Positions 1-64,000 of a DNA stretch of 64,000 bases are shown here, piece by piece. The position numbers were made by a program, and so were the translations under genes. The first letter of the stretch is position 1. Each line of letters starts with the position of its first letter. Location of the stretch: assembly GCA_038363925.1 (NCBI GenBank), contig JAQQWL010000016.1, positions 1,116,001 through 1,180,000 of the forward strand, given 5' to 3'. The stretch comes from Apiospora phragmitis (lineage: Eukaryota; Ascomycota; Sordariomycetes; Amphisphaeriales; Apiosporaceae). The notes under the pieces were generated by a model. It made no database searches. It saw nothing but the letters and a program-made list of their open reading frames with translations, and had not been told where the DNA came from.

Positions 1-360
1 CTTCCGACAGAGAGTATAGAATCGTGGGTGGCACTACAGCAGAGGGGAAAGGGCTATTGTGTAGAGACTCATAGGAGAGATGACATGAGATCACAGATAT
101 CAACACACACCCACACGCATACGCTTCGGAGCAGCCAGAAGTTTGGTGAAAAGCCATGACTTCTGACTGCCGTACTTTGTACCCAGGTCACTTGAATCGA
201 ACGCGACAGATATAATACGAGAGATATCCCATTATGACATTATGGATTAGATACATACTACCAAGGTCGGCATCGATATATACAGCACAAATACAGTCAT
301 GTTAGCAACTTAGCCCCATCAAACTAAAGTCATGTTCTATTATACACATGACCAAAATAA
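1..360. other. 3' flank of beta-glucosidase gene
   Basis: No coding region is supported here. It should hold the 3' UTR and terminator of the GH3 gene that ends at 361 on the minus strand. Nothing else is recognisable. Confidence 0.5.
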
Positions 361-3172
361 TTACAGCGGCCCAGGAACGCCAATCTCGCACGCCGTCGAA
401 TCGCTATAGCAGACAGCGCCGAACGAGTCGCTCGCGTCACCGATCCAGAACTTGAATCGACCCTCGGGGTTTGGGACGACCCAATTCTGCAGCTCGGAGT
501 CCCAGACGGAAACACCCTTGCGCGTGATGGTGAGCTCGACCGTCTCGCTCTTCCCGGGCTCCAGCGCGGCCGTCTTGGCGAAATCGCGCAGCTGCAGCGG
601 CGGCGTGTCGTACTTGGCGTTGTCGGTCTCGGGGAACTGGACGTAGAGCTGCGTCGAAGCCTTGCCCGCGTGCGCCGTGCCGTTGTTGGTGACGGTCAGC
701 GAGACGGTGTAGGCGACGTCCCAGAGGGCCGGGTTACCGCCCGAGGGGCCGCCGGCGGGCGTCTGGTCGGCCTCCTTCTGGGTCGTCGAGTAGCCCGGGG
801 GCAGGCTGGGGTACTTCTTGCCCGCGGCGCCGTCGGCGTAGGCGTTCTTGGCGTCGTTGTCGGCCAGGAAGCTGTAGCGGTAGCGGAAGATGTCCTTGAA
901 GCCCTCGGGCCGCAGCGCCTCGGACGCGGCCGGGATCGTGTTGTTCATGGCCGCGATGGGGTCCGCGGCCTTGGCGGGGCGCGCCGGCGGCGAGGCGCTC
1001 AGCGGCGTGACGGCCTTGATGCTCACGTCGCTGTAGGCGAAGCTGGCGTAGCTGAGACCGTGGCCGAAGGCGTACTGCGGCTTCACCCCGTTCTTCTGGA
1101 AGTAGCGGTAGTCGATGTAGATGCCCTCGGAGAAGGTGTCCTGGGGCTGCCCGAGGCCGTTGGGCACGATCGACACGCTCTCCGGGTAGTCATCCTCGGA
1201 CACGGGGACGGTGTAGGGGAGATGGCCCGAGGGCGAGACCTCGCCGAAGAGGACCTCGGTGAGGGAGTCGCCCGCCTCCTGGCCGGGCAAGTGGGCAAAG
1301 ACGACGGACTTGACCGACGGAAGGTTGATCCAGGGGTCCATGACGATGGGGCCCACGGTGTGCACGACGACGACGACGTTGCTGTACTTCTCGGCCGCCT
1401 TCTGCACGAGCTCGTCGCCGTTGTGCCAGGCCTTCAGGCCCGTCTTGTCGCGGTCGCCATGGTTGCCCTCGACCTCGTACGAGTTCTCGCCCGAGTCGGA
1501 GCTGATGAAGACGAGCGCGACGTCGTCGGCCGTGGCATCGGGCAGGTCCTTGGGGAACGAGTCCGTGTTCCAGAACTGTACGTCACCGGCCTTGCGCTTG
1601 AGCGAGCTGATCGGGTCGTCCATGTAAGGGTAGTCGGCACTGCCCGAGCCCCAACCCTGACCCAAGGTGCCCTTGTTGCAGCTCTTGTCGCTGCACTTGT
1701 TGATGCCGTCCGGGTTGGCCTGGGCGTCGGTGCCGAAGACCTTGATGGGCGCCGAGGTCGAGATGGGCAGCAGGCTGCCGTTGTTCTTCAGCAGCGTGAT
1801 GGCGTCCTGGGCGACCTGCTTGGCGATGACCTTGTGGTCGGCCTGGACGTTGACGTATTGGTTCACGACGCCAGACGGCGAGAACACAGCCGCCGGATAC
1901 AGCAGCCCGGTCCTGTCACGCGTGTTGGAGGAGAAGTTGGGGCGCGGGTAGTCCTCGTCTTGGCCCATCTTGTACCAAGCCGCAACGACGCGAGTCGCCA
2001 TGTCGTTGATGCGGTCCATGGGGACACTGCCGTTGAGAGCCGAGCGGGTCATCTCGTACATGAAGTAAGCCGTACCGGGCAGCACGGGAATCTGCGTGTC
2101 GCCAGGCATTGACATGTCTAGACCAGCCAAAGCAGAAGCCACTCCGGACATGTGTGCAAGCCAATCAGTCATGACCAGACCCTGGAAGCCGAGCTCTTCC
2201 TTGAGAAGGCCATTGATGGAATATGCGTTCTGCGACGAGGCAGAGCCGTTGACAGCGTTGTATGAAGTCATGACTGCACCTGTGCCGGCGCGGACGCCTT
2301 CGGCAAATGGCCACAGGTATAACTCGTGCATCGCTCGATCATCTAGCAGGCGTATCATTAGTAAGTAAAGAAGCACGAGACCACACGCTAGTCCCTCGTC
2401 CTAACATACCGATATTGGCGCTGATTCCCTGCTGTGCAACGTTGAACATGCGCTGGACCTCCTGCTCGTTGCCGATCAGGTGCTTGAGAACAGCAATGAC
2501 GCCCTGGTCCTGAACTCCCTTGACCGTCTCGGATCCGGCGAAAGCTTGCAGCACCGGGTCCGCGCCGAAACCTTCCCAGTTCCGCCCACCGCGTGGCTTG
2601 CGGCCCAGGGGGACCAACCGAAGGGCCCAGATACATGTTGACGCCTTTCCCCTTGAATTCCTGGCCCAAGGCCACTCCTCTCTCGTACATCAGTTTCTTG
2701 TCGAAGGTAGCGCCTGTTGTAATACCGGCAGGAAAGGCGGTGACATTGTCCGTCGTGCGCACACCCAGGGGGACCATCTTGAAGACACAGCTGCGGAAAG
2801 CCTAAGCGGTCGGCACTGCCAGTGTTTCCCACGCAAGGCCCTTGTTCACTTGTTAGCAGAAGGAAAACCTTATAGGGCAGAGGCATGGCATGGGAATAAG
2901 TTACCCATGAAGAAACCGGTTCCGCCTGTAATATTGGTTTTCTCGGCCAAGGTCATTTGCGAAACCAGCTTGATGGCTTTTTCGTAGGCATCGGCCCAGT
3001 CGTTGGCCCATCCGCCATGAGGCGCCGGGTAGTAGGATGCGGCAACATAGGGGGCGGGAACGGCGCGGGACTGTATAGCGGCGGCGGAGGTGGTGCCCAG
3101 CAGGTTGGACAGAAGAAAGAGCGAGAGGGTCTGGAGTCCCGAAGGAGTCGAGCCCGAGTTGAGAAAGTGCAT
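361..3172 (-). CDS. secreted GH3 beta-glucosidase (two frameshifts)
   Basis: Glycoside hydrolase family 3 beta-glucosidase, which releases glucose from cello-oligosaccharides outside the cell. Exons are 3172-2905, 2840-2410 and 2342-361; introns are 64 and 67 bp with GT-AG ends. The start MHFLNSG is followed by a hydrophobic secretion signal to about residue 31. The block [20 protein letters not shown] and the nucleophile region VMTDW (Asp about residue 292) are typical. A fibronectin III-like domain ends the protein. With two corrections it is about 892 aa, a usual length. Exon 2 is broken twice by an extra C in the same context, GGTCCCCCTGGG, at 2768-2772 and 2608-2612. Each leaves the frame by +1, and downstream homology resumes at once. 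This could be a pseudogene, but identical context and intact flanking protein favour sequence error. Confidence 0.93.
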
Positions 3173-6100
3173 GTCTACGACGAAGGAGGGACCAAAGAAT
3201 GAGAAAGAGTGGTACAGTCCGCAACTTTGACCACACGCGCCGGGAGGGGGTGGGTATTTTGACGGGCAGCGGGAGGGCAAGTCGAGCGACAGCGAAGCAC
3301 TTGAGCAAATAAACCGAGTTTGGGACGCATCCGAACAATATATACCCCTAACTGGCGCCGAGACAGTATGGCTCTGGGCCAAGCAGCTCAAACGGGCTCT
3401 AAATTACCCAATGGAACCATGGCAGCCGTGCACCTATATTAGTCGGTATCATACCAGATCATGCCCATAACACTAGATGGAGAATGACGAGAATGGGGCC
3501 ACGGGACTCGATGCCGACAAGAGCTCCAACAAACCGACGAGAATGACATGTGAGGTGTCGGTGTCTCGGGAGGTGGTGTTAGTGGTACATACGGTATGTG
3601 ACTGATCAGTACAGTAGGTTTAGGGTGTAGGCTGTGCGTGCAGCAATCCATCCTGCCATCCATGCCAGGCCAGCAGAAGGGGATGGGGGGCTTGGGGGAT
3701 CCAATAGGGAGACATGGAATCGAGATGTTCAGGTACTACAGATCGCTAAACCTAAGATTTGGATCTTCATATCTTAGTGTCCGGAGGGGAGGCCTGGACA
3801 GGTAACGGCATAAACGACACAGGCAAATACAGTGGAAACGGATGAGATGGGTTGTGTGAGGTGACTAGTGAATGTGACGCTGAGCTCGCTACCAAAAATC
3901 CCACTCCACTCACCTCATCGGCATATGTGCCGCTGCCTAACAGCTAAGCTGGCAGAGAGAAGCGAGAGTATCGGCTCAATTCCTTGGGTGTTGAACTTGG
4001 ACGACGTCGCTGCTGCTGACAAATGTAACCTTGAGTGACGAAAAGGAGTTTTCCCCCTTCGACGAGGAGAAATTAGCAAACAGGTTGGTTCCGTGCTATA
4101 CGGCACGCGACCCCGAAAAAGTCCAATGACTCTGTGATACAGGTGGTTGATATTGGCGTTTGGGCCAATGAGGTATTGCAATTGCAGGCAGGAATAGCCT
4201 GTTCAGCCGCCGGAAGCTGCCATAAGCCAATGTGGAAGGTGGCATTCAGGTTGCCAATTTGATGCACGCCGTCTCAGCCCATGCCCTTTCTAATGAATCA
4301 ATTGTACGAACTCAGCTTGGAAGAGGCCAAGAAGACTCAACTTCCTTGCTTGGTCGACGACTGCCGCTCGCACCTGATCAGCTGACGTTCGTCACCCCGC
4401 AGCGATGTGCACCTTCACGTCATTGCAAGACCAATCGGGCAAGTGATCCATCATATGTAGCAATGCACCATGGTATGCACGCACGCAGGACCTGCAACAC
4501 TGTAACACCCCCGGGCAGATAGGCGATAGACGAGCGGCCTGGTGAGACTTTCCCCAGCCCAACGCCCAGCTGAATCTAAACTCGATAGAGCTGCCTTCTC
4601 CGAAGGTGGAAGATTGATTGATTCATGCGCTCAGACCTCCCGGTCAATCGGTCAATCTGCCAACTATGTAACTGCGAGCTGAGATCTACTACATAATACG
4701 ATGGATGAGACGGCAGGCCTAGCAGAACTGTGATGGATAAGGTTCGGCCTTTCCTGCACGCCGCGCCGCCATAATAAGCAAACAACTGTCGCCGTATCCC
4801 CGTCAGTCGTTCCAATGGAAATCCGAGAGGAGCAATGGACGCAGGCCTCTGTTTATTCCGCAGCTATTGATTGTCTATCGTACACGGTAGGCCCCTTACC
4901 CCTTACTCGTTATGTTAGAACCACGATCTTCCCTTCTGGATTTCAAGGTCGGGATTTCTTTCAGCCTAACACGTGTGCAGAAAAGGCGGGACCCTCACGT
5001 AGATGGCATGAAAGATTAGTAATTCCCATGCTACAGTAGATGGTTTACCAGACAGTCGGTAGGTTATGTAGGAGCAGCCATCAGTGTAACAGAAGCAATT
5101 GCTGTACAACCTACTGGCAGGGGCCTTCCTTGTCCTTCTAGCTGGATATTGGACAACGCTCCAACACAGAAATTCGAGGAGGCGGGGATGCTGGATACCA
5201 ATTCGCAACGGCTTTTTTGCTTCTTCCCTGCCTCCACTGGTAAAAGCTAGCACTGTCACGCGGAGAAGCACGCTGCACGCGCGACTCGTTGAGATGTAAC
5301 CCAACATGGTTTTTGGTCTAGTGAGCTGAGGGTGCCTGTAGAGCGTTGCATTGACCAAGTCATGTCTAACTGCCGCTCTCTTCGACCTGCAAGTATTGTG
5401 TGGATTTGCCTGGAATTCTCCAAGGTTAACGCCGAACTTGCCGTAGACGGTGTCCCTCATTTTTTAGTAGAGGCCGAACGTTTCAATGCCTCACCGTCTG
5501 TGGCCCCTCGTGACATTTCTTACGTTGATTAATGTGGAAGCCAGTCCGAATCCTCGTCTCGTCGGATACATACAGTATTGTAGTCCCCATACGAGCGGGC
5601 ATAGCCGCATTCATCAATCTGAAGGTTGCATCGCACAGCGCCGGCGTGGGAGCCAAACGAGAGGGGTAAGGCAAGGCTTGCGCATGTCAGATGAAGAAGG
5701 TGGGATGGGACATAATACATCGTGCATACAGCAACGGCTCGGCGTGCCCTACCGGAAGCCTTTCGCATCGACGAGGTAAGTAGGATGAGACTGCGAGGAG
5801 ATGAGACGAACCGACGATGCATATCGTATTATGTCTTGTCATATTCTTTTGTGCCCCCAACAATTTCCGCCAGATGGGCTCAGCCTCCCACCTTAATTAC
5901 TTCTCAACAACCACGACGGCAACAAGGCTCTGTTTGAGAGCTAGAGCACACTCCGGTTTGGCTGGTTTGCGCACCAATAGCATCCATATTCGCCCACACA
6001 GTCGCAAACGGGCCCGCTCCCCGAACTGTCTGCCAGGAATGGAAAGGGTACCCCATTTTTTGGCAGGGCGCCAACCAAAATAATCTTGGATCGGGACTCG

Positions 6101-6757
6101 TTTCGAGAGGTCAGACGAAGTGCTAGCACGTCGCAATTACCACCGAAGAACATCTAACAGCGGGAGGCGCATTGCCGATTTACTATAGCACACACCAAAC
6201 GGCCCGTTGTACTAACAAGTCCACGCTACTTGCATCCTTTTGCTGTAAGTATCTGCAGTGATATATGGATGGACAGGGGACGGTGGAAGAGCCTGCCGCC
6301 ATCAAAGAAGTCCCGAAGAAGAGGAACTGATTCCATTCCGCTGAAGGACCCTTGGCTAATCACCGCTAAGGGTCCGATTAGATCCATTTCCCGACTCCAT
6401 CATGCGGTTCGTTGGGGGGAGGCACATCCTTTGCGCCCTCGTGGCTGGCTGTCTCTCGCCTGCCAGATTGGGGTCGGTGCCAATGTGATGGTGTAGGTGT
6501 CTGTTATATATAACAGAGCACGACTATGACCTTGAACTTCCGGGACATGATCAGCACTGGTCTCACTGTCTTATACCCTCTACGTCAGGCAGCACCCCGC
6601 CACCCACACTCCAGTCGTTCCCGACCACTGGTCTCTCGATACAGCCTGCTGCCGTATATATATACTCGTTTTTACAGTCTTTAATTCTGGGTTTTGTTCT
6701 TGATTTCCTGTTTTTGAGACGTTCCAACGTTTCCGGCCTGCCTGCCAAATTCCCAAG
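3173..6757. other. gene-free 3.6 kb between GH3 and lipase
   Basis: I see only short open frames without family resemblance, including a 164-codon one at 4966-5460 on the minus strand. Both ends should hold promoters: the GH3 promoter above 3172 and the lipase promoter below 6757. No repeat or RNA gene was recognised. Confidence 0.5.
6655..6664 (+). promoter_or_regulatory. TATA-like element of the lipase gene
   Basis: An uninterrupted TATATATATA lies about 95 bp upstream of the lipase start codon at 6758, followed by a T-rich leader. Position and sequence fit a core promoter. The assignment is by inspection only. Confidence 0.45.
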
Positions 6758-8093
6758 ATGAAGTCGTTAAGTTGGACTCTCGTCTCGAGCCTTGCTCTGA
6801 CTGCTGTTGCAAGCCCTGTCCCAGATAGCCTTCGCCCGTACTTGGCGCACCGACGTATGTGATTTTGCTGGATCTCCTCCCGAAACCTTAATGCTATGGA
6901 AGCTGACCGTGCTGTCATAATGAATTAGAATCGGTCACTGCAGAAGAAGTCACTCACCTGGACTTCTATGCCGAATATGCAGGAGCCAGTTACTGCAACT
7001 CAGAGGCCCCCGTTAATTCTATCGTGACCTGTGCCGACGACGTGTGCCCCGAGGTGAACGCCGCGGGTGCTGTCATAAACGCCACCTTTGCGTGAGTCTA
7101 CTTCCCCAACGGAACCAGGAAGCTCCCAGTTCCTGATCTCCCCCGCTCATTGCATGGAAACTAACAAGATACTTTTTTGAATAGGGGTGCTGTAACCGAT
7201 ATCCAGGGTTTCCTCGCCACGGACCCCAAGAACAAGCTTATTGTGCTGTCATTCCGGGGCTCTCATTCTATCCGTAACTGGATTACCAAGTAAGTACTTA
7301 TGCTCAACACCCTCGAAAAGAAAGACGGAAAACAAGAAAACGAAAAGCCGCATCATTCGTCGTTTGGTAAGACTTTTGTGCTAACGATCCTCTCAGCTTT
7401 GTCTTCCTTCAAGAGTCTTGCGGTCTCGTCTCTGGTTGCTTGCTGCACGCTGGCTTTGCCGGCGCCTACAAGGAAGTCGCCGAGCCCCTGACCGCGGCCC
7501 TGGCCGCCGCGACCGAGGCGAACCCGGACTACAAGATCGTCTTCACGGGCCACTCGCTGGGCGCCGCCGTCGCGACCGTCGCGGCCGCGTACGAGCGCGC
7601 GGCGGGCCACGCCATCGACCTGTACACGTACGGCAGCCCGCGCGTGGGCAACCGGGCCTTCGTGGCCTTCGTGACCCAGCAGGCCGGCGCCGAGTACCGC
7701 GTGACGCACCTGGCCGACCCGGTGCCGCGCCTGCCGCCCATCTTCGCCAACTACCGCCACACGAGCCCCGAGTACTGGCTGTCAGACGGCAACTCGAACA
7801 CGATCGACTACACGGCCGCCGACATCAAGGTCTGCGAGGGCTACGCCAACATCCGGTGCAACGCGGGGCAGTTCGGGCTCGACATCGACGCCCACGGCCA
7901 CTACTTCGTCAACATCTCCGCCTGCGGGCCCGACGGCACGCCCTTCAAGCGGCGCGCTGCCACTGTCACGGCCGACGCGACCGTGGCCGCCGACCTCCCG
8001 ACGGCGTCCGACCCGGAGCTCGAGGCCAAGGTCAACGACTACGCGAAGCAGGATATCGAGGTGGCGAAGTCGCTCAACGATATCTGGGGCTAA
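6758..8093 (+). CDS. secreted class 3 (Thermomyces-type) lipase
   Basis: Alpha/beta-hydrolase fold triacylglycerol lipase, or a related feruloyl-esterase-like enzyme, secreted. Exons are 6758-6854, 6929-7091, 7185-7289 and 7397-8093; all introns are GT-AG and the frame is intact, giving 353 aa. A signal peptide covers about residues 1-19 (LALTAVAS). The oxyanion region reads [13 protein letters not shown]. The nucleophile elbow TGHSLG gives Ser175, with Asp229 in [11 protein letters not shown] and His288 in DAHGHYF, a complete triad. Cysteines 130, 136, 268 and 276 could form disulfides. A lysine- and acid-rich tail follows the catalytic His. The last exon is very GC-rich at third positions, as in the neighbouring GH3 gene. 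Lipase versus feruloyl esterase cannot be settled from motifs alone. Confidence 0.95.
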
Positions 8094-8743
8094 GTGGAGG
8101 TGTATATTTACAAGTACATACACGTATATATTATAACAAGCTCATAGGCTGCTGCCTATAAGGGTGGATATTTGTTTAATTATGTTATTGATCATGACAT
8201 ATACATGGCAGTTTCAGGAGCTCAGGGGCAGGAGAGAATCGATTCCGGGTTTTTGTTGTGTCGATACGATACCAGAAGCTTTGTGTTTCTTCAAGAGCTT
8301 CATTGCATGTAACGTTGGGGATATGAAAGGCGCTGGGGATGGAACCAAGTCGCATTGGAAATAGATCTTGATGTGAAGGGTGATGTGCTGTAATAATAGC
8401 TAACCTAGACGACCATGAGCATCTAAATTCCTAATACTGTGCGCAACCTGCGTGACTTGGGTTGGGTTGAATATGAGGCGTTCATCGTGCCATATCGACC
8501 ATTGTCCATCTACTGCAATTCGCATCTCAACATATTTGCCAATTAACATAACCCCTCCTTATCTACAACGCATCATCTAGCCAGAGCTATATTAACAGTG
8601 ATGAGCTTCTCAAAATGTAAGGCACACCAGTAAATGTCATCAACATTGTCGTTGTCGTCACGCCCATCAAGGCAACTCTCCAAATAAGAAAGCCCACCCT
8701 CCCAACATGGGTTCCTCGCTCTTTCCCACAAGTGCAAAATGGC
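8094..8743. other. convergent 3' intergenic region
   Basis: Tail-to-tail space between the lipase and flavin monooxygenase genes. It should hold both 3' UTRs. No gene or repeat was recognised. Confidence 0.5.
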
Positions 8744-10896
<2,153 letters not shown>

Positions 10897-12808
10897 TCAG
10901 CTCGCCCATCGTTTCCAGAATTTCCAGGTGGGCGACGCCTCGCCGCCACCGACCTCCCGCTTCGTTACTTGGTCTCGACCGTGTATCCTCCAGAAATACA
11001 CAGGGATGCCAAAAAGCACAAATGCAACCACAATCAGCGTCTTCAGCGGCTGGGCAAAGACGGCCCGCGACAGCAGAAACAAGCTGACGCAGCAGAAAAT
11101 GATAGGGGTTGTGATCCAGGTCTTGTAGGGCCGCTCCAGATTCGGTTCCTTGACTCGCAGGATAATCAAGCCCAGCACTGTTAGGAAGTAAAACGTGTAC
11201 CCAGCAACACCGTAGAAGGTCAGCAATTCGCCGAATTCGCCAACAACGATATACATAATAGTAAGGGCAGCATTGAGAAGCAGCGCATTGACGGGTGTAA
11301 AGAACAAGCCCGCCTCCTCGTCGCCAATCATACTATGCAGGCGCTTCGAAAACCAGCTCCTTGTCCGCGTTGTTGAAAGGCCCGGCTCAGTAGAGCGAAG
11401 GCCGATCCGCGCGAACGCGGTTGGAAGATAACCTTCCTTCCCAGCAGCATAGACGAGTCTGCTGCTGGTGAAGGTTCGTGAGTTGAGCGCCCCGAAGCAG
11501 GAGGCGCTCACGATGAGAGCAAATATAAGGGCGCCAATGGGTCCAAAGACCTCACTGCCAAAGTTGACCGCGACGGTATTGGTCGAGTTGATAGTCGCGG
11601 CAGGCAATACGAAAAAGTACGCCATGTTTGCGAGGACATAGCAAACGATGACCAGGGGCATCGCGGTGTGAATAACACGCGGAAGGTCGCGCCCAGGGTT
11701 TCGAAACTCCCCAACAACATAATTTGTCTGACAGTATGTTAGTTTCGCATGTCGCGCCCCTTATCTATGGGGAGAGACTCACATTATCCCACCCATCAAA
11801 GGCCCAAAGGCCTGCATAGATAGCAACCGCCCACTCGGCCCCGTCTTTGCTAGTCCCTTCGAACCATCCGTGGTTCTTCCACTCGACGTTGGCAGGGCCC
11901 GAGTAGGAAAGACCCGTGATGGCGACAATAACTCCGACAATGGTCACTCCAATCAAGGCAATGAACTTGAGAAACATGAGCATGTCGTTGGTGCGGGTAC
12001 CCAAGCGTGTCGATAGAGCGTTCATGAACGTTAGCAAAACCAAGCCAACCAGAGCCACACTCTTGCTGACCCAGGGGTTTATTGTTTCGGCCTCGACTCC
12101 AATAGCTGCTCTGACGAGATATTCTCCCATAATTATGGCAATGATGGCGGCACTTCCGGGCTTCAAAACGAGCACGGCTACCCATGTGAAGAGAAAGCCA
12201 GCCATCTCCCCTAGAATCTTGCTCAAGTACGCTTGCGGGCCGCCATTGAGAGGGATGGCGCCTCCTAACTCGGCATAACTTGCGGCTCCCGTCCAGGCCA
12301 GGACACCGGCGATCACCCAAACCACGAGCGAAGCGCCCGGAGACCCAACGTTGGCATTGACCTGGCTCGGAGAGGAAAAGATGCCGGAACCAATTATCAA
12401 GCCGATAATTAAGCCCAGTCCATTCATATATGTGAGCGTTTTGTGTTTTTCCAACGACGCGCCCCCTACGCCGCCATTTTGATGCGCTGCCGTAGTCGGG
12501 GCTCCCAGCGGCGTATAACCCGGAGCCGCAGACGAGGACAGGGGGAAGAGATTCGGGGCGAAGTCAAAATTTGACACGGTGGAATAGGTGCGACCGTGAC
12601 CGGCGCGGCCGTAGCCGGGTCGCCCAGCGGGATTGTTGTCGTCTAGAGGATCATCCTGCTCGAGAGATAGCTTGCGCGACGAGGATATCGAGGGCCTCGA
12701 GTCTGTATCTGAGTAGGTGTCGGGGCCACGACTGCTAGAGGCTAGCGAGGCAAGTTCGAGCGAGTCTCGGGCGTAGGCTTGGACGTTCGATGAAGAATTG
12801 GCCGGCAT
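10897..12808 (-). CDS. LAT-type amino-acid permease
   Basis: APC-superfamily amino-acid transporter of the L-type (LAT/MUP1-like) group, an integral membrane importer. Exons are 12808-11783 and 11727-10897; the 55 bp intron joins WDN to TNYVVGEF and the frame is intact, giving 618 aa. The N-terminal ~120 residues are a Ser/Asp-rich cytosolic tail. About 12 hydrophobic segments follow, starting with GLGLIIGLIIGSGIFSSP, whose GSGIF is the substrate-binding turn of TM1. A short charged C-terminus ends the protein. The first half resembles yeast Mup1 methionine permease, but the substrate cannot be read from sequence. Confidence 0.92.
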
Positions 12809-14230
12809 CGTGATGTGATGGTTGTCTGGGTAACACCAGACTCAAATATCCCTGCGTTTGGCGGTAACTGAATATCACCACATGCCGGCGATGCGAGAGT
12901 CTGAATAGGTCTGAAGGTTGAGACGGCGGGCTATCGTCGTCGGCAGACGGGTGCTGCTGCAAGTTTGCTGGGTATATGCGATATCAAGCCTGCCCGTTTC
13001 CACGTGAAGATGTGGAGGCGAATCGACGCGGTCGGTGGTGTGTAACGCAGATAAGAGTTCGAATTGTAGTAGGCAAGGAGAGTCCTGGTCGCAACGCAAT
13101 TTATATGTACTGTTGGTTACTGTTCCCGTCAATGATACAATTGAGCTGCAGCCAAGGTAAGTTTATGTACGGCCCAACTCCGAAGAGGTCTAGACAGGTG
13201 TCAAATGTCGATGACTGAAGTCTGATGAATGGATAGATGTAACACGGACGGTTGCGGGATCGAAGTTAGCGGTCCTTTGAAGGTTCGAGGACAAAGGGTG
13301 GAAGATTGTTTATTAGCGGTAGAGTGTGTTGGTTGTTTGATACTGGCACTGGTCCTCCCCCGGCTAGCATCGCTTCCAGGCTCCTTACCTCCTCGAAACA
13401 GTCTGTGCACTGTTGCCAGCGCAATGTTTATCTGCGTCAAGCAGGAACCAGGGCAAGAAGAAATGGGTCTGCTGGAGGACAGGACCCAAAGCATAAGATT
13501 GCCTTTTCTCGATACCCAGATCACTATTATTATGATTTCATTGGATTATGCGTTGTGTGTTTCTACCGATGACACTCCCCCGCACCCCGTACTCACGACG
13601 ATGACGGTTCAATAGTTGGTTAACAAATATACGAGCGGACATGATCACATCAAATAGTGGTAGAAGGAAGACCCTACTTACTTTAAGGTTGTCAGGGCTT
13701 TATGGCCGAGACTGGGCCAGCATGGACGAGGCGTTTTCCAGGCCTCAAATGATCAGCATAGAGCCAGGACACACCAGTGACCAAGCAGCCAGGAGGAGCA
13801 GCCGCATTGGCCTAAAGATTCTAGAGCCCCAAAAGCCTGTTAAAAGCAAGCTCCCCCTGTTCTGTCGGGTCTGCCCAGTGCTCTGCCCATTGCTCTGCCC
13901 AGCATCCGTATTCTGCCCCCCTGATTCTTAGTTCTGCCCCTCATTTACGGGCCGGTCACACGTTAGCTGGGTGGCTTTACACCAAACAGCGTGTGCAGGC
14001 GCCAACCCAGCTGGCTCTTAGTGGGTGTTACTGGCCAATTCAACTTCAATGCCCACGCTGTGCGACCCTCTGTTTTGGTATGACAAACGCTGAAAAAGTT
14101 CACGATACTTTCCAGCTCCGAAAGCGTCAAGTTCCCCTCAGCTCGACTCAACACAACTCCGCCAGGTCCCTCCGAGTCTCCGTTTTGGGTCACGATGATA
14201 CTCATCCTCATATGACATGATAATCTTCCA
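12809..14230. other. divergent promoter region, permease / LeuRS
   Basis: Head-to-head region of 1.4 kb. Apart from a short TCTGCCC repeat cluster at 13870-13939, listed separately, I see no gene. Small open frames here show no family resemblance. Confidence 0.5.
13870..13939 (+). repeat. TCTGCCC minisatellite
   Basis: Five copies of TCTGCCC start at 13870, 13882, 13894, 13912 and 13933. The first three are spaced exactly 12 bp apart with related spacers (AGTGC, ATTGC, AGCAT). This is a short degenerate tandem array about 290 bp upstream of the LeuRS start. Confidence 0.8.
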
Positions 14231-17107
14231 ATGCAGTCTTTTGCTAGGTTGGCCCGCGGCTATCGAAGCCACTACTTGATATCATCACGTACTGCCCTTC
14301 GTGCGCCCCGAGCTCCCACTTTTCGGCGATGTTATGCGACCCAGCTGAATTTGCCCGCCCTCGATGCCAAATGGCGACAGGAGTGGGAAAAGAGGCCATC
14401 GGCCAGCCATGAACTCGACGGGGCCTCGTCCGACATGAAGAGCATGTACATACTGCCCATGTTTCCATACCCCTCGGGCAAGCTCCACCTCGGTCACCTA
14501 CGAGTCTATACCATAGCCGATGTCGTCGCGCGCTTTCGGCGTTTACAAGGACACCCCGTGCTGCTACCCATGGGCTGGGACGCTTTCGGTCTGCCTGCTG
14601 AGAATGCCGCCATTGAGCGCGGCGTCGAGCCTGCGGCTTGGACAAAAGAGAACATGGCGCGCATGAAGGAGCAGTTGCAGTTAATGAACGGGAGTTGGGA
14701 TTGGTCTCGCGAGTTCGCCACTTGCGATCCTAGTTTCTACAAACATACTCAACGGATATTCCTACTATTATTGAAGAACGGCCTCGCTAGTCGGAAGGCC
14801 GCCGAGGTCAATTGGGATCCGGTCGAGAATACAGTATTGGCCAATGAGCAGGTAGATGCCGACGGTCGCTCCTGGAGATCCGGTGCCAAGGTCGAGAAGA
14901 GAAACCTGGAGCAATGGTTCTTTCATATCACCAAATACCAGGAGCCTCTTCTGCAAGACTTGGAGAAGCTGGCAGAGAACGAAGCCTGGCCTGAGAGGGT
15001 GCTGGCACAGCAAAGGAACTGGCTAGGTCGCGATTTCGGAGCGCACTATGACTTTCACGTCGAGTCAAGAGATGGCACCGCTTTCGAGCCCGTAAGAGTA
15101 TATACTACCCGGCCAGAGATGATATACGCCGCGCAGTTTATAGCACTCTCGCCAACCTCTCCCACGGTCCGGAAACTGGCCGAGAATGATGCAGACTTAC
15201 AAATATACCTCGAAAGCCTAAAGGATACGCCCGATGTTGCATCTCACAGTCCCGCTGAGGGCTACAGAATACCCTATTTGACGGCAAGAAACCCCGTAGA
15301 TATTACTCAAGACTTGTCGGATCACAAACAGGGTCTCCCGGTCTATGTCGCGACTTATGTTCGAGGTGATTATGAGACGGGAGCACTTATGGGTGTTCCG
15401 GCACATGATCTGAGGGATTTCAACTTTTGGAGCGCACACCAGCCGGGCCAGCCAATCAAGTTTGCCGTGACGCCGAACGAGGATGGCCAGACTGGTGGTA
15501 TGGAAGAAGGCCCATTTCTCAATGCCGGTTACATGACGTCTCTGGCAGGAGCTCATAAGGGATTACCGTCCGGTCAGGCAGCGGAGGCAGTTGTGGAATC
15601 TATCCAGGCTTCGACGGGCTCGGCCAAGGGCGTACTGAAATGGAAGTTACGAGACTGGCTCATCAGTCGGCAACGGTATTGGGGAACACCGATCCCCATC
15701 GTCCATTGTGGCACATGTGGTCCTCAGCCTGTGCCTGATGAGCAATTACCAGTAACCCTCCCCGAGGTGGAACATCATTGGAAGGAAGGAAGGTCCGGAA
15801 ACCCTCTGGAATCGGCCACCGACTGGATCAACACTAGTTGCCCTAAGTGCCACGGCGCCGCAAAGAGGGACACCGATACTATGGATACCTTCGTTGACTC
15901 CAGCTGGTATTACATGCGCTTTGCAGATCCGCAAAACGGCGAGTTACCCGTATCCGAAGCTGCGCTCAAAGAGCACTTGCCAGTGGATGTTTACATTGGG
16001 GGAGTTGAACATGCCATCCTTCACCTGCTTTATGCGCGGTTCATCTACAAAACCGTTGTCGATCTGATGTATTCTGAGAAGCTCGGAGGCTCTCTGGGAC
16101 AAGGGGAGACTGGCCGGTCGGTACTGGAACCGTTCACGCGGCTGATCACCCAAGGTATGGTTCACGGTAAAACTTACACAGACCCATCATCGGGTCGGTT
16201 TCTGAAAGCAGATGAGGTTGATCTGTCAAACCCCTCGGGGCCCTTGGTGGTCGCAACAGGAGAGAAACCAGGTGTTTCTTATGAAAAAATGTCGAAATCG
16301 AAGCATAATGGCGTGGACCCAACCGACTTCATCTCAAAGTACGGTGCAGACGCCACGAGAGCTCACATGCTGTTTCAAGCGCCTGTGAGCGACGTGGTGA
16401 ACTGGGACGAGGACAAAATTGCGGGTGTGACGAGGTGGCTGAGGCGCCTGCACGACTACGTTCAGTCTCTGGGCTCTGCACCGGAGGATAAGTCAGAATG
16501 GGTCGCCGCGACATACTTCACCAAAATCAGGAAGGAGATGGCTGAAGTCGGCCAAGAACAGGCTGCGCAGTGGTCCGCCGACACGGATGTCTGGCGCGCC
16601 ACTCAGCAAACCATCGAACAAATCACGAACGCCTATGAGAAGGTCTACTCGCTCAACACGACCGTCTCTTTATTGATGAGCCTGACGAACACCCTGGCCG
16701 ACAACAAGGCCGCTTCGCAGACGGTCAAGATCGCCGCCGTGAACCATCTCCTGCGCATGATGGCGCCGGTTACACCAGGGTTTGCCGAGGAGTGTTGGAG
16801 GTCTCTGTACCCATCTACAAGGAGCATCTTCGACTCGGCATGGCCAGAGCCGGATGGCACGATCGAACTGCTTGGACACAACTACATTAAGTGCGCCGTC
16901 ATGGTGAACGGCAAGATGCGCTGTGTAGCGACGGTGCCGCATCGGCCGAGTAGCATGGAGGAAAAGAGCCAAGAGTACCAGGACTGGCTGACGGACCGCA
17001 TTCTCCAGACCGAGGAGGCCCAGGCGAAGCTAGCCAACTTCGATATCCGAAAGGCGAAGAAAGCCTTCATCGTTAAGGGCGGCAAGACGGTCAACTATCT
17101 GTCTTAG
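14231..17107 (+). CDS. NAM2: mitochondrial leucyl-tRNA synthetase
   Basis: Class I aminoacyl-tRNA synthetase that charges mitochondrial tRNA-Leu. Single uninterrupted exon, 958 aa. The N-terminal 35 residues are Arg/Ser-rich, a likely mitochondrial presequence. The HIGH-type motif HLGH is at residues 86-89, followed by LPMGWDAFGLPAENAA. The CP1 editing domain includes TTRPEMIYAAQF. The class signature KMSKSKHNGVDP starts at residue 686, and a C-terminal anticodon-binding helical domain follows. The length is usual for the bacterial-type organellar enzyme. In yeast the orthologue also aids group I intron splicing; whether that holds here is unknown. Confidence 0.97.
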   Translation: MQSFARLARGYRSHYLISSRTALRAPRAPTFRRCYATQLNLPALDAKWRQEWEKRPSASHELDGASSDMKSMYILPMFPYPSGKLHLGHLRVYTIADVVARFRRLQGHPVLLPMGWDAFGLPAENAAIERGVEPAAWTKENMARMKEQLQLMNGSWDWSREFATCDPSFYKHTQRIFLLLLKNGLASRKAAEVNWDPVENTVLANEQVDADGRSWRSGAKVEKRNLEQWFFHITKYQEPLLQDLEKLAENEAWPERVLAQQRNWLGRDFGAHYDFHVESRDGTAFEPVRVYTTRPEMIYAAQFIALSPTSPTVRKLAENDADLQIYLESLKDTPDVASHSPAEGYRIPYLTARNPVDITQDLSDHKQGLPVYVATYVRGDYETGALMGVPAHDLRDFNFWSAHQPGQPIKFAVTPNEDGQTGGMEEGPFLNAGYMTSLAGAHKGLPSGQAAEAVVESIQASTGSAKGVLKWKLRDWLISRQRYWGTPIPIVHCGTCGPQPVPDEQLPVTLPEVEHHWKEGRSGNPLESATDWINTSCPKCHGAAKRDTDTMDTFVDSSWYYMRFADPQNGELPVSEAALKEHLPVDVYIGGVEHAILHLLYARFIYKTVVDLMYSEKLGGSLGQGETGRSVLEPFTRLITQGMVHGKTYTDPSSGRFLKADEVDLSNPSGPLVVATGEKPGVSYEKMSKSKHNGVDPTDFISKYGADATRAHMLFQAPVSDVVNWDEDKIAGVTRWLRRLHDYVQSLGSAPEDKSEWVAATYFTKIRKEMAEVGQEQAAQWSADTDVWRATQQTIEQITNAYEKVYSLNTTVSLLMSLTNTLADNKAASQTVKIAAVNHLLRMMAPVTPGFAEECWRSLYPSTRSIFDSAWPEPDGTIELLGHNYIKCAVMVNGKMRCVATVPHRPSSMEEKSQEYQDWLTDRILQTEEAQAKLANFDIRKAKKAFIVKGGKTVNYLS

Positions 17108-17634
17108 CCAGCTATGCATATGCTTCATACTATTGTAAAGAAGGCTATTAGGGTAGTAGATTAGGCACATACATAATAGATTATAGATAATTAGCCCCTC
17201 TATATTCGAGACACAAAAGTAGGTGAATATAGATCAATGCCTGTAGTACATAAGTGGTGAGCAAAATATCCCACTCAAATATATTCCGTAGCATCGAGAC
17301 TGTTTGACCAACTCAAAGGCAGAAATAAATCAATCCATGATAGCCTAGGCGATTCTCTCGGACTCCGCCCTGGGGGGTTCATTAGCGGGCACTGGACCCT
17401 GCGTGCATAAGTCGGCCTGCATGTTGAGATGGATCCTTCCCGCCCAATTGAACGCTACTATATTAACAACCTGGAATTTTCCTATACAAACCCCCATAAA
17501 CCTTTTCATAACCTACCCCTCACATGTAGTCCTGTTGTTTTTTCGTCACTGTTCCAAAGCGGCAGGACCCTCATAACTTGTATCCTACCGTCTAGCGACC
17601 GAAGGAGAACCAAACCAAAAAAAAAGTAGGTGGC
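17108..17634. other. LeuRS-HemK intergenic region
   Basis: AT-rich just after the LeuRS stop (3' UTR), then a leader ending in an A-run next to the methyltransferase start. No gene was recognised. Confidence 0.5.
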
Positions 17635-18858
17635 ATGCCCCGTCTCCCGCCGTCTCTCCTCCAAAGAGCCCGCTCCATCTCCCCGGACCTCGCGACTCTC
17701 CTGCCTGCCTGCCGCGACCTGGAATCGGCGCGCAACGAGCTGCGCTGGATCCGGGAACACGTTTTTGCTTCTTCTGGCCAGTCTCAGGTTGTGTCCTCCC
17801 ATGGTTCCTCGAAGATCCAAGTAGCAGCAGCAGCAGCAGCAGCAGTAGTAGAGAGAGAAAGAAGCAACCATGCGAGGGAGGTCATAGCCAGTCTCTGCCG
17901 CCGCCGCGCCCGCGGCGAGCCCCTGCAGTACCTCCTAGGCTCGCAGCCCTTCGGCCCGCTGGAGATCCAGTGCCGGCGCGGCGTGTTGATCCCGCGGCCC
18001 GAGACGGAGACGTGGGCGTATGCGCTGGCGTCGGAGGTGGCGGCGCGCCTAAAAGCCTCTTCTTCTGCTTCTGCTGCTGCCGGTCACCACGGCCAAAGGG
18101 TGGGGAAGAGTAGGAGGTTGCGCATCGTCGATTTCTGTACGGGCACGGGCTGCATCCCGCTCCTGCTCTACGCGCTGCTGCACAAGCGGTTCCAGCTGCA
18201 GGTTTGGGGCTTCGACGTCGAGGAGCGCGCGGTGCGGCTCGCGAGGGAGAATCTGCGATACAACGTGGCGAGGGGTCTCATGCCACCACCATCGTCGTCG
18301 TCACCAAACGAGCACGATTCAACGCCAGAAAACGGTGGTGACGTTATAAGATTCGAGAAGGCCGACATCTTCGCCGACGACTGGCTTCGGTCACTCCTCC
18401 AGCAAGGAGGAGGGGAAAGTAGTAGTGCTGTCGATGTTCTAGTGTCCAACCCCCCATACATCTCTGCGAAAAGCTTCAACCGCGACACGGGCCGCTCGGT
18501 GCGGAACTTCGAGCCGCGGCTCGCGCTGGTGCCGCACCTTCGAAACGCGCAGGCGGCTTGCGCACCCGAGGACGTGTTCTACAAGCGTCTCTGCGAAGTA
18601 GCAGAGGTCCTGCAGCCTATGATCATGTTGTTTGAGGTGGGCGACCTGGAGCAGGCGACTCGGGTTGCGCAGATGGCGGTGGTGGCCACTGGCGAGAGGC
18701 TCAAGGATCTGGAAATCTGGCGCGACTGCCCAGATGTAGTGGAGGAGGAGCATATGGGCGATAGCAGTAGTGCTATCACAGAGACATACGTAGAAGGGAG
18801 AAAGGTATCGATCAGGGGGAGTGGTCATGGCAGATCGGTTTTTGTTCACTTGAGGTGA
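17635..18858 (+). CDS. MTQ1: HemK/PrmC-like mitochondrial N5-glutamine methyltransferase
   Basis: S-adenosylmethionine-dependent enzyme that methylates the GGQ glutamine of peptide chain release factors. Single exon, 407 aa. An N-terminal helical domain includes LQYLLGSQPFGPLEIQC and GVLIPRPETE, the typical PrmC link. The SAM-binding motif I reads VDFCTGTGCIPLLL, and the catalytic NPPYIS starts at Asn272. A CAG run at 17824-17846 encodes an alanine stretch, and low-complexity inserts interrupt the domain. Mitochondrial assignment rests on resemblance to yeast Mtq1; the cytosolic paralogue Mtq2 is much shorter and lacks the helical domain. It converges with the next gene. Confidence 0.9.
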   Translation: MPRLPPSLLQRARSISPDLATLLPACRDLESARNELRWIREHVFASSGQSQVVSSHGSSKIQVAAAAAAAVVERERSNHAREVIASLCRRRARGEPLQYLLGSQPFGPLEIQCRRGVLIPRPETETWAYALASEVAARLKASSSASAAAGHHGQRVGKSRRLRIVDFCTGTGCIPLLLYALLHKRFQLQVWGFDVEERAVRLARENLRYNVARGLMPPPSSSSPNEHDSTPENGGDVIRFEKADIFADDWLRSLLQQGGGESSSAVDVLVSNPPYISAKSFNRDTGRSVRNFEPRLALVPHLRNAQAACAPEDVFYKRLCEVAEVLQPMIMLFEVGDLEQATRVAQMAVVATGERLKDLEIWRDCPDVVEEEHMGDSSSAITETYVEGRKVSIRGSGHGRSVFVHLR

Positions 18859-19027
18859 TCGGACGCCCTTGTCTATATTTGCATGCGTTTTGTAAGGTAT
18901 TTCATTTTGCGTTTACACTAGATACCCTCGACTCTATCTATATAGTGCAACGCCTTTGGTAATGCGCTCAATGCCGTTTTCTTCGTGTCTCTCTACAAGT
19001 TTATCGACAGCTGATATTGGTCTATAT

Positions 19028-20225
19028 TTACAACCTGACGACTTCACCACCTTTTTTTATGGCGCCGCGGAACATATCGGCAACTATATTTCCCTTGACC
19101 ACCGTCTCCTCGATGATGCCCTCGACATGTTTTGGCTCTACGCGCCCATACCAGATACCATGGCCGGCCAATGGGTGAGGTTCGTTGTCCTTGGTATTCA
19201 GCCGCGGCGGGACGTATATGATCACATTGCCGGCAAACTTGTGGCCGCCAATATGACTAATGAGGCCTACCCTCGCGGTGGACGGAGCGTCGCCAGTGGG
19301 ACCGGAAAGAGGCGGAGCGGTCACACTCTCGTCGATCATGGGACCACGCATCACCTCATAGCCCTTCTCGGGAAGCCGGGCCTCGAACTCCTTCTGCAAG
19401 GCCGGGCCCATGAGGCCGCAGCGCATGTCGCGGCCGCCGTGGCCGCAGACGAGGACGAGGACGTCCTGGACGTCGCGGACGCCGTACAGCAGGGACCGGA
19501 ACGCATCCTTGCGCGTGAGGCGGTCCTTGTGGATGGGCGGCAGGCCGTCGTGCATGGGGTGCAGCTTCTCGGGCAGCAGGTAGCCCTTGACCAGCGCGTG
19601 CACGGCGTCGAACGAGACGCGCGGCAGGAAGGGCACGTACTGGAAGGACGGGAGGAGGTAGGCTGACGTCGTCTGCACCTTGGGCCGCCGCGAGACGGAG
19701 GACGGGAACGAGGCGTTGAGCACGGAGATGTTGTGGAAGGGCTACGCGGCGAGGAAGAAGGAGGAGAGCACTTACCGTCAGCAATCTTGTTCCTTTCACT
19801 TGAATGGCGGGTGTGAAGAATTATTATGGGAAGAGTGGCTTTCGCATTCCATGCTCTCGATTTTCAGGTCACCGGCGCACAAACTCACATCGCTATAGAG
19901 CCCACCTCGCCCTAGAAGCTCCTTCAGATCGGCCGCCAGGTTGTCGCCGCCGTTCTCTTCTTCGATGCGCGAAAGCCAGTCATCTTTGCCAGTGCAAATT
20001 AGCAGTTGCTCTGCGTAGCTAGACATAACGCCATTCAAGGGGCTTGTTGTGTCGATGGGGGAGCCCCTCAGGCATAGAAGGGGTTGCGGCGCAGTCGCAT
20101 GTTGGCGAAGGACATGTCGGCACGGTATTGAGGAAGCGATGGGCGGCGGTCGTAGGTGGTTGCGACGGGCGCTTTGTATATTTCCAGAGGCCTCTACTCA
20201 GAGGACGGAATTGGCGGGAAAACAT
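19028..20225 (-). CDS. AIM32: Aim32-like sucrase/ferredoxin-family protein (one frameshift)
   Basis: Thioredoxin-fold [2Fe-2S] protein of the sucrase/ferredoxin-like (Apd1/Aim32) family, thought to act in mitochondrial redox. Exons are 20225-19889 and 19741-19028; the 147 bp intron joins GLYSD to PFHNISV. The basic start MFSRQFRPLSRG looks like a mitochondrial presequence. The family core is present: LVLVCGHGGRD and the C-terminal HIGGHKFAGNVIIY, whose histidines bind the cluster. An extra base in the G5 run at 20057-20061 shifts the frame at EGLP, where IDTTSPLNGVMSS should follow. With correction it is 349 aa. Confidence 0.85.
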
Positions 20226-20663
20226 GGCGATGCAAGCTCTTGTCAGACCAGCTTACAATTGATCAGGAAGAAACCGATGAATCGCTTGGTCTATAGAGAA
20301 GAACCATCATGAACAGTCTTGTACTTATGCTGTTCTTGTGTCGCGCAAGTCGCTGACGTAGCTCCGAGGGCGAATGCTAAATCCCGAGGCCGATAAGACC
20401 ATCCTCGGACCCGCAGTTAGCGCCGACTGCCGTTTTTGGCAGCCCAGACCCGCGGTTTTTGGAAGCCCCAACACCCCCGACAAGTACATTTTTTACGGGG
20501 CGTACATATGTACTTGTCGAAGCTCACTCTCCATACGAAATACGTTCAACCTGTGCACAGCAAAAGTGGCCTGCAATCTTGAGCGCTGCAGTATGGTAGG
20601 AACTAAAGCCAGGACGTCGAATCGAGCAGTTTAACAACTAAAGAATAGGGCTTATTAATTACC
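20226..20663. other. Aim32 promoter / oxoprolinase 3' flank
   Basis: Boundary between the housekeeping block and the catabolic cluster. Two imperfect copies of a GTTTTTGG-A/C-AGCCC segment lie at about 20432 and 20454. No gene was recognised. Confidence 0.45.
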
Positions 20664-23600
20664 TTAGTTTCCCTCCGCTGTATCAGCTCTTTGTTGGACA
20701 CTTCCGGCAGCCCTCGCCGGCGCATAGTTAGCGAATTTATCTCCGATCTTGAATACTCCAAATCTTTGCTTCGTCTCCGCCTTGGTGGGGGATGGTCCGT
20801 AGCCACCGCCGCCCGGCGTCATCACGATGATTCTATCACCAGCGTTCATCATCGTCGTCGCCTTACCCCCCAGACTGATGGTCCTGGTGGTTCCGTCAGT
20901 CGGGTCCTTGCGAATCCACAAGTTCAACCCGCGCTTGCCCTCCTCGCCACCCGCCATTCCGTAGGGTGCGATAACTCTTCTCTCTGAAAGGATTGAAACT
21001 TGGAGCGGCATGCGGAACTCAATGTCTCGCACACAGCCGTCACCACCACGATTCAGACCGTTGCCACCACTACCTTGGCGGATAGAGAATTCAAGCAGTA
21101 AGACAGGATATTTCTTTTCGAAAATCTCGGGATCCGACATTCGGGTGTTTGTGACGTGAGTGTGGACACCACTCTCGCCCTGCCAGTCCGCGCCGGCACC
21201 AGAGCCACCAGCAATGGTCTCGTAGTACCCAAAGCCCTGGACAACCTCCTTAGTATCAGGGTCTGTCCCACCATAGCCGAAGGTAAGGTTGTTGCAGGTG
21301 CCTTGGGATGCAGCACAGGCTTGGAAGGCCTTGAAGACCAGATCCACAATCCTCTGCGATGTCTCAACATTAGATCCGACAGTCGCAGCCTTCAGTGAAG
21401 GGGAGAGAATGCTGTTTTGGGGAGCTTAAGTTTGATAGGGGCAAGACAGCCTTGGTTCAAAGGCATATCCGTTGCGACCATTGATCGCAGGCAGTACTAT
21501 AGCAACACAGGAGGTAAGCCACGCTATCTTTGGAGCAGGTCGTGAGAGTGCAGGTTTCTTACCATGATTCCAGACAACATAACTGCGGGTGGGCAATTGA
21601 GGTTACCAAACTGCTCATGGCCTGTCCCCTCAAAGTCAAAAACGGCATCGCCAGTTTCAGGATCAATGCGAATCTCGAGTGACAAAGGCGTTCCATCGTC
21701 GAGATAGTCGGTCGCCTTTAGATCCTGCCCTTGGAAGCGCCTGCTGAAGGACTTAAGCAGATCTCGGACAGCTTGTGCAGCATTATTCTGGATAGCCTCC
21801 ATATAGTACTCGACGACCGGCCAAGTATATTCCTTGACCAAGGCGTTAATAAGCTGGATACCTCGATTATTAGATGCAATAGCCGCCTTGAGATCAGCGA
21901 TGTTGTCCTTTAGCGTTCTCGTCCCGCTGCAGCCTGGATACGAAGCCGGGATATCAACCAAAATCCCATGGAGGCCTTTATCATCAAATATGCCTTCCTT
22001 CACGATTTTGAAAGTCTCGACGGCAACACCTTCCTGCCACAGCTCGGTGGAGTGGGGAGGCATGGATCCAGGCTGAATACCACCAATATCAGCATGATGC
22101 CCGCGGTTAGCCACGAAAAAGAGGATCTTCGTTGGGTCGTCTTCGCTGAAGACTGGCGTTGTGACGGTAAGATCAGGCAAATGTGTGCCTCCGGCGCAAG
22201 GATGGTTGCTGAGCAAAACATCACCAGGCTTGAGTTCTCCGTGGCCGTACAGCTTTGCCTGATAGGCTACCGCATAGCTCATAGAGCCAAGGTGGCCGGG
22301 GATATGCGGTGCGTTAGCGACCAAACCACCAGTTGCCGAGAAGATAGCGCAAGAAAAGTCTAGACGCTCCTTGATGTTAACGGAGATAGACGTCTTTTGC
22401 ATGGTCTGTCCCATTTGCTCGGCAACGCTCATGAACCGATGACCGAAGATGGAAAGCTGTACTGGATCCACAGCATCAGTAGCAATCTTAGCTGCCTCGA
22501 CGTCTAAGATTTCCAAGATAAGGTGCTCCGGCAGAATGGTGGCAGCACTCGATGAATCGAGCACGATCGTCTGCGTCTTGTCTACCACAATTGCAGGTCC
22601 ACGGATCGTACTGCCAATTGGGAGATCGTTGAGATAGAGCAGCGCAGTATCTGTCCATCCGTGGTTTTCGTAGTAAACTTTAGTGAATGCTCGTGGCTCA
22701 CTGGGAGTGGCCGACAGAGTCGTCTGGACCCTGCGTAGTTCCTCGAATGGATTGGTGAGCTTGAGATTGGCGCCCTGGCCAATGGTGCGAACTCGAACAT
22801 CATCGACAATGGTACTGCGAGGCTGTGTGAAGCCAAACTCTTGGTGGTGGCGAGCAATGAATGCTTCCTCGAATTCAGCAATATGCCCAGGATGAGGAAT
22901 CATCAAAGAGGTGTTACTGCCTTGGTATCGCATGTTGAGGAACAACTCATGTCTGATCTCGCTTGTAGAGAACCCTTGAGACTCTAGTGACTGAACACCC
23001 TGAGCACTGAGCCTATCGAAGCGGTTCTGTAGCTGGTCGTGTACGTTGCTTGAGAAGTTGACTGTTTCTGGTTCTTGATTCTCGACAACAACATCTGCAA
23101 GCGCCATTCCATACGCTGATAGAATACTGGAGTAGCGTGGAATAATAACCCGCCTGATACCGAGATCTCGAGCCACAGCCACAGCATGCTGACCTCCAGC
23201 ACCGCCGAAGCAGCCGAGATTATGAGCTCCTGCTTCGAAGCCGCGGCCTTCGCTCAAGGTTCGAATGGGCCTGGTCATCGTAGCGTTAGCCACGTTCAGG
23301 AAACCCATGGCCACCTCCTCGGCGGTGAATTTGGTTTCTCCAGTCTTCTCCTTGTTGATCTCTGCAGCCAAGGCATCAAACTTTTCCTGGACGACTTTCT
23401 TATCCAGAGGTCGAGGGAATAGGTCGGAACGATTCTGCCAAGGAAGAAATTGGCGTCTGTAACTGTAAGAGGACCACCTCTGCCGTAACAAGCAGGACCG
23501 GGGTTCGCACCCGCACTGCCTGGACCAACCTTGAAGAGGCCATTCTCCCACGTCAATATTGAACCACCTCCAGCCGCAACGGTATTGATATCCAATTGTG

Positions 23601-24678
23601 GTGTTTGGATTGTTACCTCGGCGATGGTGCTTTCGAAAATATGTTCCAGGAAACCAGCATAGCGGGCCACATCCGTACTGGTGCCGCCCATATCAAAGCC
23701 TAGGACCGGAGTACCATCATCATCATGGTAGCAAGTCTTGGACAGGCCGATGACACCACCCGCGGGGCCGCTCAGGACGCCACGCAAGCCAGTGAAATTT
23801 GTGTATGCCGTGAGACCACCATCTGACTGATTCAAGAATAGCTTCTTCGCGTTATGGTCCTGTAGCTGACCCTCGAAGCCCTTGCGGAAACTCTCGAGAT
23901 AAGCATCGGTAACTGGTGATAAATACGCGTCTGCCACGGCCGACTGACTGCGCGGCACAATCTTGGCCATCTTTTGGAGATCTGCTGACGCAGATACCCG
24001 AAAACCAAGCTCTCGGGCGACTCTTGCTACGCCTTGCTCATGATCCTGGAAAGTGTAGGAGTGCATCATGGCAACAGCCACGCTGCGGAAGCCACGCTCC
24101 CATAGAGCTGAGAGATCCTTGCGGACCTGGTCGTAGTCTGGCGCTCGAATGATGCGGACAACCTCCCCTGACAAGCCCAATACCAAGGCCGGGTCGCTGC
24201 TAATGTCACAAACGGGCCTTGGATTGGGGTTCTCGGCAAACTCTTCGATCGTGACACGCTCATCGACCTCCACCACAGTTTCATACAGCTTGGTCATTCG
24301 ACGCACTGATAAGTCAAAAATGTGAGGACGGGCCTGGTTGCCGATTTCCAGAATGTCGCGGAATCCCTTGGTGATGACCAAAGCCGAAGGCTCTCCCTTT
24401 CGTTCCAGTAGAGCATTGGTCGCCACAGTGGTGCCCATGCGGATGGACTCAACGGTATCTAGGTTCAGAGGCGTGCCTCTGGGGATCGGCTTCCCACCGG
24501 AAAACTCCAAGACCTGACGGATACATTCTGTTGGTGCGTCAGGGTACTCTTCCGGGCTTTGCGAGAGAACTTTGATCACCAGTGTCTGGTTGGACTCGGG
24601 AATCCATGCCCAAGCATCTGTGAAGGTACCACCACGGTCAATGGCAATGCGGACCCCTGACGGCTTAGCTTTCGTCAT
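20664..24678 (-). CDS. OXP1: 5-oxoprolinase / hydantoinase A-B fusion (two frameshifts)
   Basis: ATP-dependent cyclic-amide hydrolase of the 5-oxoprolinase/N-methylhydantoinase family; the classical reaction opens 5-oxoproline to glutamate. The N-terminal HyuA half (from 24678) carries the ATPase start [29 protein letters not shown] and [10 protein letters not shown]. The HyuB half includes [13 protein letters not shown] and [13 protein letters not shown], and the end carries [10 protein letters not shown] 66 bp intron at 21562-21497 joins LSGIM to [12 protein letters not shown]. One base is missing near 23425, where GRIVP should run into DLFPRPLDK, and one in the GGGG at 21419-21422. With both restored it is 1316 aa, normal for the eukaryotic fusion. 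Clustering with a D-carbamoylase makes a hydantoin-like substrate possible. It diverges from the permease gene. Confidence 0.92.
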
Positions 24679-25624
24679 GTTTGATTGGTGGCGAGCTTTT
24701 CCTGAAAAAGTATAGATATCTCGATGAGAGGATGGAGGAGCTCGTGAGATGGCCCAAAGGAGAAGAAGACGGTCATTTAGGGGTCCATCACAATATGCCT
24801 ATCGTCTCTTGAACGAACACTGTACTAATGACTTGCTCTGAACCGATATCCTATGGACCGGCGTGGAACCGATGACCAATCAGTTCTTTGGACCAGATGC
24901 CGATCGTGGACTTATTGCCGACCAGAGGGGGGGTGAGTCGAAAAGCAATAGACGTAATCGCAATCCCGCCCCCGCATCCTATCTCAGACGGCTGATTCAC
25001 ACGTCGTATTTCACACACGAGAATCCAATTCCTAGATGCCTGTATAGTCTCAAGGGCGCCCGTTATCTCATAATGTCGATCAGTCGTAACACGCTAGATA
25101 AGAGGCCAACCGTATCGACCTATGACCATCGAGCCGACAGACGGGCCGGGCCGGACTCTCGTGGGCCGATCTAAATGGCCAGATAAGATAAGCCGATCTT
25201 TCTATAAAACCGTTAAGTTAATGATAACACAAACGGCAAGAAACCCACAGCGGCACCAAGTAACAGCTGTCCCGATATTGTTATCACAGTCATGTCTATC
25301 TTCGTTTTAAACCATCATGAATCCGTGATAAGATACCGTACTATCTACGGGGACACTAAATCAGGCCCACTAAGATTGCCTTACAGTAGCATTAGGTACC
25401 CCACCTTCCCCGGAGCTAGGAGACGCGATATCCACTAGGTCTCGACCACTCTCTTTAGTATACTGGTGCCATTGGATCCACCTCTTATGGACTTTATACT
25501 CGTTGTCTGTCCCTCTCCCTCCCTCCCCTCCTGATTCTCTGCTGAGGTCAAGTCAATTTATTCACGCTTGGAGGAAACCAAAAACGCCAGAGTATTCCTG
25601 GTGCAAACACCTCCCTCCGTCGCC
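24679..25624. promoter_or_regulatory. bidirectional promoter, oxoprolinase / permease
   Basis: A 946 bp head-to-head region. It holds at least six CCGAT pentamers between 24843 and 25276, and a dense group of HGATAA sites between 25063 and 25332 listed separately. Pyrimidine-rich tracts precede the permease start. Co-regulation of both genes by nitrogen status and a cluster regulator is inferred. Confidence 0.6.
25063..25332. promoter_or_regulatory. cluster of GATA-factor (AreA/NIT2-type) sites
   Basis: HGATAA on either strand at 25063 (TTATCT), 25096, 25181 and 25186 (tandem AGATAAGATAAG), 25222, 25281 (TTATCA) and 25326. That makes seven sites in 270 bp, far above the fewer than one expected by chance. 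HGATAR is the established site of the fungal nitrogen regulators AreA/NIT2. Function here is inferred. Confidence 0.65.
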
Positions 25625-27415
25625 ATGGTTACCCCAGCCGAATCTCCTAAAAAGGAGAGCACCGTTGTTCCCAAGACAACTGAGAACAATGGTTCTGTCG
25701 GTGAGTCATACGACATCGACCCGGTGAAAGAGCGAAAGATGATGAGGAAGTTCGATGTACGTTCAGTCATTCAGCCTGGTTTCCGAGCCGAGCTATTCAA
25801 AAACGCTGGTTATGCTCTGGCTAACCATTGTTGCAACTCTAGCTGTATGCCATCGTGCCAATGGGTGTCTTGTATATGATGTCCAACCTGGATCGAAGCA
25901 ACTTGGGAAACGCCAACATCTCTGGTATGCCTGAAGAAATTGGCCTCACCGGCAATCAATTCGGTATTGCTACTACGCTTCTGTATGCTTCAACACCCAG
26001 TCTTCTTTCATTGCTAGGTGCCGGTTAAACGGTTGGCTAACAGCTTGGGATGTGCAGTTTTGCTACGTACGTTCCGTTCGAGGGACCGGTCGCCGTCTTG
26101 CTGAAGATCGTTGGGCCCAAGCTCCTGATATCAATCTGCGCTTTCTGCTGGGGAGCGACTGGTCTCGGAATGTGTATGTCCAATGTTGATCGAGCCCCCT
26201 GAACTACAAAGTATCAGTCTCGAATACTAACCTCTGAGATTCGATATAGCCTTTGTCCAAAACCACTTTGGTCTTTACGCCTGCCGACTTTTGATCGGCT
26301 TCTTTGAGGCCGGGCTTATCCCTTGCATCAACGTCTACATCGGAGAGGTATACAAAAGATCTGAACGAGGCCAGAGATCTTCCTTCATCTTCGCTTTCAG
26401 CGCTTTCTCCAGTGCATTTGGTGGTCTATTGGCCTACGGACTGACCCAGATTCGTACAGCTAACTACTCAGGATGGAGGTGGCTCTTTGCTGTTGAAGGT
26501 GCCATGACCATCTTGGTCGTGCCCTGCTTCTGGTTCATCTTCCCCACCACGCCGACTGAAGCTTGGTTCCTTACCCAAGAAGAGAAGCAGATGATGCAGA
26601 TCCGATACGCTTCCGATCCCTCATGGGGGTATGAAGAGAAATTCTCTTGGAGCGAGTGCCTCAAGGCATTCGTTGATCCAAAGTGGTACGCGTTCTTTGC
26701 CTATCAATTCGCCATCAATATTAGCCTATACGGCCTGACGACCTTCATGCCTGCTATTATTCGTGGATTAGGATACACGTCTGTTCATGCTAATTTGATG
26801 ACTGTCCCGATCTTCTTCACCGCCTTGGTCTTTTTCCTAGTGATTGCCTGGATCTCAGATCGAACGGGGCTTCGAGGTCCGTTCCTCATCGTTGGTCTTG
26901 TATGCTTGGTTATTGGATACTCTATTTTGATCACAGTCGAAAATCTCAAGGTCAAGTTCTTCGCATGCTTCAGTAAGTTTTCCGGACTTGTTAAAACACG
27001 CTCCCTATCTAGGAGACCGGACGCTTAGGGAATATCTACTGACCTAAAACTAGTCGCGGCCTTGGGTATCTACCCAACCACCGGTCTCTCCATTATGTGG
27101 TTGCAGGATAACGTGTCGAAGCACTACAAACGAGCAACTATGGTGGGCTTCACCCTCGCTCTTGGTAACACGGCAGGCGTTGCGGTGGGGCAGATCTTCA
27201 CTGCAGAGAGTGCGCCAACGTACCTCCCCGGCCTTCGCATTGCTTTGGGCCTGGCTTGCTTCGCCTTGGTTGATGTTTGCTGCCTTATGGCTGCCTTCAA
27301 ATGGGTCAACAAGAAGCGAGCGGCTAGGCTGTTGGCAGCTGAGCAGGCTGGAGACCCGATTGAGCCAGATGATGCTTTGGGAGACTACGGTCCTCATTTC
27401 CGCTATACTTGCTAA
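25625..27415 (+). CDS. Dal5/allantoate-type MFS permease
   Basis: Major facilitator transporter of the anion:cation symporter (Dal5, allantoate/ureidosuccinate) family, in the plasma membrane. Exons are 25625-25756, 25843-25982, 26058-26173, 26250-26972 and 27054-27415; all introns are GT-AG, the frame is intact and the protein has 490 aa. Family marks are MSNLDRSNLGNANISGM in TM1, LLIGFFEAGLIPC in TM4, and SGWRWLFAVEGAMT. Dal5-type carriers move ureido and other organic acids, which suits the neighbouring carbamoylase and oxoprolinase. The actual substrate is unknown. It is divergent from the oxoprolinase gene and its promoter is rich in GATA sites. Confidence 0.93.
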
Positions 27416-28068
27416 GGTATGCGGAATTGTGTACTGTATTTAGGGAGAATGAGACATTTCCTGCTTCGACCTGAATGGGAATTGGGTTCGTGCCATATCT
27501 GAAGCTACTTTGTAGGCCGATCCTAAAGCCTTGTCCCTGTGTAAATTATAGAGTGATGGTCTTCACAAACTCTTGATGGTATCAGGCCAAAATCATGCCA
27601 GGCCCAAAGCAATGTGAAGGCTGGGGAGGTACGTTGGCGCACTCTCTCTGGTGAGGAGCTGCGTGTCAATAATCGCCTGCAATGTGCTGCATCCGCGACG
27701 CTGCATAACCAGGCTTCGGGATCAACGATCAGCAAAGATAGGGCTCGCCCGTCAGACATTCGAATTTGTCGGCGTACGACAAGAGCCCGGCCGGCTATCA
27801 GCTCTCCAGGCCTACATTGTCGGCTCGTTCAGTGGTGCGAGCATGCATGGTCGGCTGGGCTCGAAAAAGCCGAGGAGGCGGTATCGGTCACATCGCAAAC
27901 ACTAATGCCTGTTTGCACAAAGCCTGGAGCAGACTGTAAGAAGTCAAATGAGCTCTCGCTCGTAAGAAGTTGATTTCCAAGTCGCAAACTTAACAGCTTT
28001 CAGAATTTCATGCATTTCTGTCCATCCCGATCCAAACTTTGAGAGCGATATCGACCATTTTGTTAAAC
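27416..28068. other. intergenic region holding a transporter remnant
   Basis: Space between the permease and the M20 gene. It contains the inverted remnant at 27588-27690 described separately, plus CCGAT on the plus strand at 27517 and on the minus strand at 27883. The rest shows nothing recognisable. Confidence 0.5.
27588..27690 (-). pseudogene. inverted fragment of a Dal5-type permease gene
   Basis: Read on the minus strand, this stretch matches 27155-27255 of the adjacent permease gene. The best part translates as QLLTRESAPTYLPSLHIALG against QIFTAESAPTYLPGLRIALG in the intact gene, then hits a stop. Upstream similarity continues with one indel. Differences include several CG-to-CA type changes. 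It is the remnant of an inverted duplicate or of a related permease gene, about 350 bp from the intact copy. Confidence 0.7.
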
Positions 28069-29167
28069 ATGGCTGACACTCCTGTTGTTACACTGCTCAA
28101 ACAGTTGATGGAAATCCCATCCATCAGTGAAGAAGAAGAAGAGATCGGTTTTTTCCTGGAGAAGTACCTTAAGGATCGAGGCTACATGGTTGAACTTATC
28201 CCTATTGCGCCAGGGTCAACTCGCCGTAATGTGTACGCTTACATGGGGAACAACCGCAAGTCTCGGACCATGCTTACCTCGCACATGGACACAGTCCCAC
28301 CCCATATTCCATTGAGTATCAAAGGGGATATTATCTACTGTCGCGGCGCTTGTGATGATAAAGGTTCCCTGGCTGCGCAAATCGTTGCTCTCGAGGAACT
28401 GAGAGCTGAGAACGCAGTCAAGGATGGCGACGTTTCATTGCTCTTTGTCGTGGGCGAGGGAAAGGGCGGGCCGGGAATGCTCGCCGCAAACGACATGGGC
28501 CTGACATGGGAAGCTGTCATTTTCGGCGAGCCAACAGAAGGGACCATGGCTACAGGCCACAAGGGTCACTATGTCTTTGAGCTCTTTGCATCAGGAATCT
28601 CGTGTCATTCCGGATACCCTCACGGCGGAACGAGTGCTACCGAGAAGCTGATCTCAGTATTGGCTGAGCTCAAGTCCCTGGACCTGCCGACATCTGAGAT
28701 TCTTGGGCCTACGACTTATCACTGCGGCAAGCTTGAAGGCGGCGGAGCGTACAACGTTATTGCCAAAGATGCCTATGCGCTGTGCGGTATTCGCGTCGCT
28801 GCCAATCTTGAGGAGATCGAGAAGAAGGTCAATGACGTGGTCAGCAAGTATCCAGAGGTTGAGTTGAAGAAGTCCTTTGCCTACCCTGAGACGATGCTCG
28901 ACTACGAATTTGAAGGTGAGAATTCCATTCTTTGCGGTTCCCCAAGGATAGCGCTAACGAACGGTCTGTGCCATTCACTAGGCATCCCGCATAAGCCAGT
29001 GTCGTTCGGAACCGACATTCAACGGTTGACAGGAGCGCACAAGAAGTTTTCTCTACGGACCTGGGTCGATTCTACATGCTCATGGAGTAGACGAGCAAGT
29101 TGCTATCCCCAACCTGATCAAGTGCGTCGCTATCTATAAACGTCTTACGTTAGCAGCCCTTCAATAG
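28069..29167 (+). CDS. M20 family metallo-amidohydrolase (one frameshift)
   Basis: ArgE/DapE/ACY1-type zinc peptidase or N-acyl-amino-acid hydrolase. Start MADTPVVTLLKQL. Metal-binding motifs are TSHMDTVPP and RGACDDKGS; the dimerisation-domain motif reads HSGYPHGGTSA. The usual Glu-Glu pair reads Glu130-Gly131 (VVGEGKGG), so one acidic residue is missing. An extra T in TTTT at 29047-29050 shifts the frame after GAHKKF. In the other frame the family end continues as LYGPGSILHAHGVDE, carrying the last metal-ligand His, and stops at 29165-29167. With correction it is 365 aa. N-acyl, N-carbamoyl or dipeptide substrates are all possible; its place in the cluster suggests amide release. Confidence 0.85.
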
Positions 29168-29493
29168 GCCCCGGGGAGATGGAAATATGATTATGTAGAT
29201 ACAGACGGCAAACAATGGCAAAAGCCGCTTCTGACAAGTCTCCACTGGAAACCGGGCAACGGCATCAGGTCCGCCGCCCGTTGTTGATCATAGTCGACTT
29301 GGAAGCTGGAACTCTGATCGGTCGGGTTCTCTAGACGTTAGCCGAAACGGATTACATAAGTCATTTCCAGTCCAAGTTTATAATTGCCAGGGGTTTTTAC
29401 CATCCTTTCGAATTCTTCGTTCCGTGTGCTGGTAGCGTCTCGTATCTAAAAGTTTCCATTGGAGGAATCAAGCCCCAGATCTCAGAAGGAAAC
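29168..29493. other. M20-aminotransferase intergenic region
   Basis: Holds the aminotransferase promoter. One CCGAT (reverse) lies at 29317. No gene was recognised. Confidence 0.45.
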
Positions 29494-30847
29494 ATGCCGT
29501 CCGACCTGAAAGACATTACTGTCTTAGAGCGGGACGAGGCTTTCGCCATCACCGCCGACTTTACAGCTGATAAAGACCCGAGAAAAGTGAGCTTGGGCGC
29601 TGGGGTCTATCGCGATGAGAACTCCAAGCCATGGATCCTCCCAAGTGTTCAGACTGTATGGCAACATTTCTCACCTTCACTATCTTTCCTTTTCCCCTCT
29701 TGTTTTACGTTTCTGACTCCAAAGCCAGGCCAAAGATATTCTTCACGCCAACACCTCCCTTTACCATGAGTATCTGCCGATAGGCGGATATGAGCCCTAT
29801 CTGAATGTCGCAAGGGAACTGATACTGGGGAAAGAGTACGATATCTCACTCAGTAACACTGTTTCCGTCCAAACCATCTCGGGCACAGGAGCCAACCATC
29901 TCGGTGCCTTATTCCTGGCGCAGCAATTGCGACCTAGGAACGTTTTCATTTCCGACCCAACATGGGGTAATCATCACCTGATCTGGCAGACGGCTGCACC
30001 GGCCGTGACGCGAAGAACATATCCTTACTATAAACCCTCCACGAGGTCGCTGGACTTCGAGGGTATGGTATCGACGTTGGAAAAGGAGGCTGAGGAGGGT
30101 GATGTGGTCATCCTGCATGCTTGCGCCCACAATCCTACGGGCATTGATCCGACGAGAGACCAGTGGAACGAACTTGCGCATATCTTTCGGCGCAAGAGGC
30201 TGTTTGCCTTCTTTGATTCGGCTTACCAAGGATTTGCTACCGGCGATGTGGACGCCGATGCGTGGGCTGTCCGGCTCTTCCACAAGACCCTTTTTATCGC
30301 CAACTGTCCTTCCTCCTCCTCCAGTGGTAGCCCTGAACCAGCCGGCATGTGTATTGCCCAGTCATTCGCCAAGAACTTTGGGCTTTACGGCGAAAGAGTC
30401 GGCGCGTTTCATCTCATTCTTCCTGGACAAGTCTCCCCTTCAGGAGCGCAAAGTCAGCTGTACAGACTGATTAGAGCGGAAATATCCAACTGTCCTCTCT
30501 TTGGCTGCCGCATCGTCTACACTATACTTTCCAATCCGGAGCTCACCACGTTGTGGAAACAGGATCTTCAGACCATGTCCGACCGTATTAAGACCGTCAG
30601 AGGGAGGCTGCGGGAACAGATTGAACTGCAATCCGGTGTTGGGGATTGGAGTCATCTCGAGTCACAGATCGGCATGTTCAGCTTCACGGGTCTAACGGAG
30701 CAACACGTCAAAAGACTCAGAGGCACCCATCATGTCTATTTGATGCAAAACGGGCGGGCTAGTTTGAGCGGCGTGAACGAGTGCAACGTCAAATATGTGG
30801 CAGACGCATTCAGCGAGGTCATTCAGCATTTGGGGAACATATCGTAG
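29494..30847 (+). CDS. class I aspartate/aromatic aminotransferase
   Basis: PLP-dependent aminotransferase of the aspartate aminotransferase fold that exchanges an amino group between an amino acid and a 2-oxo acid. Exons are 29494-29655 and 29729-30847 and the frame is intact, giving 426 aa. Motifs: VSLGAGVYRDENSKPW near the N-terminus, SGTGANHLGALFLA, LHACAHNPTGIDPT, DSAYQGFATGD, and the PLP lysine Lys269 in SFAKNFGLYGERVG. No clear targeting peptide is seen. In this cluster it could convert the 2-oxo acids made by the D-amino-acid oxidase back to L-amino acids, or run the reverse reaction. Confidence 0.92.
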
Positions 30848-31045
30848 GGGCAGCAGTTAGCAGTAAATGCCCACGAGCCAAAGCAGATTAAATTGACTCT
30901 TAGCTCCTGAGACCCGCTACCTTGACCACAGCCCCCGTCGCAAAAGATATTCGTTCTATTGCTGTGTATCCATCCAGAGAGCCTACAATGTGAAATAGGG
31001 CTCTTCTGCCGGCAGGATACGAGCAGTGAAGCATCTTAGTAGCGG

Positions 31046-33686
31046 CTAGAGTATGGATCCAATATGCTCCGGGCTTATATGGTGACCCTCCTGACTGCCA
31101 TTGGTAGGGTCAAGGAAAGCTTGCAAGAGTGGATTGTCTAGAGGATCAGCAGTGAGACCGACAGCTTCCTCCTCATAACCACCGTAAGGGTTTGGAGGGA
31201 TCATGAATTTGCTCCAGTCATACTCGTCAAGAACGGCTGCGCTCAATGGATCCATCGAGCTCATATTGTTTGGAAGCCTTCCTTGATCTTCATCGCCATC
31301 TCCATCACTGGGATTTGGCGTTTCTTCTTGCATCACTGTGGCCCCGCGTGAAAAGTCGATTGACGCTCAATTGGATGTTCACGAGCCGAGAAAAGTACTC
31401 TCCCGCTATGACGTTCCCGTTATCGCGCATCATCATGAGGAGTTGGAACGCTGTCTGCACGGCATCTGAATCGCTCGCGTTAGGGGAGGAGATGGCTGCT
31501 GCGATCAGCACAAGCGTGGAGGCGAACAAGTGATGGGCATCAAAGTAGCCTCAAGTAGCGAGAGAGTTCTCAACAAACAGCTGCGAGATGATGGCGTTGG
31601 ATGTCCGGGCAGCGGCGATGCAGGAAGCGGCCAACGACTTTGCGGTATCCGAGATCGTTGGTGTGCTGCTGCCGCTGCTACCATGGGGTCCTGCACCAGT
31701 GGCATCCCCGGCGAACGGATTTCGGAGTTTAAAGACGTACAGAAGTATAGGGCGCGTAGTCAAAGTGATGCACTGATTGAAGTGCAGCTGCAAAGAGGCA
31801 ACCGATCGAGGGACGCTGCCAGCAGGGTCCCACCTAAGCCGGGCTGGGACATGACTATCCCATTTCCTTAGTTTCTGTAATATCGAGCGGACGTTATGAA
31901 CAAATGCGTGCCCGTTAGTTTTGACCGAGGGCACGTAGATGTCTTTCATGATGTATCCTGTGATCTGGGCAAGGTTGATGTACGCAATAAGGTGGTCCGT
32001 AGAACCTCCAAGGACTTTAGCTCTTCAGGAGACAGAGAATCAGTGGAAGGCATCGCGACATCGACGTCTGAGTCTTGAATTGCCACCGGCTGTCCAAGTT
32101 TCGAGCACGTGGAACGGTCAAATATGTAAACAGTCCACCATAATCGACATCGGTGCTCCCGGTCCAATGCTGAGAGAGTGGAGGACTCTGGTACACAACG
32201 ATGGAGGCCAAGGGAAGTGCTTGAGCGCAACGCCATACCGCTGTATATGTGTGCGGACCTGACACGGCCGAGGGCGTTTGAGTAGAAAGACTGTAGAAAG
32301 GGATTAATCGCAAGACTACTGGGAGCCTGCATAACCACGGAGAGGACTTTAACTTACAAACAGAAGCAGTGTTTCGATCTGGTCGATGGAAGGCTCTTCA
32401 AATAAATCTTGCAATAGCGTTACAGCCGTGAAAAAGTAGTCACTTCCGGCCGCCACTGATGGTCCCGATTTCTTCGCAGATGGCAGCGACGTCGAATACA
32501 TCTCGCCCAAAGCCAGGATGGCGAAAAACTTGCAGATCCAAATGCTGTCATTCTCCCGCTCCGGCCCCTGCGCCGATGCATACATCTTATCCAATCGCTG
32601 TAGGAAATCCCGCTCCATGAACAGGTGATAGTCCTGGCCAATGAAACGAACAGCGACCCGCATCAGCAGGGTCGCCCGAATGCGATCTGGAAATTTGCAA
32701 CTGGCCACGCTGCTAATTTGTCGGGAGAAAGTCGGGTGGCGCACATACTGACTGTTTGAAGGGAACGGTGTGGTCGTAGCCTGCGAATCGAGACATTGTA
32801 GTAGGCGATCGCCGAATGCTGAGCAGGTGGATTCTCCTATGAATTGTTGCTGCAAGTCATAGGTCGAGGTAAATATCTGGCCTGACTCGTGTATCGGATT
32901 GCTGATGTTCGTATCGACATTAGACATGTGGACATCTAAGCCAGATGATGGACGAGAAGGAGGAATAACAGGAGCTGCAGCTACAGCAGCTTCAGCTTCA
33001 GTCTCAAGCTGTCGACCTGCGGCCTGCTCTGTAAGCTTCACCGAGTGCTCATCTGTCCTGGCATTGACGTCGAAGTTGACATCGATGCATATCTCATCAT
33101 GATCCGTGGCTATTTCGTCTCCACGCTGACGGGGTCTCTGTAACTGCCGGAGATAGCTATGTAGACACACAATTGTCAATCACGCACCATTCTGGAGAAT
33201 CGAATTCATAGGTCAACCACTGTTTTACCTCTCTGATACGGTGACCCGCCTATCCCGTGGCGGGTACTGGCAAGACGCGCCTTTCTGGGCTTTTAAACAC
33301 CGTTGGCACGGCGTACCTCCAGAGCATTTGACTTTGAGAGAATGGCAGCGTTGACATCTAGCAAAACTATTATCAGTATGGCCTTAAAATTCGTAATTCG
33401 AACATGGAATTGCAGAGGATTGGCCAGCTAGCTTTCACGAATCAATCTCGCGACATCACTAGGCGCGCCGAAGGGAGACCACATACGCGACATAGGACCG
33501 CTTCTTACCACCCAGTCGACTGTTCACCCTGTCCCCTGACGCTACTGACGTTTCTGGGGCCGGCGGCTCGGCCGTGGTAAAACGCGGGATGTTGGTGCAG
33601 ATCGGGAGATGAGACCGCAATTCATCTGTGGCTTCAAAAGTCGGGGAGGCGGAAGAACAATGATCAGCTGGGGGTGAAGGGTGCAA
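31046..33686 (-). CDS. Zn2Cys6 transcription factor (frameshifts and one in-frame stop)
   Basis: Fungal zinc-cluster regulator with a fungal-specific TF domain. Exons are about 33686-33487, 33357-33229, 33156-32358 and 32290-31046. Intron 1 splits the DNA-binding domain: KKRSYVA joins CQRCHSLKVKCSGGTPCQRC, giving the full Cys spacing C-X2-C-X6-C-X5-C-X2-C-X8-C. The middle domain includes ALGEMYSTS and HRCRLWWTVYIFDR. No in-frame ATG is seen in exon 1; 33686 marks an in-frame TTG and the real start is unresolved. One base is missing near 31997, one is extra in CCCC at 31342-31345, and a TGA at 31551-31553 interrupts SLAT and GYFDAHH. Corrected length is about 790 aa. It lies at the cluster centre, divergent from the dehydrogenase gene, and is the likely pathway regulator. 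Confidence 0.82.
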
Positions 33687-34157
33687 CTTCGTTTTGGAAA
33701 AGGTGAGACAGCCGATGCCGCTTAGCCGATGCCGATGCCGATGCCGATACCGATGTCGACGCTGAGACGAGGTTCCAACCGAATACCGATAGCGCTGATA
33801 GGAGTCGAGCCTATCTCAGTCTTTCCCCGGACCTCGCTGATATTGACCGGCATTGGCCAATCGGTTCGCGTGAGTCCATGAGTCCCACAAGATACGCTCG
33901 CCTAAGGATAGCGACCCGTACCAGCCGGGCCAGTCGGCCGATACCGTGTTGACCTAAGCCGCTGCGCGTCTCACACAATCCTGGGTTCTCCTACCATCCG
34001 ACTGAAAGTGGAAGTGAGACTGATAATGGCAAAGAGGCGCGCGTGATTGCTGCTTTAATTCTCATCGCCTCTTGAATAGTGATGCTTCCTGGGTTGCAAG
34101 CCTTCAACCTCGTTAGCTGATAATAAGCAAACTCACTTTAGCACCATCTGGATAGTC
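33687..34157. promoter_or_regulatory. bidirectional promoter, regulator / dehydrogenase
   Basis: Head-to-head region of 471 bp with at least nine CCGAT pentamers (six within 33711-33754, then 33786, 33938 and the reverse form at 33860). HGATAR sites lie at 33796, 34021 and 34118. It may also contain an unrecognised first exon of the regulator. A regulatory role is inferred. Confidence 0.55.
33725..33754 (+). repeat. GCCGAT hexanucleotide tandem array
   Basis: Four exact GCCGAT units at 33725-33748 followed by ACCGAT; another GCCGAT lies at 33711. The unit contains the CCGAT pentamer that recurs in the other promoters of the cluster. Confidence 0.85.
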
Positions 34158-35193
34158 ATGGCTTCCAAACCAGATATTCTCCTGATCGAATCCACGGTTC
34201 AGGGCTGTGACGAGGCGCGGTGGAAGGCACTAGCAGGAGAGACTCAACATCCTCCGCTACGACTGCGAATCAACGGAGGTCTTCAAGCAACGTATGCAAC
34301 CCGGGGGTGGCTATGACAAGATTGTTGCCATTGTCCGCAATGGCTGGTTGAAAGCCGGTCCGCTCGCTTATCAGGTGCCATTCGCCTCAGACGTCGTTCC
34401 CTATTACCCTGATACGCTCAAGCTTATCTGCTGCAGTGGTCATGGATACGATACAGCAGACATTGGCGCTATCACGGCCAAAGGCATATGGTACTGCAAC
34501 ACGCCAAATGCATGCACTGAGGCCGTCACAAACACGACTCTTTCTCTGGTGCTGGATACATTTCGGCTCCTCACTTATGCTCAGTGGTGCGCCAGGTTTG
34601 ATTGGTTCAAGAGTCGGGACCTAGGAACGCAGGCTGTCGACCCAACCCATAAGTCCTTGGGCATCGTAGGCCTGGGTGACATCGGTTTGGCCGTGGCTCT
34701 GAAGTGCGAGGCAGCTTTTGGGATGAAGATTCACTACCAAGGTCCGCGACGGAAGCCGGAAGCAGAGAAGCAGTTCAAGCAACCGGCTACTTACCACTCT
34801 ACTGTGGACGAAATGATCCCACACGTGGACTGCATCGTCATCGCTGCACCCTACACGCCTTCCACACACCACCTCCTCTCTTCGAAACAGTTCGCACTAG
34901 CTAAAAAGGATGGCCTACGAGTCGTGAACATTGCGCGGGGCAAGATGATTGATGAGGACGCTTTGTTAGAAGCTCTGGATAGCGGCAAGGTCATCAGTGT
35001 CGGGCTGGATGTCCACGCAAACGAACCAGGAATCAACCCAAAGTTCAAGGATAACTGGAAAGTGACTGTTCTGCCGCACATTGGGGTTTGTTCGAGAAGC
35101 AGCTGGGAAAACTTTGACAGGATAATTCTGGACAATGTCGAAGCCTTCTTCAGCACGGGTAACCCACTTACGCCAGTTAACAACATTGAATAA
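34158..35193 (+). CDS. D-isomer-specific 2-hydroxyacid dehydrogenase (one frameshift)
   Basis: NAD(P)-dependent oxidoreductase that interconverts 2-oxo acids and D-2-hydroxy acids. Start MASKPDILLIESTVQG. The Rossmann motif is LGIVGLGDIGLAV. The catalytic triad is visible as Arg in NIARGKMIDEDA, Glu in GLDVHANEP and His in LPHIG. The C-terminal CSRSSWENFDR resembles fungal D-mandelate-dehydrogenase-like enzymes. An extra base at about 34238-34246 (GGAGAGACTC) shifts the frame; LNILRYDCE should follow AGE. With correction it is 344 aa. It could reduce 2-oxo acids produced by the downstream D-amino-acid oxidase. It diverges from the regulator gene. Confidence 0.9.
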
Positions 35194-35592
35194 ACCATAA
35201 AGGCGACTTGTTTATTTGGGAGTATAATAAAATCGCATAAGCCCTAATTAAAGTGTTAAACTATATATCGTTTTCTGCATTGCTGAAATCTGTATTATGT
35301 AGCATGCCATGTATCGTATGATGTGTAAGAGTTGCCTTCGTGAGAGATGAAATGACCATTGCTGGCTGCCGAAGACCTTCCAACGTGCTTTATCGGGTGA
35401 CCGATAGTGAAGAGCAATGCTCGGTTCACTGCCCATCCCGCCGATGTTGGGCCCCCTGACGCCGCGCACGCACTTCACTGCTAACTAGACTTTATGTACT
35501 TACCCATGTTCAGTCTTTTGTTGCTAGAATCATGTTCGAGTATATTCCTGCTGAACTGCATACCACGAAACCAGGCTTAGAAGCACGATAAT
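35194..35592. other. dehydrogenase-oxidase intergenic region
   Basis: Promoter of the D-amino-acid oxidase gene. CCGAT pentamers lie at 35401 and 35441, with the reverse form at 35392, and CGATAA at 35586 overlaps the leader. No gene was recognised. Confidence 0.5.
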
Positions 35593-37027
35593 ATGGGTAA
35601 GCTCTTTTAACCGTTCTTTTGCCTTTTGTGATCGCGGGCTAAATATCAACGCTCCCACAGCGTACTTTGTGGTGATCGGCGCTGGTGTCATTGGCCTCGT
35701 CCAAGCTCTCGAGCTGCGTGCACGATTTCCCGATGCCAAAATCATTATCGCCGGTAAGTATCTTCCCGGGGACTCGGCGCCTGACTACACATCTGCCTGG
35801 GGCGGTGCAAACTGGTTTCCGGCCGCGAGGGACAATGGGCCGCAAGAGGATTGGGAGGCTATCACGTACCGAAAGTTCAAGGACCTAAGCGCAAAACGCC
35901 CAGAGTGCGGCATCAGACCCATGAACATTCGATGGCACTACGAGCAGCCAATCGAAGAAGTTGGCATCAAGACGCCCGCGACGGGCAAGCTGTGGTTCAG
36001 GGAGCTTGTTGGTGGATTAACCGAGATTCCAAAAGAGGAGCTCCCTGGCGGTTGTGCATTTGGCTTTGAGATGGCTAGCTTCGTCATTGATGTGCAGAAG
36101 TATCTGCCATGGTATGTGTATATGAAGCCACAAAAACGGCGAGTATCGTGCTGACGCAAAGCAAAGGTTGCAAACTGAGTGTACCAGGCTCGGCATCGAA
36201 GTTCACCGAAGGGTTTTCAGCCACATCCGGGAGGCCTTCCGAGCATATCCTAACACCACGGCCATCTTCAATTGCACAGGGCTTGGAGCTTTGACACTGG
36301 GCGGAGTTGAAGACAAGAAGATATTTCCTGCCAGGGTATGTGTTATGATGAACCCTTGGAAAGTGATAAGGTCGCTTTTTATAATTCTTTTTCCTCCTTT
36401 CTCCAAATTCACCCTCCAATCTACCCCTGGTGATCATTCTTAGTAATTTACATACTCACGAATTCCTCTGGTCAGGGCCAAATCGTATTGGTAGAAGGTC
36501 CCGAGAAGCCGATCCGTAAAATGTACTTCCGCGCCCCTCATCGTGACGGTGAAGCCACGTACATCTTCCCGAGGGGTGAGCGCGGTGGCATCATCCTTGG
36601 AGGTTGCCGACAAAAGGGCCGATGGGATGGTGAGCCGGAGATGGACTTTGCGGCACTTATCATGCAGCGTTGCTGTGCCCTTGTCCCTGAGCTTGGCCGG
36701 CCGGAGGACCTGAAGGTGATTAAGCATGGACTTGGCTTGCGACGTACGTATACACACAATCACCGATGCCTAAAGCCGGTTACAAGTACCTACTAATACA
36801 ATGTATCATAGCTGGGAGAGAGGGAGGGTCTCGAGTCGAGGCCGAGACGATCGAGGGGCATCTAGTGATTCACAATTACGGGGCCGGAGGAACTGGTTTT
36901 CAAGCTGGATGGCAAGTGATAGAACCTTCCGCTATTTTGCGAGCCAGAAGACATGACTGACCTTTCTTACAGGGGATTGGCCCAATATGCTGCGAATCTG
37001 GTCTCTCATCGCTCAGCCCATCTGTGA
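35593..37027 (+). CDS. D-amino-acid oxidase, peroxisomal
   Basis: FAD enzyme that oxidises D-amino acids to 2-oxo acids, ammonia and hydrogen peroxide. Exons are 35593-35596, 35661-36111, 36167-36335, 36476-36743, 36812-36911 and 36973-37027, giving 348 aa with an intact frame. The first exon has only four coding bases. The last intron begins with GCAAGT rather than GT, and only this donor keeps the frame through AGWGLAQYAANLV. The FAD motif VIGAGVIGL starts the protein. The family motifs AWGGANWFP, FNCTGLGA and GLRPGREGG follow. The C-terminus SAHL ends in AHL, a PTS1-like peroxisomal signal. D-aspartate oxidase is the alternative, but the neighbouring D-carbamoylase supports a D-amino-acid role. 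Confidence 0.94.
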
Positions 37028-37412
37028 AGTCAATGCCAGAGGCTTCGGTAATATTGGTATAGTAGTGCCTTTTCAGATTTTAGATCAACCCAGGCAGGCA
37101 GATTATCTGCTACTGAGTCAATAGATCTCTGTATTGGGTTGGCCGAGTGTAGCAAAAGATAATCAGGCGGCGAACAGTATCTAGGCGCGGGATTGGCGGC
37201 AAATAGGCGGGGTCCGGTCATCGGCGTCGGCTCAAAAGATGCCGGGCCGCCCTTGGAGATATCTCGTGAAGCTCGTCCGATTGCGTGCGTTTCATAGAGG
37301 ACGCGCCGCTGGAAGATACAGAGAAGGGATTTAAATTTCATAGTATTCCCCTCAACTGCTTGAGAATCCGTCAAATCCGTTTCCAAAACAAGACCAGAAG
37401 TAGAAAGAAATC
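37028..37412. other. oxidase-carbamoylase intergenic region
   Basis: Promoter of the carbamoylase gene. It holds AGATAA sites at 37103 (reverse) and 37157, and CCGAT at 37277 with the reverse form at 37220. No gene was recognised. Confidence 0.5.
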
Positions 37413-38581
37413 ATGAGCACCAACCCAGGCCAACGGCTACTCACAGTGGCCGCCGCCCAGCTGGGCCCGACTCCGAGCCTGGATACTCCCCGCTCAGGAG
37501 TTCTGGATCGAATGATCAGACTATGTGAGGATGCAGCTAGCAAAAATGTCAGACTTCTTGTGTTTCCAGAGCTTGCCTTTACGACCTTCTTCCCTGGTTT
37601 CATTATCGAGAAGCAGGAAGACGTGGACAATTTCTTCGAGGCAGCTTCTCCGGAGGATCCCTACGCTATCATTCACTCGTCTAACGGCAAACCTCTCTTT
37701 GACAAGGCGGCGGAGCTCCGAATCGACATCTCCATCGGGTACGGTGAGCGATGGGCGGGAGAGGACGGGAAAATCACGTACTACAATACGGCAATTTATT
37801 ACTCGGCCAAGCAACGGAAGGGCATCGCCAAGTACAGGAAGATCCATCTGCCTGGTCGCTATGAGCCTGACACCCGCCCGGGGGTCACGCAGCAATTGGA
37901 GAAGAGGTACTTCGCGGTGGGCAATCTTGGATTTGAGGCTTTCCGTGTCCCCGATCTTATTCACGGGGCCCTGAAGTCGAAGGATACGGTGTCAGGAGAG
38001 GACACGCAGGGGAAGGGCGATCCAATCGTCGGTATGCTCATCTGCAACGATAGGCGTTGGGCAGAGGGATGGAGGTCATATGGTCTTCAAGGCATTGAGC
38101 TTTTGCTGGTAAGTGCCCCCAAAGAGGGGAAAGCCATGTTCATTGCAGCAGAGGTGGAGTGACCGACTCACTGACTCACCTCGGAAAACATGTAGGAGGG
38201 CTATAACACCACTGCGTTCGCACCACAGTACCCAGGCTCGGATGAGTGGCAAGAACATGAAGCCCTCTTCCATCACCATCTTTCCAACCAATCTGGGAGC
38301 TACACAAATGCCTGCTTCAGTATACACGCGGGTAAGGCCGGGAAAGAAGACCACGGCTCCCTTATCGCTGGTAGCAGCATCGTTGACCCGAATGGCCATA
38401 TTATTGCCGAGTCAAAGACGAAAAATGACGAGCTGGTCTACGCTACTATTGATCTTGCCGAGTGCCGGAAGGGCAAGAGAGGGTCTTTGCATTCGACAAG
38501 CATAGACGGGTTGAACATTATGGGAGGTTGGTGAACCAGGTGGGCGTCCAGGAGCCGGCTCTACTAGATTCAGCATTGTAA
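37413..38581 (+). CDS. N-carbamoyl-D-amino-acid hydrolase (one frameshift)
   Basis: Nitrilase-superfamily carbamoylase that splits N-carbamoyl-D-amino acids into D-amino acid, CO2 and ammonia. Exons are 37413-38108 and 38196-38581; the intron joins IELLL to EGYNTTAFAPQYPG. The Glu-Lys-Cys triad is Glu53 in VFPELAFTTFFP, Lys143 in KYRKIHLPG and Cys211 in ICNDRRW. LEKRYFAVGNLGF and HHHLSNQSGSYTNA follow the bacterial D-carbamoylase pattern closely, more so than other nitrilases. One base is missing at about 38474-38480 (GGCAAGAGAGGG). The other frame continues as RVFAFDKHRRVEHYG and stops at 38579. With correction it is 360 aa. It directly follows the D-amino-acid oxidase, which would consume its product. 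Confidence 0.93.
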
Positions 38582-38830
38582 CTCAAGTGTTTGATGTTCC
38601 TAACTACCATTCTTCGCCTAGGTGGGGTGCATGCCTGTCTGAGATCTATAGCCTTGTTATTCGCCTTTCGGTGACGATTCTTATGATGCCCTTCATTATG
38701 TAGTCAGGGAGAATTGTATTCAAGTATATTGTATCCTTAACTTGGTACCTCAGACCGCCCACGTCTTGCTGCTATCAATCTTACGCTCTGGGTTATGGGT
38801 ATGGACTTGATGCAACACAGCCCGTATCCC

Positions 38831-40269
38831 TCATGGGTAATCAAGTGCAGCGACTCTGTTGGGGTTATTCGGAATCAAGAGCGGCAGCGGATTATTCCAC
38901 CTCGTGAATAGTCTTCCTTCCCAGACTTCCTCTACCGGCAACATCTCGCGAGACAAGCGCACTGCTACCTTCTCGTTCTCGGCCCATACCCTACGTCCGG
39001 ATCAGTACAAGTGGTTCGTTATGATCACCACCTTTAAGCTTCCAACGGGTTCACGTTACCTGAGAAGATTCGCTCCTATAAGCTTCTTTATCTGCTCATC
39101 CGTTGCGCCACGCTTCATGACCGCCGCGATGAGTTTAGGGTAATCAGCCACGGAGCTGATCCCGTTGGCAAGGGTTACAGTACCATCGAAGTCCCCGCCA
39201 ATCCCGACATGATCCCATCCGGCCACGGCTACCACGTGCATGATATGATCGACCACCCTCTCGATATCGGCGGAATCTGGGTCCTCTGCATTCAGGAATC
39301 TCTTCACAAACATGACCATCAGTACACCGCCGTTCTGCTTCAAGCGAGTAAGAACATCATCGGGGGCGTTGCGGTATGTCTTGGCCAGCTCGAAGCAGGT
39401 GCTATGGCTGAAGATGACAGGTGATTGCGTCGTGTCTAATACCTCATGCATCGTTTTATGGGAGGTGTGCGAAAGATCGACCATCATCCCCTAGGCGGTT
39501 CATTTCACGGATCCCAGCGGCGCCGAACTCACTCAGTCCCATATCTTGGCCTCCTGCCGTGATGGTAGATGCCGCCGTCGCAAACGGATTGTCGCAGTTA
39601 TGCGTCAAGGTGACATAACGAACCCCGAGATCAAAGGGCTGCCTAATCACGGCAATAGATGAGCCAGCCTGATGAAGTCCTTCGGCTCCGAGCATGGAGG
39701 CAACCTTGCCCGATCGGAATGCCGAAGAGACACATGCTGATGTGTCACAGAACTCCAGTTCTTCAATCTCCTTGATGAAGCGCCGTGTCACATCCACTTG
39801 TTCTAGTGTATCACGGACGCTGTGTGTTGGATGGTCTGCATTTTCGATATTGGGGCATTCCACGAAAACGGACCAGAATTGGCCCCCGACCTTGCCTTGC
39901 TTTAGGCGCTCAAGGTCCGTGTGGCTCGCAAGTGCTGTGCGATGTTAGTTAAAATAAGAGGGATGGCCGTACGCTTGCGTCCGGAAGGGATACCAGGAAC
40001 TTACCGTGTCGGAAATCGAATGAGCTATCGTATAGCTTATTCTGTAACTCGATGCGTAGTAAATATGGTAGATCATTATGCCCATCAATCAGTGGCGTCG
40101 TGCGCAAGATGTTGTCTGTTCTCGCCACATAGTCGGTTTGGGAAATGGGCTGGAGTACTTCACTTCCCAAATAGTGATATCCTGCGATGCCTGCTCCAAA
40201 GCCCATTGCAAGCAAAAGAACCCATAATGCAGTTTGAGACTTTGGTGATCTCGCTGCCTTGGCAAGCAT
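38831..40269 (-). CDS. membrane dipeptidase, M19 family (one frameshift)
   Basis: Zinc dipeptidase of the renal (membrane) dipeptidase family; some members cleave dipeptides with a D-residue. Exons are 40269-40005, 39934-39060 and 38990-38831 with introns of 70 and 69 bp. A single hydrophobic segment (ALWVLLLAMGFGAGIAGY) near the N-terminus suggests a type II membrane anchor. Metal ligands are seen in DGHNDLPYL, LGAEGLHQ, LTHNCDNPFA and FSHSTC, and GGDFDG follows. An extra base in CCCC at 39488-39491 breaks the frame between REMNRLG and MMVDLSHTS. With correction it is 432 aa. It converges with the carbamoylase gene and could supply amino acids to the cluster. Confidence 0.92.
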
Positions 40270-40956
40270 TGTTTCTCGAGCATACGGGCGTGCTTTATTG
40301 ACGGCTTCCTAGCGAAACGAAAAACTTACCAAGTTCCTAGATGTATGACTGAGACTGATTCGATGCAAGGCGTGTGTGGTCGGCACGATCAAGATCGTCC
40401 CGGGTCCGTCATTCTAGGTCGGCAAGATAGATCTCAAGCCTATCTTGGTTTCAAGGGACTTGCTTATACTATACACCCTGTCGCCGCTAAGCTTGTGTCT
40501 GATTGGCCGGTCATGTACTCATGTCTATTGATAAGATGTCTACCAAGCTAAAGCAACACCACGCATTGGTGATAAGGTGATTTCCAACTCAATCAAGTCC
40601 CGGATTGCAGCATCCGTCTCGCCTTCGAACTTGCTTGCATCCACCATCCCAAGCGGCCGCCTGCTTCTTGCTCCTTAAGGATAAAATTATAAAGAAAACC
40701 AGGTAAGGCAATATCGATCGATTAAAAGCCAGGCGGTACTTGCGATTTTGGGTCGAGGAACAAAGTCGGTCCTCGCGACCAGGTCCTGATTAGTAGGAGG
40801 GGGAGAGCCGGTGGGGCGGCTTGGGGCAATCAGAAACGGCGGCCTCGACAGCGACACACGAATTTCAGTAGCACAAGTACTTTAGGTACTTGCATGTATA
40901 TAACAGGCATACCACGATTCACATCAAGCTTCAGGGCCTCACTCAGGGCAAGCAGG
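40270..40956. other. divergent promoter, dipeptidase / CYC2-like
   Basis: Right border of the catabolic cluster. GATA-type sites lie at 40529 and 40570, and AGATAG in both directions around 40408-40437. A GTATATAA at about 40896 is a TATA-like element for the gene to the right. Confidence 0.5.
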
Positions 40957-42273
40957 ATGAGAGGGGTTCGTAATTGCATAAGATGTCTCTCGGACATATC
41001 AGCTCAAGCGCTGCATCCACACCAACCCTCGAGGCCGCTGTCAAGCAAAGCCCTGCACACTTTTTCTCTGCAGCCATCGCAAGAGCGATTGTTCTCGACG
41101 ACGTCTACATCACCACAGCACAGCAGTAACTATACTACCCCTGAACCAGGCCCCAGATCAAAGACCAGGCGTCGCCGGAATCCTTTCGTACTTTCCATTG
41201 GCGCGGCCACAGTCATCACGGCCGCCTGGTATGCATTGGGGTCTGGGAGCAAGGATGAGAGCCTCAACGACACCAGGTTCACTGCGTTCGATGTCATCTC
41301 CAACGAGCCGGTCTCGCCCACCGCTTTCGTCTTGACCATACGCAGCAGGGACATCGAGTTGGCCAAGAATTCGGCCAAGCTAAAGGCAGCATGGGAGCAC
41401 GGCCTGTGGTCGGTCGAGTTTAAGCAGCCGCAACTACAGATTGCACGCCACTACACGCCCTTGCCGCCCCTGGAAGGAGAGGATGGCACTGAGGGGCACC
41501 TGCGCTTCCTGGTCCGGAAGATGCAGGGCGGGGAAATGTCCAACTACCTATCCAGGATGCAAGTCGGCCATCAAGTGTGGTTAAGAGGTCCGCATCATGG
41601 GTTCGATATTCCCAAAAGACTGGGCGATGCCAGGGAGGTTGTTTTCCTCGCCGGCGGGACAGGTATTGTCCCTGCTCTGCAAATAGTACACAAACTGCTC
41701 GATACGAGCAGCGTCGATGGTCTTGCTGATACCAGGCCATCCATACGAATTCTCTGGGCGAATAGGCGAAGTGTCGACTGTGTGGCTCGAGATGGATTAC
41801 AGGGCAAACGAAGAGCAGATGACGAAATGCAGTCCGTATTCTTGCGCCAGATCCTGGAAATGAAGCGCAAACATGGCAACCAGTTCAGCATTGACTACTT
41901 TGTTGATGATGAGAAGAAGTTTATCGGCATCAGGGATGTAGATGCCGCATTGCGTAAAGCTGCCGCTACTAAAACACCATCGACGTTTCAACCAAGCAAT
42001 AAGAGCTGCCGATGGCACTCTGCCGAATTACTTGCCGTATCTATGGATGAGGACGATGGACAGGCGCCAGATGCTGCCTGTGCTTGCGCACAAGAAAGAG
42101 CAGGGCGTAAAATCGTATGCGTATCAGGCCCCGACGGGTTTATCGAGGCTTTTGCAAGGCCGAAGAGGTGGGCTGGAGGCAGGGAGTTACAGGGTCCAGT
42201 ACAAGGTGTATTGGGCACAATCAAGCGGCAAGGCAAGGGGACTATGGACGACTGGCTTGTCCTCAAGATGTGA
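40957..42273 (+). CDS. CYC2: CYC2-like mitochondrial FAD/NAD(P)H oxidoreductase
   Basis: Ferredoxin-reductase-type flavoprotein of the mitochondrial inner membrane. Yeast Cyc2 supports haem attachment to cytochrome c. I chose the ATG at 40957 (MRGVRNCIRCLSD) because an ATG at 40894 overlaps a TATA-like sequence; the longer form would have 459 aa. The N-terminus is rich in Ser/Arg, a likely presequence, followed by a hydrophobic segment (FVLSIGAATVITAAWYALG). The FAD-binding motif is RHYTPLPP and the nucleotide-binding motif is AGGTGIVPALQI. The C-terminus contains CVSGPDGF. Single exon, 438 aa. It is housekeeping, probably outside the catabolic cluster. Confidence 0.87.
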   Translation: MRGVRNCIRCLSDISAQALHPHQPSRPLSSKALHTFSLQPSQERLFSTTSTSPQHSSNYTTPEPGPRSKTRRRRNPFVLSIGAATVITAAWYALGSGSKDESLNDTRFTAFDVISNEPVSPTAFVLTIRSRDIELAKNSAKLKAAWEHGLWSVEFKQPQLQIARHYTPLPPLEGEDGTEGHLRFLVRKMQGGEMSNYLSRMQVGHQVWLRGPHHGFDIPKRLGDAREVVFLAGGTGIVPALQIVHKLLDTSSVDGLADTRPSIRILWANRRSVDCVARDGLQGKRRADDEMQSVFLRQILEMKRKHGNQFSIDYFVDDEKKFIGIRDVDAALRKAAATKTPSTFQPSNKSCRWHSAELLAVSMDEDDGQAPDAACACAQERAGRKIVCVSGPDGFIEAFARPKRWAGGRELQGPVQGVLGTIKRQGKGTMDDWLVLKM

Positions 42274-42725
42274 CACGCTGTCTGTATAAACACATGTATC
42301 ACCACTGACTTGTAAATAGACATATGTATATCGGGATAGACTGCATAGACACTCCATGAACACCAGACCTCTCATATTTTGGTACTGCTTATGTTCTACT
42401 GTCTGTCTCCTAATACAGACAATGATTCTCACTTCACTGAAGATGATAATTGTGACTCCAACTGCCACATAATACAACCACTCAAAGCTGTCACTTGAAT
42501 TCGGTATTACTCCTCGTCAATATTTCGTGCTGCTATATACACTCCAGTCGCAGACACATAATGGATCAAGATGGCATACCTCCCACGTTTGCGAAACATC
42601 TCCAGACTAGTATAAATAATAACCCATCGACGGTCTTTTCCCTTGACCTGAGCAGACAACATCGAGATTCCAAGATCGCCATGATACATTAAGATAATAC
42701 CGATTGAGTGTATTCCAGAACCAAA
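42274..42725. other. CYC2-like / APS-repeat intergenic region
   Basis: AT-rich spacer holding a 3' UTR and the next promoter. No gene was recognised. Confidence 0.5.
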
Positions 42726-44103
42726 ATGTCCAGAGCCCCCAGTAACACGCCAAGCCACGCCCCTTCCCACGTCCCTTCCCACGCCCCTTCCCAGGCTCCT
42801 TCCCGGACCCCTTCCCGAGCCCCGTCCCAGTCGCCTGCGTCCTTGGCCGAGACAAGCGCGCCCCCGCGTTCACCGGCCTATAAAGCGCCATATATGACGA
42901 CGATCGCCGAGGATGCCGGCAGCATCGACCCTTCCCCGTGCCCGTCCACCATCGTGCCGGCTTCCCGAGGCCTCCACTTGAAGACGCATGCGCCCATCGC
43001 AGACGACGCAGCCGCCCCGAGCCGTGCCCCGAGCCGTGCCCCAAGCCATGCCCCCGCCGCCTCTTCCTCCTCGCGAGCGGGCGGAACCCGCGTACCGAGC
43101 CTTGCGCCTAGCATGCCCCCGAACTCAACCATAGCCCGCAGCCAGGCCCCCCACGCCGCCGCCACTTCGCGCTACTGGCCCGGATCCGTGGCCAACAGCA
43201 GCAGTAGAGGAGGCATCCCCGCCTTGCTCGAGACGCCCTCGGCGGCGCCCAGCGCCTCAGCAGCGCCCACGCACCGCAGCGCGCAGTCCATCGTGCCGAC
43301 GGCGGCGCTCTACGACGACGACGACATGGCCATCCCGACGACCATAGCGCCCGCGGGCGGCACCACGTTCCCGAAGAGCGCCATGGCGAAGAACAAGGGC
43401 AAAAGCGTAAGCTACGCCGTCGACCCAGACGAGGTGGGCGCCGCCCCGACCATGATCCCGACCGCCAGCGGGGTGCCGCTCCCGTCGAGGTGGACGTCGG
43501 AGGTCGACATCAAGGCGGCGACGCGGCAGGTCAACTACGCGAAGCTTGGGGAGGAGGAGCGGCGATTGCAGGACAAGTGGGCCAAGAAGAAGGCCGACGA
43601 ATTCGCGCCGTGTCCTGCGAATTACGCTTGGATGCGGCACGAGACACGTGAGTACTCCCTTTCCCCCCTTTCCTGTCCACCTCAAACAGTGTTCATGCGG
43701 CTAATCGATGTTATGTGTGCTTTGCCTACTGGCAGACCCAGGTTATCGGTGCGTTGGCAGCGCTCATTTCAGTAAGTTCCCTCCCCTTGCATGTCGTTGC
43801 TTTCCCCTTCTTTCCCGATCTCTCAGGTGGACGAGATCACCACGGGAACCATTCTATATTCCCTCATACGAGCAATCCCGAAACTACAGAGGGATGCTAA
43901 CTACCGATACTATAGTGAGCGACTTAATGTTGGCCCAAGGTGAACCGGGCTTATACTACACATGCGTGCCCAAGTCTAAGCGAAAACAGTACCTCCCCAA
44001 CTGGAACGAGGACAGATCCCCCGAGAATATTGGGGGCCAATTAAGCCACTGGGATGGGATAAGCGCAATAAAGAGTGGATTTATCCAGCGTGGTGTTGAG
44101 TGA
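42726..44103 (+). CDS. APS-repeat protein with conserved cysteine C-terminus
   Basis: I do not recognise a named family. Exons are 42726-43647, 43736-43771 and 43916-44103, giving 381 aa with an intact frame. The first ~50 residues are tetrapeptide repeats of APS-X (X = H, Q or R), and a second block lies at about residues 98-112; Ser, Pro and Ala dominate up to residue 200. The globular end starts at VNYAKLGEEERRLQDKWAKK and continues CPANYAWMRHE, GYRCVGSAHFMSDLML and EPGLYY. The splice choices are supported by this continuous reading and a GCTAAC branch point. No signal peptide is seen. The start ATG is the first in frame. Confidence 0.75.
42735..42840 (+). repeat. 12-bp tandem repeat coding APS-X
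   Basis: Degenerate 12 bp units of the type CCTTCCCACGCC repeat about eight times and encode APS-H/Q/R tetrapeptides. A second, shorter set is at 43016-43055 with GAGCCGTGCCCC units. Confidence 0.8.
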
Positions 44104-44573
44104 GCCAGTGTTCATTGCTGGTGATATCCATCATAGTAGAGATGCGCGTCGTCAGATGTACATAGCAACTACAGTAGTTCGAGCCATACGTCGAGTTTGA
44201 CCACGAGATAGCCAGTAGAAAACCAAGGATATGAGCTTCCCCGTCCTGGTTCAGAGTGGTTCAGACAACACTTACAGGTTCAAACGCGACCAAGGATAAT
44301 GAACAAAGTATAAGAGGTTCTCAATTCTGGCGCCTAGTCGCCGAATCAGCAAAATGCGCTCCATGTGCTGTGCCATACTATACATGCGGGAAGAAGTGCC
44401 CAGTCCTGCAACCTCTCTCCCTTTCTCGTTCCGCCATATATTATCGTGGTACCCTGTCTTGATTTCGACCTATGTCTGCTTCACTGGCCGAGCCCTTGCT
44501 TTGAACCACCATTTCCAACTTATAACTGGCCCGGCGGTCTCGGGGGATGGAATAACAAATTTATAGGGCGAGG
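44104..44573. other. convergent 3' intergenic region
   Basis: Space between the stop codons of the APS-repeat gene and the Vps68-like gene. It contains one copy of a 13 bp duplication next to the latter's stop. No gene was recognised. Confidence 0.5.
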
Positions 44574-44586
44574 TTATAGGGCGAGG
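44561..44586 (+). repeat. 13-bp direct duplication over a stop codon
   Basis: TTATAGGGCGAGG occurs twice in tandem (44561-44573, 44574-44586). The second copy carries the stop codon of the Vps68-like gene, so the first copy encodes a spare NLAL-stop ending beyond it. Confidence 0.9.
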
Positions 44587-45262
44587 TTGTACGAGTACTC
44601 ATCCTCCATGTTCTGGCTGAGCCAGAGGACGACGCTGCTCAGGCCGACCAGGCCGTTGGCGACAACATTCTCGACACCCATGGTGAGGGCGGGCCACTGG
44701 ACCTGGGGGACGATGAACTTGAGGACGAAAACCGTAACTCCGCCGGCCATGCCGCCCGCGAGGGACGCGAAGCCCAGGAACAGGACGACGCGGGCCTTCC
44801 AGGCGACGCCGCTGCCGCTGTAGGAGAAGAGAGTCGGCCGACAGGCGCGCCTTCTCCACGCTGTTGATGATGAGCATGCCCAGCGAGCTGAAGATGAGCG
44901 GCAGCCAGTCGATGAAGGTTACGTGGACGTCGGAGCCGTTCTGTGGAGACTTGGACCAAACGGCGGCATCGAGAAGGACGTAGAAGGCGAGGGAGAACTA
45001 GAGACAGAGAGAGGAACAGTAGAGTTAGCGATCGGCTTCTTGAAGGTTGTATCTCTTTAATAACTGGGCGCGACAGCTGTGCTGAAGAGCAGAGAGCATG
45101 ATGCTCAGGTAGATAGAACGCATTGGCTTCTGAGAATCAGTGAAGGGGGAGAGCAAGAAAATGGCATACCAGAGCGCCAGCGCTATAGACACCTGCGTTG
45201 CGAACCCAGGCGCTGTTCATCCATTGCGGCTTGCTGAACTTCCACAGGCGATCATCCTCCAT
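44574..45262 (-). CDS. VPS68: Vps68/UPF0220-family membrane protein (one frameshift)
   Basis: Four-helix membrane protein of the TMEM50/UPF0220 family; yeast Vps68 works in endosomal/vacuolar sorting with ESCRT. Exons are 45262-45170 and 44997-44574, intron 172 bp. Start MEDDRLWKFSKPQWMNS. Hydrophobic segments include AGALFSLAFYVLLDAAVW, FIDWLPLIFSSLGMLII and VVLFLGFASLAGGMAGG. An extra base at about 44825-44832 (TCTCTTCTC) shifts the frame at ARLSAD; FSYSGSGVAWKARVV follows in the correct frame. With correction it is about 171 aa, usual for the family. The end MEDEYSYNLAL is intact. Confidence 0.87.
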
Positions 45263-46214
45263 TGTCGCGGCGGTCGGACGGTCGTCGGGCTCGTCGGGAA
45301 CAGGAAAAGGTTAATTAATACAGGTCGTAGTAGTAACCGGTCGGACACAACCCCTACGATTTTCTTGGGAGCCGTAGTATGAAGATGTTGTCGTTGGTGA
45401 AGTCGCAATTGTAAGGCGCAAAGATCCGATAACTAGGCTGAAGCTCCCAAAACGACAGGGTCGAGATGCTTCAAGACAAGGCGCGCTGGGCGAGGCGTTG
45501 GGCGAAGCTGGATGACGAACCAATGTGGGTCATAGCGCTCTGAGCTGGCTGACTGACCAACCATCACGTACGTTACAGCGCTGAGCGCCCAGTTAAACAC
45601 TGTTCACCGTCAGCCACTTGCTCTGGGCAAAATTCACTATTCTTATATATCTGTTCTTGTTAAATGATGATGTATAAAGATGTATTCATTCATTTGAGTT
45701 GAAGTTAATAATGTGAGAACTACCATCGAGGTTCACAGCAACATGTTCTGTGTGCACGCCGGTCGGCAAGCACCGGTGGGTACTTAGTAAACCTGGGCTG
45801 AAGGCGAGGAGGTATCGCATATTGAGCAGCACCCAGGGTGATATCTTGTTGAGCACACTACCTAAAGTCACCTTCCACTTGATTTTTAAACATACCTACC
45901 TACTTATTAATAAATGCCTACTTTAGGGAGTATGGTCATGAGCCTACGAAATCAAATGCACCGCTGATATAGTGAATCAAAGTGCCTAGTCCTTTCACCT
46001 ACGCCTGCGGAATACAGCGGTTGACGGGGGCCTAACGCATGCTTTTCAACAACCCATCCTCATTCTGCCATATCCTCACTTGTTACGCCACATTGTTTGT
46101 CCCGTTCCCTAGTGGTGCTTCGGTAATCAATGGGCCCTGTGGTTGGAAGGCCGTCCTCAGCAAAGCTTCTTCGGAGACACAGAAATAAGGAGAAGTAAAT
46201 GATAACCCGGATCC
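45263..46214. other. intergenic region, Vps68-like promoter
   Basis: About 950 bp, AT-rich from 45640 to 45960. It could hold a further small 3' exon of the SnoaL-like gene: GTAAGG at its end is donor-like and CACCACTAG at 46107-46115 is acceptor-like. No independent gene was recognised. Confidence 0.4.
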
Positions 46215-46966
46215 TTACCCATAAACAAGGTTTCGGTTCGTGATCCTCCACTCATTCTCCCCTCTTTGTCGCTCCCATGTATCCTGGTAAGTCCCGTAGG
46301 CGTACACGACGCTCTCGGGACCCGTGAATGCCTCGGGACCCGTCCCAGAAACCAAGAAATGTGATGCCGTGTAGTAAGTGACCGAGATGGCCGACGTGGG
46401 ACTGCCTAAGTCGGTGGCGAACACGTCAGATGGTTGATACTATATGTGTAGATATCGGAGAGGAACACTACTTACAAACCTGGATAAGCTGCGCGCCGTA
46501 CGTGTTGTGAGTCCTCTTCCACGTCGTCGCAAGCACCTGCTGTAGTGTGGTCTTGATAGACTCCCGACCCTCCATCACGCCCAAAGGGTAGGAGTAATTG
46601 GCGCGCGCATCGATGCTGAAGATTCGATCCAACGCCGAAAAGGTTCGGCTGTCTATAGCAAAGGGGTACATTGCCAACGTGTTGCCAATCGTTGATTCAG
46701 CAGCCAAGTCGGAGACTGCATTCAGGGGCTGGAGGGTCTGGACAAGCTCGGAGAGAGGCACGGGGCCTGGGGCAATGGTAGGGCATGGTCGCGAAGGAAG
46801 AGGAGATGAAATTATATCAGGGTTGAGGCTGTATACTGGGAAGTTGAAAAGTATCACCAACAAAAACAGGGAGTACGATGCAGATGCTGCCAGGCTCGTC
46901 AACTTGATAAGCCAGCCAGCTTGATATCGAGTGGCTTGGGCAAGCAAATTTAGAAACAGACCTCAT
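46215..46966 (-). CDS. SnoaL-like secreted or membrane-anchored protein
   Basis: Small protein with a SnoaL-like (NTF2-fold) domain; such fungal proteins have varied or unknown function. Exons are about 46966-46476 and 46405-46215; the 70 bp intron has a CTGAC branch and joins QLIQV to CSPTSAISVTYYTASHF. A hydrophobic segment (LFLLVILFNFPVYS) near residue 35 is a signal anchor or signal peptide. Domain motifs include AMYPFAIDSRTFSALDRIF and WRITNRNLVY. The only nearby ATG (46966) is out of frame by one base with the main exon, consistent with one extra base at about 46948-46960. The frame itself is open from at least 46947. The 3' end may splice further. No catalytic residues are assigned. 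Confidence 0.7.
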
Positions 46967-47761
46967 TTTGAGGGAGGTACTTTGTCAGCCTGGAACTTAT
47001 GCGAAGTAAAATGCATGCATACGCGACTTCGATACGGCTTTTTTCATTGGATATCATAATGGGACGAATCTAGGGGGCCGGGAACGCCAAGCGATAATCC
47101 CCAGGCAAGGGGGCCGGCCGGCCGGACATCATCTCTATCAGCCTGGTCTAATTTCTCTCAATATATCGTCCAATCATTTGACTGGGTTTCTTTACCAGCC
47201 CGGTTTCGAGTGGTTGGAAAACACGATGTAGCAAACCCGCCTTCGACACCGCACCCTTGCTACATTGCGAGGTATTGGTCTTCCTCATAGCAGTCTCCAG
47301 GGGTTATCAGGTGGCCGGCCACGTAGGTCCCTCCAAGACCAACGGAAATTTTCAGCATCTCATGGGAATTTTTGAGCGCAAGGTAGATGGCCAACTAGTC
47401 ACGGCCGCGGTAAAAACCTGGGAGTCTCCGGCCGGAGGGGAGGGTCGGGATCCGGGCCAGTTGTCCGCACGAGCAACAAATGGTTTTGTTTGCCTCATGT
47501 CGGGGCTGAAGCCTGGCAATGGGACTTGGGGCTAGTTGTATTCGGATCGCGCCCGCCTGGTTTCCCATTGGTTCCCTTCCCCAGGGGTTTCGAGTTACGA
47601 GCTTGAAGGCCCTGTATAGAACTTGACAAGCTTGACGAAGTAAGGGGAAAGGATGTGAGCTGACCTCATGTGGCATCATGTGTATGCGATATAGTCCGGG
47701 AAGTACATCTTGGGCCTGTCATATTGACTAGACTGATGCGATTTCATATGACTTATTAGAG
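46967..47761. other. divergent promoter, SnoaL-like / rhodopsin-domain gene
   Basis: Head-to-head region of about 800 bp. GGCCGGCCGGCC-like palindromic G/C stretches lie at 47112-47125. No gene was recognised. Confidence 0.45.
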
Positions 47762-49598
47762 ATGCCCTGCCCAAGACCGCTAACCGGCATCGCATACCGA
47801 GAATCCAGCAGAAACACGACAAAATCTGTGATAAACACCATGGAGATGATACTTCTACGTAGTGACCAGGCAGCACCCAACTTCCACCCAATAGTGTCCG
47901 AAGCCGGCATGACAGTACGTACGTCCCATTCTTCTCCGCTTGACACTACTACAGCCTTGAATTCCACGGTCCGAGCAGAATAGCAGATCCGGCCCCTTAT
48001 TGATAGAACAAAAAGGCGTTGAACTGGGTGGGCGTAGGTGCGTCGGCTGCCTTCATAGGCACGCGGACGTACATACAATGCCGCCGGACTAGGGGTAAAC
48101 TATATACGAACGACTACCTCATCTTCCTAGCGCTCCTCTGCCACCTCGCCGCCGCCATCGTCTGCCAGGTTGCCATCCCGTCCATGTACGAGCTCGAGCG
48201 CTTCATCGCGATACTCCGGGACAACCAAGCCCGGGGCGAAAGCGGCAGCAACACCACGGGCGCTCAACAGCATATTTCCATCGCCACCAGCCCTACACCA
48301 CTCAATGTGACTGCGTCTTCCACGGAACAGCGCTTCGTGGCCAACACGGAGCTCTACTTCAGGTACCAGTTTGCCCTGAGCCTCCTGCTGTGGACGACGC
48401 TATGGGCTGTCAAGTTCTCGCTGCTGTTCTTCTTCTGGCGGCTATTCGATTCGGTCACGTCGCTACGACCGGCCCGGCTCTGCTGGTATGTTATGACAGG
48501 CATCACGGCGTCGACACTTGTCGTGACCGTGTCCCTATTCTTGTTCGCCTGTGGAAACCCGGCCAACAACTTCACTTACGGTAGGTATACCATTTCTCCA
48601 TGCAATAATCCCGTGAGAGCCTATCTGGCAGTGTGGTAGCTATATTTCAAGATTCTTCAGTTTGCTGATCCTCATATTTCACATATAGGGGCCTGCCAGA
48701 CCAGCTCGAGGCTCTACCTGCGGAATCTCAACTTCCTTTTCTCGTCCGGGACTGACATAGCTGGTGACATCCTTTGTACGTGTGTTTCCTATGCTCACCA
48801 TTCCACCTGCAGTTTCATATCTCTCTCAAACCCGACCAACTTCCTCCTTCATTGAGACACTACAAAAAACAAACACACCGACTCGATCCATATCTGATTT
48901 ATCCAGTGATGCTCATCCCCTTCCCCCTGCTCCGCCACCTGAAAGTAAGTACACGCCAAAAGTATACCTTAGCCGGCATCTTCCTGCTGCCCATAATCCC
49001 CATCATGTTCGGGGTCCTGCGGCTCGTCTTCTGCAACCCGACGGTAGGGTCCGTCAACACGATCAAATTCCAGATGTTTTCCATGCTGGAGAACACGGCC
49101 GGTGAGTTTCCTATGCAGCATACTTTCAACCCCACCCTGCCGGCCCTTTGACTGACACAATGCCGCACTCATAAAGCCATGATAACATCCTGCCTCCCCT
49201 CACTACGCCTTTTCGTGGCCCAGCAAAAGAACCAAAGCCGCAGCAGCGGCAACAACAGCAACAGCAAACGGACCTCGTCCGTCGCCGCTGCCGTCGCCAC
49301 CAGAAGACCACAGCGTACATCCTATTATCATCTCGACGACGGCGGGGCAGCATGCATCAGAAGAGGCAGTCTCAGCAGCACGAACAAGGTGGGGAGCAGT
49401 TCAGAGACGGCCGCCACTGCCGCCTGCGCCGCTGAGGACATCCCGCTCGAGAGTATCGTCATGAGCTCGATATACCATCAGCAGCAGCATCAGCAGCAAA
49501 GGGGGGAAGACGGAGAAGAACAAATCGAGCAGCAGCCTAGTACGCCGTTGTCCTACCCAAACAACCAGGCCGCTCGTTATCGAAAGAATAATAGCTAG
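47762..49598 (+). CDS. rhodopsin-domain (PTH11/SAT4-like) membrane protein
   Basis: Seven-helix membrane protein of the fungal rhodopsin-domain family, relatives of the PTH11-type receptors. Exons are 47762-47914, 48016-48580, 48689-48775, 48907-49101 and 49177-49598; all introns are GT-AG, the frame is intact and there are 473 aa. The start could also be the ATG at 47840. Family features: FIGTRTYIQ in TM1, LYTNDYLIFLALL in TM2, FSLLFFFWRLF, the extracellular CGNPANNF and the late CQTSSRLYLRNLNFLFSSGTDIAGDILL. Asn-linked glycosylation-type sites lie in the first long loop. The C-terminal ~140 residues are a low-complexity cytosolic tail with Gln/Ser runs. The ligand is unknown. Confidence 0.87.
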
Positions 49599-50450
49599 CT
49601 CCTGTCGTTATTGCTTCACCTCATAGCACCCAAGTCAGTGGATAATAGGGGCATATTATTCAGACAAAGGTTAGAACGTTTGTTGAATTTGAGCAGCATT
49701 AGACACAACGGAATAGATAGAAAGGCGTGCTACAACTCAACTTATCAAATGTGAAGTATTAAGGCAATGTAGGTACTCTATTAATGGCAACGAAGCCCCC
49801 GTGCACCCCTATTGAATATTCCGCGATGCAGACCACCTTAATCGTACTACAGTGTGTGTCTCGTAATATGCCGAGACTATGAGCCGCCCCTCAACGCCTA
49901 TGCGGAAATTCAACACTCCGTAAACGCCATTGCGTGACCAGGACGGCCCATTTTTCTGGTCTTGTTCCAAAATCATCGCCTTGTGATACATGCAGAGCAC
50001 AGACTGTCATGGCTCGTAAACTTGCTGCTTCATCTTCACCCCCAAGAAGAATACTTATCTAAAGCACCCCGAGAGGAACGAAGATAAGAAGTTGCACTTA
50101 AAATTCGTAGTAAATGGTCGACGAAGGCGCAAAACGGGGGTATTAGTACAACAGTATGGCCGAGTCGTTTTCGGCCAGGAAAACACACCAATCGTCGTCA
50201 TTGGTAGTTGAGTGAGTCCAAACTTTGATATGCTGCCCTGATCCTGGTTGTCATTGATAACCAATGCTGGTCCTCGAGACAAACTAAGATAGACGTGTTT
50301 GTGTTGCAGGTGGATAAGGATTTGTAGACCGCCCCAAAACTTATCGTCTGCTGTCTAGAGGGTAATCAACAATGCGGGCATTGATGGCATCAGGACCGAA
50401 ATGAAGCAATATCAAACTCGGTTTGCAGGTAGTTGTAGTTGTGCATCAGA
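49599..50450. other. convergent 3' intergenic region
   Basis: Tail-to-tail space between the rhodopsin-domain gene and SMI1. No gene or notable repeat was recognised. Confidence 0.5.
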
Positions 50451-52236
50451 TCAAATCTCGATCGTCTTCATGCCCTCTTCAATCTCTTCCGAGGCCTTGC
50501 CGCTCGCGGCAGAAGCCTCTGCTTTCGGTGACGAGTTTTCCTTCTCCTTCTCCTTGTCCTTGCTCGACTCATTCACATCGGGAAGTTCCGTTGACTTCGC
50601 TTCGTCCCCGGGTCGTGGGGTTTCAACTTCGACGAGTTTTGTGGGCGTGATACCGTTCGTGACAAGTTTGTTCTCCGAAGGTGTAGAAGAGCTACCTTCC
50701 TCAGTAACTTGAGCTAAAGGACTCGCTTTTCCATAACCTGGTCGAATGGGACTGGTCAAGGGCGACGGGCTGCTCAGTCTCTGAAGAGACCTGCCGCGGG
50801 ATTCACCATTGGGTGCATCAACTGGGCTGGCGTAGGGAGAGGCACCGGGAGAGGGCATTCCCCCGGGGGCCATGGATCTCCTCTTCGCGGCAGCCTTGGC
50901 AGTCCGACCATGCTTCTGGTCCATTCTCCAGCGGAGAATATCGAAGTAGGAGGGCTCGACGCGGGTGGCCTTAAATTCCCGCAGTTTGAGCTCTGAGGTT
51001 TCTTCATCGACAAACCACTTGCCGCTGTTCAAGTCGTCAGCTACCACGGCCAAGAAGTGGCCCCATGACTTCGCAACAACATATTTGATGTCGTAGTCGC
51101 GACCGAAGAGGATGATTTGTCCCCAAGTTCCGGTGGGCCCGGGAGCCAGATCAACGGCCAAGTTGTTGCCGCCCCAGTCTCGCACCAAGGGAATCCAGGC
51201 TTGGTGGGCATAGGCGCGCTGGACCGCGCCAACAGGGACGCTATCTTGCTTCGCGAGGAGGTCTTGTTTCCAGTTAGAGGTTTGGGAGCCGGAAGGCGAT
51301 GATCGGGAAGAGGAGGCCTGGTTGCTGCTACCGCCAAAAGCCTTGGACGGCATAGACGGTTTGATGACATTCGTTTCGAGCAGGAAATCTTGGTTCACCT
51401 TGCGCCACTGGTCCCATTCTTGGAACGATCTCCTCGCAATCCAACAGCATAGAACCGAAAATGATACCTGTGGGCATACCACCTCTTTCTTGGCCGTCGT
51501 GGACTGATAGAGAGTCTCTAATATCCTGTGGTAATGAGCAATCCAGCTGATGCTCCAATTCGTTGATATCATTGTTCGTGCAACCTTCGCACAGTTGATC
51601 CCAGAGTTCGGGGTAGTTCTCTTCAGCCCAAGTGTCTATCCGCCTCCACGTGTGGGTGACAGGAGGTGCCGGAGGCCCACCATCAGCAAAGGACTGCATG
51701 GGAATTTCGCCAGGGCTGCTGATTGTCTCAAAGCCGTCATCTCCCATGTTCTTTGCGCTGAACGATCGGAGTCCCGGTGAGTAAGGGCCGCTCGGACCAG
51801 GGCTCGTAAGAGAAAACGGGGGATGGTGCAGGCGCTCCCAAATACGAGTTGTCCTGGCCAGCCAATCGACCGGTCTCGTCAATGTAGGGTGATGTGATGT
51901 CGGCACGAGATTCATTGGCGGCTGTAGCGACGGATGTGAGAGTGCTTTGTCTGTTCAAAGGAACGTGTCTGCCAGATCGGTAAGGGGAGTCGTAGGATGA
52001 ATCTGGAATCTGGCTGTCAGCAAGTGGAAACACAGCGCCTTCAGGGCATCTCAACGAGAAACTTACGGCGATCATAACTGGTCATGGTATGCCAGAACGA
52101 CCGAAAGGTCCCTCCGATTCTGTGTTTGTGGTCAGCAATGCCTTCAACATGTCAAATCATAGCCGATCGCGTTCGCTCTGCTTTCGCTTTCGCTTCTGGC
52201 CTTGGGCTGTCTTTGTCTGACTTACGTGTTGGCCAT
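50451..52236 (-). CDS. SMI1: KNR4/SMI1 cell-wall synthesis regulator (two frameshifts)
   Basis: Regulator of cell wall (1,3-beta-glucan) assembly and the cell integrity pathway, cytosolic. Exons are 52236-52226 (11 coding bases), 52119-52067 and 52002-50451. Spliced start: MANTIGGTFRSFWHTMTSYD. The conserved core includes RRIDTWAEENYPELWDQL, LSVHDGQERGG, WIPLVRDWGGNNLAVDLAP and the WGQIILFGRDYDIKYVV block. The C-terminal ~180 residues are low-complexity, rich in Ser/Pro/Glu/Lys. Two extra bases break exon 3: in the G5 run at 51818-51822 and in GG at 51422-51423, where CEEIV should join QEWDQWRKV. With corrections it is 537 aa, as usual for filamentous fungi. Confidence 0.93.
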
Positions 52237-55200
52237 GTTGAGTGATTGGATGCGTGTCCAGGCGAGGTTGGTATTAGGGGATTTGTTGTCAATAGTCCTT
52301 TTTCCTCAGCGCCGGGACGGCCACGGGAGCGGAAGGGGTGATGGTTTGATTACAATTAGCTCCGCGGGAAACAGCTTCTAGGCGCAAGTCGGGACAGTCA
52401 AAAGAAAGCGTGGCAGAATGGCAGTTTGCAACGAGCAGCAAACGAAGGGTGATTGGCGATTGTAGTGTCTGCGTAGCAGAGGGAACGATTGACAGGAAGC
52501 GTGCTTGGCCGAGACGCGGTGGTGGTCGAACACGAATGAGTGAACGAACGAACGGAAGGACTGGACAGGAGTCGCCGAAAATGCCAATAATAAGTTTTGG
52601 AGGTGCCTGCGCCACGGGTTGAGAAAGGGGGCGTTTTTGTACGAGGGGGACTGGACTGGGCGACGGACGGGGTGTGCAAGTCCAGGTAAGGTGTAGGGGC
52701 GCTGGCAGGTTAGCAGGTTAGGGGAGGCCGCGGGTGGGTAGGGTGTGGGAAGGGAAGTACCTCTTTCTTCTTTCCCTTAGGTCGGTAGGTTATTTGATCA
52801 AAATGTGAGGTGTACGGGTGGATCTCAACAACTGGAACTCCAGTTAGGTTAGGTGCAGGTACCTAATAAAGGCCACCCCCCCCCTGGTCTAGCTCGGGTG
52901 TGGGTGCTTCACAATGCTTGGGTGGGTGTGTGCTATGTGCTCCCTACTAATAAGAATAAGTTCGCCAGCCAGTGTCTGTGGCCATGAAGGTGTTTGGCTA
53001 ATTTCGGGCCGCCTGCAAATCGAACGAATGACCGTCTTGCGTCTTGGTGCTCAAGCAATCATCAAGAAACAATTTAAAGAGTCGCTGATGTCGTTGTTGA
53101 CAGACTGGATAAAGTAGTTAAACTGCTGGAGTCTTTGTCGGGCGCGGAATGCATGAGAACTGAATTGAGGAACGAAATGGCCCAGAATATTCTGCTGTCT
53201 TTGTCACTTTGTCATTTCCATGCACGATGTGACCCCTCCGGCCAGTGCCGCCGTTTGCTAATCAAAGTCGAAAAGCATTAAATGCTCTCCCCCGCTAACG
53301 TCACATTCACGCATTCACGCATTCACCCACTGCTGCCGCGAGATGAGCTCCAGTGACTTTTGGTGTGTGTATGGACGGTCTCGACTCTCGAGAATCCGAT
53401 TCGGATGGTGGAGAAGGGGCCCAATTGCTGCTCTTATATGTAGCGAAGGGGTCATATTTCTTCGTCAATATTCTTCATCGGCTTGCTGCGTGATCATTGA
53501 TCCCCGGTGACAGACTTTGCCGGGAAATGTGTAATCACTAACCCTTCAAGGGATGGTACAGAAGGATGTAACGAACGTCACTTCTCGTAAGCACGCAAGC
53601 TGACTCCTACGTACTGGAGCAACTTGGAACTGCTGCTCAACGAAGCTCGGGGAATATGCATCAATCAAAGTATAGGAGATGTGTGACTATACAACCACAA
53701 TTTGACCAGCTTTGTTTCCAACGGATTGCCCAATGCTACGCAGGCATGCCACTGGGCATATTCTCAAACAAATGGAGGGGCAAGAGATGGATAGCAGGGT
53801 CAAAACTAAGCCACTTGATCAAGATCTGGTTTCGTTTGCATGAAATAACTACAGCATGCATCGCGGGAGCCAGACAAGTAACAGACCCAACGGTTAACTG
53901 CCCTGGCACCTGGGGTGCCCCTGGGTGCCCCGGCTGCATGGCCTTTTTGCCTATGCAGCGTTGATTGGTTTTGAACCTTGTCCCGTGAGGTCATGCGACC
54001 TTCGCTGAGGTGTGGTTCTTATTGATTCTTATCACCAGGGCATGTAATAACGGACCTTGTTGGAGCTGGTTGCCGTCACAAAGAAACAGAGCATCCATCA
54101 TAGGGCTATTTGCTAGAATAATCTACATACATTTTCTGCCCTGCTACGAGTTTTGGGGGTTGAGGGCGGCTCATCCCTTTATCCACCCGTCGGTCAGGTG
54201 CCGTTATCTTGATGTCAATTTTAACCTTAACTTTGGGGGGCCCCTGATCGGGTATCGCATTGGGGAATTGCACCTTGTGAACAACATCACCGCTGCCGAA
54301 GTCGAGGTCAGCGGATGTGGACGAGCAGCATACTAGTAAGGAAGTCCTCTTTGCCTACGGAGTAACTACTGACCACCCAGTAATGAATATATGATCACTC
54401 TGGTATGCATTTGGAACCACGTTACTGTCGATTCATCTCATCGCGCATGCAGTCGCCGCATGTGGAAGCTCCACATCTCATCTCTAGCCTTTCCAGACAT
54501 CCCTCACCCCCAAATTACACGGGGGGTTTTTTCTCTCAGGAGGCACGGAGGACATTTGAGAGAACCCTCTTCCCCGCCCTTCTTGACCGCCACACCCAGG
54601 ACTCCTTTTTTTCCTGGTGAAACCGGTCGACTAAGAGACTATGTTATTCGATCTCACCGAAACTATTTCTGGGCGGTGGAAGTGGTGGTAGCTATCCGTA
54701 CATATGAAGCTGAATTCTCCGTGGTATGATATGGTGGCTACCGGCGTGCACTTACTCTATCCTCAAACAGTTCAAATCCTGCTTGGAAGCCCAGTCAGAT
54801 CCTGCACGTTCTGCTTGCAGCATGCGCTGGTCGATCCAACCCAATCGAATGGACGACTTGAATGCCTTCTCCCGCACATTGCCCTGCAACTGGAGTCTGT
54901 CTGTACCCCTTTTAACCGCCACATCTATCGAATTGATCTTTTGACAGACGCCGCCCTGTGCCTTGCCCTGCGGCTCCCCCCACTCCGATCATCCCATCCA
55001 TAGTCTGTGGTAGTAGAACTTATGCATGTGCGCCTCAGTCGAGGAACCGTTGGATCGCTAACACTAACGATACTCCATAGCAGGCTACATATCCACGTCT
55101 CGTTGGTTTCCAGTCCCAATTAGGTACCGCGACGGCCAGTCGTAGAAGACAATGCAATTCTTTGCACCTAAACATTAGACCCCCCGAGCTAGCCGGGTGG

Positions 55201-56938
55201 ATAGAGTAGACGGAATATTCGGTACCTGACTTGTCAGAATTCGCTTGCACTATTCGAACCGCAGCAGCATTGGCCCTGTATAGTCCGGAATTCGTCTATT
55301 GCATGGCTTTTGAACTAGTAGTAGAGTGCAGCCAAGTCGGCTCTACGGATATAAGCACAGAAAAGAAGTCGCCTCCTACAGTACAGATCAAAAACACTGT
55401 ATCGCCTGCCTATTGCATCAAATGGAAGACATGTACAATAGACCGCTAGCTTCGGGAGTGTTCCTCTTTTGTTGAAAAGTATTTCACTGATAAATCGGAG
55501 CATTTTTCAGCTTGAATTCCAATCTGACCGAGTCTACGAGGGAGATGGAGATCCATTCTTGGCACTATGCCTCGAGAGATGTAGTGAGATATGCCGAGAG
55601 GGAAAAACCCCTTGGCCCCCGTTTATTTCTAAAAACACGCACCGCCACATCGGAGCAACATGCAGCTAAGACGATCACCATCACCATAACCGCCACTCCG
55701 TCACTTGGGCTCAACCTTTATCAGAGATAGAGGGAGCTTGTGACCTTTCATACGACATATTACATACACAGTAAGCAGGATCGCAGACGAGACTTATATG
55801 GGATCCATCTATCTTGCAAACCGGGTTTCCTTTTCTAGGAGAAGCGTTAGCCGAGGAGCTTGGGAGCTATGTAGGCAGCCAGCACAGACGAGTGGGTGTG
55901 CGCTCCTGGATTGATGCCAAACGTGACTCTCCTGCTTTAACACAAATCTCATCGATCTGAGCTGTATGCTGGTGATGCAAGACCAAAATAAAAAACAACC
56001 GGTTTCTGAAACAATTCGCACCCAATACATAGGTAACGTTTCTTCCCCCCCCCCCCTCGGCCCATGAACAGCCCCTCAAACGCCACAACTTATCTGCGAA
56101 GGGGGGAGGCGCCAACGGCGTGTCGTTCCTGTTCGTTTCCCCAACCTCCCCGGGACGGCCTGACTGCCTCCTGTCTCTGCCACGTACCTAGGCAGTATTA
56201 GTTATTGAGGTACAGTTATAGCCACAGAATCGGTTGCATACACACATACCGGATGATGGCGTGAACCACACAAGCTGAAACGCCCCAGTCCACGGAGACA
56301 ATGACGTTCTTGTGCTACAAACGATCAGAGATTAGGATAGCCTACATGCCGGCAGTCACTGGTCACTCAATCATATCGCCCGGTCCAGTGCGCATCTACC
56401 GTCTTCTAGCCGAGATGCCATGCTTGCTTGCTTGCCCTTCGCCTCCTTTGCCACTCTCTCGTGTCCAACGTCATACAACCTTCGGCTCGCGTGGTGTTTA
56501 TGCCCTGAGCCGCCTTAAGAATGTTTCACGCCAATGCAGCCCAGCGAGCGCTTGACGTCGGACCTGAAAGGCGGGGTTCACGACACCGACGTTACACAGG
56601 CGCCTACCTTCCTGCGCCTGAACGTCATTTCTCGACTTGAAGCTTTTGGTGAATTGACATTATGCTGTCCTGATACGATGACTATGAGAAATATAGTATC
56701 AGATCGGCCGCCATCGCCCAGGCTGCTTTGTACGGACTTGGAGTTAGATATCCATCATACGCAAGTGTTGAGGTCAAGTATGTATGAACTCCGTAAAAGT
56801 ATTCACGCCTTTCTCGAAACCAAGATAGATAGCTAAATACAACGTTCGATTACATATAAAAGTGCCCCAAAACAAGTTCTTCGTAAGGACGCGCCAAAAA
56901 CTTGCTATACGTACGTTATGCCATGCAAGGGACCAAAT
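52237..56938. other. 4.7 kb gene-free stretch
   Basis: No convincing gene on either strand; the open frames are short and carry no recognisable domain. Notable simple sequence: a C9 run at 52876-52884, a GCATTCAC repeat near 53310, a GGCACC-TGG-GGTGCC stem at 53905-53919 and a C12 run at 56045-56056. A tRNA-like B-box at 55250 was considered and rejected. The left end is the SMI1 promoter. Confidence 0.5.
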
Positions 56939-59900
56939 CTAGCTCTGCCACATATACTCGCTAAGCGCCAGGACCTTCTCGCCCATCTGCCTCTTGGCCG
57001 CGGCCGCGATGCCGCGCTCCGGGTGGGCCAGCTGCTCACTATAGCACAGCTCCAGCATGGCCTTGAGCTCATCATAACTGAACTTCTCGTTCTCCGGCAC
57101 GCCACCGTCCCCGTCCCCGCCCTTGCCCGCGGCCGCCGTGGCCTCGGCATCCTTCTTGGCCTTCTCCACGATGCCCTCGGGCCCTGCCGTGAACAGCGAG
57201 AAGTAGTTGGCGGCGCGCGCAAGGTCGACCCCGGCCTCGATGTTCTTCAGGTTCTGCTGCAGCACCAGGATGTTGAGCTGGATCCGCTCGCAGCCGCGCG
57301 TGTTCATGGGCTGCGCGACGAGCGCGTTCGAGACGAGGTAGGCGTTGACCAGGCGGCCGAGCCCGGTGCGCACGAAGGCGATCTCGGTATCCCGTAAGAA
57401 GCGTACTATCGTTTCATCGTAGGCGACGAGCTCCGAGTTGAGTGATATAATTTCCTGGTCAGGCTCCTTGATTTCCTGATCTGGCGGTAGGACGTAGGGC
57501 GCCGTGGTCGGCGACACTGAGATGGAAAGGGAATGGATGATGCGGGCGCGGATCTCGGTGTGGAGAGTCAAGAGAACAGAGCCGGCAAGCTCCTCGTAGG
57601 ATGATGTTACTTTGTCAAAAGACCTATACAATCGTTAGTCCAGGTCAAATCAGAACAGGTTTACACCTTCGAACTTACTGTACAGTATCCTGTGTCATAG
57701 GTAGGTACACAGGGCCGCTTTGATCACTGGTCGCTTTGTTGGGATCATTTAGGAGAGTCCATCGTCGGTTTTGCGTCTTGGGCATGGTCGGCCGGGATGA
57801 ATCTGTTTCGTGGGAGGTGATATGTCGCAGAGCCACGACCTTGACTGCGAGCCACTTCATACTAGTATATAGAAGACAAAGCGAGGAAATAACATCGCGA
57901 TCTTGGATGACATCGTTTGGCTCCAACTTGCGCTCATTTGTCTGTAAGATCAGGAGGTTGACCTCCTTGTCCAGCAGCTCAAGATCTAGGTTGTCGGAGG
58001 TCCATAGTTTCTTAATGATCTCTTGAAGATCCCCGTTCGTCGTAGCAAGCTCGGCCGAGTAGCGTAATGCGACTGAGGTTGTTGCTGGTTCTTGAGCCTT
58101 TGAAACCAACGATCTAAACCATGTTTGGCATCGTTCGTGGTATCTCATCATCTGGCTGATAAGCAAAGAGCTGAGCGCCTGGTCGTGAGGAATGGTTCCC
58201 AGCATGCGACAGAACGCAGTGACAATGGTAAAGAATGACGTGGTGCCCTTGAACACCGGCCTCCTGGCTACTAGGGTCCAATCGGCGTCTTGTTGGAACG
58301 AGTCAATCTCCGCAAAGACATTGTCGCTTAGCTTGGCCAACGTCTCGTCTAGCTGAGGTTGGAACACGTTGACCAAGAAGTTATCGAGGAACGATGTTAA
58401 GGTACTGGCTGCAAGGTCAGAGCCAGGCGGCACGATCACCTTCAGCCGCTGCAGGAAGACCAATGTTGGTGGCAGGAGCAAACTCATGTTGAACACGCTG
58501 GGTTCGACCAAGGACTTGTACGACCCTGGGGCTTGCCTGTTCTCAAAGGCGCCCAGCATTGCGTTCCTCTGTAATTCTTTGCCGCCTTTTTTGTCCGCAT
58601 CCTTGTTTTTTCGCTCACCGGACGTCAGGCCAGGAACAGCAGCACGGATGATGCCATCGAGTGCTTCGTACTCGGTCGTCATCTCTGCCGACTTCGAGTC
58701 TGCTTCAGAGAACTTGAAGAGATGGTCTCTGCCAGCGTCCTTATTGCCGTTCAGAGAGCCACCTAGGTTCGGCGAGTTGTTGTACTGGTAAACGTCCGCG
58801 TCGGTGGTGACATAATTGTGTAGTAGTGAGCGAATCTCGTTCTGATAGAGGTTCCAAAGCTCCTTGAAACTACCAAGTAGAGCGTTGTTGTTTCCTGCAC
58901 CCTCTCGTCGAATAAGAGCTTTGATAGATTCATGGAAGACTCGGTGGCCTTCAGCAATGGCTTCAAACTTGCCATATAGTGTCCATAGCAAGTCATAGAT
59001 GACATCAGCTCGCATCTGCGTCTCACGGCTGCCGTACATATGGAGACCTTCATGGCTCGACGAGCCGCCGCGCAATGAGCTCGGGTGCCTCTGGTCTACC
59101 TCGTTGATCGTTTCGTTGACAATGGAAAACAGCTCAACCGGTAACCGCTGCTTCAGGTTGTCCACTGCATCTTCCAGCCTCCCGAGTTTGTTCAGAGCCT
59201 CCACCAGTAGACTCACGTACCAGAAAGTGTCAGCTTCAGGGTTCTTTGCCGGATCCTCGACTACGGCTTGCCGAAGATCGAGGGTATCAAGGACAACATG
59301 AAACGGGGTGATGGCAGATTGGTCGCCATAACTCTCGTTGTAACCATCCTGCTTCTTTGCGAGATTCTGCCATCTTTCTTGGCAGTAGGGCGATTTGAGA
59401 TATAGATGCTCATGTAGTTCCTCCACCAAGATATCCATCAAGGCCGTCTCTTGGTTCGCCAGGTAGCCCCTCAGATCGCTCAGCGCTCCGATGTCGTCCA
59501 GCTCGGGCTTCCTCAACTTGCGCAAAGCGTTATGCAGAACCTCGACCGCCGTCAGAAACCTCTTCTCGGATATACGTGCCTCGAGCTGGTCAGGGACCGT
59601 CCTCAGGTCCTCTAATTCGTTCAGCGTCTGCAGCACCTCGTCGTACATCTGTGACGCTTTGTACATCTTCTTAAGCTCGGGATCGGTGGAACAGAGGTTA
59701 GCTCTGGAGGTATTGAGAGATTCCTTGAGGGTGCGGACGCGCTTCTGGGAGGACTGTATGCTGCCTTGGATCTTGTGGAAGGTACCGATCGAACTGTTGA
59801 AGCCCTGATGGTGTTCGTGCACGATTCCCTTCAGTGAGTCCTGGAGGTATTGATGGGTCTTCTGGAAGTTCCTGTACTCGTGGGCCCTGCCAACCGAGCT

Positions 59901-60280
59901 GGTGTCGAGAAGCTGCAATGCCAGCGACGCCGGGATGCAGTTGTCCTCGCATAGTACGGGCCATTCTGCCTTGACTTCTTCGAGGACTTGGGAGATATGT
60001 CGTTCGGCGCTCGACTGTTGGGCGCGTTGAAGTCTCGAGGATGTAGTCGAGCCACTATAGCCACCGGCGCCATTCCGAGGCGAGTCGAGGGGCGGTGGTC
60101 GTCGTGGGTTCATCTGTTGCGGGGGGTAGCATAGCGGTCGCTCCCATAGCCCTCGCCGAATTGATCGTAGTCGTCGTCGCCGCCGCCCCCATTTTGTGGT
60201 AGATCCTTCCTCCCGTATGAGCCGTAGCCATTAGCGCTGCCATTGCGATGTGATGCGCCGCCGCCGTATCGGTTCGCCAT
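56939..60280 (-). CDS. SEC8: exocyst complex component SEC8 (one frameshift)
   Basis: Subunit of the exocyst, which tethers secretory vesicles to the plasma membrane at growing tips. Exons are 60280-57679 and 57623-56939; the 55 bp intron joins DTVQ to SFDKVTSS. The N-terminus from MANRYGGGASHRNG is a Gly/Asp/Tyr-rich disordered region. The Sec8 core starts near ISQVLEEVKAEWPVL with coiled-coil helices (HKIQGSIQSSQKRVRTLKES), and the C-terminal CorEx/CATCHR helices extend to the stop at 56939. The C/G6 run at 60121-60126 disrupts the frame just before MNPRRPPPLDS; one more or two fewer bases would restore it. About 1095 aa. An alternative start at 60113 avoids the disruption but loses the N-terminus. 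Confidence 0.94.
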
Positions 60281-61065
60281 GTTGATGCAAATGCACCGGC
60301 CAGGTTATCGTCGACTTGAGGCGCTATTGCGGCAGATGACGTGGCATCGCGGGTCGGATCCCAGTCGCAATACAGTTGGTAGTTAGATCAAGCAGTCGGT
60401 ATGAGCGTCGGGAGAACTGAACGAGAATCCAGTCGTCTGATTGCCATCCGGTGTCGAGGTGAGATTCGACGTATGTATGGATGTTTGGGGGTTGTGAATG
60501 TTTCACTGGAGATTACATACATGTATGTATTTGGGGTACCTACATGTACTGTACCCGAGCTTTGGCATTAGGCCACCTGCAGTGTACCAGACTCCAGTTG
60601 CAGGGATACGCTAATATCGACCTTCAATTCCATATCACGCCCCCAATCATAACCTCATCCCAAAGCCCAAATACGACCAGCTCCATCGTACTCGTGAATT
60701 ATCACATACTTCAGCTAAGCCATGGGTGTACCCAAGCCGCCACTATCGAGACGCACCAAGATGCTCGTGGTGCCCAATTCCGGCTACATACGTGTTCAAT
60801 AACCCATCAAAGAGGAAGTATTCAACCCTGGATGCATAATAGCATGTACTTCTTGGATATGGTTTACGCTCCCCAGATACCCAGAAACGAAGCGGCATAA
60901 ATATTTCTTTTGGATACGTCAACGGCGGTGATTAAACAACTTGCATTCCCTATCTAAAAGCAGATGAGCTGCATGCGGTAATATATATTGGGCACTTTAA
61001 ACATTACGATTGTCCCGAAGTTGCACCGTATCGTATCATATTGTAACACCAGCAACCATCACTCT
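60281..61065. other. SEC8 promoter / phosphatase 3' flank
   Basis: About 785 bp. A 139-codon open frame at 60481-60900 (+) has no recognisable domain and is not called. AT-rich sequence near 60900-61030 is probably the phosphatase 3' UTR. Confidence 0.45.
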
Positions 61066-62796
61066 TCAAGGCTTTATGGTCTTTAGCCATGGGCTGCTCA
61101 GATCCGTGTAGAACGAGGCGCCCTTGACCTTGGTCGGGGCCCCCGCCGCCGCGACCGCGCAATTATCGAGCCAGTCGCCCTCGGCCGCATACTTGTCGGC
61201 GACGTACTCAACGTAGTCGCTAAGCAGGCACGAGCGGCCGGGCCCGTTCTGGCACGAGGGCACGGGGTAGACGGCGTCGTTCAGGCGGATGCGGATGTAG
61301 GTGGCGTTCTTCTGGGCAGCTGGCGCCCCGGTGATGGTGGGGACCGCAGCACCACTGCTACTGCTACTGGTTGATGTGGTAGTGGCATTGCGTATCATCG
61401 ACGACAGCGTGCTGGGCTGGTCTGTCTGGTGGCGGCAGCCCCGGCGCGTCGTGGTCACGGTACCGTTGCCTCCTCCTGGGCCACTGGACACGGCGCGGCA
61501 GTTTAGGCGCTCAAAGGCAATGGTGCCTCGCATGGTGACATAGCGAGAGCCAATCCACAGCCGAATGTCGTCCTTCTCCGTGGGCGAAAGCAGAGGCTGG
61601 GCGTCAAAGACACCACTGGAGGTAACAAGCTCGGTCAGCTGGCCGTCATTCAGGAACGACATTAGCAACTTGGGCACATCGAAGCTAGAACCGTCGGCCT
61701 TCGTGCCGGTGATGTTGGGGCCCTGCGCGAAGAGCCCCATCAGGGCTTCGAGGTACGGAGTCATCATCTTCTTGTTGAGGTTGGTGCCCGGGCCGATGCC
61801 GTAAAAGTATCGCATGTCGTTCGAGTACTGATAGGCCTTGAGCTCCTCGTCCGTCAAAACGTCACACCAAGGGGACAGGCGGCCGGTGATCTGACTTTCG
61901 TAGCCGCACAAGTAGGGGATGGAAGTAACATCACTGGCCGTCAAAGTCAGATTGCCCTTGATGAGAGAGTTGAGGCGGGCCTGGACCGGGGGGATCCAGA
62001 TTTTGTCCCACACACTCTGTTGCTCACTCCCCTCGCTGTCCGCGAAGTTGGGGCACATATCCGAGGGCGCGAGGGAATCCCCAATACCGCCAGGGAAGCC
62101 CTTGGAAGTGACGGAAACCACACTTCCAAGTGAGTCCGACTCCCAGCCCAAGAAGCCACGGACGAACATCTGTGCAGTCTGGAGGACGCGGGTGTAGTTG
62201 TTAGCCCACACAATGAAGTCGTCTCCGTCCTTGTACAGGTCGGGGTATCTGGTTCGTAGCTGGTAACCCATGTCTTGAGCCTCTTTTACGCCCGTGGGGC
62301 TCTCCATGGCAATCTGCCTTGAGGGGTTCGTCAAAACCGTCTTCCAGTTTGGCATGAAAGAGAGAGCCCCAGAGGCTGAGTATCCTCCGGCGGAAAGCTA
62401 GCACAGGGTCAGCGCAACCTCAACACATTTGGGAGGACCTCCATAACTACCTTTTGCTGAAGACTAACCCAGCCATTATAAGCACCCTGGTCAGGAAACC
62501 GAGAGCCATGGCGCGAGACGTAGGCAGCCTGATCCACATAGCAATTATCGGGAACTTCAGGCGAGATGCCATTCACATTGTCGCCTAGACACTCGGATCA
62601 GAATAGTTCGATCTCTACACGGAGATAGAGTCCACATACCAGCAAACCAAGGGCCATTGGCACCCAACCACTTCAGGGGCTCTGCAGCGTTAGCACCGGC
62701 AGGCAAATTGATGTCTTGCGCCGGGGCGAGCGGTTGACCAGCAGCGGAAACACCCGCAGCGGCGAGCGATGCGCCGATGATCCAGGAACTGACCAT
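61066..62796 (-). CDS. secreted histidine acid phosphatase (phytase-like)
   Basis: Histidine-acid-phosphatase fold enzyme that releases phosphate from organic phosphomonoesters, secreted. Exons are 62796-62640, 62584-62451 and 62397-61066 with introns of 55 and 53 bp; the frame is intact and there are 540 aa. A signal peptide covers about residues 1-19 (IIGASLAAAGVSA). The catalytic RHGSRFPD is spliced in exon 2. The usual second catalytic motif HD appears as Asn-Asp in MSFLNDGQLTEL, so the His is replaced. Several Asn-X-Ser/Thr sites and a Thr/Ser-rich insert near residue 440 suggest glycosylation. The split into phytase, acid phosphatase or inositol-polyphosphate phosphatase is not decided. 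Confidence 0.9.
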
Positions 62797-63803
62797 GATA
62801 ACAAACGAACAGCGGTAGATGGACGAGCGTGGGAGTTTCCAACGAGTGGACGCCTACAACAAACAGGCACGGTGAGAGGACTGGCAAGTCACATCTTCTA
62901 GTGCACAGGAAACGCATGCGTCTTTAAGCCGCCACAGAGAGCAAGAGTGACATGACTTGGCTCCACCCATATACTTGACGATGTTTCCGGGAAACCGAAC
63001 AGGCTGCATGGCTAAGGCAATGGCGGACCCAGCAGATTCTGCACGTGTACATAGAGCATGGGCGAATGGAGGGCACCAATACTCATATCGTAGTTAGATG
63101 ACATGGCATACTCGCTACCAAGTCGTAAGAAATATGGGTTGCATAAGGTCGATTTGGAGCCAAATCTCCCTGTGACGGAACAGACGATAACCCTGCTCGC
63201 CATTGCCTTGTTACGATCACACGTGAAGGAGATTTATAGACCACGTGGGAGGCCAATCGCTTCTGGTTTGTGGTGTTGTACTGAGAGATAAGATGCACAT
63301 CGGAAATTGGATCCAAAGAGGGTGGTATCGTGCGGGGGTTAATCTAAGGGGCTCGAGCGTTCACAGCGACCCCTGCCGGCCGGGATGGTCCTCGGTGAAC
63401 CATAACCCAGACTGCCAGAGGACGTAGCGTATCCAGCGTCTCGGGAATGCATCCAAACTTTCAGATCGTGTCTAATAATTTCCATGTTCCTTAGGTATTT
63501 ACTTTAATGCGTTGGCCAATATTGGTGTACTCTTTGCAGCAAACAAAACCAAGCACTGCCATTCGATGGTATGTTAGAGTGGATTAGTGTGCGCTCCGGA
63601 AGTGCGCGGGGGGGTCCCCACCACACCGGCTTTTCACCGCACAGAACTCGCCCGCCCGCAACCTCCATCGCAACGTCGGCACCGCACAATACGTCATCGG
63701 CCGTAGACTGCTTCCGAAAGCCCCAGCAATCTACTGGTATTTGCACGCGTGGCACATATCGCCACTCTCACGTTGTCTTTATTCAACTTTTTCCCCAAGC
63801 AAG
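62797..63803. other. divergent promoter, phosphatase / thioesterase
   Basis: Head-to-head region of about 1 kb. No gene was recognised; the short open frames lack domains. Confidence 0.5.
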
Positions 63804-64000
63804 ATGCCCACCAGAATCCCCCAACCAGAAGACTTCGCGTCGCTAGCGCCAGCCATCACCGTCGGGCTCGCCTATCCCGAAGTACCAGAGACTACGACGG
63901 CCATCCTGATCTTGTTCCATGGCCTGGGCGACTTCGAAGAAGCCTACACCGGCCTCGCCAAGACTCTAGCCTTGCCGGGCGTGATGGGCATTTCCGTCCG
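63804..64000 (+). CDS. acyl-protein thioesterase / phospholipase-carboxylesterase, 5' part
   Basis: Start of an alpha/beta-hydrolase of the phospholipase/carboxylesterase family (acyl-protein thioesterase-like), cut by the window end after 65 codons. Start MPTRIPQPEDFASLAP. The family motif ILIFHGLGD (here ILILFHGLGDFEE) forms the oxyanion loop after strand one. The GFSQGG nucleophile motif would lie beyond the window. The GLAKTLALPGV segment matches the position of the first helix. It is one of the depalmitoylating enzyme relatives; substrate unknown. Confidence 0.82.
   Translation, partial: MPTRIPQPEDFASLAPAITVGLAYPEVPETTTAILILFHGLGDFEEAYTGLAKTLALPGVMGISV

What the first reader, a model, noticed from the sequence alone, without database searches (positions are those of the whole stretch)
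20664..40269. Candidate fungal gene cluster for hydantoin / N-carbamoyl-D-amino-acid catabolism
Nine adjacent genes fit one nitrogen-scavenging route: oxoprolinase/hydantoinase fusion, Dal5-type ureido-acid permease, M20 amidohydrolase, aminotransferase, Zn2Cys6 regulator, D-2-hydroxyacid dehydrogenase, D-amino-acid oxidase, N-carbamoyl-D-amino-acid hydrolase and membrane dipeptidase. D-carbamoylase and hydantoinase pairing is known from bacteria (e.g. Agrobacterium). I know of no described fungal cluster joining them to a D-amino-acid oxidase and a dedicated regulator. Housekeeping mitochondrial genes flank both sides, which gives natural borders. The gene identities are seen in sequence; the joint pathway and substrates are inference.
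Basis: partly seen in the sequence, partly recalled or inferred. Interest (0 to 1): 0.88.

Follow-up and report, generated by a model that had tools for sequence, protein, structure and literature searches.

The report
Likely transferred fungal D-amino-acid gene cluster
Nine neighbouring genes in the reed fungus Apiospora phragmitis look like a nitrogen-scavenging route for ring-shaped and D-form amino-acid compounds; at least three of them have linked relatives in other fungi and a history that suggests transfer between fungal classes, but most of the nine carry single-base frame breaks in this assembly and the substrate is unproven.

Summary
The nine gene families are present. The organism is Apiospora phragmitis. 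Carbamoylase, oxidase and oxoprolinase were tested against relatives. Pairs of these relatives share a contig on 14 other contigs. In Paecilomyces, oxoprolinase and oxidase are six locus tags apart, as in the window; in Phialemonium, oxidase and carbamoylase tags are consecutive, but its oxoprolinase lies on another contig. The three gene trees broadly agree and conflict with the species tree; the window oxidase is 91% identical to one from another class. So: a real, patchy, probably horizontally transferred catabolic cluster.

Corrections. Six of nine genes have a single-base frame change here. Other genes of this assembly have them too, so I favour consensus error over decay; unproven. The oxidase aligns with three substrate-side arginines of human D-aspartate oxidase, and the aminotransferase is aspartate-type, which points to acidic D-amino acids (inference; one known fungal D-aspartate oxidase lacks two of these arginines). 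GATA sites are enriched between the genes. Substrate unknown; composition not found in print by ten searches.

The parts
20664..24678 (-). Hydantoinase/5-oxoprolinase fusion (HyuA plus HyuB domains); two frame changes (about 23398-23425 and 21401-21443)
   Evidence: Pfam; tblastn with four guides; nearest Colletotrichum eremochloae 85%, P. nodorum 81%; a relative (P0124) matches PDB 7hk5 N-methylhydantoinase E 1.1e-105
25625..27415 (+). MFS permease, five predicted exons, open throughout; Dal5 subtype not tested
   Evidence: gene model; Pfam MFS_1
28069..29167 (+). M20 ArgE/DapE-type amidohydrolase; frame change near 29040-29055
   Evidence: Pfam; NCBIfam DapE-ArgE 8.4e-39, below its curated cut-off; PDB succinyl-diaminopimelate desuccinylase 1.5e-16; frames
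29494..30847 (+). Aspartate-type aminotransferase, intron about 29656-29728, open
   Evidence: Pfam; PDB 1yaa aspartate aminotransferase 1.4e-110; frames
31050..33380 (-). Zn2Cys6 regulator (boundaries approximate); at least one frame change and one in-frame TGA read by eye
   Evidence: Zn_clus and Fungal_trans in different frames
34158..35193 (+). D-2-hydroxyacid dehydrogenase; frame change near 34230-34245
   Evidence: Pfam; PDB 2w2k D-mandelate dehydrogenase 2.6e-46; frames
35593..37029 (+). D-amino-acid/D-aspartate oxidase-type flavoenzyme, six exons (the last intron GC-AG), open
   Evidence: splicing; 91% to P. nodorum P0241; PDB; residues
37413..38580 (+). N-carbamoyl-D-amino-acid hydrolase-type CN hydrolase, one intron; frame change at 38456-38477
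   Evidence: Pfam; PDB; guides; residues
39050..40269 (-). Membrane dipeptidase (M19); frame change near 39490; membership of the cluster not tested in relatives
   Evidence: Peptidase_M19 28-174 and 173-315 in two frames
24679..25624 (.). Divergent oxoprolinase/permease intergenic stretch with 11 HGATAR (AreA/NIT2-type) sites, 3.8 expected
33345..34158 (.). Divergent regulator/dehydrogenase intergenic stretch: 6 HGATAR (2.3 expected), 9 TCGGC (2.4 expected), with a short GCCGAT tandem at 33725-33748

Best explanation
It is an accessory catabolic gene cluster that A. phragmitis most likely received from another fungus. Proposed route: a permease takes up a cyclic ureide, imide or N-carbamoyl acid; the hydantoinase/oxoprolinase opens the ring with ATP; the D-carbamoylase-type hydrolase removes the carbamoyl group as CO2 and ammonia; the flavin oxidase turns the D-amino acid, probably an acidic one (D-Asp or D-Glu), into the 2-oxo acid, ammonia and H2O2; the aspartate-type aminotransferase and the D-2-hydroxyacid dehydrogenase pass on oxo acids; M20 and M19 hydrolases may free substrates from acyl or dipeptide forms; the Zn2Cys6 protein and a GATA-factor nitrogen control switch it on. 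Shown: families, linkage of three genes, tree conflict, residues, GATA enrichment. Inferred: order of steps, substrates, regulation, working state.
Against: Six of nine genes have frame changes here, and the regulator also an in-frame TGA. No activity, expression or substrate data. Only three of nine genes were tested for linkage; on Mb contigs a shared contig does not mean neighbours. Phialemonium's oxoprolinase is on another contig. Colletotrichum eremochloae and the near Microdochium sequence appear for oxoprolinase only; the Microdochium oxidase listed is a distant one (50%) on another contig. Arg216 and Arg237 are also present in 84 and 88 of 104 more distant rows, so they are not cluster-specific, and the aligned Cryptococcus humicola D-aspartate oxidase has Glu and Met there. 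The 16 relatives have His where the window has Tyr (Tyr223). The carbamoylase has Gln in 120 of 120 rows at a position recalled as His144 of the bacterial enzyme. AU groups are taxonomic but were chosen after seeing the trees.
Confidence: 0.5

Rival explanations
1. 5-Oxoproline (pyroglutamate) or gamma-glutamyl salvage: the large enzyme is a true 5-oxoprolinase giving glutamate, and the carbamoylase and oxidase work on a separate set of D-compounds, co-located for shared regulation.
For: Family names of relatives are mostly 5-oxoprolinase; Pfam does not separate the two activities.
Against: Best PDB match of the P. nodorum relative is N-methylhydantoinase, though sequence does not decide; the linked carbamoylase would be unexplained.
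Confidence: 0.2
2. Detoxification of a plant or microbial lactam or imide, in the manner of the FDB1/FDB2 benzoxazolinone clusters, with nitrogen release a by-product.
For: Horizontally transferred xenobiotic clusters with hydrolases and regulators are known in grass-associated fungi (passages of PMC4726666). Several hosts of near relatives are grasses (recalled, no call).
Against: No typical detox gene (transferase, P450, efflux pump of a drug type) among the nine families; oxoprolinase, hydantoin and D-amino terms do not occur in PMC4726666 or PMC10512309.
Confidence: 0.12
3. The cluster is a decaying relic in A. phragmitis: transferred in, then broken by frame changes.
For: At least seven frame changes over six genes and one in-frame TGA; flank genes such as LeuRS (963-codon open stretch) and Sec8 read well; other frames in this genome are open to 2622 codons.
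Against: Frame changes also occur outside: carboxypeptidase in L013, the C4 carbamoylase whose congeners are 86-92% identical, and C11 and C3 oxoprolinases. The changes are single-base, three genes are open, and coding identity stays at 81-91% to P. nodorum.
Confidence: 0.3
4. Creatinine or N-methylhydantoin route (N-methylhydantoinase, N-carbamoylsarcosine hydrolase, sarcosine oxidase).
For: Best PDB match of the ring-opening enzyme is N-methylhydantoinase.
Confidence: 0.05

Closest known systems
Bacterial hydantoin pathways (hydantoinase plus N-carbamoyl-amino-acid hydrolase, e.g. Agrobacterium and Pseudomonas hyu; recalled)
   Same: A ring-opening hydantoinase-type enzyme beside an N-carbamoyl-D-amino-acid hydrolase-type enzyme with the same catalytic residues.
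   Different: The ring opener here is the ATP-type HyuA/HyuB fusion; an oxidase, aminotransferase and dehydrogenase follow; it is eukaryotic, with a Zn2Cys6 regulator; no hydantoin racemase among the nine gene regions scanned.
Horizontally transferred fungal catabolic clusters (FDB1/FDB2, PMC4726666, passages read)
   Same: Patchy distribution, gene trees against the species tree, transport, hydrolase and regulator genes together.
   Different: Other enzyme families; the four terms searched for (oxoprolinase, hydantoin, D-amino, carbon-nitrogen hydrolase) do not occur in that text.
Transfer of single D-amino-acid enzymes among eukaryotes (PMC5169069, passages read)
   Same: That paper reports DAO-family transfers among fungi and links such transfers to plant-associated fungi.
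   Different: It treats families one by one; I saw no passage on a carbamoylase/oxoprolinase/oxidase cluster.
Human D-aspartate oxidase (PDB 6rkf)
   Same: Aligned Arg216, Arg237 and Arg278 are kept.
   Different: 28% identity over the structural alignment; near relatives have His for Tyr223.

Membership tests
N-carbamoyl-D-amino-acid hydrolase | Glu-Lys-Cys catalytic triad and the Arg pair after the Cys (numbering recalled) | tested here: met
   present in window; Glu 120/120, Lys 119/120, Cys and each Arg 118/120 rows, the rest gaps; alignment
N-carbamoyl-D-amino-acid hydrolase | Histidine recalled as His144 | tested here: not met
   Gln in 120 of 120 rows; so 'works like' is kept, strict membership lowered
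N-carbamoyl-D-amino-acid hydrolase | Hydrolysis of N-carbamoyl-D-amino acids | not testable with these tools
   needs an enzyme assay
Hydantoinase/5-oxoprolinase (HyuA-HyuB fusion) | Hydant_A_N, Hydantoinase_A, Hydant_A_C, Hydantoinase_B in order | tested here: met
   over three frames
Hydantoinase/5-oxoprolinase (HyuA-HyuB fusion) | ATP-dependent opening of hydantoin versus 5-oxoproline | not testable with these tools
   needs an enzyme assay; best match N-methylhydantoinase
D-aspartate oxidase | Arg216, Arg237, Arg278 (human numbering) | tested here: met
   window and 16/16 near relatives; but C. humicola enzyme 9vpf has Glu and Met at the first two, so the trait is not universal
D-aspartate oxidase | Tyr223 | tested here: inconclusive
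   Tyr in window, His in 16/16 near relatives
D-aspartate oxidase | Fold closer to D-aspartate oxidase than to D-amino-acid oxidase | tested here: inconclusive
Horizontally transferred fungal gene cluster | Gene trees conflict with species tree | tested here: met
Horizontally transferred fungal gene cluster | Genes linked in other bearers | tested here: met
   for three of nine genes; the other six not tested apart from the Curvularia joined record
Horizontally transferred fungal gene cluster | Vertical copy or empty site in close kin | tested here: inconclusive
   own genome keeps a separate Apiospora-type carbamoylase on C4; the empty site in congeners could not be fetched
Bacterial hydantoin utilisation pathway | Hydantoin racemase in the locus | tested here: inconclusive
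   none among the nine gene regions scanned; intergenic stretches not scanned
Dal5-type ureido-acid permease | Placement in the DAL5 subfamily | not tested
   only MFS_1 and Sugar_tr matches; abstract and outline of PMC2329640 seen

The most novel reading that the evidence does not exclude
A complete eukaryotic assimilation unit for cyclic ureides and N-carbamoyl derivatives of acidic D-amino acids (ring opener, D-carbamoylase, D-aspartate-type oxidase, aspartate aminotransferase, own regulator) that travels as one block between classes of plant-associated fungi.
Probability: 0.25. Interest if true: 0.75.

Novelty: new variant of a known kind. Interest (0 to 1): 0.55.

Why it matters
D-amino acids and carbamoylated or cyclised amino acids build up in soil and ageing plant matter (recalled). 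A fungal gene block that turns them into oxo acids and ammonia would explain how fungi use this nitrogen and why the genes move between plant-associated fungi. It would also give new eukaryotic carbamoylases and hydantoinases, enzymes used industrially for D-amino acids. The conserved linkage makes the question directly testable in species with uninterrupted genes.

Tried and rejected
Chance juxtaposition of nine metabolic genes: rejected for the three genes tested, because relatives share contigs and tags.

Recent duplication inside the genome: a 4.3 kb DNA query (36000-40300) found only itself; the rest of the cluster was not searched as DNA.

Frame-change baseline from coding signal alone: rejected as a measure. 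In the cluster it found 2 changes at the laxest setting and 0 at the other two, although at least four had been shown by homology. In 18 control loci it counted 20, 13 and 8. A Pfam check of six control regions, picked because open frames abutted, found one frame change in the five with a domain. Against a uniformly poor assembly: 11 of 11 Aldedh matches, 16 of 16 AMP-binding matches and 13 of 15 DAO matches have no stop inside, but those searches score only the best candidates.

Residue column 'Y238' was one residue off, set against the HMMER alignment, replaces it.

Pathway-specific binding site: TCGGC is enriched (28 against 10.5; flanks 26 against 21.5), but the word was picked after looking at the sequence and part of it is a short tandem, so I make no claim. 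Four patterns were tried.

Sequencing method of this genome: not found. PMC10999098 (passages) concerns A. arundinis (Nanopore plus Illumina), not this species.

Literature: ten searches. Passages were read in PMC10999098, PMC8260693, PMC10512263, PMC5737690, PMC5169069, PMC10512309 and PMC4726666; abstract and outline of PMC2329640; the others as listings.
Full report
What is there. The window lies at G000:C16:1116001-1180000 of a 52.67 Mb genome in 19 contigs. The window's carbamoylase is in the protein collection as PG994_014985 of Apiospora phragmitis, on a contig of 1,829,565 bases, the length of C16.

State of the genes. Permease, aminotransferase and oxidase can be read through with ordinary introns. 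The other six cannot. Hydantoinase_A matches positions 1-180 in one frame and 189-290 in another, three residues on; Peptidase_M19 matches 28-174 and 173-315 in two frames that abut. Four protein guides show two frame changes in the oxoprolinase, and two guides one in the carbamoylase. M20, dehydrogenase and regulator changes were read by eye; the regulator also has an in-frame TGA. Similar changes occur outside the cluster: a serine carboxypeptidase in L013, the C4 carbamoylase, the C11 oxoprolinase (three) and the C3 one (two), whereas the C7 oxoprolinase copy is open over 2.9 kb and some frames in this genome run to 2622 codons. I judge consensus error likelier than decay, without proof. 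The sequencing method of this genome is unknown to me.

Linkage in other fungi. I used the longest-contig length listed with each protein as a fingerprint of the contig (120 carbamoylase, 120 oxoprolinase, 119 oxidase rows). Apart from the window's own contig, carbamoylase and oxoprolinase share 6, carbamoylase and oxidase 6, oxoprolinase and oxidase 4; 14 different contigs in all. The species names agree in the 12 that are named. Paecilomyces lecythidis has oxoprolinase at tag 001607 and oxidase at 001613, the same six-gene step as in the window; Phialemonium thermophilum has oxidase 9902 and carbamoylase 9903; Stachybotrys elegans has all three on one contig; a Curvularia kusanoi record joins oxidase and 2-Hacid_dh domains, as if the neighbouring genes had been annotated as one. 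Three contigs link a more distant pair (Aspergillus steynii, A. ellipticus, Geosmithia morbida: carbamoylase 58-59% and oxidase 50-52% identical to the window's), so the carbamoylase-oxidase pairing seems older than this cluster. Against: on Mb contigs sharing is weak evidence; Phialemonium's oxoprolinase lies on another contig; Colletotrichum eremochloae and Microdochium appear near the window only for oxoprolinase; six genes were not tested.

Transfer. The window carbamoylase is nearest to P. nodorum (83%), a Dothideomycete, while listed carbamoylases of other Apiospora are 56-57% identical; A. phragmitis keeps a separate carbamoylase on C4, 86-92% identical over its two longer pieces to an Apiospora one. 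The oxidase is 91% identical to P. nodorum. In the carbamoylase and oxidase trees window and P. nodorum pair at 100/100. In the oxoprolinase tree the window pairs with C. eremochloae, next to P. nodorum and Microdochium (SH-aLRT only, a quick tree). Ilyonectria/Phialemonium group in all three trees, Paecilomyces with S. chartarum in two, Fusarium with Periconia in two; S. elegans moves between trees. AU tests reject the window with other Apiospora (p 1.1e-6) and the Dothideomycetes together (4.8e-31) for carbamoylase, and Dothideomycetes (1.2e-5) and Sordariomycetes together (7.8e-5) for oxidase. Groups are taxonomic but were tested after the trees were seen. Old paralogy with many losses is not fully excluded, but 91% identity between classes makes it hard to hold.

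Chemistry. The carbamoylase keeps Glu, Lys, Cys and the two Arg, but has Gln where I recall His144 of the bacterial enzyme, in all 120 rows. The oxidase carries the aligned Arg216, Arg237 and Arg278 of human D-aspartate oxidase, where Rasamsonia D-amino-acid oxidase has other residues; their roles are from passages of PMC8260693. The same arginines occur in most of the 104 more distant rows, and the Cryptococcus humicola D-aspartate oxidase lacks the first two, so the acidic preference is a lead. A model of the P. nodorum relative (mean pLDDT 90.4) fits D-amino-acid and D-aspartate oxidases equally. The aminotransferase is aspartate-type, the dehydrogenase nearest to D-mandelate dehydrogenase and glyoxylate reductase, the M20 enzyme ArgE/DapE-like. 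NCBIfam gave only matches below its cut-offs for carbamoylase, oxoprolinase, oxidase, M20 and dehydrogenase.

Control. HGATAR sites: 29 in nine cluster intergenic stretches against 16.0 expected, and 23 against 30.1 in seven flank stretches; 11 lie between oxoprolinase and permease. This fits nitrogen control by a GATA factor (inference).

Verdict. A real gene cluster of a known general kind with a composition I could not find in ten literature searches; probably transferred; the pathway and substrate are inferred; the working state in this strain is open.

Noticed in passing
L013:3564-6619 (G000:C5:800001-810000): Serine carboxypeptidase whose Pfam profile continues in another frame (9-293, then 290-415): a frame change outside the cluster.
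   Followed up: partly
G000:C4:573593-574712 (L036): A second carbamoylase of the vertical Apiospora type, also with a frame change.
   Followed up: partly
G000:C7:1564962-1566569, C11:8526291-8527965, C3:276949-278983, C11:4610059-4611139: Further Hydantoinase_B loci in the same genome; C7 is open, C11:8526k and C3 have frame changes without intron room.
   Followed up: partly
window 35593-37029: The window oxidase has Tyr where 16 of 16 near relatives have His (Tyr223 of human D-aspartate oxidase).
   Followed up: no
window 33725-33748: Short tandem of GCCGAT-like hexamers in the divergent regulator/dehydrogenase intergenic stretch.
   Followed up: no
G000:C15:1106570-1123347: Several AMP-binding domains in long open frames (1102 to 2622 codons), possibly peptide-synthetase-like genes.
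   Followed up: no
P0255 (Curvularia kusanoi): Database protein that joins DAO and 2-Hacid_dh domains, probably two neighbouring genes annotated as one.
   Followed up: no
Tree: Fusarium and Periconia (with Exserohilum or Curvularia) group together for carbamoylase and oxidase, which looks like a second transfer between classes.
   Followed up: partly
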